Below are positions 1 through 64,000 of a DNA stretch of 64,000 bases, piece by piece (the first letter of the stretch is position 1; every line of letters starts with the position of its first letter). The translations under genes were made by a program, and so were the position numbers. The stretch lies in assembly GCA_030753015.1 (NCBI GenBank), contig JASMDC010000018.1, forward strand, positions 1-64,000, read 5' to 3'. The notes below the pieces were generated by a model, which was not told the DNA's origin, made no database searches, and saw only the letters and a program-made list of their open reading frames with translations. Source of the DNA: Candidatus Undinarchaeales archaeon (lineage in GTDB: Archaea > SpSt-1190 > JASMDC01).

Positions 1-534
1 ACCATTTCCAAGCACTACTCTGCCGAGGCAAAGAAGCGAAAGAACAAGCTCAAGACGGCCAGCGGAAAGAAGGAGTTCAGGTACACCTTCATGCTCATGG
101 ACCTGGAATCCAGGATGTACATCGCCTACGGCACGAGCTTCAAGAGCGAGCAGAAGGCCTTCCTCGACGCTCTGAAGATGGCTGGCGCCACGGACGTCTC
201 CATCAACAGCCTCAGGGTCGATCGCTACTTCAGCGCACAGGGGACGATCAAGCTCGTCGACGACGCGCTCGGTGACGTGACCATGTACCTCATCCCAAAG
301 ACGAACGCCACGGTCAAGGGACCGTGGAAATGGAAGCGAATGATGTACAGGTACGTCAACGAGACAATCCCCTACCTGCGTGAGTACTACAGACGGTGCC
401 AATCAGAGAGTGGCTTCTCCGAGGACAAGCGAAGGTTTGGATGGACCATCCCGCAGAAAAGAGAAGATAGGATGGACACTGCGAACTTCTGTACGCTTGT
501 GTGGCACAACATGTTCTGGCAAGGGGCCAGATGA
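1..534 (+). mobile_element. C-terminal part of a DDE-type transposase (gene truncated by window start)
   Basis: Frame 1 is open from base 1 (TISKHYSAEAKKRKNKLK...). The C-terminus RYFSAQGTIKLVDDALGDVTMYLIPKTNATVKG...YYRRCQSESGFSEDKRRFGW resembles the C-terminal part of archaeal DDE transposases (E-x6-R/K type ending). Confidence 0.65.
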
Positions 535-654
535 ATTTTGTCCCACAGCCGGAGGGGACCACAGTGACACGCAATGTCATGACCGGTCGCGGTATCCGGC
601 TTATAAGTGTTTTCTTTAATCGTTGGGGTTCCCTGGAGAAGGGACGCGAGGAGG

Positions 655-3600
655 TTATTCCTCCTCCTTGTCCTCTTCTTCCTCGTTATCTTTGTCTTCT
701 TTTTTTCCTTCCCCCTCGGTCTCCTTGGCATCCGATTTCTTGTCACTCTTCTTTGCCTTCGATGACTTCTTCTTCTTCTCGACCTTCACAGGGGATTTGA
801 TCTTGGTGACGACCTCGTCCGCATCCTCTTCGACCGAGATGACCTCGCCGTGACCGAAGGCCTCCTCAAGACGCCCCTGCTCGACCGCGCTCACAGAGGA
901 CGTACCACCGGTGGTTATGCCGGTCTTCACCATGGCAACGAGCACGACGACGGCCATGAGGACAAGGAGCAGCCCGCGCAGGTCCTTGCTCGACAGACCG
1001 AAGGGGAGCTCGGACTTGGGCCCGGTCTCAGCGGGCTTGTCAGCAGGTACTCCCTCGACAGGTTCGACCGCGCCAGTGGGCTGGTCAGAGCTGGCCTCGA
1101 TGCGCTCCACCATTGCCTGTTTGGTCTCCTCGGTACTGCCTGTACCCTCCTCAGATGCCATCTCCTGCTCGATCGTGTTGACCTCGACCTCCTCGACGGC
1201 CACCTTGACTGCAGCGGTCTCGGTGTCGGCAACAGCCTCAAGGTTCACCTTCTTCTTCGTGGAGAAGCTGAGCTTCTTCTCTTCCTCTTCCTCGAGCATT
1301 GATAGGTCCCATCCCACGATGGGATCGTCCTCGATGATGGTCACAGCACCAGCGAACACGAGCTCGGATGCGCTCTCGGCGATCTCCTTGGGGATGGACT
1401 GGATGATGGTGACGCCGGTGAGGTTCTTGTCCTTGAGGTTCTTTACTGAGATGGTGAACACGCTGACGTTCTCCGTGGTATCGCCATCTTCGACCTCCAG
1501 CACCTCGGCCTCGAGAGTGATGTTGATCTCTCCCTCTTCGACCTCTATGGTCTCGTTGGCGATCTCATCGGCAGTATCGTCGGTGACGTTGTCACCCTCG
1601 TCGACGGCACGGTTCTTGACGAATTTGGAGACGTGATTTGCTAGATTCTTGCGCTCGACCTTCTTCCTGACCGTTATCACCTTCTTCTCGAGCACCCTGA
1701 CCTTCATCTCTAGCTCCTTGAGCTCGGACAGCTGCTTCTCCAGGTCCTCAAGGGCCTGCTTCGCGTCATCGACCCGCTGGTTGTTGATGGCGCGGCGCGA
1801 GTCGGAGATGGCCTTGTGGAAGCGCTCTTTCTTCTTATCGTCCAGGGCACTAGCGACTAGGATCCTGCGGGCCATGTCATTGTCCTCGGCCTGGACCTTC
1901 TTGAGCATGTCGAGCATCTTCTTCTTCATACCTTGGGAGTCCAGACACGAACGCAGGCAGACCTTGAGGCCGTCCTTCCCGAGTTCGGGGGTGCACTTCC
2001 TGCACTCAAGGCACTTGTCCACGCACTCCGGGTCGCCGTCGGCGCAGGTCTCTTCGCACGCATCCTTCATCGTTCCCCGGCGCTCGTTGACGCACTCCTC
2101 GGCACAGGTATCATCGGGGTCCACCACGCACTTTCGGCAATCACGGCAGATGGGATTGCAGACGTCCTTCTCGCCGAAGGGATCGCAGATGTCGTCGCAC
2201 CGCTTGGCGAAAATCTTGAGCTTGTCCTTGGCGCAGTTTTTCAGGCACTTGTTGGCATCCTTCATGAACAAACACTTGTTGCATGAACCGCACACTAGGT
2301 TGCAGGTCTCCGGGTCCTTCGACCTCGAGCACCGCTTGTCGCACAGGTCGGACATACCGATGCCTGTCTCGGCCTCGACGCACTCGGTAAGACAGGGCCA
2401 CGGGGGCGACTTGTCCGTGCAGTCCGGGCATGACATGCAGGCGAAGGAGCAGATCTCGGGCTCGGTCACACGGCCGCAGAACGTGTCACATTGACGGGTG
2501 TTGTCCGGAGCCCTCGCGACACACGTGTCGTCCCGGCAGGTCATATCCTCGGGGCACCCACAGTCCTTGCAGCAGGTCTCCGAGGTCTCGTTCTCCTGGC
2601 ACTTGCCATCGCCGCACTGCGGACCCTCTTCATCGGGGGGACTGACGCGGCAGAACGGGCGCCGGACTCCTCTATCAGCGATGCAGTTGTTCTCGCTGTC
2701 CGGATCGACCCATTCGTTCTCAAGTGTCTTGAAGCCCCGCGGGCACCTGCCTTGCATTGGTACCATGCAGGCACCACCGGCGCTCGCCTCCTCGGGCTGG
2801 CAGCAGATCATCCTGCTGGGGAGCTCTCCCCCCTCACCGGGCACGGGCTGCTCGCCCGTCTGTTGCTTGAGCTCCTCGGAACACCTGAGATCGGGCCTCA
2901 CGATAATAACGAGAACGTTACCATCGCTAAATCCGTCCTTGAGCGCTTGTACCTTATTGAGACCGACGCGCTGTTCATCTGTGACCTCACGGCCGTCCTC
3001 ATCGTGGAACGTGTCCGCTTTGAATAGGAGCTCGCGCATCCGGATCCCCGTGTCGGCCTCGACGACGGCGACCGTTCCGCCGTCCTTGAGGTCCAGGTAC
3101 CGCACCCTGCGGTTGCACACGAGCGTCCACTGACCTCGCTCAAGCTTGGTGATGAACCGACCGTCGTCCAGGATCTCGATGTCCGCGACGATGGCATCGT
3201 CGTCGCCGGGTCCTTCGGTCGGCTCCTCGCCAGGCCCTCCCGCGAGGGCCGAGAGGGGGTACGGCTTGCAGTCAGTCCGGATCAACGCAGCGAGTACGGC
3301 CCAGTTCCGCGCTATGAGTGGTTTGTCCTCCCCGTCATCAGGTTTGGGGACAAGGAGCGAGACCGTGTCGAAGTGCTTGACGAATCCGTGCAGGGTTCCT
3401 TCGAGCGCCTTGTCTACATTGATACGCACTTCCTCGCTCTTCCCATCGGGCCACACGGCCTTGATTCTCAGCACGCGCTCTTCAGGTTTGATGGCGAGTG
3501 CCTCGAACTGCATCCCGCACACATCGACGGGTTCGTTGAGCTTGAGCAGGATAGGGCGGCCGACGAAGCCGCCTTCCATGGGGCGGTCCCGGAACGCGTA

Positions 3601-5214
3601 GGACGGGGGCTCTGGTAGGTCGGACTCATCAGATCCAAAGGGATCCTCGCTCTCCCCGCACAGGGGGTCACACTCCTTCTGGCACTCATACGGGGGCCGG
3701 TTCTGCTCGAACTCGCACTTCCATTTGCAGGTACCGCAGCGGTCGTAGAGGGGGGGTTTTGGAGGTGGCCTATCGCCCGCGCCACCTTCACAGATGGGTC
3801 GACATCGGTCCTTGCACCTGAATTCCGAGTTCCCCTCCACTTCTGTACACTGGTAGAAGCAATCCCCGCATTCATCGTCTTGTGGCCGCTCCTTGCCGCC
3901 CTCACAGATCGGCTGGCACCGGTCCTTGCATCTGAATTCTGAGTTCCCCTCCACGTCGATGCACTGGTAGAAGCACTTGTCACACTCGTTGCCCGGTGGC
4001 GGCTCCTTCCCGCCCTCACAATCCGGCTGGCATCGGTCCTTGCACCTGAAATCCGAGTTCCCTTCTACCTCTGTGCACTGGTAGAAGCACTTGTCGCACT
4101 CGTTGTCAAAGAGGGGCTCACCGTTACACTGGGGATTACATATCTTATCGCACTCGTAGGACGGCCTGTTCTGCACAACTTCGCACTCGTACTCGCACTT
4201 TCCGCAGGGCGTCGACGTGTCGAAGTCACCTGTGTCGGTGTCCCCTCCACTGCAGTCGTACTCGCAGAATCCCTCGCACTCGGTCGTCGGTCGTCCCATT
4301 TCGTACTTGCATTTGTCCATACAGTTGTCGCACTGGTCACCTGAAGATGTGTAGGTCGTCGAGGGGTTCAGTGTGGGGGTGGGCTCCTCGGCGGTACCAC
4401 TGCAGTCGTACTCGCAGAATCCCTCGCACTCCGTGCTTGAGCGGTGCATCTCGTACTTGCACTTGTCAATGCAATGCTGGCACTGGTCGTTCGAGCTGGG
4501 CTGGTAAGTATCGGTCTCGGTGCCCGAGGCGGTCTCCGAGTCGCACGCAGATCTGCACTGGCTGTCGCACTCGGAATCGGACCGCTTGTCCTCGAACTTG
4601 CACTCCCAGTGGCAGTTCCCACAGATTTGGTCGGAGGGGGGCCTGGGCGGGATGTAGTCGCCGGTGCTCGTTCCACTACCGTCCGTGGGACACTCGGGCG
4701 GGTTGGGCGCCCCGGGTCCAGGGTGTATGCAGTTGGAAGGATTATCCGGATCGACCCACTCGTCCGGCAGGTCCTCGAACATCGGCGGGCATGGTTGATC
4801 AAGGGCGATGGCGCATGCGTCCATGCCCTGTGTGGACTCACAGCACTTGTAGCCGCTGTCACCGCCACCACCGCCGCTGGTGCTATCGGGTCCACACTGT
4901 CCGTCGCTCTTGCAGACGTCACCGGAGGGACAGCCGCAGTCATGGGCGCAGGTGTTACAGTCCTCGCCGTCGGTCGCGAGGCATGTACCATCACCGCAAT
5001 GACTTATGGGGGGCCCGCCCTCGCCCCAGCATCCGCGCGCGTCGGCGTCGGCGTGCGAAGGATCGCAGTGGGGGAAATCGGGCAGATCGCAGGGACAGAT
5101 ATTTGGTTTGGTCTTGCAGTTCTCACCAGCTGCATAGTCACAGTCCAGTGCTATGCCGGGGGTGATGAGCAACACCAGAATGATTGAGATGATCGCATAT
5201 GCCTTCGCCTTCAT
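655..5214 (-). CDS. Giant exported cysteine-rich modular protein (~1519 aa) with C-terminal TM and Lys/Glu-rich tail
   Basis: N-terminal signal peptide (MKAKAYAIISIILVLLITPGIALDC), likely start at the internal Met at 5214 (ORF opens at 5229). Many regularly spaced Cys, CGDGxC...DCGCP motifs, TM LRGLLLVLMAVVVLVAMV, highly charged C-terminal tail. Confidence 0.85.
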   Translation of the reverse strand: MKAKAYAIISIILVLLITPGIALDCDYAAGENCKTKPNICPCDLPDFPHCDPSHADADARGCWGEGGPPISHCGDGTCLATDGEDCNTCAHDCGCPSGDVCKSDGQCGPDSTSGGGGGDSGYKCCESTQGMDACAIALDQPCPPMFEDLPDEWVDPDNPSNCIHPGPGAPNPPECPTDGSGTSTGDYIPPRPPSDQICGNCHWECKFEDKRSDSECDSQCRSACDSETASGTETDTYQPSSNDQCQHCIDKCKYEMHRSSTECEGFCEYDCSGTAEEPTPTLNPSTTYTSSGDQCDNCMDKCKYEMGRPTTECEGFCEYDCSGGDTDTGDFDTSTPCGKCEYECEVVQNRPSYECDKICNPQCNGEPLFDNECDKCFYQCTEVEGNSDFRCKDRCQPDCEGGKEPPPGNECDKCFYQCIDVEGNSEFRCKDRCQPICEGGKERPQDDECGDCFYQCTEVEGNSEFRCKDRCRPICEGGAGDRPPPKPPLYDRCGTCKWKCEFEQNRPPYECQKECDPLCGESEDPFGSDESDLPEPPSYAFRDRPMEGGFVGRPILLKLNEPVDVCGMQFEALAIKPEERVLRIKAVWPDGKSEEVRINVDKALEGTLHGFVKHFDTVSLLVPKPDDGEDKPLIARNWAVLAALIRTDCKPYPLSALAGGPGEEPTEGPGDDDAIVADIEILDDGRFITKLERGQWTLVCNRRVRYLDLKDGGTVAVVEADTGIRMRELLFKADTFHDEDGREVTDEQRVGLNKVQALKDGFSDGNVLVIIVRPDLRCSEELKQQTGEQPVPGEGGELPSRMICCQPEEASAGGACMVPMQGRCPRGFKTLENEWVDPDSENNCIADRGVRRPFCRVSPPDEEGPQCGDGKCQENETSETCCKDCGCPEDMTCRDDTCVARAPDNTRQCDTFCGRVTEPEICSFACMSCPDCTDKSPPWPCLTECVEAETGIGMSDLCDKRCSRSKDPETCNLVCGSCNKCLFMKDANKCLKNCAKDKLKIFAKRCDDICDPFGEKDVCNPICRDCRKCVVDPDDTCAEECVNERRGTMKDACEETCADGDPECVDKCLECRKCTPELGKDGLKVCLRSCLDSQGMKKKMLDMLKKVQAEDNDMARRILVASALDDKKKERFHKAISDSRRAINNQRVDDAKQALEDLEKQLSELKELEMKVRVLEKKVITVRKKVERKNLANHVSKFVKNRAVDEGDNVTDDTADEIANETIEVEEGEINITLEAEVLEVEDGDTTENVSVFTISVKNLKDKNLTGVTIIQSIPKEIAESASELVFAGAVTIIEDDPIVGWDLSMLEEEEEKKLSFSTKKKVNLEAVADTETAAVKVAVEEVEVNTIEQEMASEEGTGSTEETKQAMVERIEASSDQPTGAVEPVEGVPADKPAETGPKSELPFGLSSKDLRGLLLVLMAVVVLVAMVKTGITTGGTSSVSAVEQGRLEEAFGHGEVISVEEDADEVVTKIKSPVKVEKKKKSSKAKKSDKKSDAKETEGEGKKEDKDNEEEEDKEEE
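3788..4111 (-). repeat. In-gene tandem repeat, three near-identical 114-bp (38 aa) units
   Basis: NECDKCFYQCTEVEGNSDFRCKDRCQPDCEGGKEPPPG repeated three times with high nucleotide identity. Boundaries approximate. Confidence 0.85.
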
Positions 5215-5421
5215 GAGAATGGCCTCCAAAACCGTTGAGAGCGTACGATTTATAGCTCTTTATCAGGCGGAGGTGTGGATACCTTATTAAGGTATTGTAA
5301 TAGGATACGAACAATCGGGCCCCGCGGGTCCATGATGAACGTTATCCCGGCTCGCCGGAACCCTGCGTTCTGACCAACAGTTATAAAGCCGAAGGGACGT
5401 ATCCGAGAACGGTCCGTCACC

Positions 5422-6450
5422 GTGTTCCTGCGCAACGCCCTCAAGACGGCATCGGCCATCCTACGACTGCGCCTCCTGGGTACCAGAACACCGCTGTCGG
5501 TCATCCTCAGCGTCACCAACCGGTGCAACTTCGACTGCGCCTACTGCCCCGTCAGGTCCCACACCATGCCCGAGATGTCCACCGGCGAGCTGCTCGGACT
5601 CATCGACGAGATGGCGGACGCCGGTACCCAACGGGTGGGACTGATGGGTGGCGAGCCGATGATGCGCGACGACATCGGTGAGGTCATCGCCCGGTGCAAG
5701 CGGCGGGGGATGTTCGTCACCATGGGCACCAACGGTTCCATGCTAACCGAGGACGACAACCTGGACAAGGTGCGCGGCGTGGACGCGCTAGTGTTCTCCA
5801 TCGACGGGCCGTCGGCCCACGACCGCTACCGGCACGAGGGATCCTACCAGCTCGTCCTCGACGCCATGAAGCTCGCTCGTCGCAATGGCATCGAGGTCTG
5901 GAACACCGCGGTGCTCACGGACCTCTCCGTGGGTGACATCGACATCCTCCTGGACCTCTCCGAGGAGCATGGTTTCGCAACCAACTTCTCACCCCTCATG
6001 CACTCCGAGGTGTGTGCCGACGACCGCCGTCACCCATCCCTCGACAGGGAAGGGTACATCCGGGCCGTGGACAGGCTCATCGAGGAGAAGCGCAGGGGGA
6101 GGCCCATCATCAACTCTCTGTCGTACCTCAGGTACATCAGGGAGTGGCCGGACCTCTCCGAGACCCTGCACCTCGGCGACACCCCCAAGGGCGCCCCCCG
6201 CCTGCCGTGCTACGCCAGCAGACTCTTCTGCTATGTCGAATGCAACGGCGACGTCTATCCCTGTAACACGCTAATCGGTCGGTACCAGCCGCCGAACGCC
6301 TTGGCCACGGGGTTCCGTACCGCCTTCGAGTCGCTCGGCGAACGCCCCTGCACCGCCTGCTACTCCTTCGGCTACACCGAGCTCAACCTCGTTTTCGGCC
6401 TCCGATATGATGCGGTGCTCAACGCCCTCAGTCTCGCCCGTAAGCGGTGA
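5422..6450 (+). CDS. Radical SAM protein (with C-terminal Cys region)
   Basis: GTG start. CNFDCAYC cluster motif, GGEPMMR motif, C-terminal Cys-rich segment (LPCYASRLFCYVECNGDVYPCNT...CTACYS) of SPASM/twitch type. Confidence 0.88.
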   Translation: MFLRNALKTASAILRLRLLGTRTPLSVILSVTNRCNFDCAYCPVRSHTMPEMSTGELLGLIDEMADAGTQRVGLMGGEPMMRDDIGEVIARCKRRGMFVTMGTNGSMLTEDDNLDKVRGVDALVFSIDGPSAHDRYRHEGSYQLVLDAMKLARRNGIEVWNTAVLTDLSVGDIDILLDLSEEHGFATNFSPLMHSEVCADDRRHPSLDREGYIRAVDRLIEEKRRGRPIINSLSYLRYIREWPDLSETLHLGDTPKGAPRLPCYASRLFCYVECNGDVYPCNTLIGRYQPPNALATGFRTAFESLGERPCTACYSFGYTELNLVFGLRYDAVLNALSLARKR

Positions 6451-6713
6451 GCGGGCGCTGGGGCGCACTCACACGACGAGTGCGACGATGAGCTACAGTA
6501 CAAGCTCACGGAAGCAGGTGGATTCCCTGACCAGCTCCGGCGACGCGGCGGTCCGCGCTCATGCTCCAGCTCGAAGGACGCATGCATCTCCTTGACCGCG
6601 TCGGTATCCGGCAGCTGGACCTGTTCGTAGAGGTACACGCACTCACAGCGGGTTAGCGGGCCGGAGACGTTCCGGTGCACGCGGGCCTCGGCCTCGGGAC
6701 GGGCCACGGACAC
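6372..6713 (-). CDS. Hypothetical protein; coding status uncertain, only the N-terminal half looks protein-like
   Basis: ORF MSVARPEAEARVHRNVSGPLTRCECVYLYEQVQLPDTDAVKEMHASFELEHE... fills an otherwise empty gap, but the C-terminus is low-complexity and overlaps the upstream gene. Confidence 0.25.
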   Translation of the reverse strand: MSVARPEAEARVHRNVSGPLTRCECVYLYEQVQLPDTDAVKEMHASFELEHERGPPRRRSWSGNPPASVSLYCSSSSHSSCECAPAPAHRLRARLRALSTASYRRPKTRLSSV

Positions 6714-6760
6714 CTCGCCGGCCCACCCCCACTAGGTTTATATTTCTGGTCCCGTCATCC

Positions 6761-8110
6761 GTGACCATGTCCTATTCCAAGACGACCAAGGGGTTGCTTG
6801 ACGCGGCCTCCGTCCGTCCAGGGGACCGTATCCGGATCACCAGTGGATCGGTCGTTGTGGAGGGCCTCCTCCTCCCACGCATCGAGCTCGGGGACACCGC
6901 TGCCCTCACCCTGAAGCTCGATAACGGCTATAATATCGGTCTGAGGCCCGACAGCGACTCGACCGTCGAGCGCATGGACCGTCGACAGGAGCTGGAGCAG
7001 TTCCCGACCCGCGACTTCCCCCGCCGGGACGACCTTCCTGCCATCTCTCTCATCGCCACGGGGGGCACCATCGCCTCCCGCGTTTCCTACCGGACGGGCG
7101 CCGTGCACATGCTCATGAAGCCGGAGGAGGTGTTCTACTCCGTGCCCGAGCTTGCTGATGTGGTCACGTTCAGGAACGTTCTCTCGCCCTTCACCATCGC
7201 CAGCGAGGACATGACCTTCCGCGAGTACCAGCAGCTGGCCGAGGCCGTGGCGAGCGAGCTAAACGATGGCGCTCTCGGTGCCGTGCTCACCCATGGCACC
7301 GACACCCTCCACTACACCGCAGCAGCGCTCTCATTCATGCTCAGGGACCTGCGGAAACCGGTCTGCCTGGTGGGAGCTCAGCGCTCCGCCGACCGTGGAT
7401 CCTTCGATGGTCCCATCAACCTCGTCTGCGCATCACGGATCGCTGCCACGTCGGACATCGCAGGCGTCACCTTGGTCATGCACGGTGAGAGCGACGACTC
7501 GTACTGCCTGGTAACACGGGGGACAAAGGTGCGCAAGCTCCACACCTCCCGTCGGGACGCCTTCAGACCGGTCAATGCTCCGCCGATCGCCAAGGCCTGG
7601 CCTGACGGCCGTATCGAGGTGCTCGATAATGCGTATATCAAGCGCGACGATGCGACGACGGTCACGGCTGACACCGCTATGGAGGAGAAGGTGGCCTTGC
7701 TCAAGGTCTGTCCGAACCAGGATCCTGGGATCCTCCATCATTACATAGACAAAGGCTTCAGAGGGATCGTAGTGGAGGCGACCGGTCTGGGCCATGTCCC
7801 CACCCAGACACTGAACAAGGAAAAGTCATGGCTCCCTGCCATCGAGCGTGCCCGTGACGAGGGCATAATCGTGTGCTTCGCTCCCCAGTGCATGTACGGA
7901 CGCCTCGATCCCTATGTGTACGAGAACGCCCGCCTCATGCTCGAGCGGGGCGTGACCTTCCTTGAGGACATGCTCCCCGAGACCGCTTACATCAAGCTGG
8001 CGTGGGTGCTCGGGCACACATCCGATGTCGCCGAGGCACAACGGATGATGCTCGATAACATCGCGGGAGAAGTGTCACCGGGATCGGACCCGGCGACGTT
8101 CAGGTACTAG
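6761..8110 (+). CDS. gatD: Glutamyl-tRNA(Gln) amidotransferase subunit D (asparaginase-like)
   Basis: Asparaginase motifs (ISLIATGGTIASRVSY, LTHGTDTLHYTAAAL) and the N-terminal GatD domain; immediately followed by gatE. Confidence 0.95.
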   Translation: MTMSYSKTTKGLLDAASVRPGDRIRITSGSVVVEGLLLPRIELGDTAALTLKLDNGYNIGLRPDSDSTVERMDRRQELEQFPTRDFPRRDDLPAISLIATGGTIASRVSYRTGAVHMLMKPEEVFYSVPELADVVTFRNVLSPFTIASEDMTFREYQQLAEAVASELNDGALGAVLTHGTDTLHYTAAALSFMLRDLRKPVCLVGAQRSADRGSFDGPINLVCASRIAATSDIAGVTLVMHGESDDSYCLVTRGTKVRKLHTSRRDAFRPVNAPPIAKAWPDGRIEVLDNAYIKRDDATTVTADTAMEEKVALLKVCPNQDPGILHHYIDKGFRGIVVEATGLGHVPTQTLNKEKSWLPAIERARDEGIIVCFAPQCMYGRLDPYVYENARLMLERGVTFLEDMLPETAYIKLAWVLGHTSDVAEAQRMMLDNIAGEVSPGSDPATFRY

Positions 8111-8119
8111 GAGGTGGAC

Positions 8120-10018
8120 ATGATGGTCGAGAAGACGCAGGACCGATACCAGAAGCTCGGGTTCAAGTGCGGGCTGGAGTTCCACCAGGAGCTGGAGACG
8201 GGCAAGCTCTTCTGTCCGTGCTCGAGCGCTCTCACCGAGGGAGCTGAAACCCGGGCGGTGGTACGCAAGCTGCGCGCCGTCGCAGGTGAGCTCGGCGAGG
8301 TGGATCCCGCTGCACAGTACGAGATGTTCCGCGACAGGGAGTTCCACTACCACCTCTACGAGGGAGAAGCCTGCCTCGTGGAGCTTGACGAGGAGCCTCC
8401 GCATCAGATTAATCCCCGAGCGTTCCATGTCGGGCTCGTTGTAGCTCGCATGTTCGGCCTCAAGGTCCCTGACGAGCTCTTCGTAATGCGAAAGAGCGTT
8501 GTCGATGGGAGCAACACCTCTGGATTCCAGCGCACCTGCCAGATAGGCATCCAGACCGAGGGATCAGTGCTCGAGACCACCAAGGTACCCGTCCGCATCG
8601 AGTCCCTCTTCATCGAAGAGGAGGCGGCCAAGATCGATAACAAGCGGTCCAAGGGCCGGACGAGGCACTTCAGCCTCTCGCGTCTCTCCATCCCGCTCGT
8701 GGAGCTGGGTACATGCCCCGACATCGTGGATCCCGAGCACGCACGGGAGGTCGCAGAGACCATAGGGCTCATGCTCCGAGCGACCGGTGCCATGAAACGT
8801 GGCATTGGGACAATCCGGCAGGACGTGAACATATCCATCTTCGGAGGGGCGCGTATCGAGGTCAAAGGATGGCAGGACCTGCGCTCCCTCTCCAAGCTCG
8901 TGGAGAACGAGACCACACGACAGGAGTCCCTGCTCAAGCTCATGGACGAGCTGAAGGCCGCTGGGCTCGACAAGATACCCGGCGATGTTCTGGACGTCAC
9001 CGAAACGTTCGCGAACGTGAAGACGAAGTTCCTGGCAAAGCTCATCAAGGACGGTGGTCGCGTCGTGGCGACCCGACTCCCCGGATTCGATGGTAGGCTG
9101 AAGAAGGAGGTATGCACCGGACGCACACTCGGTCGGGAGTTGGCCGATTACGCCGTTGCGGTAGGGGTCGGTGGCATCATCCATTCCGACGAGGATCTGA
9201 AGAAGTACGGCCTCGTCAAGGAGTTCTCCACCCTTCGCTCATCCCTTTCTGCTAGCGAGAGCGACCTGGTGCTCATCGCCGCGGGCCCCGATGTCGTCGC
9301 CCGCAAGGCAGTGGACGCGGTCGTCGAGCGTGCCCGTTACCTTCTGGTGGGCATCCCCGAGGAGACCCGGGCACCTAACTACGATGACGCCACGACATCC
9401 TATGCTCGCCCCCTCCCGGGGGCCAAGCGGATGTACCCTGAGACGGACCTGCCACCCCTTGCGGTCACAGAACTGATGTTACAGGAAGCGGAGGACGACC
9501 TTCCCGAGACCCCGGTCCAGCGAAAGAAGCGCTATCTGGGGATTGGGCTGTCCGACGACCTCGCCGGGCAGCTCATCCGCTCGCGACACATGTTCCTCTT
9601 CGACAAGGCCGTGGAGCGTTTTGACATCAATCCCACCGTGGCCGCGTCGATCCTCACGACCATCGTGGTCGAGGTCCGGCGTAAGGACGGGGTGGACACG
9701 GACGAGATCGATGAGGATGGCTTCATGGAGCTCTTCGACATGCTCGCCGAAGGGAAGCTCGCAAAGGAGGCGATACCACGGGCGCTTGTCTGCTTGGCGA
9801 AGGGTGAGCCCATCGAAGTGGAAAACGTCTCCGGAGGCGAGCTTGATACAATCGTCGACCGTATCTTCACCGAGAAGGCAGGCATTATTGAGGCAAAGGG
9901 GGAGCGCGCGTTCGCCCCGCTCATGGGCCTTGCCATGAAGGAGGTACGAGGGAAGGTCGATGGCAAGCTCGTCGCCCAGGCGATACGTCAACGCCTCCAG
10001 GCTGCCCTGAAGGGCTAG
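8120..10018 (+). CDS. gatE: Glutamyl-tRNA(Gln) amidotransferase subunit E
   Basis: GFKCGLEFHQELETGKLFCPCSS, GatB/E-type core (IRQDVNISIFGGARIEVKGWQDL), GatB/Yqey-type C-terminus. SD-like aggaggtg upstream of ATG at 8120 (ORF opens at GTG 8114). Confidence 0.95.
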   Translation: MMVEKTQDRYQKLGFKCGLEFHQELETGKLFCPCSSALTEGAETRAVVRKLRAVAGELGEVDPAAQYEMFRDREFHYHLYEGEACLVELDEEPPHQINPRAFHVGLVVARMFGLKVPDELFVMRKSVVDGSNTSGFQRTCQIGIQTEGSVLETTKVPVRIESLFIEEEAAKIDNKRSKGRTRHFSLSRLSIPLVELGTCPDIVDPEHAREVAETIGLMLRATGAMKRGIGTIRQDVNISIFGGARIEVKGWQDLRSLSKLVENETTRQESLLKLMDELKAAGLDKIPGDVLDVTETFANVKTKFLAKLIKDGGRVVATRLPGFDGRLKKEVCTGRTLGRELADYAVAVGVGGIIHSDEDLKKYGLVKEFSTLRSSLSASESDLVLIAAGPDVVARKAVDAVVERARYLLVGIPEETRAPNYDDATTSYARPLPGAKRMYPETDLPPLAVTELMLQEAEDDLPETPVQRKKRYLGIGLSDDLAGQLIRSRHMFLFDKAVERFDINPTVAASILTTIVVEVRRKDGVDTDEIDEDGFMELFDMLAEGKLAKEAIPRALVCLAKGEPIEVENVSGGELDTIVDRIFTEKAGIIEAKGERAFAPLMGLAMKEVRGKVDGKLVAQAIRQRLQAALKG

Positions 10019-10077
10019 TTTGATCCCCGCACCCCCAGAAAGCTATATAATCCGACAGTGCCTAGGTACTAATAAGG

Positions 10078-10590
10078 ATGATGCGGCGGCGGATGATATA
10101 CGGCACACGCGCTCAAGCGCCGGTCATAGGTGCGCTCCTCATGACGTTCATCTCCATCATGGTGTTCGGGGTGCTGTATAACGCCTATAATTACCTGGGC
10201 CAACTCATCGCTCGAGAGTGGAGCAATAAGCAGGAGGACATCGTTCGGGAGCGGGACCTGGACATCGTGTGGATCGGTCCGGGTCACGACAACAAGCTCT
10301 CAATCTATCTTAAGAACCTCAGCGAGAACGATCTCACTGACCTCACCATCGATGTGGGAGGGGATCTGGAGAGCGTCAAACGTATCGATACGGGGCAGGT
10401 CCTGGAACGTGGTGTAACCAAGTCCATCCCACTGTGCGACAAGGAAGGGTGGTGCCTGGAGCTAGAGCCGGGCAAGCACATCATACACGTGAGCTCCGCC
10501 CAAGGTGTGGAGTACAGGGAGGACCTTGTTCTTGACCTGGTGAACCTCAACCTCACGGACCTGACGGTGGAGACCAAGACCACGACCTGA
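10078..10590 (+). CDS. Archaeal type IV pilin-like / single-TM exported protein
   Basis: N-terminus RAQAPVIGALLMTFISIMVFGVLY resembles archaeal pilin/flagellin N-terminal helix; predicted beta-rich C-terminus. Confidence 0.5.
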   Translation: MMRRRMIYGTRAQAPVIGALLMTFISIMVFGVLYNAYNYLGQLIAREWSNKQEDIVRERDLDIVWIGPGHDNKLSIYLKNLSENDLTDLTIDVGGDLESVKRIDTGQVLERGVTKSIPLCDKEGWCLELEPGKHIIHVSSAQGVEYREDLVLDLVNLNLTDLTVETKTTT

Positions 10591-10595
10591 TCGGT

Positions 10596-11801
10596 CTACA
10601 CGCCCGCCCGCACCCATGCCCTTTCCCGTGCAAGTCTGGCACGCTCTTCAAGGTTCTCCGCTTCCGTGACACGTCCGGTCGCTTGGTAGAGCTCGGCCAG
10701 ATTCTCGAGCAGGTCGGCAACGAGATGATGATCGGGTCCAAGGGTCGCTTCCCAGATCGCCAAGGCCCTTAGATAGAACCTCTCTCCTTCAGCGAACCTC
10801 CCTTGTGCTCGGTAGAGGATGGCGAGGTTCTCCAGAGTTGTTGCGACATCGGGATGGTCTGGCCCAAAGCGACGTTCACGGATGGTCAGAGCCTGCTGGA
10901 GCAGAGGCTCCGCATCCTCGAACTTGCCCATACCGCTCAGGAGCTCACCGATATTGTTCAATGACGAGGCGACCTCCGGATGGTCCTGTCCGAAGGAGTG
11001 TGTCCTGATGGTCAGCGCTCGTTGGTAGAGGGGGAGTGCGTCGTCGAACCGGGCCATTCCCCGATAGAGCTTCGCGAGGTTGTTGAGCGAGGTCGCGACA
11101 TCGGGATGGTCTGGCCCGAGGATGGTCTCACGGACGTTCAATGCCTCTAGGTAAAGTGGTTCGGCCTGGTCGTATCTGCCCCAGGCCCGATAGAGTTTGG
11201 CCTGGTTGTCGATAGCTGTAGCGACCTCCGGATGGTCCGGGCCATGGGCGGTCTTCAGGATGCCCACAGCCCTGACGTACAGGGGATCCGCTTCAGAGAA
11301 CCGTCCAAGGACCGCGTACACAGCAGCTAGATTGTTGAGGGCCATTGCGACATCGAGGTCATCTACATCGGCCTCTTCCCAGATGGCAAGGGCCCGCAAA
11401 TGAAGGGGGATAGTTTCGTGATACCGACCCTGCTGGTAGTACAGAGCAGCAAGGTTGTTGAGGCATGTGGCCACATCGGGGTGATGGGGCCCAAGGGACG
11501 ACTCCCATATCGCCTTGGCCTCTAGGAAGTGCCCTTCGGCCTCGTCATACTTACCGAGGACCTGCTCGTATTTCGCGAGATTGTTCAGCGAGACCGCCAC
11601 GTCCGGGTGCGATGGGCCCTTGGAACGTCTGGCGAGCTCTACCATCCGCATCGCCAGAGAGGCAGCTTCACCGTACCGTCCCTGTTCCGCACGTATGGAC
11701 GCCTCCACACCAAGCTCGTTCCACGTGGCCCCCTCTCCCGTATAGAGCGACATAACTAGGACGACTACTAGAACGATCGGGATGGCCTCTTTTCTGCGCA
11801 T
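10596..11801 (-). CDS. Exported TPR-repeat protein (kinesin-light-chain-like TPRs)
   Basis: Signal peptide (IPIVLVVVLVMSLYTGEGA); about eight 42-aa repeats of LGPDHPDVATSLNNLAxLYRxxGRFDEAEPLYxRAL. Confidence 0.9.
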   Translation of the reverse strand: MRRKEAIPIVLVVVLVMSLYTGEGATWNELGVEASIRAEQGRYGEAASLAMRMVELARRSKGPSHPDVAVSLNNLAKYEQVLGKYDEAEGHFLEAKAIWESSLGPHHPDVATCLNNLAALYYQQGRYHETIPLHLRALAIWEEADVDDLDVAMALNNLAAVYAVLGRFSEADPLYVRAVGILKTAHGPDHPEVATAIDNQAKLYRAWGRYDQAEPLYLEALNVRETILGPDHPDVATSLNNLAKLYRGMARFDDALPLYQRALTIRTHSFGQDHPEVASSLNNIGELLSGMGKFEDAEPLLQQALTIRERRFGPDHPDVATTLENLAILYRAQGRFAEGERFYLRALAIWEATLGPDHHLVADLLENLAELYQATGRVTEAENLEERARLARERAWVRAGV

Positions 11802-11812
11802 AGTCCGACACC

Positions 11813-11971
11813 TTACGGCAGCGCTAGGGCGAGGGCCCTCACGCTCATCATGAGCAGAATGAATATCGCGGCCATCATCGAGACGGTATCCCTCTTGGAT
11901 AGGCGATATCGCTGATCGAGTAAGTTATTGCAGAGGCTGGGCGTGGCTCGTTCCTCCGTATATTTATCCAA
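11813..11971 (-). CDS. Possible small tail-anchored membrane protein (TTG start), or a remnant
   Basis: Reading the minus strand by eye gives DKYTEERATPSLCNNLLDQRYRLSKRDTVSMMAAIFILLMMSVRALALALP*; C-terminal hydrophobic helix; not in the supplied ORF track. Confidence 0.25.
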   Translation of the reverse strand: MDKYTEERATPSLCNNLLDQRYRLSKRDTVSMMAAIFILLMMSVRALALALP

Positions 11972-12186
11972 TCTCTACCGGTATAAGAGGCTTGGGGAGA
12001 ATGTTTTCAGGACCGTCTGCACGGTCGCGTAAGGTCATTCCATTCTAGCTGAAACGGGCGGATTATCTCCCCTACCTTTCCAAGAGAGAAAGAAAACCTT
12101 AAACGACAATATTGGGGACGAATAGGGATTTATTCATAATTCAGAGTGTGACGGGCCGCCCCTGGAACGGCCCGCCATAATTACTC

Positions 12187-13602
12187 TTATTCCTCTACCT
12201 TGGCGGGCTCGGGCTCTGGTTGTGGTTCCGGCTTCTTCTCCTTCTTCTTACCCTTGCCCGTGAGGAAGAAGCCCATTATCGAGTTGGCATAGGAAACGGC
12301 GCCGATGAGGACCAGCCCGATACCGCCCATCGTTCGCTTCTCCAGACTGATCTTCACCTGGTCGCGGATGTTGCTGATGTAGATCTTGGACACGCCAAGA
12401 GCGATGCGGCTCTCAAGTTTCTCACCCTCCATCCGACTCATGATGGGCCCGTCGTCATCGAGGATCGCGGTGACCTTCGTGCCCAGCTTCATGAACCCGA
12501 AGAGCAGCACACCGGCGATCATCAGTGCGATGCCGAAGTACTTGAAGGCGTCCTTGAACCCTGTAGAGATGCTCAGGCTCAGCACCCCGTTGATGAGGAA
12601 CAGTCCTCCTCCGAGGATGAGGTCGAGCACCACGAAGATGATGAGACCCGTCTTGAGCTTTCCGTTGAGCTCGGCAGGGGTCAGTTTATCGTTCACCAGG
12701 GGGAACACCATGGCGATGGGGCTTGACAGCAGGGGGAGGGCGATGGCGAAGATGGCCTCGGGGCCCCGCTCCTGGAACATCGCCTTGGGTTCGGAGAGCG
12801 AGCCGGAGAGGCCGAGGTTCATCTCCTTGTACTTCTTCGAGAAGTCAGCGGTCCCCTTCACGCTCGCCTGGAGTTCCTTGAACTTGGTGACCTGGGGATC
12901 GGTGATGTTCAGGATCGTGTCCGCGCCAAGGACCTTCCCAGCGGTCTGGATGCTGATAACGAGGGTATCGCCCAAAGCGTTCCCGTAGAGGTTCTCAACC
13001 TTCTCATCCATGCCCTTCTTCGCACCGGGCTCGGTAAGCTCGGCCTCGCGGATCGCGGCTAGCTGAATCTGAGCTACGAGCTCCTTTTTGATCTCCTCGG
13101 TATCGCTCTCCTCGATCATCTTCCTGGAAAGCAGCTGTTTCTGCTCGCTCGTCAGCTCGAGCTTGTCGACACCCAGCTTATTGTGCAGGTCCTTCGCCGC
13201 AAGCTCCTCTTCCATCTTGTCGAAGAGGATGGTGCCCACGGCTGTGTTCACCTTATCCTTATCAGACTCGGCTATCCCCTCCACGAGGTCAGTCTTCGTC
13301 TGACCCTCGAGCTCGAACTCGTCGTGCTCCGCGTCGATGGCGACGACGATGATGTCCACTATCTTCTCGAGGTCATCGTCCTGTATCAGTACATCGAGGC
13401 TCGCCTTCATGCTCCCCTCGGTGGAGAGGTAGAAGGCGAAGAACATCTCGGCAGTAAGCAACACTGTGATTATCAGCAACGCCGCAAGCATCATGTTCAG
13501 CATACCACGAACGAGCGAAACCACCACAACACCAAGCACGATTGCGAGCACGGCGGCCACAGCGATCATGAGCGGTCCGGACATCAGCATCTCAAGTCCC
13601 AT
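12187..13602 (-). CDS. Multi-TM membrane protein of unknown function
   Basis: N-terminal hydrophobic helices, long charged central region, C-terminal TM segments, Pro/Glu-rich end. Confidence 0.8.
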   Translation of the reverse strand: MGLEMLMSGPLMIAVAAVLAIVLGVVVVSLVRGMLNMMLAALLIITVLLTAEMFFAFYLSTEGSMKASLDVLIQDDDLEKIVDIIVVAIDAEHDEFELEGQTKTDLVEGIAESDKDKVNTAVGTILFDKMEEELAAKDLHNKLGVDKLELTSEQKQLLSRKMIEESDTEEIKKELVAQIQLAAIREAELTEPGAKKGMDEKVENLYGNALGDTLVISIQTAGKVLGADTILNITDPQVTKFKELQASVKGTADFSKKYKEMNLGLSGSLSEPKAMFQERGPEAIFAIALPLLSSPIAMVFPLVNDKLTPAELNGKLKTGLIIFVVLDLILGGGLFLINGVLSLSISTGFKDAFKYFGIALMIAGVLLFGFMKLGTKVTAILDDDGPIMSRMEGEKLESRIALGVSKIYISNIRDQVKISLEKRTMGGIGLVLIGAVSYANSIMGFFLTGKGKKKEKKPEPQPEPEPAKVEE

Positions 13603-13842
13603 AGGATTGCACCGGCGGTCAAGGTAGGCGCTCTCCTTTAAAAAGGTTCACCCGTCCGTGCCAAAAGGTTTTTTAACAGGCCGGTCTACCGTCCTTCCCG
13701 CGCGGATGATGAGGTGTAACACCCACTGACCTTGCCCGATGAAGAGTATTTCGCTAGCCTAGTCCGAAAGGGCGATGACAGCAAACTGTCTCTCTGAGAT
13801 GTGCGGGGTATGACGAACGGTTGGTAGCTTTTGACGCGCGTC

Positions 13843-14457
13843 CTACCGAACTTTCAGTTCGACCTTACTTACTAGTCCCTCCACCCACGTCACCACGGCA
13901 TGCCCCTCGGTGATGGGTGGTGTGTTCACCAACCAGGTATCAGTGGCCTCGTACCGCATGATCTGTGGGCTGTGGACGTGGCCGGAAAGGGAGAGTGAGG
14001 GGGAGAGTGAGGCCACGAGGTGCGTGATAGTCGAACACCCTCGCCAGAGAGGGCGGGGCGACTCGTGGGTGAGGAGCACGTCGACGTGACCGGCCTCCTT
14101 CAGACGTGCTACTTCAGCCTTTCTGAAGTGACCACGCTTACGCGGTCGCTCGGCCCACACGCCCCCGAGAGCGCCAGCCGTGGCATCGAGCTCGGGGATC
14201 CGTGCGACCGTTCCCGATGGGATGAGGGTGAGCCCACGGAACGTCCGTCGACCGGTAAGGATATCGTCCACCTGTTGCCAATCCTCATGGTTCCCGGGGA
14301 CAGCGTACACGGGGATTTCGGAGTCCCAGTACCCTTCGGCGTCACCGAGCACGAAGATGAGGTCGACGCGCTCGTCGGCAGCGGCTTCTCGGGCGAGATC
14401 GGCACGTCCATGGAGGTCCGAGCAGCATAGGATGCGGACCGTGTCGTTGCCTCCCAT
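13843..14457 (-). CDS. Calcineurin-like metallophosphoesterase
   Basis: VRILCCSDLHGR, VLGDAEG, VPGNHEDW, LLTHESPRP, LSGHVHSPQ motifs. Start placed at internal Met (ORF opens at 14508). Confidence 0.85.
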   Translation of the reverse strand: MGGNDTVRILCCSDLHGRADLAREAAADERVDLIFVLGDAEGYWDSEIPVYAVPGNHEDWQQVDDILTGRRTFRGLTLIPSGTVARIPELDATAGALGGVWAERPRKRGHFRKAEVARLKEAGHVDVLLTHESPRPLWRGCSTITHLVASLSPSLSLSGHVHSPQIMRYEATDTWLVNTPPITEGHAVVTWVEGLVSKVELKVR

Positions 14458-14532
14458 ATCGGATCCCACCGCCGTAGGCGGCGCCCCGGGAACCTTTAAA
14501 TATCTCACGACATCTGCTCAGGACGAAGCAAC

Positions 14533-15777
14533 ATGGAAGATTCAGAACTCATCAAGAAGGTCGCAACGGGCGAGGTCAGACTCCACCAAGTCGAGGGTCT
14601 TGTGGACGGCGACATCGACCGCGCCACCGAGATCCGACGGGTCGCCCTCGAACAGGCCTTAGGAGTTTCCCTCGAGAACTTGGGCTCCAGCGCGATCGAG
14701 ATGAGCATCACACGTGCCAGGAACGTCGAGAATGCCATAGGGTGGACACAGATCCCCACCGGGATAGCTGGCCCGATCAAGGTCACGGGCGAGTATGCCG
14801 ACGGTAACTACTATCTGCCCATGGCCACGACCGAGGGCGCGCTGCTGGCCTCGGTGGCCCGGGGCTGCTCGGCCATCTCCAAGTCCGGCGGCGCTACGGC
14901 CCGCGTGCTCCGCTCCCTGATGACACGTGCTCCTGTGATGAAGGTGCCGGACACCGACCATGCCGTACAGCTCAAGCGATGGATCGAGGAGAACTTCGAC
15001 AAGGTGGCGGCGGCCTTCAAGGGTGACGAGCCCTTTGTATGGCTGCGGGAACTAAAGATCTGGATCGTCGGGCGGAACGTGTTCATCAGGTTCCTTGCCG
15101 ATCCTGCTGATGCCATGGGCATGAACATGATCTCGAAAGGGAGCCGTGCTGCCTGTGACTTCATCAGCGAGCACAATCCTTACGCCATCCTCATCGCCAC
15201 CTCCGGGAACCTCTGCGTCGACAAGAAGCCCTCGGCAATGAACTGGATCGAGGGAAGGGGCAAGACCGTCCAGGCCGATGTGATCCTTCCCCGGGAGATC
15301 GTCCAGAAGATGTTCAAATGCACGCCCGAGGCCCTCTCGGACGTGGCCTACCGGAAGCTGTACATAGGTGGCGCTCAGGCCGCGGCCTACGGCTTCAATG
15401 CGCACGTGGCGAACATCATCGCGGCTCTCTTCATCGCAACGGGACAGGATCCCGCCCAGGTCGTGGAATCGTCCATGTCGATGGTCACAGCCGAGGTTAC
15501 GGATGAAGGTGACCTCTATGCCAGCATCACCCTTCCATCGCTCGAGGTCGCTACACTCGGTGGTGGGACAGGGCTCCCCACCCAGCTCGAGGCGCAGAAC
15601 ATCCTTGGATGCTCAGGTCCGAACACGAAGGACCCGGGCGCCAACGCCAAGAAAATCGCCGAGATCTTCGCTGCAGCGGCCCTTGCCGGGGAACTTTCCC
15701 TTCTGGGCGCACTGGCTGCTGGCCATCTGGTAACAGCCCACGAACGCCTGGGACGCGGCAACGTGACCAAGGAGTGA
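14533..15777 (+). CDS. hmgA: Hydroxymethylglutaryl-CoA reductase
   Basis: GNMIGWTQIPTGIAGP-type region (ENAIGWTQIPTGIAGPIKV), ATTEGALLASVARGC, MGMNMISKG, GGTGLPTQ, LAAGHLVTAHERLGR. Confidence 0.97.
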   Translation: MEDSELIKKVATGEVRLHQVEGLVDGDIDRATEIRRVALEQALGVSLENLGSSAIEMSITRARNVENAIGWTQIPTGIAGPIKVTGEYADGNYYLPMATTEGALLASVARGCSAISKSGGATARVLRSLMTRAPVMKVPDTDHAVQLKRWIEENFDKVAAAFKGDEPFVWLRELKIWIVGRNVFIRFLADPADAMGMNMISKGSRAACDFISEHNPYAILIATSGNLCVDKKPSAMNWIEGRGKTVQADVILPREIVQKMFKCTPEALSDVAYRKLYIGGAQAAAYGFNAHVANIIAALFIATGQDPAQVVESSMSMVTAEVTDEGDLYASITLPSLEVATLGGGTGLPTQLEAQNILGCSGPNTKDPGANAKKIAEIFAAAALAGELSLLGALAAGHLVTAHERLGRGNVTKE

Positions 15778-15781
15778 GTTC

Positions 15782-17704
15782 TTGGACGGCGATGGGGTTC
15801 ATCCGCGGATCGTAGGGACCACGATATTTGTCGTGGCCCTATTCCTTCTTGCACATGTCATTCCCTCGTCGGTCGTGCTCCCCTTGGTGGCTGTAACAGA
15901 GAGCGGCGAGGGCATCATCACTGACCTCATCGTCGAGGTGCGGCCCGGCTCGGGTCGTGCCCTCTCTGAGATAGTTCCTCCGCTCGAGCTCAACACTCAG
16001 CGCTCCCTCGAGGCCGCCATCTCGGCCGCCGAGATGCTGGAAGGGGTGTCCTTCGCGGACCGTGACATCATATTCTCCTTCGACACGTCAGCCCGCTCGG
16101 TAACGGGCCCATCTGCAGGCCTGCCCACAGCGGTGGCGCTCGCGGCCATCATACGGGGACGCACTCCCAGGAGCGATGTAGTGCTCACAGGCTCTGTTGA
16201 AGCGGACGGTGACGTCCAGCCTGTGGGGGGTCTGCTCCAGAAGGCCCAGGCCGTGGCCCATTCCGGTCGAACCCTGGTGGTCCCGCAGGGGCAGGGTACG
16301 CTTATCGCGCCCCTCCCGCTCGTGATCGGTTTCATCGAACATGGGGCACCCTTACTTGCGGGGAGTGCACTCGCGCCCACCTTCGTCGATCACCGCGATA
16401 TGGTCCTGTCACGAGGTCTTTCGTCCATGGCGCTAGCACCGTTCATCCAGGAGCACTATGGTGTCGAGCTCAAGGAGGCGGGCACTCTGCGAGAGGCTGT
16501 GGACATCGCGTTGGACGGAGAGGTGTCCGCGCGACCTTCCGGCCCGAGCAATATCACGACCGTGATTGAGGCCGTGGCCATGACAGAGCTGAAGCGGGCC
16601 AAGGAGGCCTTCTACGAGGTGCGCGACCTCAATGGTACACATTCCATCCAAGAACGCATCGACCGGGCGGACGATTTACTGGCACGAGGATACCGATATC
16701 CTGCGGCCTCGGACGCGTTCAGAGCAGTCATCGATATCAAGTCCCTCCACTTCCGGGAGGAGCTCGACAACAAGACCGACGCCGAACGCCGGCGTGTGGT
16801 ACTGGGTCGTATCAGGACGATACGTCGCGACGCCGCGATGCTCGAACAAGACATTGGTGCTACAACTCTCCCTCCGCTGCGGATGGAACTGATCGTGTTC
16901 GCGCAACAGCGACTGATGTGGGCCGAGTACTTCCTCTCCCTCATCGTCACCGGACTAGGGGAGAGCGTGGAGGTACCGGACGATGAGCTGTTCGCTTTCT
17001 ATGTCATGGCCGCCGAGGAGTGGGTGCACGGCGCATCGGTGTTTCATGAGCACGCGAAGGCCATTGAACCCGCTGGCAAGCCCAGGGACGTGGCGTCCCA
17101 TTGTGCTGACCTCATGGAGGGGGCGCGTACCGGTATCATCAGTGCCCAGAACCTCGGGATCCCGGACCTTGTGGGGGCCGACCGCTTCTACCTGGCATCC
17201 CGTCTTGAGGAACAGAAGGGGTGGACCGTCGCTTCCTGCTTCGATGCTGCCTCGGCATACGCGACGACAGAGGCGCTCTCGGCCAATCTCAACGACCTCG
17301 AAGCACGGGCGCACTTAGAGGTGAACACGAGCTTCGAGCCCACCCATCTCTCGGGTTTTATCAACCAGGAGTACGCACTTCTCTCTCTCGAGGAGATAGG
17401 GAACGGGACGAGCAGCGCGCTGGACGCTGTACTGTTCGCTCGCCGGGCCGTTGCATCCGAAGCTCTCGCTCTGCGGATCGCACAGGGACCGCCGTCCACA
17501 CAAGCACCGATACAGGGGACCGAAGAAACGGCATCGCGATCGCTCAAGCTCGTTGCAGCCGTGAACATCACGTTCTTATTACTTGGCTTCATGCTGTGGC
17601 TCGGTCAGGGCCATGGTGGAGATCGACGTCATAGAGATCAAGAACCCGAACACGAACGAGATAATCATCGGTCAGGGGAACTTCTCCGTAAAGACGATCG
17701 ATGA
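15782..17704 (+). CDS. Lon-like S16 family protease, membrane-anchored/exported
   Basis: Signal/TM N-terminus. Catalytic Ser motif GPSAGLPTAVALAAIIRG and Lys region VLTGSVEADGDVQPVGGLLQKAQA. C-terminal TM followed by a tail that overlaps the next gene. Confidence 0.85.
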   Translation: MDGDGVHPRIVGTTIFVVALFLLAHVIPSSVVLPLVAVTESGEGIITDLIVEVRPGSGRALSEIVPPLELNTQRSLEAAISAAEMLEGVSFADRDIIFSFDTSARSVTGPSAGLPTAVALAAIIRGRTPRSDVVLTGSVEADGDVQPVGGLLQKAQAVAHSGRTLVVPQGQGTLIAPLPLVIGFIEHGAPLLAGSALAPTFVDHRDMVLSRGLSSMALAPFIQEHYGVELKEAGTLREAVDIALDGEVSARPSGPSNITTVIEAVAMTELKRAKEAFYEVRDLNGTHSIQERIDRADDLLARGYRYPAASDAFRAVIDIKSLHFREELDNKTDAERRRVVLGRIRTIRRDAAMLEQDIGATTLPPLRMELIVFAQQRLMWAEYFLSLIVTGLGESVEVPDDELFAFYVMAAEEWVHGASVFHEHAKAIEPAGKPRDVASHCADLMEGARTGIISAQNLGIPDLVGADRFYLASRLEEQKGWTVASCFDAASAYATTEALSANLNDLEARAHLEVNTSFEPTHLSGFINQEYALLSLEEIGNGTSSALDAVLFARRAVASEALALRIAQGPPSTQAPIQGTEETASRSLKLVAAVNITFLLLGFMLWLGQGHGGDRRHRDQEPEHERDNHRSGELLRKDDR

Positions 17705-18101
17705 TATGTACACGGCCATCATCTCGACAGTGCCGAACGTGAAGTTCGGAGTTGCCATGAACGAGAGCAAGCCTCAGCTCACCCGGATGAACGGGAACGA
17801 TGACGGTCTCAAGGATCTTGCGTCCCAGACGGCCCTCGACATAGCAGCGGGTCATGTGTTCGTCATCTATCTCGACGGTGCCTACCCCATCAACCTCCTC
17901 AACACGATCAATGCCATCCCTTGTGTGGTCAATATCTATGTGGCGACCTCCAATCCGCTCGAGCTACTTGTGGCCAAGACCGGCCTCGGCCGTGCCGTGG
18001 TGGGGGTCGTGGACGGGCTCCACGCAACGAAGAAGGAGACCGATGAGGAAGTGCAGGCACGTCGGGACCTCGTCAAGGAGCTGGGTTTCCTCCCGGCCTG
18101 A
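17613..18101 (+). CDS. Adenosine-specific kinase family protein (COG1839/Adenosine_kin)
   Basis: VEIDVIEIKNPNTNEIIIGQGNFSVKTIDDMYTAI..PNVKFGVAMNESKPQLTRMNGND..GLGRAVVGVVDG. Confidence 0.85.
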   Translation: MVEIDVIEIKNPNTNEIIIGQGNFSVKTIDDMYTAIISTVPNVKFGVAMNESKPQLTRMNGNDDGLKDLASQTALDIAAGHVFVIYLDGAYPINLLNTINAIPCVVNIYVATSNPLELLVAKTGLGRAVVGVVDGLHATKKETDEEVQARRDLVKELGFLPA

Positions 18102-18106
18102 ACCGT

Positions 18107-18940
18107 TCACAGAACGAACATACCGGCCGCCCCGAGCACGGTAAGTGCGCCCACTATCACGCAGAACCGGGCGAACGCGATCTTTCGTGCTACTCGCATG
18201 AGCGCACCGAGGCTCAATAGTCCGGTGACGAACGCGGTCACCATTGCCACGGTATCGATGGCCATCCCGTGAGCACTGAGGAACACCTCGGCTCCCAGGA
18301 CAGCGGGGATGCCTGCTAGGAAGGAGAGCTCAAGCGCTACAGGGGCGGGAAGCCCGCGCAGGAGGAGCACGGCCACGGTGATCCCTGACCTGCTGATGCC
18401 GGGGACGGCCGCCAGTCCCTGGCATGCACCGAGGAGCGCAGCATCACCCCATCCCAGGGTCGTGAGATCGCGATCACCGCCCTTTCCGCTATCCTCGTGG
18501 AGCATCCCCGTAAGGACGAGGGCAGCTCCCATGAGGAGCAGTAGTGTCGAACCGGGCAATATGGACGCTGCGCTCTTGACGGCAAGGTACACGGGGAGGC
18601 CCACGATCCCCGTGACCAGGGTAGCTCCTACAAGAGTAGAAATTACTGCGTCCTCCTCGGTACCGAAGGGCTCGGTACGGACGCGCCGGGCCCAACCGCT
18701 GATCCCATGAACGATGGCGACGAGCCGTGTTCGGAAGGCAACGATTGCGGCAAGAGCCGTGCCGAGATGGAGCGCAATGGCAAGGTCGACCGCCTCCCCG
18801 GGCGCAAGGTCCATGATGAATGAAGCGAGAATGGTGAGATATGCCTGGCTGCTCACCGGCAACCACTCCAGCACGCCCTGGAGTGCCCCGAGGACCATCG
18901 AGGAGAAAGCGTCTCCCATTGGGACGGGAACGACTCTCAA
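18107..18940 (-). CDS. uppP: Undecaprenyl-diphosphatase family protein (BacA/UppP)
   Basis: GALQGVLEWLPVSSQAYLTI, ALHLGTALAAIVAFR, GLAAVPGISRSGITVAVLLLRG. Confidence 0.92.
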   Translation of the reverse strand: MRVVPVPMGDAFSSMVLGALQGVLEWLPVSSQAYLTILASFIMDLAPGEAVDLAIALHLGTALAAIVAFRTRLVAIVHGISGWARRVRTEPFGTEEDAVISTLVGATLVTGIVGLPVYLAVKSAASILPGSTLLLLMGAALVLTGMLHEDSGKGGDRDLTTLGWGDAALLGACQGLAAVPGISRSGITVAVLLLRGLPAPVALELSFLAGIPAVLGAEVFLSAHGMAIDTVAMVTAFVTGLLSLGALMRVARKIAFARFCVIVGALTVLGAAGMFVL

Positions 18941-18974
18941 CGGTTATAAAACCGGCGGTCGGTCGGGTGCCGCA

Positions 18975-19009
18975 GGATAACCTTTTTATTGCGGGGTAAC
19001 CTTTTTATT
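18975..19009 (+). promoter_or_regulatory. Duplicated promoter-like element GGrTAACCTTTTTATT
   Basis: GGATAACCTTTTTATT and GGGTAACCTTTTTATT at a 19-bp offset, just upstream of the 19036/19024 start. Confidence 0.5.
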
Positions 19010-19023
19010 ATAACGCGTGAACG

Positions 19024-20487
19024 GTGGACACCATGGATAGACGACTGATAGCTGTATTTACTCTCTTCCTGATAGCTGGACTTGCTATGGCAGCCCCTCG
19101 GGTCCCCACGGCCGATGGCAACATCGAAGGTATCACCATCAGCGGGAGTGTCACAACCGATCCTGATCCGATCCCGACGATGGAGTTCGGGGCGGCGACG
19201 CACTCGCGGGATCCCTGTGATAAGCATACTGAGGGGGCGTGCACGGGAGACACCAATTGCAAGTGGAAAGCCGGGGAGACCACCCCTGAGGGGGATGTGC
19301 TCCCTGCCTCGTGCATTTCGGATGGGAGCGAAATGGGGGAAGGGCCAGCGACGGCTGGCGGATCCATGATCAAGGTCATGCTCAACGGTATCGCCGCAGA
19401 TGCTGATGGCGAGGCCAACCTCTTCATCTCCGGATTCGGCCAGGCGACACTCCGCAGTGATTCGCACAGTACGATCCTGCTGCCCGCAGGAACGGACTCG
19501 GCGAACCTAGAGGTGGCGCACGAATCATTCCCTCAGGGCCAGGCCACCCTCACCGTGTGCATCAATAAGACGGCTTGCCCGGACTGGAGCGCCGAGTGCG
19601 CCGCCTGCAAGCACAAGCAGGTGACGATCGGCACTACTACCTACGATGACACTGGTAATGTCGTCGACATAGACAGCCAGCCGCCCATGATCTCCTTTGA
19701 CGCGGGGCAATTCAATGCCGATCCTGACTGGAACATGAACCTCCTCGAGGACGTGACCGCGAACATCGTCGTGATCGAGTTGGACTCACCCTGGCAGATG
19801 AACTGCCGGTTCGTCGGGGTCGATGCGAACAATGCTCAGAACGACTCCATGTGCGCCCCTGGCGTGTTCGAGCCCAACGTTTGCGAGGGGCGGCAGGCCG
19901 CCACGCCCCCCGAGGGCGCGAAGGTGAAGATAACCATCGGGAAGGCGATGGCCCTCAACGGCTGGAAGGAAGGACGCTACGAGATCCATTGCCACGCTTG
20001 GGACTTCGCCGGTGGTGGAGACTCACAAGGGAACACCGGGACCGAGTGGGTCCAGGGGTTCCAGGTGGGGACCACCACACTTGTCACTCCGCCTCCACCC
20101 CCCGAGACCCCCCCTGATGTCCCACCCGAGGGTACTGTACCCCCTGAAGGTTCGGGAACTGCCGAGCCTCCCGCTCCGACCGACGCGGGAGGCCTCCCCA
20201 TACCTACCGGGACACCCGGCCCCGGTGAACCTGAGCCAACCGCGACCGATAAACCGATCCAGCCGGCCCCGGCCACCTGCGGCGACAACGTCTGCCAGCA
20301 GGACGAGAGCCAGGAGAACTGTTGCAATGACTGCGGTTGTCCCGTCGGATGGAGCTGTTCGGGTGGCGTGTGCGCCGAGTCCTCACCCCCCACACCCAAG
20401 CCGCCGGCCCCCAACACCGCCGTCGTCGCGGTCATTGCCATACTCGTGGTCGTTGGTGGCTTCTACGCCCTCGGGCTGAAGAAGTAG
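19024..20487 (+). CDS. Exported protein with C-terminal CGDxxC/DCGCP Cys motif and C-terminal TM
   Basis: Signal peptide (LIAVFTLFLIAGLAMAAP), Pro/Thr-rich linker, CGDNVCQQDESQENCCNDCGCPVGWSCSGGVC, TM AVVAVIAILVVVGGFYALGLKK. Confidence 0.85.
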   Translation: MDTMDRRLIAVFTLFLIAGLAMAAPRVPTADGNIEGITISGSVTTDPDPIPTMEFGAATHSRDPCDKHTEGACTGDTNCKWKAGETTPEGDVLPASCISDGSEMGEGPATAGGSMIKVMLNGIAADADGEANLFISGFGQATLRSDSHSTILLPAGTDSANLEVAHESFPQGQATLTVCINKTACPDWSAECAACKHKQVTIGTTTYDDTGNVVDIDSQPPMISFDAGQFNADPDWNMNLLEDVTANIVVIELDSPWQMNCRFVGVDANNAQNDSMCAPGVFEPNVCEGRQAATPPEGAKVKITIGKAMALNGWKEGRYEIHCHAWDFAGGGDSQGNTGTEWVQGFQVGTTTLVTPPPPPETPPDVPPEGTVPPEGSGTAEPPAPTDAGGLPIPTGTPGPGEPEPTATDKPIQPAPATCGDNVCQQDESQENCCNDCGCPVGWSCSGGVCAESSPPTPKPPAPNTAVVAVIAILVVVGGFYALGLKK

Positions 20488-20502
20488 GCGGGAACGGGCC
20501 CC

Positions 20503-22035
20503 GTGGCGTTCCTCTGGACAGGAGGGGCTGGTAGCGGCGGGTGCGCGGTGTGCCGGGCCTTGCGCCCGGCACTCCCGACCTATCCGGAAGATCCATCTAT
20601 CGATGAGGTAGTGGCCCTTCTCGATAGTGTCCCTTTGAACGAGGAACTGGTGCTCGTCGGCGAGGAACCAACCCGAAGAGAGGACCTCGCTGATCTGGTG
20701 CGTACAGTTCGAAAGGAACGCCCTGGCGCGATCGTCCGCATCGTGACCGATGCTGCACGGTGTGCGGACCGCGCGTACGCGACCTCCTTATCGGAGGCGG
20801 GCGTTGACCGGTTCACCGTGCGCCTCTTCGGTCCTCGTCCCGCGGTCCACGATGCCGAGACAGGCACACACGGGAGCTTCGATGCCAGTGTGGCCGGGAT
20901 ACGCACGCTCGTCGCCCTTGGCCTCTGGGTCGAGGTCGAGGCCGTAGCGACACGACGCGCCCTTCCCCATCTTACCGAGACAGCTCGGTTCATCGCCACA
21001 TCGCTGCGTGGTGTTGCACAAGTTCTTGTACGCAATCCCCTGTGGGGCGACAACGGACTGGTCCGAGGAACGTCCCACAAGGTGCATCCGCACGAAGCCT
21101 ACCCACCGGTGGACATGGCGGCAGATATCATCGCTCACCACGATATCCCAGTGCGGCTAGAGGGCTTCCCCTTCATCGTGACCGGCGGGAAGGCGCCTTA
21201 CCCGTTGACCGACAGCAAGCTCGCCGGTTGGCCCATAGGGCTCGCCCTGGAGGTGATCGCTATGGAAGAGGGGCTCAAGCCCGCAGCCCGGGTATCTCTT
21301 GATCTGGAACGTACCAAGACCCTAGCAGGCTTCTGTCGCGGCCGTGGGTTGACATTGGAACAGGCGAGCTTCCGTCATCGTTTCGGTCCCAACGAGGCAG
21401 GCCTGCGCGAAGACTCGTCCGATCCCCGGGCGAGGCTCGTCTATTGCTATCTGGCGCCGGAGAAGGCCGCAGCGAAAGCGGTTCGGGACGCCGATGCAGC
21501 AGGTGATGATGATGCTCTGGGCGAAGCCCTCGGGTACCCGGCGTGCTGCCGCAGGTTCTACGCCCGGAACGTCACCGCAGGACATCACCCCGACCTGGCC
21601 ATGGCCGCATACAACGAGGGACCAGCGGACACATATCCTTTCGAGCTGAACACCCTGTCCACATACATAACAGGCCTGGTGTTCCACCAGCCACATACCT
21701 ATACCTGTGCCCCGAGCCTCCGGATGGCGCGTGATCTGATGGCCGCTCTTCGTCGAAGTGAGCCTCTCCTGGCTACCGCCGTGGAGCACGCCCTACGATG
21801 CCATGTAGTGTACGCGTCCCCGGCCAGCCGCATCTCCCTGTGGGGCCGCCGTAAGGGTGGTCGCATAGAGGTCGAGAACCTCATCCCATTCGGCGACGCT
21901 ATCCGTCCGGACCTTGCGAAAGTGGATACTGTGGAGCTGGTAGAAGATGCCGTCATGCTCCGTGCAGGGGAGAGGGTGATCGCTAGGATAACTGCTCCTG
22001 GTGGGGTGCGGCCTCTGCTCGCTACCTTTGAATAA
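20503..22035 (+). CDS. Degenerate radical-SAM-like domain fused to a DUF483-like domain
   Basis: GSGGCAVC in place of CxxxCxxC; GEEPTRREDL resembles the radical SAM GGE motif. C-terminus EALGYPACCRRFYARNVTAGHHPDLAM...YPFELNTLSTYITGLVFHQPHTYTCAPS is DUF483-like. Confidence 0.75.
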   Translation: MAFLWTGGAGSGGCAVCRALRPALPTYPEDPSIDEVVALLDSVPLNEELVLVGEEPTRREDLADLVRTVRKERPGAIVRIVTDAARCADRAYATSLSEAGVDRFTVRLFGPRPAVHDAETGTHGSFDASVAGIRTLVALGLWVEVEAVATRRALPHLTETARFIATSLRGVAQVLVRNPLWGDNGLVRGTSHKVHPHEAYPPVDMAADIIAHHDIPVRLEGFPFIVTGGKAPYPLTDSKLAGWPIGLALEVIAMEEGLKPAARVSLDLERTKTLAGFCRGRGLTLEQASFRHRFGPNEAGLREDSSDPRARLVYCYLAPEKAAAKAVRDADAAGDDDALGEALGYPACCRRFYARNVTAGHHPDLAMAAYNEGPADTYPFELNTLSTYITGLVFHQPHTYTCAPSLRMARDLMAALRRSEPLLATAVEHALRCHVVYASPASRISLWGRRKGGRIEVENLIPFGDAIRPDLAKVDTVELVEDAVMLRAGERVIARITAPGGVRPLLATFE

Positions 22036-22045
22036 GGAGGATCTC

Positions 22046-23986
22046 ATGAGCGACGCGCCATCTGAGGACGGTCGCGTGTTCCGCGGTACCGTCGCTGAGC
22101 TCGCTGATGCTATCGCCGATATGGTGGACGTCGGTGTGCCCGTTCAGTTATCCCTCGAGGTCCCTCCGGCGGACCGGACCCCTGCTCTGGGGCGCCGCCT
22201 ACGGGACGCTCTCACAGCGTTGCGCGAGGGCGGGATCTCCGTCCAGATGCGTACGCCTCTCCCCCTCTGCCTTCTCGGTGCCGGGGACCCGGCCTGGGGT
22301 ATCGATGTGCCCACGTCATGTGATGGGTGCAAGGACGCCTGGACAGTTGAGTACGGACGCGTGGTGCTATGTCGAGTCGCCGATAGGTGGTGCGGTCCTC
22401 CGCGCGCCTCCTTCCCGAGCGCTACTGCAGTGGCCGATTACGCTCGCCTCTATCGCGAGGCCGCACCTGTTCCCGACGGGTGTCGGACCTGCCGTCACTG
22501 GGCACGCGGGACCTGCCACTGGGGCTGCCGGGCGTCACCCCGCTCGTTCGCACCTGTCCGGCGGGCCGCAGGCAAGCGGATCACCCTGGTGTGGCCTCCC
22601 ACCGTGGACGGTACCGCACCGCGCCCCTCGCTCAACCTCGCTTACCTGACCGCGGCACTGGAGCATGCCGATCCGTCCCTTGAGGTGTCCTGCATCGATA
22701 CCAACCTCGTGCTTGACCTCGATAACGTCATCACCGTACCACTCGCCGAGGCCCGGCGACACCTTTCACACACTCTCTCGCTCATCGAGCGGACCCGGCC
22801 CGACATACTGGCCGTTGGTGCATGGACCTCCAATCTCCCGTTCGCTCTGGAGCTGGTCCGTGCCTTCAGACCGCGCCATCCCGACGTGCCCGTTGTGATG
22901 GGCGGCTATCCCGCCACCGAGGGGCCGGTCGAGCTCCTCTCCATCTTGTCGGAGGTCGACGTGCTCGTGCGTGGCGAAGGCGAGGCCACCCTCCCTGGTC
23001 TCGTGGCCCGGTTAATCACGGGACGGCCCATCGACGACGTGCAGGGGCTGTCCTACCGCAGCGGGTCCAAGGTCGTACACACGCCGCCGGCGGTACCCCT
23101 CAAGGACCTGGACGCGTTACCCTTCCCCTCCTACGAGCGGTTCGTGGGTGCCCGGCCCGGTCGCGCGGTGACCGTGAGCACAAGCCGCGGTTGCCCATTC
23201 TCTTGCACCTACTGCTCCAACGAGAAGATGTACCAGGCCATGCGCCAGAACTCGCCTGAGTACGTCGTCCGTGAACTTGCCGACCTCCACAAGCGGTGGG
23301 GCGTGACGCGCATCGAGTTCTCCGACAACCTCTTCACGGCAGATCCACACTGGGTCGCCCGGTTCTGCGAGGTCCTCGATGAGAAGGGTTCGGACCTCGT
23401 GTGGACGTGCTCGTCACGTGTGGACACGCTGACCACTGACCTCATAGACCGGATGCGCGCGGTCGGCCTGGAGAGCATCTATCTGGGCCTGGAGAGCGTG
23501 GTCCCGGACAGCCTGCGGTTCATGGGCAAGACCGGAGATCCCACTAAGTACGTTGAGCGGGCCCGGCGGCTCATAGCCCATGCCGCGTCCTCCAGTGTCG
23601 GGATGAGCGTCGGGGGCATCGTAGCCCTCCCGCACGAGGACCGCGCGGATATGCAGGCCACCGTGTCGTTCCTCGAAGAGATGGTCACGACCAATGCGCC
23701 GTACGTGAAGCCCAACCTGTTCTCTCTCATCCCCTTCCCGGGAAGTCCCCTCTGGGACGCTGTCCAGCGGGGCGATCACGCTCTGCTCCCGGTGAGGAAC
23801 CCTGCCTTCTCAATCTGGAACGGCGGGCTGTTCCGTGAGCTCTACTGGCACCTACCGTGGGTGGTTCCGGGAGCGTTCGAGTTCGCCAACGACCATCTCG
23901 AGCAGAACGAGGTGGAGCGGTTCGTCATCGAGGCTCGTGCAAGGTTGCAGGAGCTTGCACCAGAAGGATTCGAGGCGAAGTTCTGA
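22046..23986 (+). CDS. B12-binding radical SAM protein with extra N-terminal Cys-rich (SPASM-like) region
   Basis: TSRGCPFSCTYCSNEKMYQ, cobalamin-binding-type domain (RPDILAVGAWTSNLPFALELVRAFRPRHPDVPVVMGGYPAT), SD aggagg upstream of ATG at 22046. Confidence 0.9.
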   Translation: MSDAPSEDGRVFRGTVAELADAIADMVDVGVPVQLSLEVPPADRTPALGRRLRDALTALREGGISVQMRTPLPLCLLGAGDPAWGIDVPTSCDGCKDAWTVEYGRVVLCRVADRWCGPPRASFPSATAVADYARLYREAAPVPDGCRTCRHWARGTCHWGCRASPRSFAPVRRAAGKRITLVWPPTVDGTAPRPSLNLAYLTAALEHADPSLEVSCIDTNLVLDLDNVITVPLAEARRHLSHTLSLIERTRPDILAVGAWTSNLPFALELVRAFRPRHPDVPVVMGGYPATEGPVELLSILSEVDVLVRGEGEATLPGLVARLITGRPIDDVQGLSYRSGSKVVHTPPAVPLKDLDALPFPSYERFVGARPGRAVTVSTSRGCPFSCTYCSNEKMYQAMRQNSPEYVVRELADLHKRWGVTRIEFSDNLFTADPHWVARFCEVLDEKGSDLVWTCSSRVDTLTTDLIDRMRAVGLESIYLGLESVVPDSLRFMGKTGDPTKYVERARRLIAHAASSSVGMSVGGIVALPHEDRADMQATVSFLEEMVTTNAPYVKPNLFSLIPFPGSPLWDAVQRGDHALLPVRNPAFSIWNGGLFRELYWHLPWVVPGAFEFANDHLEQNEVERFVIEARARLQELAPEGFEAKF

Positions 23987-23987
23987 A

Positions 23988-24004
23988 GCGACGTATCACG
24001 TCGC
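23988..24004. terminator. Short perfect hairpin GCGACG-TATCA-CGTCGC after the B12 radical SAM stop
   Basis: 6-bp perfect stem, 5-nt loop, immediately downstream of the stop codon. Confidence 0.3.
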
Positions 24005-24100
24005 CTCGTCCACCGCTCTGCTATAGATATCCTTCAGGGTATGGTGAGTAACGTCGATGGCCTTGGCCATTTCCTTGTCATCGATCCCTTCGGGCCGCAA
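23996..24100 (-). pseudogene. Possible remnant of an HTH protein (TFB-like C-terminal helix-turn-helix)
   Basis: Minus-strand open frame ...LLRPEGIDDKEMAKAIDVTHHTLKDIYSRAVDEAT* with the spacing of a TFB-type [23 protein letters not shown] HTH; no upstream start/body. Confidence 0.3.
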
Positions 24101-24192
24101 TAAGGATCCATAACTTGGGACGTCCTCCGCTCGCCGGGACCATAACCTTTATAGGCAGCCTGTCGAGCATGGTATGTCATAAGGGGATAAGT

Positions 24193-26559
24193 ATGGCAGG
24201 GGTTGCCACGAATCATAGCCAGAGCGAGGACGCTGGCGGTCAGACCGCTCACGGTGTGGGTGCCGTCGGAGGGTACGACCTGGACGGTGACTCCTACGTG
24301 TTCCACGGATCGGAGGCCGACGTCCGTATCGAGTTCCTCGCCGCCGATGTGGTGAACGTCCGGCTGGACCCTGACGGCGCCGCTCGCAAGGACTCCCCAG
24401 CCATCTTCACCCGCGATCTTGGGGGGTCCGATGTGACCGTCGAGGACCGCTCCGATTCCTACCTTCTCACCTCCGACGAGCTCCACGTGTATGTCGATAA
24501 GACATCCGGGAGAGTGACCTTCGCCGATACCGATGACACCGTCATCACACGCGACACCGACCAGGGCATGACCTGGGACGACGATGGCCGGATCAGGATG
24601 GAGCGTGAGGTCGCCGGGGACGAATCCTTCTACGGACTGGGAGAGAAGACGGGAGCCCTGGACAAGCGTGGCGAGCACCTCACACAGTGGACCTGGGATG
24701 CCAACGGCGACCACGCCGGTGGAACCGACGAGATGTACCAGGCGCACCCGTTCTATATCGGGCTGCACGACGATGCTGCCTACGGGCTGTTCCTTGACAA
24801 CACCTTCCGCACTACTTTCGCCATGGCCGAGAACGGGGCCGACAAGGCCACTGTGACGGCGGATGGAGGCCAGCTCAACTACTACTTCCTCAAGGGCCCC
24901 GCCATGCGCCACGTGGTGGAGCGCTTCACCGAGCTCACCGGCAGGATGCCGCTACCTCCGCGATGGTCGCTGGGCAACCACCAGTGCAAATGGAGCTACT
25001 TCCCAGAGACCACGGTGCGCGAGATCGCGGACGGCTTCCGCCAGCGGGACATCCCCCTGGATGCCATCTGGCTCGACATCGACTACATGGACCAGTACCG
25101 AGTGTTCACCTGGGATCCGCAGCGGTTCCCGGACCCGGAGACAATGATCAAGGACCTGAAGGACCAGGGGATCCGCACGGTCACCATCATCGACCCCGGG
25201 GTGGACGACGGGGCCAACTACGATGTGTACGCCGAAGGGATGAAGGAGGGCTACTTCATCACCGACGAGAACGGAGAGGTGTTCCACGCCCCGGTATGGC
25301 CCAAATCCGCCGCCTTCCCGGACTTCACCCGGGAGGAGGTCAGGCAGTGGTGGGGTGACCTGTACGGCCGGCTCACCGATGCCGGGATAGCCGGTGTCTG
25401 GAACGACATGAACGAGCCCGCTATCATCGACACGTACAAGACCATGCCCGACGACATGGAGCACCACGGCGACCTGGGTGACGTCAAGCACAATGAGGCC
25501 CACAACGTGTACGGTATGTACGAGGACATGGCCACCTATGAGGGCATGCTACGTGCCAACCCGGACGAGCGTCCCTTCGTGCTCACGCGCTCTGGCTTCT
25601 CCGGCATCCAGCGGTACGCGGCCGTGTGGACCGGCGACAACCGGAGTAAGTGGGAGCATCTGGACATGGGCATGCCCATGATGGAGAACATGGGTCTTTC
25701 GGGGATGGCGTTCATTGGCACCGACATAGGCGGGTTCGGTGCAGACTGCACACCCGAGCTCTACGCCCGCTGGCTCCAGTTCGGTGCGTTCTCGCCCTTC
25801 TGTCGCACCCACTCCTCCCGCCACACCCGTGAGCAGGAGCCCTGGACCTTCGGCCAGGAGACCGAGGACATCGCCCGGGACTACCTCACCCTCCGTTACC
25901 GCCTAATGCCCTACACCTACGATGCCTTCCGTCAGGCGTCCGAGACCGGCATCCCAGTGATGAGGCCACTGGTGCTCGACCACCAGAACGACCCGAACGT
26001 GCGCAACCTCTCGAACGAGTTCATGTATGGGGATGTCCTCCTGGTCGCTCCCGTGACCGAGGAAGGGGCGCGGGAACGCGATGTCTACCTTCCCGAAGGC
26101 CGATGGGTCGACTACTGGACCGGCGAGATCCACGATGGCCGCCAGACCGTCGTCAGGGACGCTCCCGTGGACACCATGCCCCTGTACGTGAAGCAGGGTT
26201 CGATCGTGCCCATGGGGCCGGCCATGCAGTACACCGACGAGAAACCGACGGAGGAGCTGGAGCTCCACGTGTACGCGGACGACCGCGCCGAGGGCAGGTT
26301 CTACGAGGACGACGGACACTCCTTCGGATTCAAGCAGGGCGAATACAACCTCACCGAGTTCGCCTACCGTAACGACACCGGCACCGCCGCCATCACCGTG
26401 GACCGGGTCCATGAGGGCTACGCCACCGAGGTAGGGACCTACAAGTTAGTCATCCACTCGGAGCGCGATGTGACGGGGGCGACAGTGAACGGCCAAGACA
26501 CCGCAGTGGCGCGAGATGGCGATGCGTACGTCGTCGAGGTGGACGCGGGAGCGATATAG
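24193..26559 (+). CDS. Glycoside hydrolase family 31 (alpha-glucosidase-like)
   Basis: DAIWLDIDYMDQYRVFTWDPQRFPDP, GVWNDMNEPA, GYAAVWTGDNRSKWEHL-type region, FSPFCRTHS. Likely start is the internal Met at 24193 (ORF opens at 24115). Confidence 0.93.
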   Translation: MAGVATNHSQSEDAGGQTAHGVGAVGGYDLDGDSYVFHGSEADVRIEFLAADVVNVRLDPDGAARKDSPAIFTRDLGGSDVTVEDRSDSYLLTSDELHVYVDKTSGRVTFADTDDTVITRDTDQGMTWDDDGRIRMEREVAGDESFYGLGEKTGALDKRGEHLTQWTWDANGDHAGGTDEMYQAHPFYIGLHDDAAYGLFLDNTFRTTFAMAENGADKATVTADGGQLNYYFLKGPAMRHVVERFTELTGRMPLPPRWSLGNHQCKWSYFPETTVREIADGFRQRDIPLDAIWLDIDYMDQYRVFTWDPQRFPDPETMIKDLKDQGIRTVTIIDPGVDDGANYDVYAEGMKEGYFITDENGEVFHAPVWPKSAAFPDFTREEVRQWWGDLYGRLTDAGIAGVWNDMNEPAIIDTYKTMPDDMEHHGDLGDVKHNEAHNVYGMYEDMATYEGMLRANPDERPFVLTRSGFSGIQRYAAVWTGDNRSKWEHLDMGMPMMENMGLSGMAFIGTDIGGFGADCTPELYARWLQFGAFSPFCRTHSSRHTREQEPWTFGQETEDIARDYLTLRYRLMPYTYDAFRQASETGIPVMRPLVLDHQNDPNVRNLSNEFMYGDVLLVAPVTEEGARERDVYLPEGRWVDYWTGEIHDGRQTVVRDAPVDTMPLYVKQGSIVPMGPAMQYTDEKPTEELELHVYADDRAEGRFYEDDGHSFGFKQGEYNLTEFAYRNDTGTAAITVDRVHEGYATEVGTYKLVIHSERDVTGATVNGQDTAVARDGDAYVVEVDAGAI

Positions 26560-26648
26560 GCCCACGTGCCCACCATGCGGTCCATGACATGAGGCAGTTC
26601 ACCACCCCAAACGAATCCTTATAACGCCCCCACGCCTTCCAGTCGTCC

Positions 26649-27839
26649 ATGCCCCTTCCCGTGGTCCTGAGCCTGGCGCTGTCCTTCGCCGTGCTCTTCG
26701 CTGTGGCGCGATGGAGCCTCCCGGGCGCTCTCACGGCAGGGGCGCTGTCCTTGGGGTTCCTGACCCTCCCGCCCGCCACGGTGGTGTGGGTGGCAGGGGC
26801 CACCCTGGGCGATCCGTCGGTGCTGGCCCTCGCCCTGGCGGTCGCGGTCATTCCCCTAATCGGCGGTGTGATGGAGGAGGGTGGGCTCATGGACCGGCTC
26901 GTCGCGAGCCTCCGGATGGGCCGCCGGCCCTTCCTTGCTGTCGCGCCGGCCATGGTTGGGATGCTCCCCATGCCCGGTGGTGCACTGCTCTCGGCGCCCC
27001 TCGTGGAACGGCGCGGGGCGGACCTCCCCGGTGAGTTGAAGGCGGCCATCAACGTCTGGTACCGGCACCTCATGCTTCTGATCTATCCTCTCAGCCCCTC
27101 GCTCATCGCTTCGGCCCAGATGGCCGGTCTCGGTGTGTACGAGATCATCCCCTGGCAGGTGCCCGGGTTCCTGTTCTGTGGCCTGCTGGGCTATGTCTTC
27201 CTGTTACGACGTGTACCGGCCGATGGTCCGGGGATAGGCGATCCGAGGACCGGTAACGTGCCCCTGACCGTCCTGTTCTCGGCACCGGCCGTCGACCTGC
27301 TCCTACAGCGCGCGGGCCTGCTCCCGTTCCCGACACTTGGTGCGCTGGCGGGTGTCACCGTGGGACTGGTCCTTGCCTATGCGCATTCGGGACCCAAGGG
27401 ACGCGACCTCGGGACCATCGCCCGTAAGATGCGTCCATGGAGCTTCGGCGCCATCGTCTTGGGGATGTTCCTGTTCCTGGAGATGTTCACGGCCTCGCCC
27501 GCGCCGTCGTTCATCGCAGATGTGGCACCATCTCAGTGGGCGCTCCTGGTGCCAGTGGGCTTCATCCTGGGTGCGGCAACGGGGCGCATACAGCTCCCTG
27601 CCTCGATCCTCATTCCCATCCACCTGGCCATGGTGGGCGCAACGACAATGCAGCCGATACCCTTCGCTGTGATGTACCTGGCAGTCTTCCTGGGCTACAT
27701 GGTATCCCCTATCCACCCCTGCTTGGTCGTGTGCCTCGAGTACTTCAGGACGGACCTGCGAGGATTCGCCAGAGCCGTGGTTGGTCCGGTGACGCTGGCC
27801 TTCCTGGCCGCGGGACTGGTGGGCCTAATGGTCCTCTAG
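26649..27839 (+). CDS. DUF401 family integral membrane protein
   Basis: Multi-TM protein; GMLPMPGGALLSAPLVE, NVWYRHLMLLIYPLSPSLI, SPIHPCLVVCLEYF match DUF401-type conserved regions. Confidence 0.8.
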   Translation: MPLPVVLSLALSFAVLFAVARWSLPGALTAGALSLGFLTLPPATVVWVAGATLGDPSVLALALAVAVIPLIGGVMEEGGLMDRLVASLRMGRRPFLAVAPAMVGMLPMPGGALLSAPLVERRGADLPGELKAAINVWYRHLMLLIYPLSPSLIASAQMAGLGVYEIIPWQVPGFLFCGLLGYVFLLRRVPADGPGIGDPRTGNVPLTVLFSAPAVDLLLQRAGLLPFPTLGALAGVTVGLVLAYAHSGPKGRDLGTIARKMRPWSFGAIVLGMFLFLEMFTASPAPSFIADVAPSQWALLVPVGFILGAATGRIQLPASILIPIHLAMVGATTMQPIPFAVMYLAVFLGYMVSPIHPCLVVCLEYFRTDLRGFARAVVGPVTLAFLAAGLVGLMVL

Positions 27840-28283
27840 GCCGCGACCGGTTGGAGGATCGAGTGAAGTGAGCGGTCGTCTGATAAATAGGGAGGATCAT
27901 CATGGATGGGTCGCCTCCCCTCGGTTCACTTCTTTTTCGAGGTGCAATGTAGGAACTCCCTTCTGTTGTCATGGGCAGGCCTCAGAGAGGGGAACGATAA
28001 GGGATGGCCCGGGGAGGGCCGTGGTGGCATCAGCACCCCCCCGGGTCGATTGGGTGATCCTCTATTCTCACATGGCCTCATGTCGTCGATACAGGATCGG
28101 TACAATCCTAGTGGTTATCGCCCGTCCCGGCTCCGGTGTGCCGGTTGGACGGGGCGTGGCCCGTGGTCTCGCTTATTAAGTAGCTTGTGCTTCCGGATAT
28201 TAATAGAAATGGAACAGAATATGGTACGATGTGGAACATCCAGCAGCTCTTGAAGGGCGGCCGTCCTTTGGACAGACAGATAA

Positions 28284-30968
28284 ATGTTTGTGTTCATATC
28301 GTCGTACGTGGGAGCATTCGACCGGTTGAACGACCTGCAAATCTCCTCCAAGCTCTTCCTCCTAATCCTCGTGCTCTCAGTGATCCCCCTGATCATTGTC
28401 GGCTACATAGCCGTGTGGAACGCCCGGGGCATCGCCATGAACGCAGTGGAAGGCTCTACCAAAATGGGGGAGCGGGACCTGGCCGCTGCCAAGGAGCTGG
28501 GTCGCGCTGCGGTGAACGATAGTGTCGAGGCACTGGACGCGAAGGCCATCGAGGCTCTCGAGATGCGTGCCGTCGAGCTCGCGCGGAGCATCGCCAACTT
28601 CCTCTACGAGCGCGACGGCGACATCCTGGGCGCCCGGTCTCTAGACAGGAGACCGGAGACCTACCGTGCGTTCCTGCTGTCGAAGCGACATATCGTGAAT
28701 CTGGGCCACCAGCGACAGGAGGTACCCCTCTACTCCGAGATGACCTTCATCGACCTTACCGGTCGCGAGATAATAAGGGTGCACAAGGACGACATCCAGG
28801 TGGTCCTGCGCAACGTGGCTAATACCGCTGACACCTACCTCGGCGTCGAGGACTACTTCGAGCATGCAAAGGTGCTGGGTGAAGACGAGATTCACGTCTC
28901 TCATCTTGTGGGACAACGCATTGATCCGTACCGTGCGTACAGGGGAGTCGAGCGTCCGAACGGGGACCGGTTCGACGGCATCATCCGGTGGGTGACCCCG
29001 GTATACGAGGATGATGAGAAGGTGGGCTATGTGACCCTGGCCCTCAACCACACCCACCTTATCGAGTTCATCGAGCACGTCGTGCCCACCACAAAGAGAT
29101 TCATCGACATCCCTGATCCGGGAGCTGGCAGCTTTGTCCTCATGTGGGACGACCAGTGGCATAATATCGTCAATCCCCGTCACGACCGCATCTGGGGATA
29201 CACCAAGGAGGGTATCGAGGGTCAGGAATGGGCCAACACGACGATCGAGGGCCTCTTGAGCTACCCGACGAACTGCGAGGTCCTGGGCACCCACCTACCC
29301 TCCTGCTCGCAATGGAGGCCCGAGAACGCTGATGCCGGTCTGGTATCCTTCACGTTCATGTGGATAGGGGAGGACCTGGTGACCACGTTCGCCACCATCC
29401 CGTACTTCTCCGGGCCTTACTCGGCCCCTCAGGGATTCGGCACTCTTACCATGATCTCGGACAGCGCGTCATTCCACGCGGCTGCGGAACGGACCCGATG
29501 GATGATTGACGAGACCACACGGAGACAGAGCGAGCGGATCCGCGAGACGGTCGAGCTCACCATCGATACGATCGACCAGCGTGCCCGGGTCACTACCGTG
29601 CTCCTCGTGTTCGTCGCCATCGCCTCGGCCTTGCTTGTGGCCACCGTGGGCGCCGGGATGTCGATAACACTCACCGAGCCACTCATGACGCTGACCGACA
29701 GCGCCGAGCGCATCTCGGACGGCGACCTCGAGCTCGAGCTCGACGTGCAGCGGGGCGACGAGATAGGCCAGCTTGGCAGGGCCTTCAGCCGGATGTCACA
29801 GGAACTGCGCAAGACGTTGGATAACCTGCGCACGGCCAACCTCGAGCTCAAGGAGCTGGATCAGCTCAAGTCGCAGTTCGTGTCCGTCGCGTCCCACGAG
29901 CTGCGGACACCCATCATCTCCATCCGTGGTTACATCGAGCTGGTCAGGGAGGGTGAGGGCGGGCCCGTCACCGACGAGCAAGAGAACATGCTCGCAGTGG
30001 CCTCACGTAACACGGAACGGCTGCTCACCATCATCAACGACCTGCTGGACATATCCCGCATCGAGGCCGGTGCCCTGCACCTGGATATGGTGTCCGTTGA
30101 CATCAACCGTCTTGTCCGGGACACCCTCGAGGAGATCCGGCCGCTGGCGGACCGACACGGCCACACGATGAAGCTCGAACTGGATAGCAGCATCCCAGAG
30201 GTTGAGGGGGATCCTGACCGGCTGGCCCAGATCGTCACGAATCTGCTCAGCAACGCTATCAAGTACACACCGGACAAGGGCAGGATCGTCGTCCGTACTG
30301 AACGCGGGGATACGGACGGGATTCATCTGAAGGTGGAGGACGACGGGATTGGTATCCCCTCCGGAGACCTCCCGCATATATGGGAGCGGTTCTATCGGGG
30401 CCAGCATGCTTCTGGCCACCATCGTCCCCGGAGCATGGACTTCAGAACAGGAGGGACCGGGCTCGGGCTCCCCATCGTGAAGGGTATCGTGGAGGAGCAT
30501 GGAGGGAAGGTTCGGGTTGAGAGCGAGGAGGGTGCCGGGAGCACGTTCCATGTCAATCTTCCTACCGAGACCGCGATGATAGCAGCGACTGGGCACAGTT
30601 CGCGTAATAGGAATCCCATGGTGCTCGTCATCGACGATGATGAGGAATTTTGCGACCAGATCGAGCTGGTCCTTCGCAAGGACTTCAAGGTGGTCAAAGC
30701 GACGAGCGGCAAGGAGGGAGTGGATATGGCCGGCAAGCACCGTCCCGACCTAATCCTCCTCGACATCCTCATGTCAGGGCTCGACGGGTACGAGGTGTGC
30801 CGTGCGCTGAAGGAGAGCGACGACACTAAGAACATCCCCGTCATCATCCTTTCCTCGATGGACCGGGAGGACGTGTGGGCGCGTGCCGAGGACGCCGGGG
30901 CTGACGATTTCATATCGAAGACGTTCAAGCGGAAAGAGCTGCTGGAAAAGGTGCGTTCGCGCCTGTGA
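28284..30968 (+). CDS. Hybrid membrane histidine kinase (Cache-like sensor, HAMP, HisKA, HATPase, REC)
   Basis: Two TMs, HAMP-like, SVASHELRTPIISIRGYIELV (H-box), DRLAQIVTNLLSNAIKYTP (N-box), GTGLGLPIVKGIVEEHGG (G-box), C-terminal REC (VLVIDDDEEFC..LILLDILMSGLDGYEVC). Confidence 0.93.
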   Translation: MFVFISSYVGAFDRLNDLQISSKLFLLILVLSVIPLIIVGYIAVWNARGIAMNAVEGSTKMGERDLAAAKELGRAAVNDSVEALDAKAIEALEMRAVELARSIANFLYERDGDILGARSLDRRPETYRAFLLSKRHIVNLGHQRQEVPLYSEMTFIDLTGREIIRVHKDDIQVVLRNVANTADTYLGVEDYFEHAKVLGEDEIHVSHLVGQRIDPYRAYRGVERPNGDRFDGIIRWVTPVYEDDEKVGYVTLALNHTHLIEFIEHVVPTTKRFIDIPDPGAGSFVLMWDDQWHNIVNPRHDRIWGYTKEGIEGQEWANTTIEGLLSYPTNCEVLGTHLPSCSQWRPENADAGLVSFTFMWIGEDLVTTFATIPYFSGPYSAPQGFGTLTMISDSASFHAAAERTRWMIDETTRRQSERIRETVELTIDTIDQRARVTTVLLVFVAIASALLVATVGAGMSITLTEPLMTLTDSAERISDGDLELELDVQRGDEIGQLGRAFSRMSQELRKTLDNLRTANLELKELDQLKSQFVSVASHELRTPIISIRGYIELVREGEGGPVTDEQENMLAVASRNTERLLTIINDLLDISRIEAGALHLDMVSVDINRLVRDTLEEIRPLADRHGHTMKLELDSSIPEVEGDPDRLAQIVTNLLSNAIKYTPDKGRIVVRTERGDTDGIHLKVEDDGIGIPSGDLPHIWERFYRGQHASGHHRPRSMDFRTGGTGLGLPIVKGIVEEHGGKVRVESEEGAGSTFHVNLPTETAMIAATGHSSRNRNPMVLVIDDDEEFCDQIELVLRKDFKVVKATSGKEGVDMAGKHRPDLILLDILMSGLDGYEVCRALKESDDTKNIPVIILSSMDREDVWARAEDAGADDFISKTFKRKELLEKVRSRL

Positions 30969-30980
30969 GATAGGAGGACA

Positions 30981-32534
30981 ATGATCATGGCCAAGGACAG
31001 TGCAAAGGATGAAGGCGCGGGGCTGACGGTCCTTGTGGTGGACGATGAACCGGACACCGTGGACTACATTACCCTGCTCCTCACCACGCGCGGGTACGCG
31101 GTGCTCCCTGCCAACTCCGGCGAGGACGCTCTCGCCACACTCGACAAGCACGACGAGGTCGACCTCGTGCTCCTTGACCTGCGCATGCCCGGCCTATCCG
31201 GTGCCGACGTCCTCATGACGATCCGGGCCGACGAGCGGACCGCGACCCTTCCCGTGGTCATACTCAGCGTCAACACAGAGACAAAGGACAAGGTCAATGC
31301 CCTCGGGCTGGGCGCGGACGACTACATCGAGAAGCCCTTCAGGAAGGAGGAGCTGTTCGCCCGCATCCGTTCCCACATCCACCGCAAGACACTTCGCGAG
31401 GAGCTGGAGGAGCTGAACCGGACCCTCGACCGCAAGGTGATGCAGCGGACCATGGAGCTCTTCCTCGAAAAGGAGTTCAGCGAGTGTCTCATCGAGAACG
31501 CCTCGGACATAATCTGTGTACTGGACCGCGAGGGGAAGCTCGTCAGGGTGAACCGGGCGGCAGAAAGGCTTTTCGGTCACGGGAAAGAGGAACTGCTCGG
31601 CCAGGCGCTCATCAGCTATGTAGTCCCCGAACACGTCCCTATCCTCACCGAGAACCGCACCCAGCGACTGCGGGGAGCGGACATCTCACCATACGACGTT
31701 GACGTGGTGGCCGGCGACGACTCGCGTCGTACAATCGAGATAGGAACGAGCCTGGTCAAGGACGAGAGCGGTGAGTTCGTGGAGTTCATGATCGCACGGG
31801 ACATCACCGAGCGCAAGCGTGCTGAGGAGGAAATGCGCCGGCGGCTGATGCGGTTCCGTCTCAAGGAAGGAACCCTCTACCTCGTGGATGAGCACGGCCC
31901 GGGGCTCGCCCTCGAGGCGTTCAGGGACCTGCTCCGTGCTGGCTATCGTGCGCTTGCCATCACCCGTACGCCCGGAGAAGAGTTCCGGAAGGATACCGGA
32001 GGAGAGTATGAGCTCGAATGGCTCGCGGAGCAAGAGGGTCCGGACGCCCTTCCCCCCGAGCTCGGGATGGTCGAGAACCGCATCAAAGGGCTATCGCGAC
32101 GGACTGCCGTGCTAATCGAACGGCTCGATTATCTCCTGTTCAAGAACGGCTTCGAAGCGACCCTTTCCTTCGTCCAACGCCTTCGAGAGATCGCGTACGT
32201 CCACGGCCACGTGGTGGTCCTCGCACTGGACCCGGCCGCGGTGACGCCCGACCAGCGCAACCTCCTCGAGAACGAGACGGGAATGATCGAGACACAACAA
32301 GGAGTGCGGCTCCCCGAGGATCTCATGGTGATACTACGGTTCGTCCACCGGCAGAACCTTATAGGCGTCAAGCCCCCCCTCTCGGAGATCGGCCACGAGT
32401 TCGGGATGAGCCGACCAACGGTGCGGCGGAAGGTCAAGCAGCTCCTGGCAGGGGAGTACGTGCTGGCACACCAGAAGGGGCGATCCAAGGTGCTCGAGCT
32501 GGCGCCGCGGGGCCGACGTCTGTTCGAGCGGTGA
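30981..32534 (+). CDS. REC-PAS-DUF835 response regulator with C-terminal winged HTH
   Basis: REC (VVDDEPDTVDY..LVLLDLRMPG), PAS (IENASDIICVLDREGKLVRVNRAAERLFG), DUF835-type region (GTLYLVDEHGPGLALEAFRDLLRAGYRALAITRTPGEEF), C-terminal HTH (PLSEIGHEFGMSRPTVRRKVKQLL). Confidence 0.88.
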   Translation: MIMAKDSAKDEGAGLTVLVVDDEPDTVDYITLLLTTRGYAVLPANSGEDALATLDKHDEVDLVLLDLRMPGLSGADVLMTIRADERTATLPVVILSVNTETKDKVNALGLGADDYIEKPFRKEELFARIRSHIHRKTLREELEELNRTLDRKVMQRTMELFLEKEFSECLIENASDIICVLDREGKLVRVNRAAERLFGHGKEELLGQALISYVVPEHVPILTENRTQRLRGADISPYDVDVVAGDDSRRTIEIGTSLVKDESGEFVEFMIARDITERKRAEEEMRRRLMRFRLKEGTLYLVDEHGPGLALEAFRDLLRAGYRALAITRTPGEEFRKDTGGEYELEWLAEQEGPDALPPELGMVENRIKGLSRRTAVLIERLDYLLFKNGFEATLSFVQRLREIAYVHGHVVVLALDPAAVTPDQRNLLENETGMIETQQGVRLPEDLMVILRFVHRQNLIGVKPPLSEIGHEFGMSRPTVRRKVKQLLAGEYVLAHQKGRSKVLELAPRGRRLFER

Positions 32535-32566
32535 GCCTTGTAGAGCGACTGCTACCATCAGTCGTC

Positions 32567-32593
32567 CCATGTTGTTCCATGTTCCGTTCCATG
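32567..32593. promoter_or_regulatory. Direct repeats of GTTCCATG upstream of TATA-like element
   Basis: CCATGTTGTTCCATGTTCCGTTCCATG just upstream of ctTATAac and the 32613 ORF. Confidence 0.3.
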
Positions 32594-32612
32594 TACTTAT
32601 AACTGGGGAACG

Positions 32613-33239
32613 GTGTCCTTCGGATTGGGAGCGAGAACGGTCAAGAAACGCGAGCGTCTCATCACAGTGACCCAGGATTGGAGGTCGGTCCTCCATCAAG
32701 ACACCACCCCCTCGGCGGCGGCCGTCAGACAGGTCGCCACGTCCGTGCTCACCCTCGTCCGTGGACGGGAGCCGGGCGCCCGCGCCGAGCTCTTTTACAG
32801 ACTTCTTGCACTCTTGGCCACATGCGGTTACCGTGTGTACTACCTCTCCTGCGACAAGGGTCGGGAGGAGGTCATCGAGCGATGCGCGAGGTACGGTCTG
32901 CGTCCGTCGTCCGTGAACGTGCTCGAGCTAGGGAGGGACTGGACCGTTCCTTCCTTCGAGCGCGATCCCTCCCATATCAAGGACCGCATCGCCTTCATAC
33001 AGAACGCCCATCAAGGATTCTCCCAGGACGAGCCCCTCATCTTCGCTGGGGACGTTGTCACGCATCTGACCACGCATTACGGTGTCGCGCGGACAACCGA
33101 TTTCCTGCGTGATATCGTCTCGGACGCCAGGAGTTCGACCACGCGGTTCGTCTTCCCCATCGATGGAAGACATCCGGGGACCGAGGACCTGCTTCCGACC
33201 GCGGACCTAGTGCTTGAGCTCGACGGCACTGACCGTTGA
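32613..33239 (+). CDS. Conserved-looking hypothetical protein, possible degenerate RecA/MEDS-like domain
   Basis: Intact ORF following the two-component genes; VYYLSCDKGREEVIERCARYG, DEPLIFAGDVVTHLTT. No clear Walker A. Confidence 0.6.
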   Translation: MSFGLGARTVKKRERLITVTQDWRSVLHQDTTPSAAAVRQVATSVLTLVRGREPGARAELFYRLLALLATCGYRVYYLSCDKGREEVIERCARYGLRPSSVNVLELGRDWTVPSFERDPSHIKDRIAFIQNAHQGFSQDEPLIFAGDVVTHLTTHYGVARTTDFLRDIVSDARSSTTRFVFPIDGRHPGTEDLLPTADLVLELDGTDR

Positions 33240-33298
33240 TGACGCTCACCGAAGCGCTCAAGGGAAATGCTTAAGAGGGCGCTTGATAGCATACGGGT

Positions 33299-34297
33299 GT
33301 GACGATGGAGGAACCATCCGTTGGAGGACGTATCGGGAGGCGCAGGTTCCTCAGATGGGGCCTGGGCCTCGGCGTTGTGGCCTTGGCCGCATACCGCTTC
33401 CTCCCCGTGAAGAGATTGGTGATCGCGTCCACACCCGGTACTCCGAGGAAGCGGATCGCACCCCCGCCATCGGCCCCACCTGTTCCCTCTGTCGCACCTA
33501 CGGGGTCCTCTGAGATCCCTGTCCAGCTCTGCTCGGTACGGGGTGGCACGGTGGCCGACAGGGTACGGACCGCTTTCGAGAACATCGGCCTTGATTCCCG
33601 CGTCACGAAGGGAACGAAGGTGGTCCTCAAGGTCAACCTGCTTCAAGCCTCCAAGAAGGCATGCAATGTCCCGGAGTTCGTGGGAGCGCTCGCCAAGGAG
33701 TTCCTCGACCGTGGTGCCGAGGTCCTGGTGGCCGACTCCTCGTCAGGGGGCTCCACCCGGCAGGCAGCGGAACACACAGGGCTCCTCAAAGTATGCGACG
33801 AGGTCGGTGTCCCCTTCAAGGTGCTCGAAGATTCTGAGCGTGTTGCGGTGGACGTCCCGAACAGCTTGCGGCTCAGCTCGGTGAACGTCGCCAAGGAGGT
33901 AATGGACGCCGACCTTCTGGTCTCCGTTCCCAAGCTCAAGCTCCATGGCCAGTCCATCATCACCCTTGGCATGAAGAACATGATGGGGACCATCCACCGC
34001 TTCGAGATGAAGGACTTCCATATGGACATCCAATCGAGCGTCGCGGACCTCATGCGCGTAGTGCCGCCGGACGTCGTGTTCATTGACGGTACGGAGGCCA
34101 TGGTGACCGGGGGCCCCATGAACGGGCGCATGGAGCAGCGGGACCTCGTCATCGCGGGCTACGATGTGGTGGCGGTGGATGCGGCAGGCTCCCGCGAGCT
34201 CGATATAGATCCCATGGGTGTGGGTTACATCGTGAACGCGCAGAATGCGGGCATAGGCTCCATGGAGCCCGCGTCGTCACGGGACATCAAGCTGTGA
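33299..34297 (+). CDS. DUF362 domain protein with Tat signal
   Basis: Twin-arginine N-terminus GRRRFLRWGLGLGVVALAAY; KVVLKVNLLQ, DADLLVSVPKLKLHGQSIITLGMKNMMG typical of DUF362. Confidence 0.88.
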   Translation: MTMEEPSVGGRIGRRRFLRWGLGLGVVALAAYRFLPVKRLVIASTPGTPRKRIAPPPSAPPVPSVAPTGSSEIPVQLCSVRGGTVADRVRTAFENIGLDSRVTKGTKVVLKVNLLQASKKACNVPEFVGALAKEFLDRGAEVLVADSSSGGSTRQAAEHTGLLKVCDEVGVPFKVLEDSERVAVDVPNSLRLSSVNVAKEVMDADLLVSVPKLKLHGQSIITLGMKNMMGTIHRFEMKDFHMDIQSSVADLMRVVPPDVVFIDGTEAMVTGGPMNGRMEQRDLVIAGYDVVAVDAAGSRELDIDPMGVGYIVNAQNAGIGSMEPASSRDIKL

Positions 34298-34309
34298 AGG
34301 CCGGCCCTG

Positions 34310-35020
34310 CTACTCCCCCTTCTCCTTCCGTTTCTTTTTCATCTCCTCCTTGAAAGGATTGTACCCCAGTTGGGGGATGGGCTGGATCACACCGGACGCG
34401 ACGTTACGCAGGTGGGCGGAGATACGACGGAGGTTGTTGGTGAGCAGAGCGTATATGATTGCCTTACGAGCGTCGATCTCCGTGTCCTCGGTGAGACGAC
34501 GGGCGAGGTCGGCGTGTTTGCGCTTGGTGCCCTCCTCATGCATCCCCATCACGGTCTTGGCCTTCTTCTCGTTGTCCTCCTGTAACGACTCCTTGGTGAG
34601 ATCGAACATCTTGATAATCCGGCCGTACATGGCGATGACATCCTTGCGGTACTGGTCGTCGTCGAGGATTGTGGGGTAGAGGAGCTTGAGCTGAGCGATG
34701 TTCTTGCAGTAGTCGCCTATACGTTCGTAATCGATGACGATGGATATCAGGTAGAGAGAGCCGGAGAGGTCGGGGGAAGCGTTGAAGGCCAGGTACTTGA
34801 GCACTTTGGTGCGCACTCCCACTTCCAGCCGGTTGATGAGCTTGTCCTCGCCACATATCCTCTCAGCGATGTTGCACTTATCGTCCAGCAGGCATTTGAA
34901 CGAGTCGCGAAACATGGACTTGCTCTGCTCGTTCATCTCCTCGATCTCGTCGAAGGCGTCGTCGAGGATGCTGCCGCGCGTCAGTGCGTCGTATATCTCC
35001 TTGAATGCCATCAGTATCAC
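34310..35020 (-). CDS. PhoU-like protein
   Basis: Helical PhoU-type repeats (ICGEDKLINRLEVGVRTKVLKYLAFN; SIVIDYERIGDYCKNIAQ); overlaps the stop of the Na/Pi cotransporter. Confidence 0.85.
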   Translation of the reverse strand: MILMAFKEIYDALTRGSILDDAFDEIEEMNEQSKSMFRDSFKCLLDDKCNIAERICGEDKLINRLEVGVRTKVLKYLAFNASPDLSGSLYLISIVIDYERIGDYCKNIAQLKLLYPTILDDDQYRKDVIAMYGRIIKMFDLTKESLQEDNEKKAKTVMGMHEEGTKRKHADLARRLTEDTEIDARKAIIYALLTNNLRRISAHLRNVASGVIQPIPQLGYNPFKEEMKKKRKEKGE

Positions 35021-36084
35021 CGTATCATGAATATCACTATCCCGGGTACTATGTAGAACGCGAAGATCATGTAGGCCAGCGCCAGCTTGCGCTGCTCGGA
35101 CACCACCTCGGCAAGCCGCCGCGCCAAGCCGATAGGCACCTGCCTGAGTGGGTACCAGATGACGATACCGAATATGTTGAAGAGCAGGTGCGCGGAAGCA
35201 GCCGTGACCGCGAGCTCGTTCTTGGTGACCAGCGCGGCCAGGAAGGCGGTGATGGTGGTGCCGATGTTGGCGCCCAGTGTGTAGGGGAATATCATCTCCA
35301 GTGTGACGAGGCCGGCGCCGGCCAGTGGGATGACCAGGGACGTCGTGATGGAGGAGGACTGCACCGCGGCGGTGACCACTACCCCCAGAATGAACGAGAT
35401 GAAGGCCGTGCGGAACAGAAAGCGGTCCAGTAGCAGCTGCATGCGGTCCATCACTAGCGAGCGCATGCAGTTCACGATGGCCTTGAGGGCGAGGAATAGC
35501 GTGACCATGGCGAGGACCAGGATGAGCCAGAGCGGGAGGTTGTGCTTGAGCACGGCGATCACCGGCTTGATTATGTAGTCCAGCGGGCTCACCAGTTTGA
35601 GCCCACCCATGGACGCGAAGGTGCCGGCGAGCACCCGGGCCGAGGACTCGATGGGGTGGTACATGATCTCGATCGGTAGGAGCACAGCGGCGGCGAGGAT
35701 GTTGAAGAAGTCGTGTACGGTGGCGGCGGAGAAGGCCTTCTCGAAGTCCCTGCGGGAGGAGACGTGGCCCAGGGAGACGATTGTGTTGGTGATGGAGGTG
35801 CCCATGTTGGCGCCCATGATGATGGGGATGGCACAGGAGAGCGTCAGGAGCCCTCCGTCCACCATGAGCACGACGAGCGACGTCGTCGCCGACGAGGACT
35901 GGATGAGGGCGGTGGCGACCACGCCCACGAAGAAGGCCGCCAGTGGATCGGTGGTGGAGGCGATGATCTGCTCCGAGTAGTCGGCGCCCACGGCCTTGAA
36001 CACGGCGCCGATGGCGCTGATGCTTAGGATGAACGCGTACAACGCCAGGAGCAGGGTGGCGAGCTTGAGATGCTCCTCCTTCAC
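35017..36084 (-). CDS. Na/Pi cotransporter (PNaS family)
   Basis: Two inverted QSSSATTSLVVLMVDGG / QSSSITTSLVIPLAGAG repeats, GANMGTSITNT and GANIGTTITA. Confidence 0.92.
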   Translation of the reverse strand: MKEEHLKLATLLLALYAFILSISAIGAVFKAVGADYSEQIIASTTDPLAAFFVGVVATALIQSSSATTSLVVLMVDGGLLTLSCAIPIIMGANMGTSITNTIVSLGHVSSRRDFEKAFSAATVHDFFNILAAAVLLPIEIMYHPIESSARVLAGTFASMGGLKLVSPLDYIIKPVIAVLKHNLPLWLILVLAMVTLFLALKAIVNCMRSLVMDRMQLLLDRFLFRTAFISFILGVVVTAAVQSSSITTSLVIPLAGAGLVTLEMIFPYTLGANIGTTITAFLAALVTKNELAVTAASAHLLFNIFGIVIWYPLRQVPIGLARRLAEVVSEQRKLALAYMIFAFYIVPGIVIFMIR

Positions 36085-36144
36085 GTTAAGGGTGGAAGTG
36101 CAGTAGTGTTTTAAGCCTAACGCCGGGGCCCTGCGTTCACGCGC

Positions 36145-37332
36145 TCATGCCGGCAGCACTTGGCGCAGTATGTAGTAGAACGCGATGGACAGCACAGCCC
36201 CCGAGATGGGCGTGGCCAGCCAACCGAGCATGATGTTCCGGATGGTGCGGAGGTTCACCGTTCGCGTCCCCTTGGTGAGCCCCACACCGATGACGCCGCC
36301 CACGATCGCCTGGGTCGTTGACACGGGGATGCCCTGCTGGATGAAGACGTACACCGTGATGGCCGACGCGAACTGCGCCCCCAGCGCCGACACGGGGCCC
36401 AGGGTGGTGATCCCGCCGCCCATGGTCTCCACCACACCGCGGCCGAACATAATGGCGCCGAGGCCGAGGCATACGCCCCCGAGAAGCGCTCCCACCATGG
36501 TTGGAAGGACGTGCAGGTCGATGTAGACGTGGCCCGATTCGACCGACGACCACCCGCCCTTCAGTGCGTACTCGTTGAGCACATTCGACCCGACCAGCGG
36601 TCCCATGGCGTTGGCCACGTCGTTGGCGCCGAGGTTGTAGGCCACCGCCATCGCCGCCACTAGGGTGAGGACCTTTACCAGGGCACTGGTCGTCGCCCTG
36701 CTGCCGGACCGTGCCAGAATCCGGTTGAAAAAGTGGTAGAGGACGTAGGCCAGCACCATGGAACACAGAGGGGAGAGCACCCAGCTCACCAGCATAGTCT
36801 TCAGGATGGCGTAGTTGATGGGCGCGGGCATCCCGCCGAAGAGGTTGAGTCCGATGCCCGCACCAGCCACCGCACCGATGAGCGCCTGGGTGGTGGAAGT
36901 GGGGATTTTAAGAGCGGTGATAGCGAGCATGAATACACCCGCTGCCAGGAACGCGGCGAGCACGGCGCGCCGGTCCTTCTCCAGGTAGATGATCTTCTGG
37001 CCGTTGACATGGCTGCGGCACTCGCCTGTTGTGACTTTCGCGTTCGGTGGGCTGGTGATGGCGCAGGTGTACTCCGCGTTGATGGCACGACACGGTTCGT
37101 CCGTCTCGCACTCGACGGCGGGGACGATACCCTTGCCCACGGTCTTCATGACCTTGTAGCCCTCCAGTGTGGCGCCCAGAAGGGCGAACACCACGACGAT
37201 GATGACAGCCTTGTGGAACGGCAGGATGCCGCCGCCCACGGTAGTACCGATGGCGTTGGACGCGTCGTTGGCGCCAATGTTCCACGCGACCAGCAGGCAC
37301 GCGCCGATGATGAGGATGGACAGGGGGTCCAT
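36145..37332 (-). CDS. pit: PiT family inorganic phosphate transporter
   Basis: WNIGANDASNAIGTTVGGG and YNLGANDVANAMGPLVG signature duplications. Confidence 0.93.
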   Translation of the reverse strand: MDPLSILIIGACLLVAWNIGANDASNAIGTTVGGGILPFHKAVIIVVVFALLGATLEGYKVMKTVGKGIVPAVECETDEPCRAINAEYTCAITSPPNAKVTTGECRSHVNGQKIIYLEKDRRAVLAAFLAAGVFMLAITALKIPTSTTQALIGAVAGAGIGLNLFGGMPAPINYAILKTMLVSWVLSPLCSMVLAYVLYHFFNRILARSGSRATTSALVKVLTLVAAMAVAYNLGANDVANAMGPLVGSNVLNEYALKGGWSSVESGHVYIDLHVLPTMVGALLGGVCLGLGAIMFGRGVVETMGGGITTLGPVSALGAQFASAITVYVFIQQGIPVSTTQAIVGGVIGVGLTKGTRTVNLRTIRNIMLGWLATPISGAVLSIAFYYILRQVLPA

Positions 37333-37341
37333 GATCCCACT

Positions 37342-38016
37342 CTAGGCGGTGCCGGTGATCAGCATGATGTTGAGAACGTCCGAGGCGTTCTCAGCGGCGT
37401 CGGTGAGCCCCGCAGTGGCGTCGGCGATGCCTGCCACCAGGAAGAGCAGGATAGGGTCATTGATCTCATACAGCTTCTCGTACAGCTCCCCCTTGAGTTG
37501 GTCGGCCTGAGCCTCCCGGTCGGCGATCTGCTTGAGGACACGTTTAGTGTCCTCGGGTCTCTCCTGGAGGGCGTCGTAGGCGAAGAGCAGGAGCTCGGTG
37601 GCGTCGATGCCGAGATCGGTCATGCGCTTGAGGTGCTTTGCGATGGACGGATCGCACTTCATATCCAGCATGTGCATCGAGATGCTCGCTGCGTCCTTGG
37701 ACTCGTCCACGATGTCGTCCACCCGCTCCACGAGGTCGATGATGCGGCTGCGTGACAGAGGGAGGAAGGCTCCCGAGTAGAGGAGTTCCTCGATGCTGTG
37801 GACGAAAGTGTCCGCGTCATTTTCCTGCTTTCGGATCTCCGCAAGCTTCGCCCGGGCCAGCTCCTTGTCGCACTCGCCAACGGCGTCGAAGAACTCGCCC
37901 AGTGCCACAACGCTCTTGTTGGCTTTCACCATGTGCTTTCGGATGAGCTCGAGCACCTGGTTCTCCTTGTCCCTCCCGAAGAAGGGAATGCCGTCGAGGA
38001 ATCCCATGATAATCAC
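37342..38016 (-). CDS. DUF47/PhoU-like Pit accessory protein
   Basis: ENDADTFVHSIEELLYSGAFLPLSRSRIIDLVERVDDIVDESKDAA; immediately upstream of PiT. Confidence 0.9.
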   Translation of the reverse strand: MIIMGFLDGIPFFGRDKENQVLELIRKHMVKANKSVVALGEFFDAVGECDKELARAKLAEIRKQENDADTFVHSIEELLYSGAFLPLSRSRIIDLVERVDDIVDESKDAASISMHMLDMKCDPSIAKHLKRMTDLGIDATELLLFAYDALQERPEDTKRVLKQIADREAQADQLKGELYEKLYEINDPILLFLVAGIADATAGLTDAAENASDVLNIMLITGTA

Positions 38017-38076
38017 TCTTACTTAAGGACTAGGACATGCCACTTTTAAAACGCTTGTGCTCGCGTCCAGCCGGTC

Positions 38077-41000
38077 CTAACCGACAGTCACGGTGCACTC
38101 ACAGGCGCATGAGCCGGGATCGGTGCGTATGCGGCACTTCTTCCGGTCGAGCCAGAGAGTGCAGGTCGGCAGGCAGTCGTTGCACGACACACGGAGCGTG
38201 CAGCCGGAGTAGTCGATACCGTGGTCGATGAACACGCTCTCGCCCTGCACGACCGTCGGCTCCCGCACCTCGAGCCGCGCGAGAGGGAAGAGGTCCGCGT
38301 TCACGATGCCTTGGGAAGTCGGTTCGACGGCCCACTCACGTCCGTGTACGTCCCTGGCCCTCACCACGATGGTGTAGGAGTTACCCGGTTCGGCCATGAA
38401 GGACCCAGACATAACGGTCGTGGATCCCTCGCCCCAGATGGCGACCTGTGTATCAGCGTTGCTCCCTTCGACCGCCAGCGACCAACCATCGATGACAGCA
38501 ACGGACACCATTCCCTCGAAGGGCACGGTCGCGATGTCGGACAGGTCCACGGTGGCATGGACCCGCGTGGGCTCATAGAACACCGCAGAGGTGAGCCCCT
38601 CATCTGTCTCGAAACCCGCTTCGGAGATCCTGAGCTCGGGCCGCGTGATCTCGAGGTAGGCATTGGGGTAGTCCATGCGGAACTCGAGCGCGTCCTCAAG
38701 GCACCAGAAGGTCATGACCTCCCCGGAGCAGGAGTTCGAAGGCAGGCCTTGTTCAGGGAGGGTCTGGTCGAACACCGTCATGTTGTTCTCGTCCATGGCC
38801 TCCACCCTGAGCCGGAGCACGAAACCGACGTACTCTGAGGGGGTCTCCACCTCCCGTGTCTCGAGTCTGCTGCCCTCGAGCACGTCCATCACCATGATTG
38901 ACGCCAGAGATCCATGGACCTCTTGTCCCTCTGCGTCCACCATGGAGACGGACACGGTGAGGGGAAAGAGAGCGGACTTGACGGTGACGATCCCTTTGAC
39001 GCGGGTACCGGCATGTGCCTTGGTCGCCCGCTCGCCGTCCACCGTGAACCAGGCGTCCTGGACTGCTACTGTGCCCATTGGCAGCACCTTCGAAATGGAG
39101 CCCACGGCCGTGGCGACAGTCCTCCCCTGCTCGTCGTACACCTCGAGCACCGGCTGCACCGTCTTACCTACAAGGTCCTCTTCCATTTCCTTGAGGTTCG
39201 AGAGCAGTGTTACGTCGGTGCCGGGGTCCACGGACGAGACGGGGATGGTGGCCATGATGGCTGAGAACAGCTCCTCACAGGAGCACTCGCACACAGCGTC
39301 CTCGGGACAGAAGGGACATTCACAGGCATCGAAGAGCCTGAGCTTGACCTCGGACCTACCGTAGAACGAGAGGAATCCGGCGTTGGCCACGTCCGCTCGG
39401 AACCGCACGCTCTCCCCACCATAGAGCGCTTGAACCTCGCTCTGGCCTCGGAGGGTCGCCAGGCTCACACTCAGCTCGGGAGTCAGCGCCTTGCACATGC
39501 GCGCGCACACGTCCCATATCCCCGTGTCCCGCTCGTCACGTGGACAGCTGAGGATGCACTCGAATGTCGTATCCGGCCAGTCCCGTTCCCCCTCTCCTTC
39601 CCAGCAGTCGTCGACACAGACACGTGACTCCCTGGTCTCGGGGAACTGCGTGACACAGGTCCGTTCACACGCTACTTTGGCACCCATGCAACGGCGTGTG
39701 CATGCGTCCGTGCGTTCGCGGTTGCTGCCGAACAGGCTGTGACATGCTCGGCGGCACGAGGAGCTGCCCATGCACGTGGACGTGACGGGCCGTTCGTCGA
39801 ATCCGTACCGGCAGCACAGCCCGATGGGGGAGCGCCCTGTCTGGCAGCGGTCGAAGAGGGGTCCGCCGCTCAGGGCGTGGGATGGTGACTCGCACAGCTC
39901 GGGATCGAACGGGCACTCGCCCTCCACGCCCTCGCCACAAAGGGCACGCGTGGTCGACCAGGGGACCGGTGTCTGTGGCCCGGGCTCGTACACGTCGGCG
40001 AACATACCCTCGCAGCAGGCCTGGATGCTCGCCCGATCGGTATCGTTGAGCAGGGGATCTGCGCACTGGTACGCCGTCGTCCGCCACTCAGTGCCCAGTC
40101 GGCACACGCACAGCTCGAGCTGGGCGTGGCAATGGGCCATTGACGTGCCATAACACTTCTTGCACACGTCCTCGCACAGCGAGACCTTGGGGATCTTGTG
40201 GACGAGGCAGCTCAAGGTATCTACGAATACGTCCTCCACATCGGTGTCCCTGATGATCTCGATGGTGTCCATGTGCTCCTCGGACCACTCGTCCATGTTG
40301 ATGTCCTTGATATTGGCGATGGCCGGCTCGTGGGGGGCACACCCGCCGCGGTAGCCTCCGCATCCGGGGACCGGTGGCTTGGGCTGGGGAAGCGGGGGCA
40401 GACTACCGGGCTTCATTCCCTCGGGCCGCTTTCCGCACTCCTTGACGTTGAAGTTACGACAGAACACGGCCCATTGGCGGTGCGGATCGGCGTTCGGCGG
40501 CTCCTCGCCCGTTTTGTACATCAGGTTCGGATTCGTGCCCGGTGGGAAGTGGAGGTCCTGGATCTCCACGTCAGAGCAGAACTTGCTGACCTCGGAAGGG
40601 AAGTTGTGGCGGAATGTGGTGAGGTCGGCAAGGAGCTTGTCGTTCTGGAGGAAGAGGAGCATGTCGGTGGTCTCCTCCTGGAACTCATCGGAGCTTCTGA
40701 TGCGGTCCGGCTTACCGTCCGTCGCCTCGTACTTGTCGATCCTCAGTGCGATGGCGGCCAGTTCGTCCAGGTTCTCCTGGACATGTGTGTAGGTCGCGCC
40801 CTGCTCCACGTTGCTCTGGTACTTTGCCCTGACGGCCTCCAGCTGGCCGATCATCTTGGGCAGCTCCTTGAGCATGTTCCCCAGGTAGTCGAGGATACGC
40901 TCCAGCTGGTCCTCCACCTCGCAGGGGGTTCGGTAGCTCTTCTCGTCCTCCTCTACCTGTGACGCTGGCGGGCGGTACGCGGCGAAGTCGAAGGGCGTGT

Positions 41001-42543
41001 GAGCGCAGTGGTGCCCCTCGGTGGGGGGCGGGGGCCAGGCGTACTCCCCGGAATCGTAGTCCTTGAGACGTGTTCCGATCACCTCGTCGAGCTCGCACAC
41101 GTCGTGGAGATCGGCAAGCTCATGTGTGCACTGGCGTATCTTACGTGGTGAGGGGCGGCTGTTCTTGGCCTTCTTGGTCTCCAGTGAGCGCCAGGCCTCG
41201 GCGATGATGTGGTTGGGCCTGTAGCAGCCCGCGTTCATGTAACCGTAGGGATCGAACTGCTCGTTGATGCACGGCCGCACACAGCAGGCGATCTGTCCCT
41301 TGGGATTGACGTTGTCAAGACCGGTGTCGCATCCCTTGAAACCGCCGTGCTCGTCCGGCTGACCGATGGCCTTGTTGTCCCCGCAGAAGTAATCGTTGTG
41401 CCAGCACTCGTGCACCTCGCCCACCGGCTTTCGGGGCACCCCGTGCGTGTCGCAGTTGTCCCCGTAGTTGCAGGGATAGGGATCGCACAGAGGTTGACAC
41501 ATGGACATCCCGTTGTTGCCCTCGACGCACTTTTCCTTGTCCATGCAGGCCACCCTGGCCGTGCGGAAGCACGAACTGGGCGAGGGGAGGTCGCCGATCT
41601 CCACCTCGAGCACGCAGCCACCGTACTTGTCGTTGAACTCTTCGATGGAGCCCTCGCACAGGTTGCACTGCCTCTTCGCAGCGTTGTAGATGTTGCGCAG
41701 GTCCTTCTCCACCGACGTGTAGAACTTCTTGAAATTTTCATAATAGGCGATCGTGGTCTCGACGAAGTCGGCCATGCTCTCGTAGTTGGCGGCGATCTTG
41801 CTCACGTCCTCGGGACAGTCCAACAGGCTCACGTTGAGCTCGTCAGGCTCGTATCCCGTGTACTCCGGCTTCTCAAGCCCCGCGATCATGGTGTTGCATA
41901 TGTACGGTTCGCCCTCAGTGAGGGGGTTCTCCTCGCAAGGGCGGAGGTTGAGGTCGGGACGCGGTCCGCCGTTGGCCTCACCATATCCTTTGTCAACGCA
42001 CACCGCGCCAACGTACCCGTCGCCCCCGAAGGCGCACTGCCAGGTGCAGATCTTCATCTTGAAGGACTGGCGACACTGCTCGTCAGCGCCGCCACCGTCC
42101 CCCCCGCCGATGCTCAGGGGACCACAGTGGCCCACGCTGTGGCCCGAGATGGCGATCGATTCACAGCCGGCTTCGTCATCTGAGAACTCGTCCTCGCATT
42201 CGCAGTCCTCGCCCGGCAGGCAGTCCTCGCCCGACTCCCAGCAGGCGTTGTCGCCGTCGTACAGCCCCACCGAGCCACGGCACTGGAAGAACTGGCCAGG
42301 GGAGCTCTCCTCCAACTCACAATCATCGGACGCGCCCTCGGTCTCCATGATGCACCAGGTCTCCATGCCCGGCTCCAGCTTCGGGGAGCATGCAGAGGGT
42401 GCCAGGGCTAGGTCCATGGACAGGACGGTGAGGAGGGCGAGCGTGGCGACGAGCAGTATAGCATGTGCCAGGGGGGAGCAAGGATCCCCTCCTTTCCCCT
42501 TCTTCCAGGTCAGCGCCACCGGGATGTCCGCCCTGTCATGCAT
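38077..42543 (-). CDS. Giant exported cysteine-rich protein, paralog A (~1488 aa)
   Basis: Signal peptide AHAILLVATLALLTVLSMDLALA after a short N-terminus (ORF opens at 42594). Many Cys, conserved segments with the adjacent upstream gene, C-terminus GSCACECTVTVG. Confidence 0.85.
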   Translation of the reverse strand: MHDRADIPVALTWKKGKGGDPCSPLAHAILLVATLALLTVLSMDLALAPSACSPKLEPGMETWCIMETEGASDDCELEESSPGQFFQCRGSVGLYDGDNACWESGEDCLPGEDCECEDEFSDDEAGCESIAISGHSVGHCGPLSIGGGDGGGADEQCRQSFKMKICTWQCAFGGDGYVGAVCVDKGYGEANGGPRPDLNLRPCEENPLTEGEPYICNTMIAGLEKPEYTGYEPDELNVSLLDCPEDVSKIAANYESMADFVETTIAYYENFKKFYTSVEKDLRNIYNAAKRQCNLCEGSIEEFNDKYGGCVLEVEIGDLPSPSSCFRTARVACMDKEKCVEGNNGMSMCQPLCDPYPCNYGDNCDTHGVPRKPVGEVHECWHNDYFCGDNKAIGQPDEHGGFKGCDTGLDNVNPKGQIACCVRPCINEQFDPYGYMNAGCYRPNHIIAEAWRSLETKKAKNSRPSPRKIRQCTHELADLHDVCELDEVIGTRLKDYDSGEYAWPPPPTEGHHCAHTPFDFAAYRPPASQVEEDEKSYRTPCEVEDQLERILDYLGNMLKELPKMIGQLEAVRAKYQSNVEQGATYTHVQENLDELAAIALRIDKYEATDGKPDRIRSSDEFQEETTDMLLFLQNDKLLADLTTFRHNFPSEVSKFCSDVEIQDLHFPPGTNPNLMYKTGEEPPNADPHRQWAVFCRNFNVKECGKRPEGMKPGSLPPLPQPKPPVPGCGGYRGGCAPHEPAIANIKDINMDEWSEEHMDTIEIIRDTDVEDVFVDTLSCLVHKIPKVSLCEDVCKKCYGTSMAHCHAQLELCVCRLGTEWRTTAYQCADPLLNDTDRASIQACCEGMFADVYEPGPQTPVPWSTTRALCGEGVEGECPFDPELCESPSHALSGGPLFDRCQTGRSPIGLCCRYGFDERPVTSTCMGSSSCRRACHSLFGSNRERTDACTRRCMGAKVACERTCVTQFPETRESRVCVDDCWEGEGERDWPDTTFECILSCPRDERDTGIWDVCARMCKALTPELSVSLATLRGQSEVQALYGGESVRFRADVANAGFLSFYGRSEVKLRLFDACECPFCPEDAVCECSCEELFSAIMATIPVSSVDPGTDVTLLSNLKEMEEDLVGKTVQPVLEVYDEQGRTVATAVGSISKVLPMGTVAVQDAWFTVDGERATKAHAGTRVKGIVTVKSALFPLTVSVSMVDAEGQEVHGSLASIMVMDVLEGSRLETREVETPSEYVGFVLRLRVEAMDENNMTVFDQTLPEQGLPSNSCSGEVMTFWCLEDALEFRMDYPNAYLEITRPELRISEAGFETDEGLTSAVFYEPTRVHATVDLSDIATVPFEGMVSVAVIDGWSLAVEGSNADTQVAIWGEGSTTVMSGSFMAEPGNSYTIVVRARDVHGREWAVEPTSQGIVNADLFPLARLEVREPTVVQGESVFIDHGIDYSGCTLRVSCNDCLPTCTLWLDRKKCRIRTDPGSCACECTVTVG

Positions 42544-42562
42544 TACCTTCCAGTCCACCGGG

Positions 42563-45500
42563 CTATGTGGCCGAGGAGATGCACTCGCAGGCACAGGTGC
42601 CCGGATCAGATTTGATGGTGCATGACTTCCGGTGGAGCCAGAGGGTGCACGTAGGCAGGCATTCCTCGCACGCCACCTGGATGTTGCAGTCCGAGTAGCT
42701 GATGGACGAGTAGATGTACGTCGCCTCGCCCTGTACCAGGGTCTTCTCCTTCGCCTCCAGACGGGCCAGTGGGAAGAGCTCGGGATTCACCAGGCCCGAG
42801 GCCGTGGGGACGATGGCCCACTCCCTGCCCTGGTGGTCCGTGCCCCGGACCATGATCACGTAGGTGTTCCCGGGCTGAGCGGTGAAGTACTCCGACCACG
42901 CTGTAGTATCCTGCTTGCCAGCGAGGGTGATGTCCACCTGTCGAGAGCTTCCCTCGACCTCCACGGACCAGGAGTCCAGAGCGGAGATGGTCACCATCCC
43001 TTCGAAAGGTATGGTGGCGATGTCCGTCAGCTTGATGGAGGCCCGTACCTCTGTCGCCTCGTACATGACCGCCGATGACAGCCCGTCCTTGGTCTCGAAA
43101 ACCGCCTCATTGAGCTTCAGCTCCGGCCGGCGGATCTCAAGGTAGGCGTCCGGGTAGTCCATGCGGAAGTCCACGGTCTCCTTCTGGCACCATGCGGTCA
43201 TCACGTCGCCAGCACAGGCGTCCGAGGCGAGCCCCTGTTCAGTGAGGGTCTCGGCGATGACGGTGGTGTTGTCCTCGTCCATGGCCTCGACATGGAGGCG
43301 CAGCACGAATCCGACGTACTGGGCGGGAGTTTCAACCTCCAGCGTCTCCAGCTGGCTGCCGTCGAGCACGTCCTCGATCTCGATAGCGCTACGTGAGCCC
43401 TCGATCTCGTTCCCGTCCGCGTCCACCATGGACACGTACACGGTGATGGGGAAGAGGACTGATTTCACCTTTATAGCGCCCTTGATCTTCGAACCGGCAT
43501 AGGCCTTCGTGTCACGTTCGCCGTCCACGACGAACCAGGCGTCCTGGATGGCCACCTTCCCCATTTCGAGGACCTTCGAGATAGGTCCCTGAGCGGAGCG
43601 TATCAACCGGTTGTCCTCGTCGTACAGCTCCATCACGGGCTGGACGGTCTTGCCCGCGAGCCCTTCGTCCACGCCCTTGGGATCTGAGAGAAGGACCGAG
43701 GACTCCCCTGGCTCCACCAGGGGGACCGGGATCGTGGCCAGGATGGCGCTGAACTGGTCATCGCACGCACATTCGCACACAACCCCCTCGGGGCAGGGCG
43801 GGCAGTCACACGAGTCGAAGAGCCTGAGCTTCACCTCGGCCCGTCCACGGAACGGCAGGAAGCCCTTGTTGTCCACTGCGGCCTTGAACCGGATGTCCTC
43901 ACCTGCATAGAAGGCCTGGACGTCGCTCTCACCGCGCAGTGCCGACAGCCGGACGTCGAGCTCGGGTGCGAGCGCCTTGCAGATACGCTGACACACCTCT
44001 TGGACCTTTTCGTCCTTCTCGTCGGGCCTGCAATTACGGATGCAATCGAACGTGTACTCGGGCATCTCCTCCTGTTCCTGCTTCCAGCACTCGTAGATGC
44101 ATCGCCGCTCCTCACGGATGTCCAGGGACTGTGTCAAACACTGCTGCTCGCACGAGACCTCGGCCGTCATGCACCGGGCGGTGCACGCGTCCACGCGTTG
44201 TGGGTTCCCCCTGAACTTCTCCTGGCAGCCCTTCCGGCATGACGCGCTCTCGGCGCAGGAATAGGTGATGGGCTTCTCCTCGAACCCGAACTTGCAGCAC
44301 AGTCCCGTCTCGGAGGTGCTGGTCTGACAATAGTCGTAGAGCGGGCCCGCGTTGAGGACGTGGTCGGGCGTCGGGCACAGCTCCTTGTCGAAGAGACAGT
44401 TCTCGTCCATCCCCACAACGCACTGACGATTGGCCGTACCGCCACCGGGCTTGTACACGACGTGAGGTATCCCCGTTCCGGAAGTGGGTGCGCTCACGTC
44501 AGCGTACATGGCCTCGCAGCAGGCCTGGAACTGGGCCTTGTCGGTGTCGTTGTGGATGGGCTCTTGGCATTCGTACGCGGTGGTCTTCCACTCGGTCCCC
44601 AGCCGGCATACGCACAGACCCAGCTGGGCATGACAGTGGGCAATGGACGTGCCATGGCACGACTTGCAGATGTCCTCGCACATCGATACCGTCGGGATCT
44701 TGTGGCGGAAGCAATCTCCCGAGTCGACGAACATATCCCGGAGATCTAGCTCACGGAACTCCTGGAGAGCCTCCATGTGCACCTCGCCCCACTCGTCCAT
44801 GTTCTGGTCCTTCCAATGGAACATCTGGGGGACGTGAGTGCATCCTCCCCGGTATCCACCGCACCCGAGGATGGGGGCTCCTTCGGCGTTCCCGCTCATC
44901 ATCATGGTGGTCATGGCGAAGCTCTGCTCGTTACCGGACTGGCCGCCTCCGCCTGGGATCACGTTCCACCGGCTGCAGAAAGCACCCCACTTGTCGCAAC
45001 CGTCGCCCTTGTGCTTCATTTCCTTGGGGGTTCCCCCTGGGAAAGCGAGCTCGCAACCGGCAGCGTCGAGCTTGCAGGCCACAGCGTTCCAGGAGTGCTT
45101 CTTAGTGAGGTCGGTGAAGAACTCGCTCGTCTGGAAGAACTTGACGAGCTTTGTGAGCAGCTTCTGGAACTTGTCGGTGTCCAGTTCCTCCTCGTCGCCG
45201 CTCTTCTCGAGCTTGTCGATGTTCCCCATGATGGCGACCAGTTCGTCCATGTTCTTCTTGATCTCGACGTAGGAGGCGCCCTGGTTGATGGAGGTCTGGA
45301 ACTTCGTCTTCACCTTCTTGAGCTCGGCGATGGCCTTGGGCATCTGGGTGAGGAGGTTCTTGAGGTACTTGAGCGTCTTCTTCATGTCCTTCTCCACATT
45401 ACAGGCGATCTCGTCCTTGTCCATCTCGCAGATGTCCCTAAGGTCGGCGAGCTTCTTCTCGCACTCCCGCACGCCCACGGGGGCCACCACGGCACGCTTG

Positions 45501-46738
45501 GACTTCTCGGTCACCAGCGTCCGCCATGCCTCAGCGATTATGTGGGACGCACTGTCCTGGAAGCATGCTTCGTCCTTGAAGGAGTAGATGTCCGTGCACG
45601 TTGGTGGCTGAGGCTCCTCATCAGGAGTGGGGGTCTGCTGCTGCGCCTCATTCCACTCGCCCCAGGCATTGAGGAAGGCACCGAACTTGGCCTGACAGAT
45701 GACACTGGCCTCCATGCAGCACCCGCCCATGTCCACGGTGGCGGGATCCGGCTTAGGATTGCACCCTGCTGCCCCGAAATCGTCGCCCGGTGAGCCGATC
45801 GTATCGTCGGTACCGCAGAAGTTCTCATTGGACCAGCACTCACCGTCGGGTCCGGGCACACCCTTTTCGCACTCCTTGCCATAGTTGCACGGGATGGCCT
45901 CACACATGGGGCACATCTTCACCATCCCTGCCTGGCCGCCGCTCCCCTCGTTGCAAACGGAACCCCGCTCGCAGAAGGGCTTGGCCACGTTCCAGCAGAT
46001 TGTGGGTGCGGGCAGGTCCTCCATCTCGTTCTCGGGCATGCCACAGATGGCGTACTTCTCGTTGAACGACTCGAGGCTGCTCTCGCATGTGGAGCACTGC
46101 TTCTTGACTGCAGTGTATACGATCTGGAGGTCGTTGTTCAGCTCCTTGAAGAACTTGAGGAAATTCTCGTAGTAGAGGATGGTGGTTTCGACGTACTCGG
46201 CCATGTTCTCGTAGTTCGCCGCGTCCACACCGCCCTCCTCGGGGCATTCGAGGAGCGAGACGTTGAGCTCATCCACCTCTGCCTCGGACTCGAACTTCGG
46301 CTTCTTGAGGCCCGGGATCATCCCCTCGTTGATCATTGGCGATCCTTCAACGGGTGGATTTTCCTCGCAGGGCGGGAGATTGAGCTCCTCGCGGGTGGGG
46401 CTATTGCTCATCCAGCCCTTGGCGACGCATACCTGGCCCACGTAGGCCTTCTCGCCGAGATTGAATAGATAGGAGCATGCCTTCCAGCTATAGTCATCAT
46501 CGTCCTCCTTGTAGTCGCCCTTCATGATGCTGAGCATCCCGCACTCTCCCGGCATCAGGGTGGCTGCATCCTCGATGCTGCTACACTTCTCGAACTCGTC
46601 GTCGGGTTCGTACTCGTGGATGCACCACACCAGTTCCCCTTCCTCCGAGCTCACGGGGACGGCGCTCATTAGCACTACGGCCATAACGGCCAAGATAACG
46701 TATCTGGATTTCACGATGATCACCTTCGATCGGCCCAT
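42563..46738 (-). CDS. Giant exported cysteine-rich protein, paralog B (1391 aa)
   Basis: Signal peptide SRYVILAVMAVVLMSAVPVSSEE; shares CEDICKSCHGTSIAHCHAQLGLCVCRLGTEWKTTAYEC and long C-terminal beta-domain stretches with paralog A. Confidence 0.88.
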   Translation of the reverse strand: MGRSKVIIVKSRYVILAVMAVVLMSAVPVSSEEGELVWCIHEYEPDDEFEKCSSIEDAATLMPGECGMLSIMKGDYKEDDDDYSWKACSYLFNLGEKAYVGQVCVAKGWMSNSPTREELNLPPCEENPPVEGSPMINEGMIPGLKKPKFESEAEVDELNVSLLECPEEGGVDAANYENMAEYVETTILYYENFLKFFKELNNDLQIVYTAVKKQCSTCESSLESFNEKYAICGMPENEMEDLPAPTICWNVAKPFCERGSVCNEGSGGQAGMVKMCPMCEAIPCNYGKECEKGVPGPDGECWSNENFCGTDDTIGSPGDDFGAAGCNPKPDPATVDMGGCCMEASVICQAKFGAFLNAWGEWNEAQQQTPTPDEEPQPPTCTDIYSFKDEACFQDSASHIIAEAWRTLVTEKSKRAVVAPVGVRECEKKLADLRDICEMDKDEIACNVEKDMKKTLKYLKNLLTQMPKAIAELKKVKTKFQTSINQGASYVEIKKNMDELVAIMGNIDKLEKSGDEEELDTDKFQKLLTKLVKFFQTSEFFTDLTKKHSWNAVACKLDAAGCELAFPGGTPKEMKHKGDGCDKWGAFCSRWNVIPGGGGQSGNEQSFAMTTMMMSGNAEGAPILGCGGYRGGCTHVPQMFHWKDQNMDEWGEVHMEALQEFRELDLRDMFVDSGDCFRHKIPTVSMCEDICKSCHGTSIAHCHAQLGLCVCRLGTEWKTTAYECQEPIHNDTDKAQFQACCEAMYADVSAPTSGTGIPHVVYKPGGGTANRQCVVGMDENCLFDKELCPTPDHVLNAGPLYDYCQTSTSETGLCCKFGFEEKPITYSCAESASCRKGCQEKFRGNPQRVDACTARCMTAEVSCEQQCLTQSLDIREERRCIYECWKQEQEEMPEYTFDCIRNCRPDEKDEKVQEVCQRICKALAPELDVRLSALRGESDVQAFYAGEDIRFKAAVDNKGFLPFRGRAEVKLRLFDSCDCPPCPEGVVCECACDDQFSAILATIPVPLVEPGESSVLLSDPKGVDEGLAGKTVQPVMELYDEDNRLIRSAQGPISKVLEMGKVAIQDAWFVVDGERDTKAYAGSKIKGAIKVKSVLFPITVYVSMVDADGNEIEGSRSAIEIEDVLDGSQLETLEVETPAQYVGFVLRLHVEAMDEDNTTVIAETLTEQGLASDACAGDVMTAWCQKETVDFRMDYPDAYLEIRRPELKLNEAVFETKDGLSSAVMYEATEVRASIKLTDIATIPFEGMVTISALDSWSVEVEGSSRQVDITLAGKQDTTAWSEYFTAQPGNTYVIMVRGTDHQGREWAIVPTASGLVNPELFPLARLEAKEKTLVQGEATYIYSSISYSDCNIQVACEECLPTCTLWLHRKSCTIKSDPGTCACECISSAT

Positions 46739-46922
46739 CTATGACAGAGTGGGTCCTGTAACGATACCTGCTGTCCCACGTATAAATAGGATTCTCGGAA
46801 CAGCTATGGGACGCTAAATTCATGAGCACGTCCTCGTGCTAAGTGAACCGACGCTAATAGATCCATTTGGACTGGAATGGCGTGTTTCTCCAGGGATATG
46901 AACTGAACGGGGGGCGTTACGC

Positions 46923-46933
46923 CCTTATTAAGG
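46923..46933. promoter_or_regulatory. Palindrome CCTTATTAAGG upstream of paralog B
   Basis: Same 11-mer at 5282-5292 upstream of the 1524-aa Cys-rich gene. Confidence 0.35.
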
Positions 46934-47180
46934 ACACGTATTAGTGACTCTATCCACGGCCCTGTACGTCGACAATGTAACTAGTATACTACGTCATTGA
47001 CGCGAAATCTTCTCGGAAAACAGGTTTATTTCAGAATAAATCGTATTAATCCTTAATAAATCCTTGGGGCGGGGGCGTAAATGTAAGAAAAAACAAGAAA
47101 ATGGCTTAATATTACGAAGCATTTATTAAGGATAACCTGTCCTAGGGACAAGTCGGGCGGCCAGCCGCTCACATACCCAG

Positions 47181-48032
47181 GTGAGAAACATGCGCCGAAG
47201 GATTATCTCCATTTCCTTGAGGGAGGACCTCATAACCCGTGTAGACAACCTTGTCGACGGTACCGTTATCCGGAACCGGTCGCACGCTCTCGAGAGCATC
47301 CTTGTCAACTACTTCCGTGAGGAGAAGATCAAGGTGCTCATCCTCGCAGGGAGCCAGGGAAAGGACCTCCTGCCCCTGACAAAGGATACTCCCAAGTGCA
47401 TGCTGGATGTCGGAGGGAAGCCCATTTTGGAGCATGTTGTACGCAACCTCCGAGTGCTCGGTTTCACCCAGATGATCATATCCGTCTCATATAAATCCGA
47501 CAAGGTCATGGACTACTTCGGTGACGGGAGCCAGTTCGGTGTGGAGATCACGTACATCCAGGACCCGGAACCTCTCGGAACGGCCGGTGCCCTCATCAGG
47601 GCCGACAAGTTCATCGACGGGCGGTTCATCCTCATCTACGGGGATAACTTCTTCAAGTTCGATCTCAGCGACATGGTGGAGTTCCACGAGAAGGCCAGCG
47701 CCCTGGGAACCGTTGGCTTGACAACCGTTCCGGACCCAGCGGCCTACGGTGTCGTCGAGCTGAAGGGTAGCAAGGTCGTGGACTACACAGAGAAGCCCAC
47801 CGACTACCGCTCCTTCATCATCAACGGTGGTATCTACATCTTCGAGCGTGAGATCTTTTCGAGCCTCGATGCCTCTCAGCGCTCCCTGGAGCGGGACGTG
47901 CTACCTCAACTGGCCAAGGAGGGGAAGCTCGCCGGGTACAACCTCGCCGGGCAATGGATCGGTATCGACACCAAGGAAGACCTCGAGAGGGCGCGCAAGC
48001 TCTTCTCTGAGAAGAAGGTCGAGACCATCTAG
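47181..48032 (+). CDS. Sugar-phosphate nucleotidyltransferase with N-terminal ribbon-helix-helix domain
   Basis: N-terminus RRIISISLREDLITRVDNLVDGTVIRNRSHALESILVNYF (RHH-like) followed by VLILAGSQGKDLLPLTKDTPKCMLDVGGKPILEHVVRNL...GTAGALIRA (NTP_transferase). Confidence 0.88.
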   Translation: MRNMRRRIISISLREDLITRVDNLVDGTVIRNRSHALESILVNYFREEKIKVLILAGSQGKDLLPLTKDTPKCMLDVGGKPILEHVVRNLRVLGFTQMIISVSYKSDKVMDYFGDGSQFGVEITYIQDPEPLGTAGALIRADKFIDGRFILIYGDNFFKFDLSDMVEFHEKASALGTVGLTTVPDPAAYGVVELKGSKVVDYTEKPTDYRSFIINGGIYIFEREIFSSLDASQRSLERDVLPQLAKEGKLAGYNLAGQWIGIDTKEDLERARKLFSEKKVETI

Positions 48033-48037
48033 ATCCG

Positions 48038-48382
48038 TTACACGAGCACCCGGAACAGCCCTATTACACCGTCTTCTTCGTCGGCCAACCGATTGAACAG
48101 TTCGGCAGCCTCAGGTGTAGGGAGCGAATGCATCTTCACGCCCATACGCTCGATCACCTTCTCGTCCGCAGGTGAGAGGTTGTGGATACCGATAAGTCCA
48201 CGTCCGAACACGAATATCTGGGCATGGTGATGGAGAAGGAGGAGCTCGAGCTCGCGAAGGGTGACCTTACCCTTCTCCGTCCTAGGCTCCACCCAGCCCC
48301 ACTGGGTGAGCACGATATCCTCCTTGAATGCTTGGCCGTCCACAACGATATGTCGGTGGGCGACCTCGTCGATATGGGCCAT
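48038..48382 (-). CDS. Mth938/DUF498-like small protein
   Basis: VVDGQAFKEDIVLTQWGWVEPRTE...AQIFVFGRGLIGIHNLSPADEKVIERMGVKMHSLPTPEAAELFNRL follows the Mth938-domain pattern. Start placed at internal Met. Confidence 0.55.
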   Translation of the reverse strand: MAHIDEVAHRHIVVDGQAFKEDIVLTQWGWVEPRTEKGKVTLRELELLLLHHHAQIFVFGRGLIGIHNLSPADEKVIERMGVKMHSLPTPEAAELFNRLADEEDGVIGLFRVLV

Positions 48383-48445
48383 TAGTATTGTCCAATGATG
48401 TGGCCTGTACAAACATTTTAATGTCTACCCGGCTCCCAATCGGCC

Positions 48446-48904
48446 GTGGAGTGCGAGATTTGCGGACGTCAGATGCACCGAGGCGAGCGTATTCGCCTTG
48501 AGGGTGCTACCGTCACCGTGTGCAGGGACTGCGCCTCCATGGGAACCCGCATGGGCCCTGCCTACGAGCCGCGCCCGGTCGAGCGTTCCGTGAAGCGAAC
48601 TCCCGACCGGCGCAAGCCCGAGGAGGAGATAGTCCCAGAATGTGCCTCACGGGTGCACCTAGCCCGCGAACGGCTAGGCATCACACAGAAAGAGCTCGCT
48701 GAGCGTCTCAACGAGAAGGAGTCGGTGATAACCCGTATCGAGACCGGACGTATGGTGCCGCCGATCTCCCTGGCCCATCGCCTCGAACGGAAGCTGGAGA
48801 TAACCCTGGTGGCCGTGCTCGAAGAGGAGGATGTCGGTCCCCTAAAGAGCCATGACGCCCCGCTCACCCTCGGGGACGTTGTCAAGGTCCGGAAGCGCGG
48901 CTGA
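48446..48904 (+). CDS. Archaeal MBF1-like transcription factor (zinc ribbon + HTH_XRE)
   Basis: GTG start; MECEICGRQMHRGERIRLEGATVTVCRDCA and RERLGITQKELAERLNEKESVITRIETGRMVPPISLAHRLERKL. Confidence 0.9.
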   Translation: MECEICGRQMHRGERIRLEGATVTVCRDCASMGTRMGPAYEPRPVERSVKRTPDRRKPEEEIVPECASRVHLARERLGITQKELAERLNEKESVITRIETGRMVPPISLAHRLERKLEITLVAVLEEEDVGPLKSHDAPLTLGDVVKVRKRG

Positions 48905-48908
48905 ACCT

Positions 48909-51900
48909 ATGGCGAAAGCTTGGAGCAACAGCCGTGGGAAGGTCATCCTGCTCGGCCTTGGAATGACCATCTTAATCCTGACGAGCTTCTATCTCAACCA
49001 CTACCTTCCGTTCAAGCAACAGATGCTCCATCTGGCATGGAAGGGCACGATCCTGGACGGTAGTGTCGAGTCCGTGAGTGTGCTTGGAGCGGAAGTACCT
49101 GTCGGAGGCGGTACATTCATGCGTCAGGTCACCTTGGCCGTAAATGGCATGGCCCTCTGGACGCTGGTGTCGTGGCTTGCGTTCTTCCACTTCGATCCAG
49201 GGCTCATGCTCCTTCTCTGGGGCACTTGGCAGTTCTCCTTCCCGGTCGGACTGGGACTGCTCACACTGTGGGCGCTGGTGAGCACGCGTCTTGAGCGCTT
49301 CGAGCAGCGGGACGGACTCCTACATCATCTTCACATCCTATCCTTCAGGTACGTGCCCCTCTTCCTAGTGCTCCCATGGGCGCTGGCCTGTTTGATGATA
49401 CGGAAGCGAACCCCGGACCGCGCACCGTTCGAGGACCCCGTGGTCAGGGAGGTCATCGATCTATCCCGGTACCACGTTCCCGTCATGGTGTTCTACTCGC
49501 TGGCCATCCTCATGCTCGTGTTCGGCATGATGGGTGGAGTACGGTCCGTGGTGGCGGCCTCCGGCGACCTCCACGGCATGCTTGACCTGCCCGAAGCGCG
49601 AAGGTACTACCTCACCGGGTTCGCTCTCGAGGCACGAGAGAACGGATTCGAGCTCCTCCCTGATCCCGGTGCGCTCCGCGAGATAGCCGTGCTCCATCTG
49701 GCTCCCATCCTCACAAAGGAGCACCTTCCGGCCGAGTACGTATCCCTCATGGGTCTCGTCGGCTTGGAGGCGGGGCAGTTCGACCATGCTCGATACACTG
49801 AACTGGTAACTGACAACGCCCTGTTCTTCACCTTCGTGGGCCCGCTCCTCACTCCGCTCGTGGCCCAGGTGGTCTCTACTTTGCTCTACTTCGCGTTCAT
49901 CTGGCTGGTGCTGCCCCGGCGGACCGATGCGTCCGTGTTCTCCTCGACAGCACGCGCGCTGTTCACCATCCTCATCGCCTGGCTGGCCCTCTCTACCGTG
50001 AACTTCTGCCTGCGAACACTGGTGGGCGACATCGGAGTGGCCACTGCACCGACGAACCTTCTTACCGTCATCACCCTCATGGTCCGCTGGGTGGTCGTGC
50101 TCGGTGGGATGCTGGTGGCCTATGCCGTGCTCAGGCTCGACATCGCCAAGACCCTCGTTAACGGACTGGCCCCGGTCTCTGGGAGCAAGGACGGCGCCCG
50201 GGCCGCGATGCTGGTAGCGGTGGCGGTCGCGCTCATAGCAGGGCTGATCGTGGTGTTCACCATGCTCGCACCGGTGCTCGATCGTCTCGTGCTCTCGCCC
50301 ATGAACAATCAGGTCCAGAGCCATCCGGAGCTCTATTATGACACCCTCATCCGAGCGGGGCTGGGCATCAACCGGTACCTTGCAGACATCCCTGCCGATA
50401 GCGTCCAAGTACGCGACCTCGGGGGCGAGGCACTTCGACAGAACCTCCGGTTCCAGGACAACTTCATTAATACCAACGCAGACATGCTCTCCACAGTCCG
50501 CCTGTGGGACCGTGAGCGTGCCCGTGTGCGAACCGATCGCAACATGGGCGAGGTACCGTACCTCGACATCGGGAACGAGGATTTCCTGGTGCGTGAGGAG
50601 AATGGTCGGATGGCCCCCTTCTGGGCCGTTGAGCTCCCTCTTCGGCGGGACAAGGTGACGGACGGTGACTTCTACAACAACCACCAGTTCTACACACACT
50701 CCGATCAGGGCTTCATGACGCTGGACGCCAACACGGGCCACGGTATAGAGAACGCGTACCCCGAGGACCAGATGTACTACGGAGTCCACGAGGATTTCGC
50801 TCTCTTGGAGAGCTACCTGACCGAGGAGAATGTGACAGAGGTCGGAGACGTCACGTACGAGGGTAAAGGCCTCGAGGTTACCGTTCCTGACGTGTTCTTC
50901 TACGACGCCCACTACATCGGATTATTACCGAACGCCCTACGTCGGTGGCGAGTACCGTCGGACGAGACCTTCTACTGGCGATGGGCCGAAGCAATCGACC
51001 GGGGGGACATTTCCGGATTCAAGCTCCTGCTCATGCGCCGGTTGGACCTGCGGCTGCGCAACCTTCTACCCGTGCTGGCCACGACCGAACCCTTCGACAT
51101 CAAGGGCAACGATCCCTATCCCATTACATATCGCGGGGGCACCTGGTTCCTCATGCACGGATTCATCGCACTCGATCCGTCCCTCATCCCCCTCACCCGT
51201 ATGGAGGTCACCGGTGGTGTGGGCTCCCGCAATCCTGTCGAAGCGTACGCCCGGTACACTGTTATCGCACTGGGAAACATCTACACGGGGGAGATCGAGC
51301 TCTACGCGCCCTTCGATGACCGGCTCTCCCAGCTCCTACGCACCGTGTATCCTGACCTCGGCCGGGAGCTCCCTGACGAGGTCCGGCGCCAGCTCCGATA
51401 TCCCAAGCAGTACCTCACCTGGCGCGCCCACAAGCACTTCGACAACCATCCCATGCCCGAGGACTACTACAAGGGGCTGGACTTCTTCAAGTCCGATCCT
51501 TCGCAGGAGACGATTTACTACACTCCGTTCCAGATGGACGATGGTGCCACGGAGTTCGTGGGCATCCTTCCGGCGTTGCTCGACAAGGGAGCGGCCCAGA
51601 CGCAGACCGAGACCGGGCTCGTTGGATTGTACGTGGTGCGCAACTCCTTCCTCCGGGACGACCTGGAGCATTTCGGAGATATCGTGCTCTACCGCTTCCC
51701 CAAGTCCGGTGGGGACGAAGGCGGCTGGCTCTTCTACTCGTACCAGGCCATCGAGCGCAACTACAAGGGCGATGCCCGTTACCAGGAATGGGCACGTCTG
51801 AAGGAGAGCGAGACGCTCAAGCCAGGCAACATGCTCCTCTATCGCATCGGCCGACATTGGATCTATATCCGGCCTATCTATCTGGAGACCGGAAAGGGCA

Positions 51901-52277
51901 TCACACGTCTCGAGAAGGTCGTTGCCATGCTCGGCTCCTACCAGGTGAACGCCACACGGGACGAGTATCGGGTCGGTTTCGGCGATGATCTCCATGGCGC
52001 CCTGCGCGACCTCATGACGACGACAGTTGTCCCCTCGACAACGGAACCGGAACCGAACGTCACGATACCCCCGCCATCACACCCCTCGACAACTGATGAC
52101 GATGTGGCCGAGGCCTTGACCGCACTTAAGTCCCTGGTGGACGAGAAGGTAGAGTGCCTGCGCGCCAACGACCTGGTGTGCGCCATGGCGGTCGAGGCAC
52201 GGATGACGGAGGCCGAGGCCCGGTTGGCGGAACTGTTCGCACGCAATCGCACGGGAGGTGGTACGGATGCCGCGTAA
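48909..52277 (+). CDS. UPF0182 (COG1615) family membrane protein
   Basis: Multiple N-terminal TMs; TVRLWDRERARVR, FYTHSDQGFMTLDANTGHG, LKPGNMLLYRIGRHWIYIRPIYLETGKGITRLEKVVAMLGS typical of UPF0182. Confidence 0.82.
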   Translation: MAKAWSNSRGKVILLGLGMTILILTSFYLNHYLPFKQQMLHLAWKGTILDGSVESVSVLGAEVPVGGGTFMRQVTLAVNGMALWTLVSWLAFFHFDPGLMLLLWGTWQFSFPVGLGLLTLWALVSTRLERFEQRDGLLHHLHILSFRYVPLFLVLPWALACLMIRKRTPDRAPFEDPVVREVIDLSRYHVPVMVFYSLAILMLVFGMMGGVRSVVAASGDLHGMLDLPEARRYYLTGFALEARENGFELLPDPGALREIAVLHLAPILTKEHLPAEYVSLMGLVGLEAGQFDHARYTELVTDNALFFTFVGPLLTPLVAQVVSTLLYFAFIWLVLPRRTDASVFSSTARALFTILIAWLALSTVNFCLRTLVGDIGVATAPTNLLTVITLMVRWVVVLGGMLVAYAVLRLDIAKTLVNGLAPVSGSKDGARAAMLVAVAVALIAGLIVVFTMLAPVLDRLVLSPMNNQVQSHPELYYDTLIRAGLGINRYLADIPADSVQVRDLGGEALRQNLRFQDNFINTNADMLSTVRLWDRERARVRTDRNMGEVPYLDIGNEDFLVREENGRMAPFWAVELPLRRDKVTDGDFYNNHQFYTHSDQGFMTLDANTGHGIENAYPEDQMYYGVHEDFALLESYLTEENVTEVGDVTYEGKGLEVTVPDVFFYDAHYIGLLPNALRRWRVPSDETFYWRWAEAIDRGDISGFKLLLMRRLDLRLRNLLPVLATTEPFDIKGNDPYPITYRGGTWFLMHGFIALDPSLIPLTRMEVTGGVGSRNPVEAYARYTVIALGNIYTGEIELYAPFDDRLSQLLRTVYPDLGRELPDEVRRQLRYPKQYLTWRAHKHFDNHPMPEDYYKGLDFFKSDPSQETIYYTPFQMDDGATEFVGILPALLDKGAAQTQTETGLVGLYVVRNSFLRDDLEHFGDIVLYRFPKSGGDEGGWLFYSYQAIERNYKGDARYQEWARLKESETLKPGNMLLYRIGRHWIYIRPIYLETGKGITRLEKVVAMLGSYQVNATRDEYRVGFGDDLHGALRDLMTTTVVPSTTEPEPNVTIPPPSHPSTTDDDVAEALTALKSLVDEKVECLRANDLVCAMAVEARMTEAEARLAELFARNRTGGGTDAA

Positions 52278-52764
52278 GCGCAAGGACGAGGAGGAGATGC
52301 CGCCCTTCGTTCCCCTTGGTCGGGATGAGGAGGAAGTGCCCGGGATCCGTGTATTGGTCGAGGAGGACGGGAGCTACCGCGCAGGACCACGACGTGGTAA
52401 GAAGAGCTCGTCCGGTCCGAAGCCCGGTGAGGACCGCCCCCGACGGTCCTCGGACGGAGGTGGTGGGTCTGGCCCGGTGCTCACCCTCCTTGGGCTGTTC
52501 CTATTTGTGAATGTTGTGTCCTACATGGCAGTATCCGTCCTGTACGCGCCCTTGCTCGGCCAGGACCCCTGGGTACTGATGCTCCTTGCGCTCGTCCTCA
52601 CGGTGGTGCTCGCCCGGACGGTGATAGACGCCGCGAAGCATGCTCTCGCGGCCCTGGTCGCCGGTGTGCAGCGCTTCCAGAAGGAGAGAGAAGAGGTGAC
52701 CCGGCAGCGCAGGATGAACCAGTTCTTCCGCCAGGGCGGGTTCGATAACGGATTCGATAGGTGA
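52267..52764 (+). CDS. Small membrane protein with charged N-terminus
   Basis: Start overlaps the UPF0182 3' end. Charged N-terminus, two TMs, basic C-terminus. Confidence 0.65.
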   Translation: MPRKRKDEEEMPPFVPLGRDEEEVPGIRVLVEEDGSYRAGPRRGKKSSSGPKPGEDRPRRSSDGGGGSGPVLTLLGLFLFVNVVSYMAVSVLYAPLLGQDPWVLMLLALVLTVVLARTVIDAAKHALAALVAGVQRFQKEREEVTRQRRMNQFFRQGGFDNGFDR

Positions 52765-52787
52765 TTGCGTCCCATCGGTGCGGGGAT

Positions 52788-53141
52788 TCACTCGCGAGGC
52801 AATACTCCCTTTAGCACGCCCAGAGCGAGGAGATAGGCGGCAACGCCGAGCCCAAGACCGACGAGGACGTTCCATACATTTCCCTCCCAGGTGCTGGATG
52901 AGCGGGAGGCTTCTCTCACACAATAGTTACTGACACAGATATGACCTATAGGACAACCGCAGTCAGTGCAACAGGTCTTGTACGTCTCGCCCTGGCTGCA
53001 CTGCAGGTCACCGCACACCGTCGGTGGTGACGCGGTGACCAACGATTCCGCTGGACTGACGTCCGCCAAGCACGATCGCAGGACGAGCATGGAGATCACG
53101 ATGACGAGGATCCATGCTCGGGTTCGACGTTCCGACCTCAC
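52788..53141 (-). CDS. Small exported protein with single CGDxxC/DCGCP motif and C-terminal TM
   Basis: Signal peptide WILVIVISMLVLRSCLA; CGDLQCSQGETYKTCCTDCGCPIGHICVSNYC; TM VLVGLGLGVAAYLLALGVLKG. Confidence 0.8.
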   Translation of the reverse strand: MRSERRTRAWILVIVISMLVLRSCLADVSPAESLVTASPPTVCGDLQCSQGETYKTCCTDCGCPIGHICVSNYCVREASRSSSTWEGNVWNVLVGLGLGVAAYLLALGVLKGVLPRE

Positions 53142-53260
53142 CTACGAGGAGCTCATCGACGTAATATTAAGGTTTCATCCCTTGCACGACGGGCGCACGA
53201 CTACGTTGAACCGATTCGAAATGATAACGAATATATAACAAATGTATATTCAATTGTTAC

Positions 53261-53566
53261 ATGAGCCGAACCAGCGTCCTCCATCTCCGTATCCCCCGGG
53301 GTCTCGTGGACGACATGGACCGGACGATCTTGCGGATAGGTCGATGGGCTGGCCGGACCGAGTTCGTACGCGATGCATGTCGTCGTCTCGTGGAGCAGCT
53401 CGAAACGCCATCGCAACCCCCGGGACAGGTTCATGAGCGCGAGGAGCCGATAACGAGCACGGACCGGCAGGAGGGGACCTCCGTGTGGCACGAGGCCATG
53501 GAGGAGGCTGATGGGGACGAGGGGGAAGCGAAGCTCATACTTGACGAGGAGCTGAGCGGTCTCTAA
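53261..53566 (+). CDS. Ribbon-helix-helix (CopG-like) protein
   Basis: TSVLHLRIPRGLVDDMDRTILRIGRWAGRTEFVRDACRRLVEQL. Confidence 0.65.
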   Translation: MSRTSVLHLRIPRGLVDDMDRTILRIGRWAGRTEFVRDACRRLVEQLETPSQPPGQVHEREEPITSTDRQEGTSVWHEAMEEADGDEGEAKLILDEELSGL

Positions 53567-53687
53567 TGAGAGCAGGACGATATACTATCCTCGGGCTATC
53601 GTGATGGTCCGATATACACAGCTTCCTAGCAACAGCGCGCCGCCCCCGTCCTAACCCTTTTATTTTCTACGCTCCTGCTGCGGAGAC

Positions 53688-55268
53688 ATGGGCACTCGCG
53701 TTCCCCCACAAGGGGGCGTCACCAGTTCGGGACGGACCGTGACCATGGTCGTCCTCATCGCTCTCCTCCTGAGCGTCTCGTGTGCCCTGGCGGCGAACGA
53801 CACCGTCCATATCCACGTCTTCTACGGTGAGGGCTGCCCCCATTGTCGGGATGAAAAGCCATTCCTGGACTACCTTGAGGAGACCTATCCTTCGCTGGAG
53901 GTCCACCTGTACGAGACTTGGAGCGATCCGAAGAACGCGGAACTGTACCAGAAGGTCGCGGCCAGCTATAACGGAGAGGCCCGGGGAGTGCCTGGCACCT
54001 TCATCGGAGAGCACTTCATGATCGGGTACGGCTCTGCAACCACTTCGGGAAAGCAGCTGGAGGGCTACGTCAAGGAATGTCTTGAGAAGGGATGCGTAGA
54101 CCCATTCGTGAAGGCGGGGATCACCACCGCAACGACGCCCGGTGGCTACCCGGACCTGAGCGGTGTGGACGTCTGTCTGGTCGTCTTCCTGAACATGACC
54201 TGCGCTCCCTGTGAACGCCTCCTACCCTTCCTGGAGGAACTGGAAACGCGGTACAACATCAACATCACGACCTACGAGGTCAACAATCCGCTCGGGAACG
54301 CCATCTACAAGGACTATCGCCGGCGCCACGGTATCAAGGAAGTGGGTTTCCCCCTAGCGTTCATCTCAGGTTATTACCTCATGGGCGAGGGCCTCATCCG
54401 CGACCACCTCCCCTCACTGCTGGAGGGCTGCTTAACCGAGTCCTGTATGTGCTCCGCAGGGAATATCGTACCGATCACTCCCGGCATACCCGATCCTATT
54501 GATGTTGATCCGCCAGAAAAAATTCATGTATGCCTCCCCTTCTTGGGTTGCATAAATACGCAGAACGCCTTCCTCCCGGTCCTCACCGTTGCGATCGCCC
54601 TTGTGGACGGCGTGAACCCGTGCACCATGTGGGTGCTCTCCTTCCTCCTGTCCATGCTCTTCTACGCCCGATCGCGCAGGCGCATCATCATGGTGGGCCT
54701 GGTCTATCTCGTGACCGTGTTCACGGTGTACTTCGTGTTCATGGCCGCTTGGCTGAACACCTTCCTCTATATCGGCTACATCGACTGGATACGCAATTCC
54801 ATCGGCCTCATCGCCGTTGTAGCGGGTCTTATCAACATCAAGGACTTCTTCTGGTTCGGTAAGGGCATCTCGCTGGTCATCCCACAGCGGTTCAAGCCCT
54901 TTCTTATGCGTCAGATGCGTAACCTTACCAAGGCCGAAGGCTGGCCCCTCCTCAGCGGGACTGTGTTCATGGCCGCGTCCGCCAGCCTCATCGAGCTCCC
55001 ATGCACCGCCGGGTTCCCGGTCATCTACACGCAGATCCTGACCCAGCAGGGCTTCTCCGGCGTGAGCTACTACCTCTACCTTGTGCTCTACAACCTCGTC
55101 TACATAATCCCCGACGCCTGCGTGCTGGCGGTGTTCCTAGTCTTCATGGAACGCAACCGTAAGATCACAGAGCGGGAGGGGCGATGGATGAAGCTCGCAG
55201 GCGGTTCGATCATGCTCGTCCTCGGTCTCATCATGCTCTTCAAGCCCGATATGCTGATGTTAGGGTAG
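53688..55268 (+). CDS. Exported double thioredoxin-fold protein fused to CcdA/DsbD-like membrane domain
   Basis: Signal/TM; HVFYGEGCPHCRDEKPFLDYL and FLNMTCAPCERLLPFLEELE (two CxxC); VDGVNPCTMWVLSFLLSMLFY plus later IELPCTAGFPVIYTQIL in the membrane part. Confidence 0.85.
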   Translation: MGTRVPPQGGVTSSGRTVTMVVLIALLLSVSCALAANDTVHIHVFYGEGCPHCRDEKPFLDYLEETYPSLEVHLYETWSDPKNAELYQKVAASYNGEARGVPGTFIGEHFMIGYGSATTSGKQLEGYVKECLEKGCVDPFVKAGITTATTPGGYPDLSGVDVCLVVFLNMTCAPCERLLPFLEELETRYNINITTYEVNNPLGNAIYKDYRRRHGIKEVGFPLAFISGYYLMGEGLIRDHLPSLLEGCLTESCMCSAGNIVPITPGIPDPIDVDPPEKIHVCLPFLGCINTQNAFLPVLTVAIALVDGVNPCTMWVLSFLLSMLFYARSRRRIIMVGLVYLVTVFTVYFVFMAAWLNTFLYIGYIDWIRNSIGLIAVVAGLINIKDFFWFGKGISLVIPQRFKPFLMRQMRNLTKAEGWPLLSGTVFMAASASLIELPCTAGFPVIYTQILTQQGFSGVSYYLYLVLYNLVYIIPDACVLAVFLVFMERNRKITEREGRWMKLAGGSIMLVLGLIMLFKPDMLMLG

Positions 55269-55276
55269 GTGGGACC

Positions 55277-56053
55277 ATGGCGATGGAAGAGCTCTATGGT
55301 GCCCGTGTGTACGGACCTGTACGCTCCCGGCGCCTAGGTTCTTCGCTCGGTGTGGACATCCTGCCACCGCACACATGTACCTTCGACTGCGTGTACTGTC
55401 AGCTGGGGGGGACGCAGCACCTCGTGTCATCGGCCGATGAGGCCCCCGGCCGCTTTCCCACGACCGATGAGATCGTGGCAGCGGTGCAGCGGGTATTGGA
55501 TGATATTCCTGAACTGGACTACATCACCATGTCAGGCCGGGGCGAGCCGATGCTCTCGCCATATCTTGGCGACGTCGTCACACGGATACGCGACATCACC
55601 GACGTGCCGCTCGCCCTCATCACCAACGCCACTCTCCTTGTCTCCCCTGCCGCCCGGAGTACGGCCTCGCGATTCGATCTGGTGGTCCCGTCACTGGACG
55701 CCGCGACCGACGAGGGTATCGCACGTGTCAACCGGCCTGCTACAGGATTCCGTGTCGAGGACATCATCGCGGGCATCGCGGAGGTGGCACGCTCGTCGGC
55801 CACGGTGTGGCTGGAGATCATGTTCGTGCGCTCTGACGAGGGGCCTTCGAACGTCGACGACGCGTCCATCGATGCCCTGGTGGCCGCCGCCAAAAGGATA
55901 GGGCCTGAACGAGTGGATGTCAACACATGCGTCAGACGACCGGCGAAGGAGTTTGTCCACGCGCTCTCACAGGAAGAGCTTGAGACCATCGCCGAGCGTT
56001 TCAGGACCGCGGACCTGCCCGTGCTTGTGGTGCCCGACAGGCCCGCCGGGTGA
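55277..56053 (+). CDS. Radical SAM Fe-S oxidoreductase (COG0731-like)
   Basis: VYGPVRSRRLGSSLGVDILPPHTCTFDCVYCQLGGT, MSGRGEPMLSPYLGDVV. Start at internal Met (ORF opens at 55184). Confidence 0.88.
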   Translation: MAMEELYGARVYGPVRSRRLGSSLGVDILPPHTCTFDCVYCQLGGTQHLVSSADEAPGRFPTTDEIVAAVQRVLDDIPELDYITMSGRGEPMLSPYLGDVVTRIRDITDVPLALITNATLLVSPAARSTASRFDLVVPSLDAATDEGIARVNRPATGFRVEDIIAGIAEVARSSATVWLEIMFVRSDEGPSNVDDASIDALVAAAKRIGPERVDVNTCVRRPAKEFVHALSQEELETIAERFRTADLPVLVVPDRPAG

Positions 56054-56089
56054 AGGTTTATAAATTATCTACGATGACCGACACAAAGG

Positions 56090-56458
56090 ATGGCCACGGT
56101 CAAGAAGATGCTCGAGAAGGTGCTCGACGGCCTCCGGTCCGTGGGTGACATCGAGGCATCCGCCATCGTCTCCCGGGACGGACTTCTCATGGCATCTGAT
56201 ATGGCCACAGGTATCAACGCTGAGACCTTTGCGGCCATGTCCGCCACCATGCTGGGTGCAGCTGAGACCGCTGCCACCGAACTGGGGCGTGGCCTTCCTG
56301 ACCGTATCATCGTCGAGTCGGAGGAGACGAAACTCATCGCTATCGGTACCGGCCCCAAAGCGCTCCTTGTGGTCATGACCTCCCCCGAGGCGGGGCTGGG
56401 TCTCGTCCTCATTGAGTTGGAGAAAGCGGCCGATAAGATCAAGATGATCCTGGAGTGA
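56090..56458 (+). CDS. Roadblock/LC7 domain protein
   Basis: LDGLRSVGDIEASAIVSRDGLLMASDMATGINAETFAAMSATMLGAAE...ATELGRG. Confidence 0.85.
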   Translation: MATVKKMLEKVLDGLRSVGDIEASAIVSRDGLLMASDMATGINAETFAAMSATMLGAAETAATELGRGLPDRIIVESEETKLIAIGTGPKALLVVMTSPEAGLGLVLIELEKAADKIKMILE

Positions 56459-56465
56459 TTACACA

Positions 56466-57002
56466 ATGCAAATGGACCAGCATACCATCCAGCGTACCTT
56501 CGCTCTCTCGCTCATCGTTTTCGTTATCTTCGCACTGTTCATCCTCCAGGCCAGGCCGTTGGCGACCCTGTCCTCGCTCTCGGGCCAGTTCGAGCTCCTT
56601 GCAGGAGTGCTGGGCATGCTCGGTGAGCTCATCGCCGTGTATGTTGTGTGGCGCATGTACCAGTACCTGGAGGACACCGAGTTCGGTCGTGTCGCGCTCC
56701 TAGGGGGCTGCGGGCTCGTCTACCTCGCCATCGCATCCGTGTTCAGCACGCTCGGGCTTCTGGACGCTGTGGGAGTTGTCCTGCCAGAACTGGCACGCCA
56801 GCTCGTGAGCGTGGGGACGACCTACTTCACCCTCTTCAAGGGCGCCTTCATCCTCCTGGGATTCATTGAGCTCCAGAGGTTCCTCAAGAGCCCCCAGGCG
56901 CTCCCCAGCCTGCTCCTGGCCTTCAAGCGGATGCTGGAGACCGAGTCTGGGCGCACGGTGGACATCTGCGAGCCGTGCGATGACGAGAAGAAGGACGAAT
57001 AG
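56466..57002 (+). CDS. Multi-TM membrane protein, co-directional with Roadblock gene
   Basis: Several hydrophobic helices; 7-bp gap after the Roadblock gene. Confidence 0.7.
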   Translation: MQMDQHTIQRTFALSLIVFVIFALFILQARPLATLSSLSGQFELLAGVLGMLGELIAVYVVWRMYQYLEDTEFGRVALLGGCGLVYLAIASVFSTLGLLDAVGVVLPELARQLVSVGTTYFTLFKGAFILLGFIELQRFLKSPQALPSLLLAFKRMLETESGRTVDICEPCDDEKKDE

Positions 57003-57013
57003 GACTCTCGCCA

Positions 57014-57478
57014 CTAGCTGAACGTGCAGCTATTATCCTTGCACATGCAAGCGGATACCGTAGAGCTCTTCTTCAGGCACGCTGTCTGGTCGACACACAC
57101 GTTCCCCTCGAGGCTGTCGAAGTTCATACAGGACCATTCGCTGTCACAGCACCGCGGGACGCAGCGACTGTTCTCATCGCAGGTCCGGTACTTGGTCGTG
57201 TCCTCGGGCATGTACTTGGCGGCATAGATGATGACGCCCGAGAGCACGAGGATGACGAAGACGGACAGTAGGGCGACGAGCCAGAAGTGCCCTCCCTCTT
57301 CCTCCTCCTCCTCCGGGGCCGCCGCCTCGGGAGCGGGCTGCTGCTGTTGCTGCGCCGGGTAGCCCTGCTGATTATTGGTGTTGTAGCCGTAGACCTGGCT
57401 GTAGTACTGGGGGTAGGACTGCTGACCGTAGGGGGACGGGGACAAATAGGGCTGTTGTTGCTGGTCAGCGGGCGTCAT
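57014..57478 (-). CDS. Membrane protein with Q/Y/N-rich N-terminal low-complexity tail and Cys-rich C-terminal domain
   Basis: DQQQQPYLSPSPYGQQSYPQYYSQVYGYNTNNQQGYPAQQQQQPAP; TM HFWLVALLSVFVILVLSGVIIYAA; 10 Cys in the C-terminal domain. Confidence 0.8.
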   Translation of the reverse strand: MTPADQQQQPYLSPSPYGQQSYPQYYSQVYGYNTNNQQGYPAQQQQQPAPEAAAPEEEEEEGGHFWLVALLSVFVILVLSGVIIYAAKYMPEDTTKYRTCDENSRCVPRCCDSEWSCMNFDSLEGNVCVDQTACLKKSSTVSACMCKDNSCTFS

Positions 57479-57605
57479 AGATCCAACCTACGCCTCGGCC
57501 AGCCCATGGGGCTCACCTTAACGGAAATGGATGATACCATCACAGTAAAAAACCCTACCCTTCGCACGGGTGCCGTCTCGGTACCGCTTCCGTCCTAAGG
57601 GGATG

Positions 57606-59090
57606 TCAACGCTTCCCGAACATGAAACCCGCCAGGGCTATGAAAGGCAAGATCTCGAGACGGCCGACGAGCATCTCGAAGATGAGGACCACCTTACCGA
57701 TGGGCTCGAGCTGCGGGCCACTGATGCCCACCGACAGCCCCACGTTCCCCTGTGCCGAGGCGACCTCGAAGAAGGAGTCTGTGCCGTTGTAGCCCAGGCT
57801 CATAAAGGCGAGAGCGCCACCGAAGAGGAACACGAGGTAGAGGAAGGCGTAGAGCGAGGCGGACATGATCTCCCCCTCCTCGAACACCTTGTCCCCGACC
57901 CGGAAGGGAAGGATCGCCCTGGACGGGAGGAAGAGCTTGCGGACGATCCAGATGACCGCCTTGAAGATGATTACGAACCGGATGAGTTTGATGGCCGATG
58001 AGGTCGAGCCGTACCCGCCCCCGATGACCATGAGGATGGTCAGGATCCATTTCGAGAAGTCCGTCCAACTGGACAGGTCCGCGGTAGCAAAGCCCGTCCC
58101 GCTGACCGCTGATGCTGTCTGGAACAGGGCCTGGCGACCACGGACGGTGACCTCCGCGTTCAGCTCCGGCGAATCGTTGGCGTAGAGCACGAGGAAATGG
58201 TGCCCGGCGATGGCAAGGGTACTGAGGAGGATTACGCCCAGCAGAGCCCTTACTTCCACGTTACCGAACAGGAAGCGCCAGTTGCGCTCGAACAGCTTCT
58301 TGTGGACCACGAAGGAGATGGCGCCGGCAAGCATGAGGGGGATGACCACCATCTCGGCGTTCAGGTTGTCGTAGTGCCCTAAGGATTTGTTCTTCACTGA
58401 GAACCCGCCGGTGGCGATACCGGTCATGGAATGGTTCACAGCGTCCCATGCGGGCATACCTGCTACCATGAGGCCGATGGCCCCCGCGGCCGTGTAGAAC
58501 AGGTAGATCCACCAGATGATGCGGGCGGTCTCGGTGATGGAGGGGACGATCCTATCGGTCCGACCTTCTGCGGTGTAGAGCTGGGCCGCGGCAGAGCCCG
58601 GTGTCAGCAGGACAGCGAGGAACAGCACGATCACCCCCACCCCGCCGAACCACTCGGTGGCCGATCGAAAGAACAGGATGGCCCGGGGCGCGCTCTCCAC
58701 GTCGGGGATCATCGTAAGACCCGTTGCCGTGTACCCGGATACGCTCTCGAAGTAGGCGTCCACGTAGGCCGCGGCTCCTGGATGGAGCTCCGGCGTCTCG
58801 AACTGGAAGAACTGGATGAAGGGGAAGATCCCTACGGCGGGGATGATGAGCCATGCCAGTGCCGAGGCCACCATCGCCTCACCGCGGGAGATGTTCTCGG
58901 GAGAGAACCGGTCGCGGAGGAGGGTGCCCAGCACGAACACGATGACGGCCGGAACGAGGAACGACTGGATGTAGTCATACTCACCGAAGAGGAGGCAGAT
59001 GATCACTGGCGAGGCCGTCATGACGGCCGTGATATGAAAGACGACCCCGAGATAGCCGAGGATGTTGGAAATGCGCGAGCCGGAGAACAT
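57606..59090 (-). CDS. trkH: Trk-type potassium uptake membrane protein
   Basis: SVSGYTATGLTMIPDVESAPRAILFFRSATEWFGGVGVIVLFLAVL; MTGIATGGFSVKNKSLGHYDN; GGGYGSTSSAIKLIRF. Confidence 0.93.
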   Translation of the reverse strand: MFSGSRISNILGYLGVVFHITAVMTASPVIICLLFGEYDYIQSFLVPAVIVFVLGTLLRDRFSPENISRGEAMVASALAWLIIPAVGIFPFIQFFQFETPELHPGAAAYVDAYFESVSGYTATGLTMIPDVESAPRAILFFRSATEWFGGVGVIVLFLAVLLTPGSAAAQLYTAEGRTDRIVPSITETARIIWWIYLFYTAAGAIGLMVAGMPAWDAVNHSMTGIATGGFSVKNKSLGHYDNLNAEMVVIPLMLAGAISFVVHKKLFERNWRFLFGNVEVRALLGVILLSTLAIAGHHFLVLYANDSPELNAEVTVRGRQALFQTASAVSGTGFATADLSSWTDFSKWILTILMVIGGGYGSTSSAIKLIRFVIIFKAVIWIVRKLFLPSRAILPFRVGDKVFEEGEIMSASLYAFLYLVFLFGGALAFMSLGYNGTDSFFEVASAQGNVGLSVGISGPQLEPIGKVVLIFEMLVGRLEILPFIALAGFMFGKR

Positions 59091-59091
59091 C

Positions 59092-59751
59092 TCACTCGGT
59101 CCCCGTAAGCTTGGCTTTCACCTGCTTCTGGACCTCGAGGGACGCGAACACCGTCACTTTATCGCCGAGCTTGAGGAGGGTGTCCGCCTTGGGGATGATT
59201 AGCTCCTCGTCACGATAGATCGCTACGATGAGGCTCTCCTCTGGGAACTCGATCTCCTTGAGCTTCATACCGGCGATCTTCGACTCGGGTGGGACTACCA
59301 CCTCGAACATCTCTGCCCTACCCCCGCCCAGGAAGTAGAGCGTGGAGATGTCGGGCCGCTTGACCACATCGGCGAGATAACGGGCCGTAGCGATGTCGGG
59401 GCTGATAGCCGTCGTCACCCCGGCCTTCTCGAAGATGCTGATGTGCTTGGGATCGTTCACCACGGAAACGATGCTCTTGACACCACGGTCCTTGGCGAGC
59501 ATGGATGACATCAGGTTCAGCGAATCGTCGCGGGTCACGGACACAAGGACGTCGGCCCGGTCGACACCGGCCTCTCGAAGGATGTCAGCGTCGTCACCGT
59601 CGCCGTTGACGACAAGAGCATCGGTAGTCTTGGCGAGCTTGTCGCACAAGGCCTTGTCCCGTTCGAGGATAACCACGTTGACCCCATCATGAACGAGTAG
59701 CTTTGTGAGGTGTTCACCTATACCCTCTCCTCCGACGACAATAACATACAT
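59092..59751 (-). CDS. trkA: TrkA-type potassium uptake regulator (RCK N and C domains)
   Basis: MYVIVVGGEGIGEHLTKLLVHDGVNVVILERDKALCDKLAKTTDALVVNGDGDDADILREAGV; C-terminal RCK_C. Confidence 0.94.
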   Translation of the reverse strand: MYVIVVGGEGIGEHLTKLLVHDGVNVVILERDKALCDKLAKTTDALVVNGDGDDADILREAGVDRADVLVSVTRDDSLNLMSSMLAKDRGVKSIVSVVNDPKHISIFEKAGVTTAISPDIATARYLADVVKRPDISTLYFLGGGRAEMFEVVVPPESKIAGMKLKEIEFPEESLIVAIYRDEELIIPKADTLLKLGDKVTVFASLEVQKQVKAKLTGTE

Positions 59752-59781
59752 GGTCAGAACACCGTTCGATGGGGAGATAGT

Positions 59782-59887
59782 GGGCCCGCGGGGATTTGAA
59801 CCCCGGACCTCCCGGTTATCAGCCTCGCCTCGCCCGGGGGAACACCCCGTACGATCGGACGCTCTAACCTAGCTGAGCCACGGGCCC
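59782..59887 (-). tRNA. tRNA-Ile(GAU) with a ~32-nt intron (about 59824-59855)
   Basis: GGGCCCG...CGGGCCC acceptor, GCTC-AGCTAGGTTA-GAGC D-arm, CGGGG-TTCAAAT-CCCCG T-arm. Anticodon arm closes as TCCGG-CTGATAA-CCGGG only after removing 32 nt. Confidence 0.9.
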
Positions 59888-59940
59888 GTTCCCCAAACGG
59901 GGTGTGCACCTTTAAAAAGTTATCCTGACGGGCCGCGTCC

Positions 59941-62271
59941 CTACCGGTGACCGTACCCAGGGTACTGGGCGTACGAGCCGTAATAGGACCCATAATTGGC
60001 GTAGGCCCCCACCTGGGGCTGCGCTGCCGCTCTGGCATACACCGTGCCCCCGGCCCCCGGAACCCATTCGCGCCGACGCGCCTCACGCATAGCGATGGCG
60101 AAGGCAGCAGCTGCAAAGGCCACCTCGAGGAACTGCATGAACATCTCCATCCGGCTGCGCGAGCTGCCCTCGTCCCCCTCGGAGAGCTTCTCGGCCAGGT
60201 CGGCTTCAGCAGTGGAGAGCCTCCGCAGGGCATCGGCATAGGCGCCGCCGTCCATGTCCGCGCGCGCCTCGGTCACAAGGGCGTCCACCTCGGCGGTATC
60301 TAACCCTTTCCCATCGGCCCTCCCCATGAGACGCTCCACCTTGGACAAGGCTTCCTCCACGTCGCCCCGGTCCACGATCGTCCCGACATCCGGTGTGGGC
60401 GAGGGGGCGGACGTGGCCGTGGGGACCGCCGTAGGTGCCGTCGCGTTCCCCTTTACTTTGAGTTGGAGCGATCTGTCATTAGTGGTGTAGGAGCCGAGAA
60501 TACGGATCACTGGATCGTCTCCCCGCGTGAACACGGCCTCCACTGTATAGAGCTCCTCCAAGGTTGTGCTCTCCACTGTGATGCCCCCATCGATACGATA
60601 ACCAAGGGCATTGAGCCGGTCACGTTCCTCGACGAACGCCGAATGTCTCCTCACCTCTGCCTCCAGCTGAGGTGTCGGCGTACCGGGGGGGACGGGCGTA
60701 GGTGTCGGGATCGGAGTGGGTGCTGGCGTCGGGGATGGAGTCGCAGCTGGCGATATCTCTGGGGACACGGTGGGTGTCGTGGTCGTCGACGGGGATGGCG
60801 TGGTCTTCGTTGGGGGCGAGATGAGCATCTCGAACAAGAGCTCCTGGGAGAGGACAGAGTGGAAGCATAGCTCCTTGAGCCGTTTCTGCTTGTTGATACA
60901 TTCTGCGTATATCTTCTGTACCTCCGGGGGGGTGTTGAAGAGTGGTTGTGGAGGGCATAGGATAGCGCTCTTCACGACGCTCATACATGGCTTTTGGACG
61001 GAGGGGACAGTGCATGTGAACGAGAACGGCATCTGGGCGACGAGGTCCTCTGTAGCCTCGGGGAGGTTGAAATGAAATGAGAAGGGGATGTCGCCTTTGA
61101 TAGCTTTCAGGGTTACCGCGTACTTAGAGGAGTTCGTGCACGTCTCACTGTTACAATTCACATATCCCTGGGGATTCATGTGAGATATGGGCGGCGGTCT
61201 GTAAGTGAGCTCGCACTCCAGGGTACCGTCGGCGTCCTCGATCGCGTTGAACACCATCTCCTGTTCGGTCTCGTCCCCCGTTACGGACAGTGTGCCGTTC
61301 ACCAGGGTCTGCCCCGCACACCCCGGGCAGGTGACGCCCTTGTCCTGAATGCAGTCGCGACGCCCGAGCATGACGGTGAGCGGTCGTGTCTCCTTTCTGA
61401 AGCACTCGTTCTTACATGCCTGGCCCAGGCACATGCGGCACTCCTCGTTCTCGCCGAAGATGCAGTCCTGGCACGCCTCTTCCTCCGGTATGAACACCGA
61501 GCCTCTTCTATTGCATCCGAACTCCCATGGGTCGCATTCCTTGTTGCACGGCTTCTCGCACGGAGCACACTGTGCCAGGCAGCGGAGAAAGCACTTTTTA
61601 CACGGTATCTCGGGCGTGAAGTACTCGCGATAGAGTTCGAACACGGACACGGAGGCCTCTATGGACGTCGTGTCACGCTCGAAGGCGGCCAGCACATCCT
61701 TCGGACCTTCAGGGGTGATGAGGACTGAGAACGTGTCCTTCCCATCTGTGATGTCCGTGAGCAGACCCGTGGGGATGGAGTAGAAGGTATAGTCGAGCGT
61801 GAACGTTCCCGTAGCACCTGTGCAAACCGGGATGGTCATCTCGGAAATGAATCCAGGGTGGTTATCGGAGCCCTCGGGTACGAGCAGGAATAGCTCTCCC
61901 GTGCGAGGTGAGTCCGGGGCCGGCTTCAGTACGATACGCTCTCCCGGGACCGGATCGGGAATGATGACAGGTTTCTCCCCTATGGTGACCTCCTTCTCGC
62001 CATGGAGGAGTGTGATCACTTCAGTGGCGTCGAGGTAGACCGCGTCCAAGGTGTAATCCTCTGGAACATCGATGATGAAACCGTCGGACGCAAGGTTGGC
62101 TATGTCAACATCGATAAGTTCCTCCCAGGGGTCCTCGGGTACGAACTTGATCTTGAAGCTATCATCATCATCAAGGGCGGGCGCATCATCGAACGCTGTG
62201 CAGAGAAGCAGCAAGCAGATACCGACCAATAGTGCCCGGGCTGCTTTCACACTGCTACAGGTGGACCTCAC
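59941..62271 (-). CDS. Exported protein with central Cys-rich cluster, Pro/Thr linker, TM and Tyr/Gly-rich tail
   Basis: Signal peptide ALLVGICLLLLCTAFDDAPA; CKKCFLRCLAQCAPCEKPCNKECDPW; PTPSPTPAPTPIPTPTP; tail GAYANYGSYYGSYAQYPGYGHR. Confidence 0.85.
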   Translation of the reverse strand: MRSTCSSVKAARALLVGICLLLLCTAFDDAPALDDDDSFKIKFVPEDPWEELIDVDIANLASDGFIIDVPEDYTLDAVYLDATEVITLLHGEKEVTIGEKPVIIPDPVPGERIVLKPAPDSPRTGELFLLVPEGSDNHPGFISEMTIPVCTGATGTFTLDYTFYSIPTGLLTDITDGKDTFSVLITPEGPKDVLAAFERDTTSIEASVSVFELYREYFTPEIPCKKCFLRCLAQCAPCEKPCNKECDPWEFGCNRRGSVFIPEEEACQDCIFGENEECRMCLGQACKNECFRKETRPLTVMLGRRDCIQDKGVTCPGCAGQTLVNGTLSVTGDETEQEMVFNAIEDADGTLECELTYRPPPISHMNPQGYVNCNSETCTNSSKYAVTLKAIKGDIPFSFHFNLPEATEDLVAQMPFSFTCTVPSVQKPCMSVVKSAILCPPQPLFNTPPEVQKIYAECINKQKRLKELCFHSVLSQELLFEMLISPPTKTTPSPSTTTTPTVSPEISPAATPSPTPAPTPIPTPTPVPPGTPTPQLEAEVRRHSAFVEERDRLNALGYRIDGGITVESTTLEELYTVEAVFTRGDDPVIRILGSYTTNDRSLQLKVKGNATAPTAVPTATSAPSPTPDVGTIVDRGDVEEALSKVERLMGRADGKGLDTAEVDALVTEARADMDGGAYADALRRLSTAEADLAEKLSEGDEGSSRSRMEMFMQFLEVAFAAAAFAIAMREARRREWVPGAGGTVYARAAAQPQVGAYANYGSYYGSYAQYPGYGHR

Positions 62272-62318
62272 GGAATAAATAACTACCCCAGATTAATGGG
62301 AAGGGCGAGAGGGCGTGT

Positions 62319-62984
62319 TCAGAACACGCCCTCGGCAGCCTCTTCGCCGGTGAGCTCGGACTCTTCCCCGGCCTTGTCCACCTGGAACTTGTAGTAGTTG
62401 GCGGGAGTCGCGCGGTCGTCCTTGAACTTGACCGCGAGATAGGCCTCGTTGATCTCCACGGCGAAGGCCTTGCACAGATCCTCATCGGGCTTGGTCTCGA
62501 TACGGATCTCCTGGCCAGCGTCGAGGTCTATGTCCTCGAGCTCCTTCTCTTCGGACCAGAGAATGACCTCGCCGACCTTGGCGCCGAACACGATCGTGAT
62601 GTCCTTGGCCTTGGCGCGGCCGGTGTTGTTGAGCACGAACTTGCCCTCGATGGCGTGGTCCTTGCATTCGTACTCGTCCCCGATCTTCCTGCCGTTCTCG
62701 ATGTCCTTGGTCGCGGACCGGGTCACCTTGAGCACAGCGGACTGGTAGCTCTCCAGCTTCTCCGCCGCATCCTCGTACTTCGCCTTATAGTCATCATGGT
62801 CAGCTTCCAGCTTGTCCTTATCTTTGCGAAGGGTAGCGACCTCCTTCGTGAGGTCGTCCTTGGACTTGGTCAGGGTTTCCTTTTCCTTTTCTAGGCTCTC
62901 GACCTTGGCCTCGAGCTCGCTGGTGTCAACGCAGCCGGCCACGAGGACCAGGGCGATCAGGATTGCGACGGTTTTGTACTTCAT
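62319..62984 (-). CDS. Lipoprotein with coiled coil and beta-rich C-terminal domain
   Basis: Lipobox-like ALVLVAGC; long heptad-type Lys/Glu coiled coil; Ig-like C-terminal stretch. Confidence 0.8.
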   Translation of the reverse strand: MKYKTVAILIALVLVAGCVDTSELEAKVESLEKEKETLTKSKDDLTKEVATLRKDKDKLEADHDDYKAKYEDAAEKLESYQSAVLKVTRSATKDIENGRKIGDEYECKDHAIEGKFVLNNTGRAKAKDITIVFGAKVGEVILWSEEKELEDIDLDAGQEIRIETKPDEDLCKAFAVEINEAYLAVKFKDDRATPANYYKFQVDKAGEESELTGEEAAEGVF

Positions 62985-63054
62985 AGCTCTTCCCGATGCC
63001 GTCGGTAGCGGACATCATTTAAATTGTTACTTTCAAAACACAGGGCCGAGAGGG

Positions 63055-63105
63055 ATGATATCTGTCATTATCCCCGTCCGGAACGGCGGGGCGACACTTC
63101 GCGCT
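63055..63105 (+). pseudogene. Remnant of family 2 glycosyltransferase N-terminus
   Basis: ATG-initiated MISVIIPVRNGGATLRAGIEPHV: canonical GT2 N-terminus, then no recognisable continuation. Confidence 0.45.
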
Positions 63106-63189
63106 GGTATCGAGCCTCATGTTCTAACCAAGAGAGCGCCCACGTGCCGCGGCCAGCGTGCTCCTCGATCTTATGGGCGGACGATAGAC

Positions 63190-64000
63190 TCAGATGCACC
63201 GCCGCACGTCCAGCGGACCCAGGGCCACCTGCCAGTGAATGAGCAGGAGGTAGAGGAGGACGATCCACACAATCAGGTCGCGCGGCCGTCCACGAACGAG
63301 ACTGCGCAGCCCTGTGCCGGCGGCCATGGCCATGAACGGGTAGGCGTAGAGCAGGTGCCGGTCCTGGTCGCAGAATGTGATGGTCACGCGGTTCGCGGCC
63401 AGGAACATGAAGAACACCGCGAAGCACGCTGCCAGTGCGAGCGCTGACCGCCGGTCCCGCTGCCATAGTGCGACGAATCCTCTCATGGCGAGCACAGGCA
63501 GGAGGATAGAGTGGTGCCACAATCCCAGCCAGAAGGCCGCAAGCCAGCCTGTGTTGCGTACGAGGTACGCGGTGTCCTGAGCGTAGGGTGCGCCGAACGT
63601 GTCGAAGGAGCGGCCCACCTTGAGCCACATCGGGATCACGCAGAGCACGAGGAAGAGGACGGCGCACGGGGCCACACGACGCGGGGAGGCGCCCCATGCC
63701 ATCAGGGCCGCCACCGCCACGGGGACGAGCAGGATGTTGATGGCCACGGTGTACACGGCCAGAGCGAGTGACACGGCGACCAGGCAGCGGCTCAGGTCCG
63801 TTCTTCGTCTGAGGTGGACCACACCAGCCCACACGGCCACCGCGGCAAAGGCGGTGGACGCGATGTCCCGTTGGATCGTCATGGCGTACTTCAGGAATAG
63901 GGGCGTGGCCGCCAGGAGCACTGCGGCACAGAGACCGGCATCGGGATCGCGGACCAGGGCCGCTGTCGCACCGTACACTGCTGCAAGGGTCGCCAGGGAG
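63190..64000 (-). CDS. GT39/PMT-like integral membrane glycosyltransferase (C-terminal part, continues beyond window)
   Basis: Frame open to the window edge (SLATLAAVYGATAALVRDPDAGLCAAVLLAATPLFLKYAMTIQRDIASTAFAAVAVW), multi-TM; typical GT39-type loop/TM pattern. Confidence 0.75.
   Translation of the reverse strand, partial: SLATLAAVYGATAALVRDPDAGLCAAVLLAATPLFLKYAMTIQRDIASTAFAAVAVWAGVVHLRRRTDLSRCLVAVSLALAVYTVAINILLVPVAVAALMAWGASPRRVAPCAVLFLVLCVIPMWLKVGRSFDTFGAPYAQDTAYLVRNTGWLAAFWLGLWHHSILLPVLAMRGFVALWQRDRRSALALAACFAVFFMFLAANRVTITFCDQDRHLLYAYPFMAMAAGTGLRSLVRGRPRDLIVWIVLLYLLLIHWQVALGPLDVRRCI

Follow-up and report, generated by a model that had tools for sequence, protein, structure and literature searches.

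Genes 2 and 3 of a three-gene operon in the analysed 64-kb stretch of DNA from an uncultivated archaeon (the window) most likely belong to the Hxs peptide-modification system that is present elsewhere in the same genome. We consider it probable, by a modest degree, that the two genes form an accessory module derived from Hxs-type parts, in which gene 3 would be the catalyst and gene 2, a dead HxsC paralog, a binding or scaffold subunit. The Hxs (His-Xaa-Ser) system is a little-studied, putative peptide maturation system, credited to Haft and Basu, which comprises the precursor HxsA, the radical SAM maturases HxsB (TIGR03978) and HxsC (TIGR03977), and HxsD (TIGR03976) (PMC9062424). As judged from its gene content, the operon does not constitute an Hxs system of its own, yet it is built from parts of the Hxs lineage. 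It contains the following features:

19001..19014, + strand, TATA-like A/T-rich element CTTTTTATTATAAC upstream of gene 1
19033..20487, + strand, gene 1, Cys-motif surface protein, exported and anchored at its C-terminus, 484 aa counted from the ATG
20281..20373, + strand, Cys-motif domain of gene 1, GDNVCQQDESQENCCNDCGCPVGWSCSGGVC
20413..20484, + strand, C-terminal hydrophobic segment of gene 1, NTAVVAVIAILVVVGGFYALGLKK
20503..22035, + strand, gene 2, fusion of a degenerate radical SAM fold of HxsC type with a DUF483-like domain, 510 aa
20542..21177, + strand, HxsC-like region of gene 2, aa 14-225 (HxsC profile alignment and tree)
21244..21996, + strand, DUF483-like domain of gene 2, aa 248-498 (profile match and structure model)
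22035..22040, + strand, Shine-Dalgarno-like AGGAGG ahead of the gene 3 ATG at 22046
22046..23986, + strand, gene 3, B12-binding radical SAM protein, 646 aa
22046..22600, + strand, unique N-terminal nine-Cys region of gene 3, marginally similar to the C-terminal part of HxsC
22733..23002, + strand, B12-binding domain PF02310 of gene 3, aa 230-319, 53.0 bits
23174..23674, + strand, radical SAM core PF04055 of gene 3, aa 377-543, 76.0 bits, with intact CPFSCTYC

The three open reading frames extend from 19024 (GTG) or 19033 (ATG) to 20487, from 20503 (GTG) to 22035, and from 22046 (ATG) to 23986. They are all located on the + strand, and are separated by gaps of 15 bp between genes 1 and 2 and 10 bp between genes 2 and 3. 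An earlier description of this DNA, made without database searches (the sequence-only reading), had reported three co-directional genes with this spacing and an AGGAGG before the third, and the reading frames, the gaps and the AGGAGG are all confirmed. It placed the start of gene 1 at the GTG codon, whereas the ATG at 19033 is used here. The A/T-rich element upstream of gene 1 can be read directly from the sequence and is probably the promoter of the operon. The next gene downstream, from 24193, encodes a GH31 glycosidase and has an A/T-rich upstream element of its own. Therefore, the transcription unit most simply consists of these three genes only.

The N-terminal half of gene 2 is assigned by profile comparison and phylogeny to the HxsC lineage. 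Its best NCBIfam matches are HxsC4 (2e-18) and HxsC (5e-17), and an HxsC profile built without gene 2 matches it with an E-value of 1e-32; the score of 61.8 bits against HxsC TIGR03977 is below the curated cut-off of 267.9. The closest paralog of gene 2 (E 7e-25) is part of the Hxs locus of the same genome, on contig C40, and itself matches HxsC at 2.9e-52. In the tree, gene 2 belongs to a nine-row clade (support 100/99) with the C40 paralog and intact HxsC-DUF483 fusions. The branch of gene 2 is long (2.64), and no second genome with the gene 2-gene 3 pair was found; both observations count against an accessory module. A scan of genome contigs with the whole of gene 2 gave 55 pattern matches, none of them a relative, and searches of nine other genomes of the class and phylum yielded no ortholog.

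The radical SAM fold of gene 2 is degenerate, as the sequence-only reading had recognized. The protein scores 36.4 bits against Radical_SAM PF04055 (cut-off 29.5), but the CX3CX2C motif is missing. Compared with the HxsC profile, the cluster motif of gene 2 reads GxxxCxxC and retains two of the three Cys, with the first cluster Cys replaced by Gly, and GEEP is present where HxsC has GGEP. The HxsC-like region ends before the C-terminal cluster region of HxsC, which is absent. The pseudo-SAM/SPASM protein TIGR04347, by its name also an inactive radical SAM-like fold, matches gene 2 weakly (6.7e-5; 22.3 bits against a cut-off of 525).

The C-terminal half of gene 2 is, according to profile evidence, a divergent DUF483 domain, and the earlier description of the gene as a DUF483 fusion was right: a DUF483 profile built without gene 2 matches it at an E-value of 6e-37. 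The local DUF483 and B12 profiles contained no window sequences, so the profile matches to genes 2 and 3 are independent of these genes. The direct score of gene 2 for DUF483 PF04467 is 11.5 bits, below the cut-off of 25; a relative from elsewhere in the same genome (G000:C95:118851-119843) passes this cut-off and links gene 2 to DUF483. Across 54 relatives, the last Cys, two Pro and the CC pair never vary, and one further Cys is nearly invariant. Gene 2 keeps the conserved motif GYPxCC...PxxxxC and has His at the nearly invariant position, which gives CC...H...C versus mostly CC...C...C in the family. The structure model of the domain has a pLDDT of 91.4 and a pTM of 0.89. A Foldseek search of the PDB with this model returned no match at E<=0.001, and PDB sequence searches with DUF483 profiles gave no credible match. 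The best Foldseek match was 2guk, a P. gingivalis protein of unknown function (E 3.3e-3; TM-score 0.30 by query, 0.69 by target), from which no function was transferred to DUF483.

Gene 3 contains PF02310 and PF04055 domains that both score above cut-off, together with an intact CX3CX2C motif, and is the B12 radical SAM protein that had been proposed from the sequence. Its best family match is the ApyD RiPP B12 radical SAM family (NF050148, 168.6 bits, below the curated cut-off of 750), and further matches are BchE (126.9 bits) and HpnJ (95.6 bits), all far under their cut-offs. Gene 3 differs from the ApyD family in this sub-cutoff score and in its unique Cys-rich N-terminus, the first 185 residues of which contain nine Cys. 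The similarity of this region to the C-terminal part of HxsC is marginal (2.0 bits, which 2 of 1000 shuffles reach; hhalign E 0.004). The spacing of its Cys residues, CX8GX4C and CX2CX7CX3C, recalls SPASM, but no profile supported this resemblance, the HxsB profile included. The AlphaFold model of gene 3, calculated from a four-row alignment, has a mean pLDDT of 48.3 and is too low in confidence to use. B12 radical SAM enzymes are diverse and the sequence does not fix the substrate of gene 3, which counts against the module.

The genome (3.85 Mb, 117 contigs, 84 radical SAM matches) has a genuine Hxs locus on contig C40, separate from the contig of the operon. Its HxsB, the only one in the genome, scores 418 bits against the TIGR03978 cut-off of 370. 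HxsD-like reading frames are located beside HxsB and the HxsA-like reading frame, and the locus also includes several HxsC-like genes. The HxsA-like reading frame (C40:163800-164135), again the only one in the genome, resembles HxsA3-type His-x-Ser precursors, with a score of 49.2 against NF038309, below the cut-off of 65. The operon resembles the Hxs system in the HxsC-lineage region of gene 2 (residues 14-225), in the presence of the full Hxs locus in the same genome, and in the occurrence of DUF483 in Hxs-like loci elsewhere. However, HxsA, HxsB and HxsD are not encoded in the operon, and no HxsA-type His-x-Ser precursor was found in the 64-kb window. The HxsC-like domain of the operon, joined to DUF483, lacks the catalytic motif; the putative catalyst is a B12 radical SAM protein, and an exported Cys-motif protein is co-encoded. 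The location of HxsA, HxsB and HxsD outside the operon, and of the Hxs locus on another contig, counts against the module.

The association of DUF483 with Hxs genes extends to other genomes. The set of DUF483 loci comprised 59 loci from named genomes, 53 of which had a DUF483 reading frame above threshold, and spans DPANN archaea and several bacterial phyla. A radical SAM gene is present within 1 kb of DUF483 in 20 of the 53 loci. Among 297 archaeal genomes, HxsB occurs in nine of the twelve that encode DUF483, compared with 29 of 297 overall (Fisher p=4e-8). When the genomes were collapsed to families, a crude correction for shared ancestry, the association persisted at 7/9 versus 18/112 (p=2.6e-5). 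Many Woesearchaeota copies of DUF483 stand alone, without radical SAM genes, and these copies count against the module, as does the linking of the radical SAM-DUF483 pair of Thermus phages and cyanobacteria to DNA modification (PMC11437467).

The two-domain architecture of gene 2 recurs in HxsC-DUF483 fusions of the archaeon GLR71 and of an Aenigmatarchaeota MAG (loci L047/L115 and L114). These fusions are 27% and 25% identical to gene 2 across its two halves and group with it in the tree with support of 100/99; they keep the CX3CX2C motif and the C-terminal HxsC region, whereas gene 2 is without both. Contigs C23 and C86 of GLR71 carry an HxsC-DUF483 fusion of 635 aa and HxsC-B12-radical-SAM fusions of 710 and 698 aa. 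Over 600 bp at one end, within a prepilin-peptidase-like gene, the two contigs are 95% identical, and they therefore probably represent one cluster. In Omnitrophota, a single locus (L112) combines HxsC and DUF483 with a radical SAM gene whose B12-binding match is below cut-off, and a radical SAM/DUF483 fusion of Chlorobiaceae (L124) likewise has a sub-cutoff B12-binding match. Loci of Marinimicrobia (L100) and Deltaproteobacteria (L092) contain DUF483, genes of HxsC type and additional radical SAM genes; the B12 assignment in these loci comes from the local profile only and is not confirmed by Pfam. In an Hxs cluster of Nanohalarchaeota (L120), a second HxsC-like protein without CX3CX2C adjoins DUF483. 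Large Cys-rich surface proteins are likewise encoded in several DUF483/Hxs loci.

Based on these comparisons, a mechanism can be proposed. Gene 3, as a cobalamin-dependent radical SAM enzyme, would supply the radical chemistry, with methylation of a peptide, or some other change to it, as the probable reaction. Gene 2 cannot coordinate the usual cluster; its most likely role is that of a scaffold or binding subunit, to which both the HxsC-like fold and DUF483 would contribute. The DUF483 domain, with one Cys of its four-Cys motif changed to His, may contact the substrate or a partner. The substrate may be HxsA in trans or gene 1 in cis.

Gene 1 reads, by inspection, as a signal peptide, a Cys-rich ectodomain with the pattern CGDxxC...CCxDCGC...C, a Pro-rich linker and a C-terminal hydrophobic segment, which is directly visible and is probably a membrane anchor. 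These properties agree with the secreted, transmembrane Cys-motif protein of the sequence-only reading. Gene 1 has no Pfam or NCBIfam match. Four paralogs are encoded in the same genome, on contigs C28, C51, C95 and C117. Modification of gene 1 in cis by the module, before or during export, is possible but rather unlikely. The shared operon with its 15-bp gap favours it, as do the Cys-rich surface proteins of other DUF483/Hxs loci and the C28 paralog, which has a B12 radical SAM gene about 38 bp downstream and prepilin-peptidase-like and HxsC-like genes nearby. However, that B12 radical SAM protein is only distantly related to gene 3 (28% identity), and no radical SAM gene adjoins the paralogs on C51, C95 and C117. 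The genome is rich in Cys-motif proteins (about 27 reading frames), and their genome-wide proximity to radical SAM genes is weak: 7 of the 27 have a radical SAM match within 3 kb against 3.0 expected (p=0.025), but the signal is gone at 1.5 kb (3 of 27 against 1.8 expected, p=0.26). Because three of the four paralogs lack a radical SAM neighbour and the proximity is weak, gene 1 was rejected as an established substrate and kept as a rival reading. The sequence-only reading had proposed that the pair modifies gene 1, or an associated lipid or cofactor, and that regular recurrence of the pair beside another substrate would argue against gene 1. Relatives of the parts of the pair do occur in Hxs-type loci elsewhere, some with HxsA-type precursors; this bears on gene 1 in part only, because a second copy of the exact pair was not found. 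Its maturation idea is partly supported, since the pair draws on families tied to peptide maturation (the HxsC lineage and, as the best match of gene 3 with a sub-cutoff score, ApyD), but for the Hxs system rather than the one it proposed. A more specific scheme, which we regard as improbable, is a split-function maturase in which the dead HxsC-DUF483 protein is the substrate-binding arm, gene 3 the catalyst, and the C-terminal cluster region of HxsC has moved to the N-terminus of gene 3, with the exported Cys-motif surface protein as target. If true, it would be an Hxs offshoot acting on a large surface protein and not on a short His-x-Ser peptide.

Action of the gene 2/gene 3 pair on a lipid or small cofactor, with an incidental operon link to gene 1, is likewise improbable. 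The far sub-cutoff matches of gene 3 to BchE and HpnJ would suit such chemistry, and archaeal genomes commonly encode B12 radical SAM enzymes, but gene 2 derives from HxsC and DUF483 tracks HxsB/HxsC-type genes. That the operon is a relic, with gene 2 decaying and gene 3 a solitary enzyme, is very unlikely: the lost catalytic Cys, altered GGEP, missing C-terminal cluster region and long branch of gene 2 would be expected of decay, but its reading frame of 510 codons is uninterrupted, the CC motif persists in the DUF483 half, for which the structure model is confident, and Nanohalarchaeota also retain an HxsC-like protein without CX3CX2C beside DUF483. The least probable explanation is nucleic acid modification, as suggested for the radical SAM module of the Thermus phages Cumys and phiMa and for related loci of cyanobacteria. 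The phage locus consists of three genes, two of which encode a radical SAM protein and DUF483, and InterPro lists DUF483 fused to radical SAM or methyltransferase domains; the authors suggested DNA modification because cyanobacterial homologs adjoin deazapurine DNA-modification genes (PMC11437467). The phage module resembles the operon in that DUF483 adjoins a radical SAM gene, a comparison made by description. It differs in being phage-borne, in its suggested role, and in that B12 radical SAM or HxsC lineage was not reported (PMC11437467). The evidence for the phage proposal is itself confined to genome context. Neither the operon nor the DNA immediately flanking it showed a DNA-modification gene, the archaeal DUF483 genes of this analysis accompany HxsB/HxsC, and one archaeal DUF483 query gave no phage match.

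The link between DUF483 and radical SAM genes has thus already been published (PMC11437467), whereas the link between DUF483 and Hxs appears to be new. Neither a DUF483-HxsB/HxsC link nor a dead HxsC fused to DUF483 was found in the open-licence literature, which is weak evidence of novelty, and nothing was found there on inactive radical SAM proteins as partners in RiPP systems. That literature refers to the Hxs system only in passing. The association of the uncharacterised DUF483 with HxsB/HxsC-type maturases in DPANN archaea and several bacterial phyla points to peptide maturation instead, a role that can now be tested against the phage DNA-modification proposal. The retained, catalytically dead HxsC-DUF483 protein could be used to find out what is bound by those parts of Hxs systems that have no catalytic role.

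The exported Cys-motif surface protein and the degenerate HxsC-like radical SAM/DUF483 protein are encoded in one reading frame, separated by a single TAG stop and five codons (window 20413-20560). Read-through of the stop would fuse the membrane anchor with the HxsC-like domain. The shared frame is most simply viewed as a one-in-three coincidence. Immediately 5' of the surface protein gene, at 18977-19012, GGNTAACCTTTTTATT is repeated near-tandem.

Elsewhere, the radical SAM/DUF483 combination forms a single ORF, and HxsC-like proteins lacking the radical SAM cluster motif CX3CX2C adjoin or are fused to DUF483:

L124:7835-10879, radical SAM/DUF483 fusion of 1014 aa, Chlorobiaceae MAG, with a sub-cutoff B12-binding match
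L120:8717-9775, HxsC-like protein without CX3CX2C, Nanohalarchaeota
L132:8978-10846, protein without CX3CX2C and with weak similarity to HxsC

An HxsC-like ORF in the Hxs locus of the source genome (L031:8665-9600) contains a brief stretch of unknown bases, translated as XXXX. DUF483 genes, some in tandem pairs, are also present in Woesearchaeota (L087-L099 and other loci), where no radical SAM gene was found in the examined flanks.

A prepilin-peptidase-like (A24) gene recurs in radical SAM/DUF483/HxsC loci (L112, L120, L091, L115/L047, L048, L086/L050 and L058). The leaders of HxsA, the His-x-Ser precursor, consist of EEGRISK followed by a hydrophobic stretch and resemble class III signal peptides, which suggests that HxsA may be exported in a pilin-like manner.

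The window encodes three very large surface-type ORFs of 1391-1524 aa:

655-5229, containing the Cys-motif domain and adjoined by a divergent radical SAM gene (5422-6450)
38077-42594
42563-46738

On C72, a small contig of the same genome, some 8 kb (L030:3141-11331) hold genes for a Cys-motif/TPR surface protein, a radical SAM protein and a stand-alone DUF483 protein. In another genome, G043, DUF483 is adjoined by a radical SAM gene that looks similar (L050:7689-8957).
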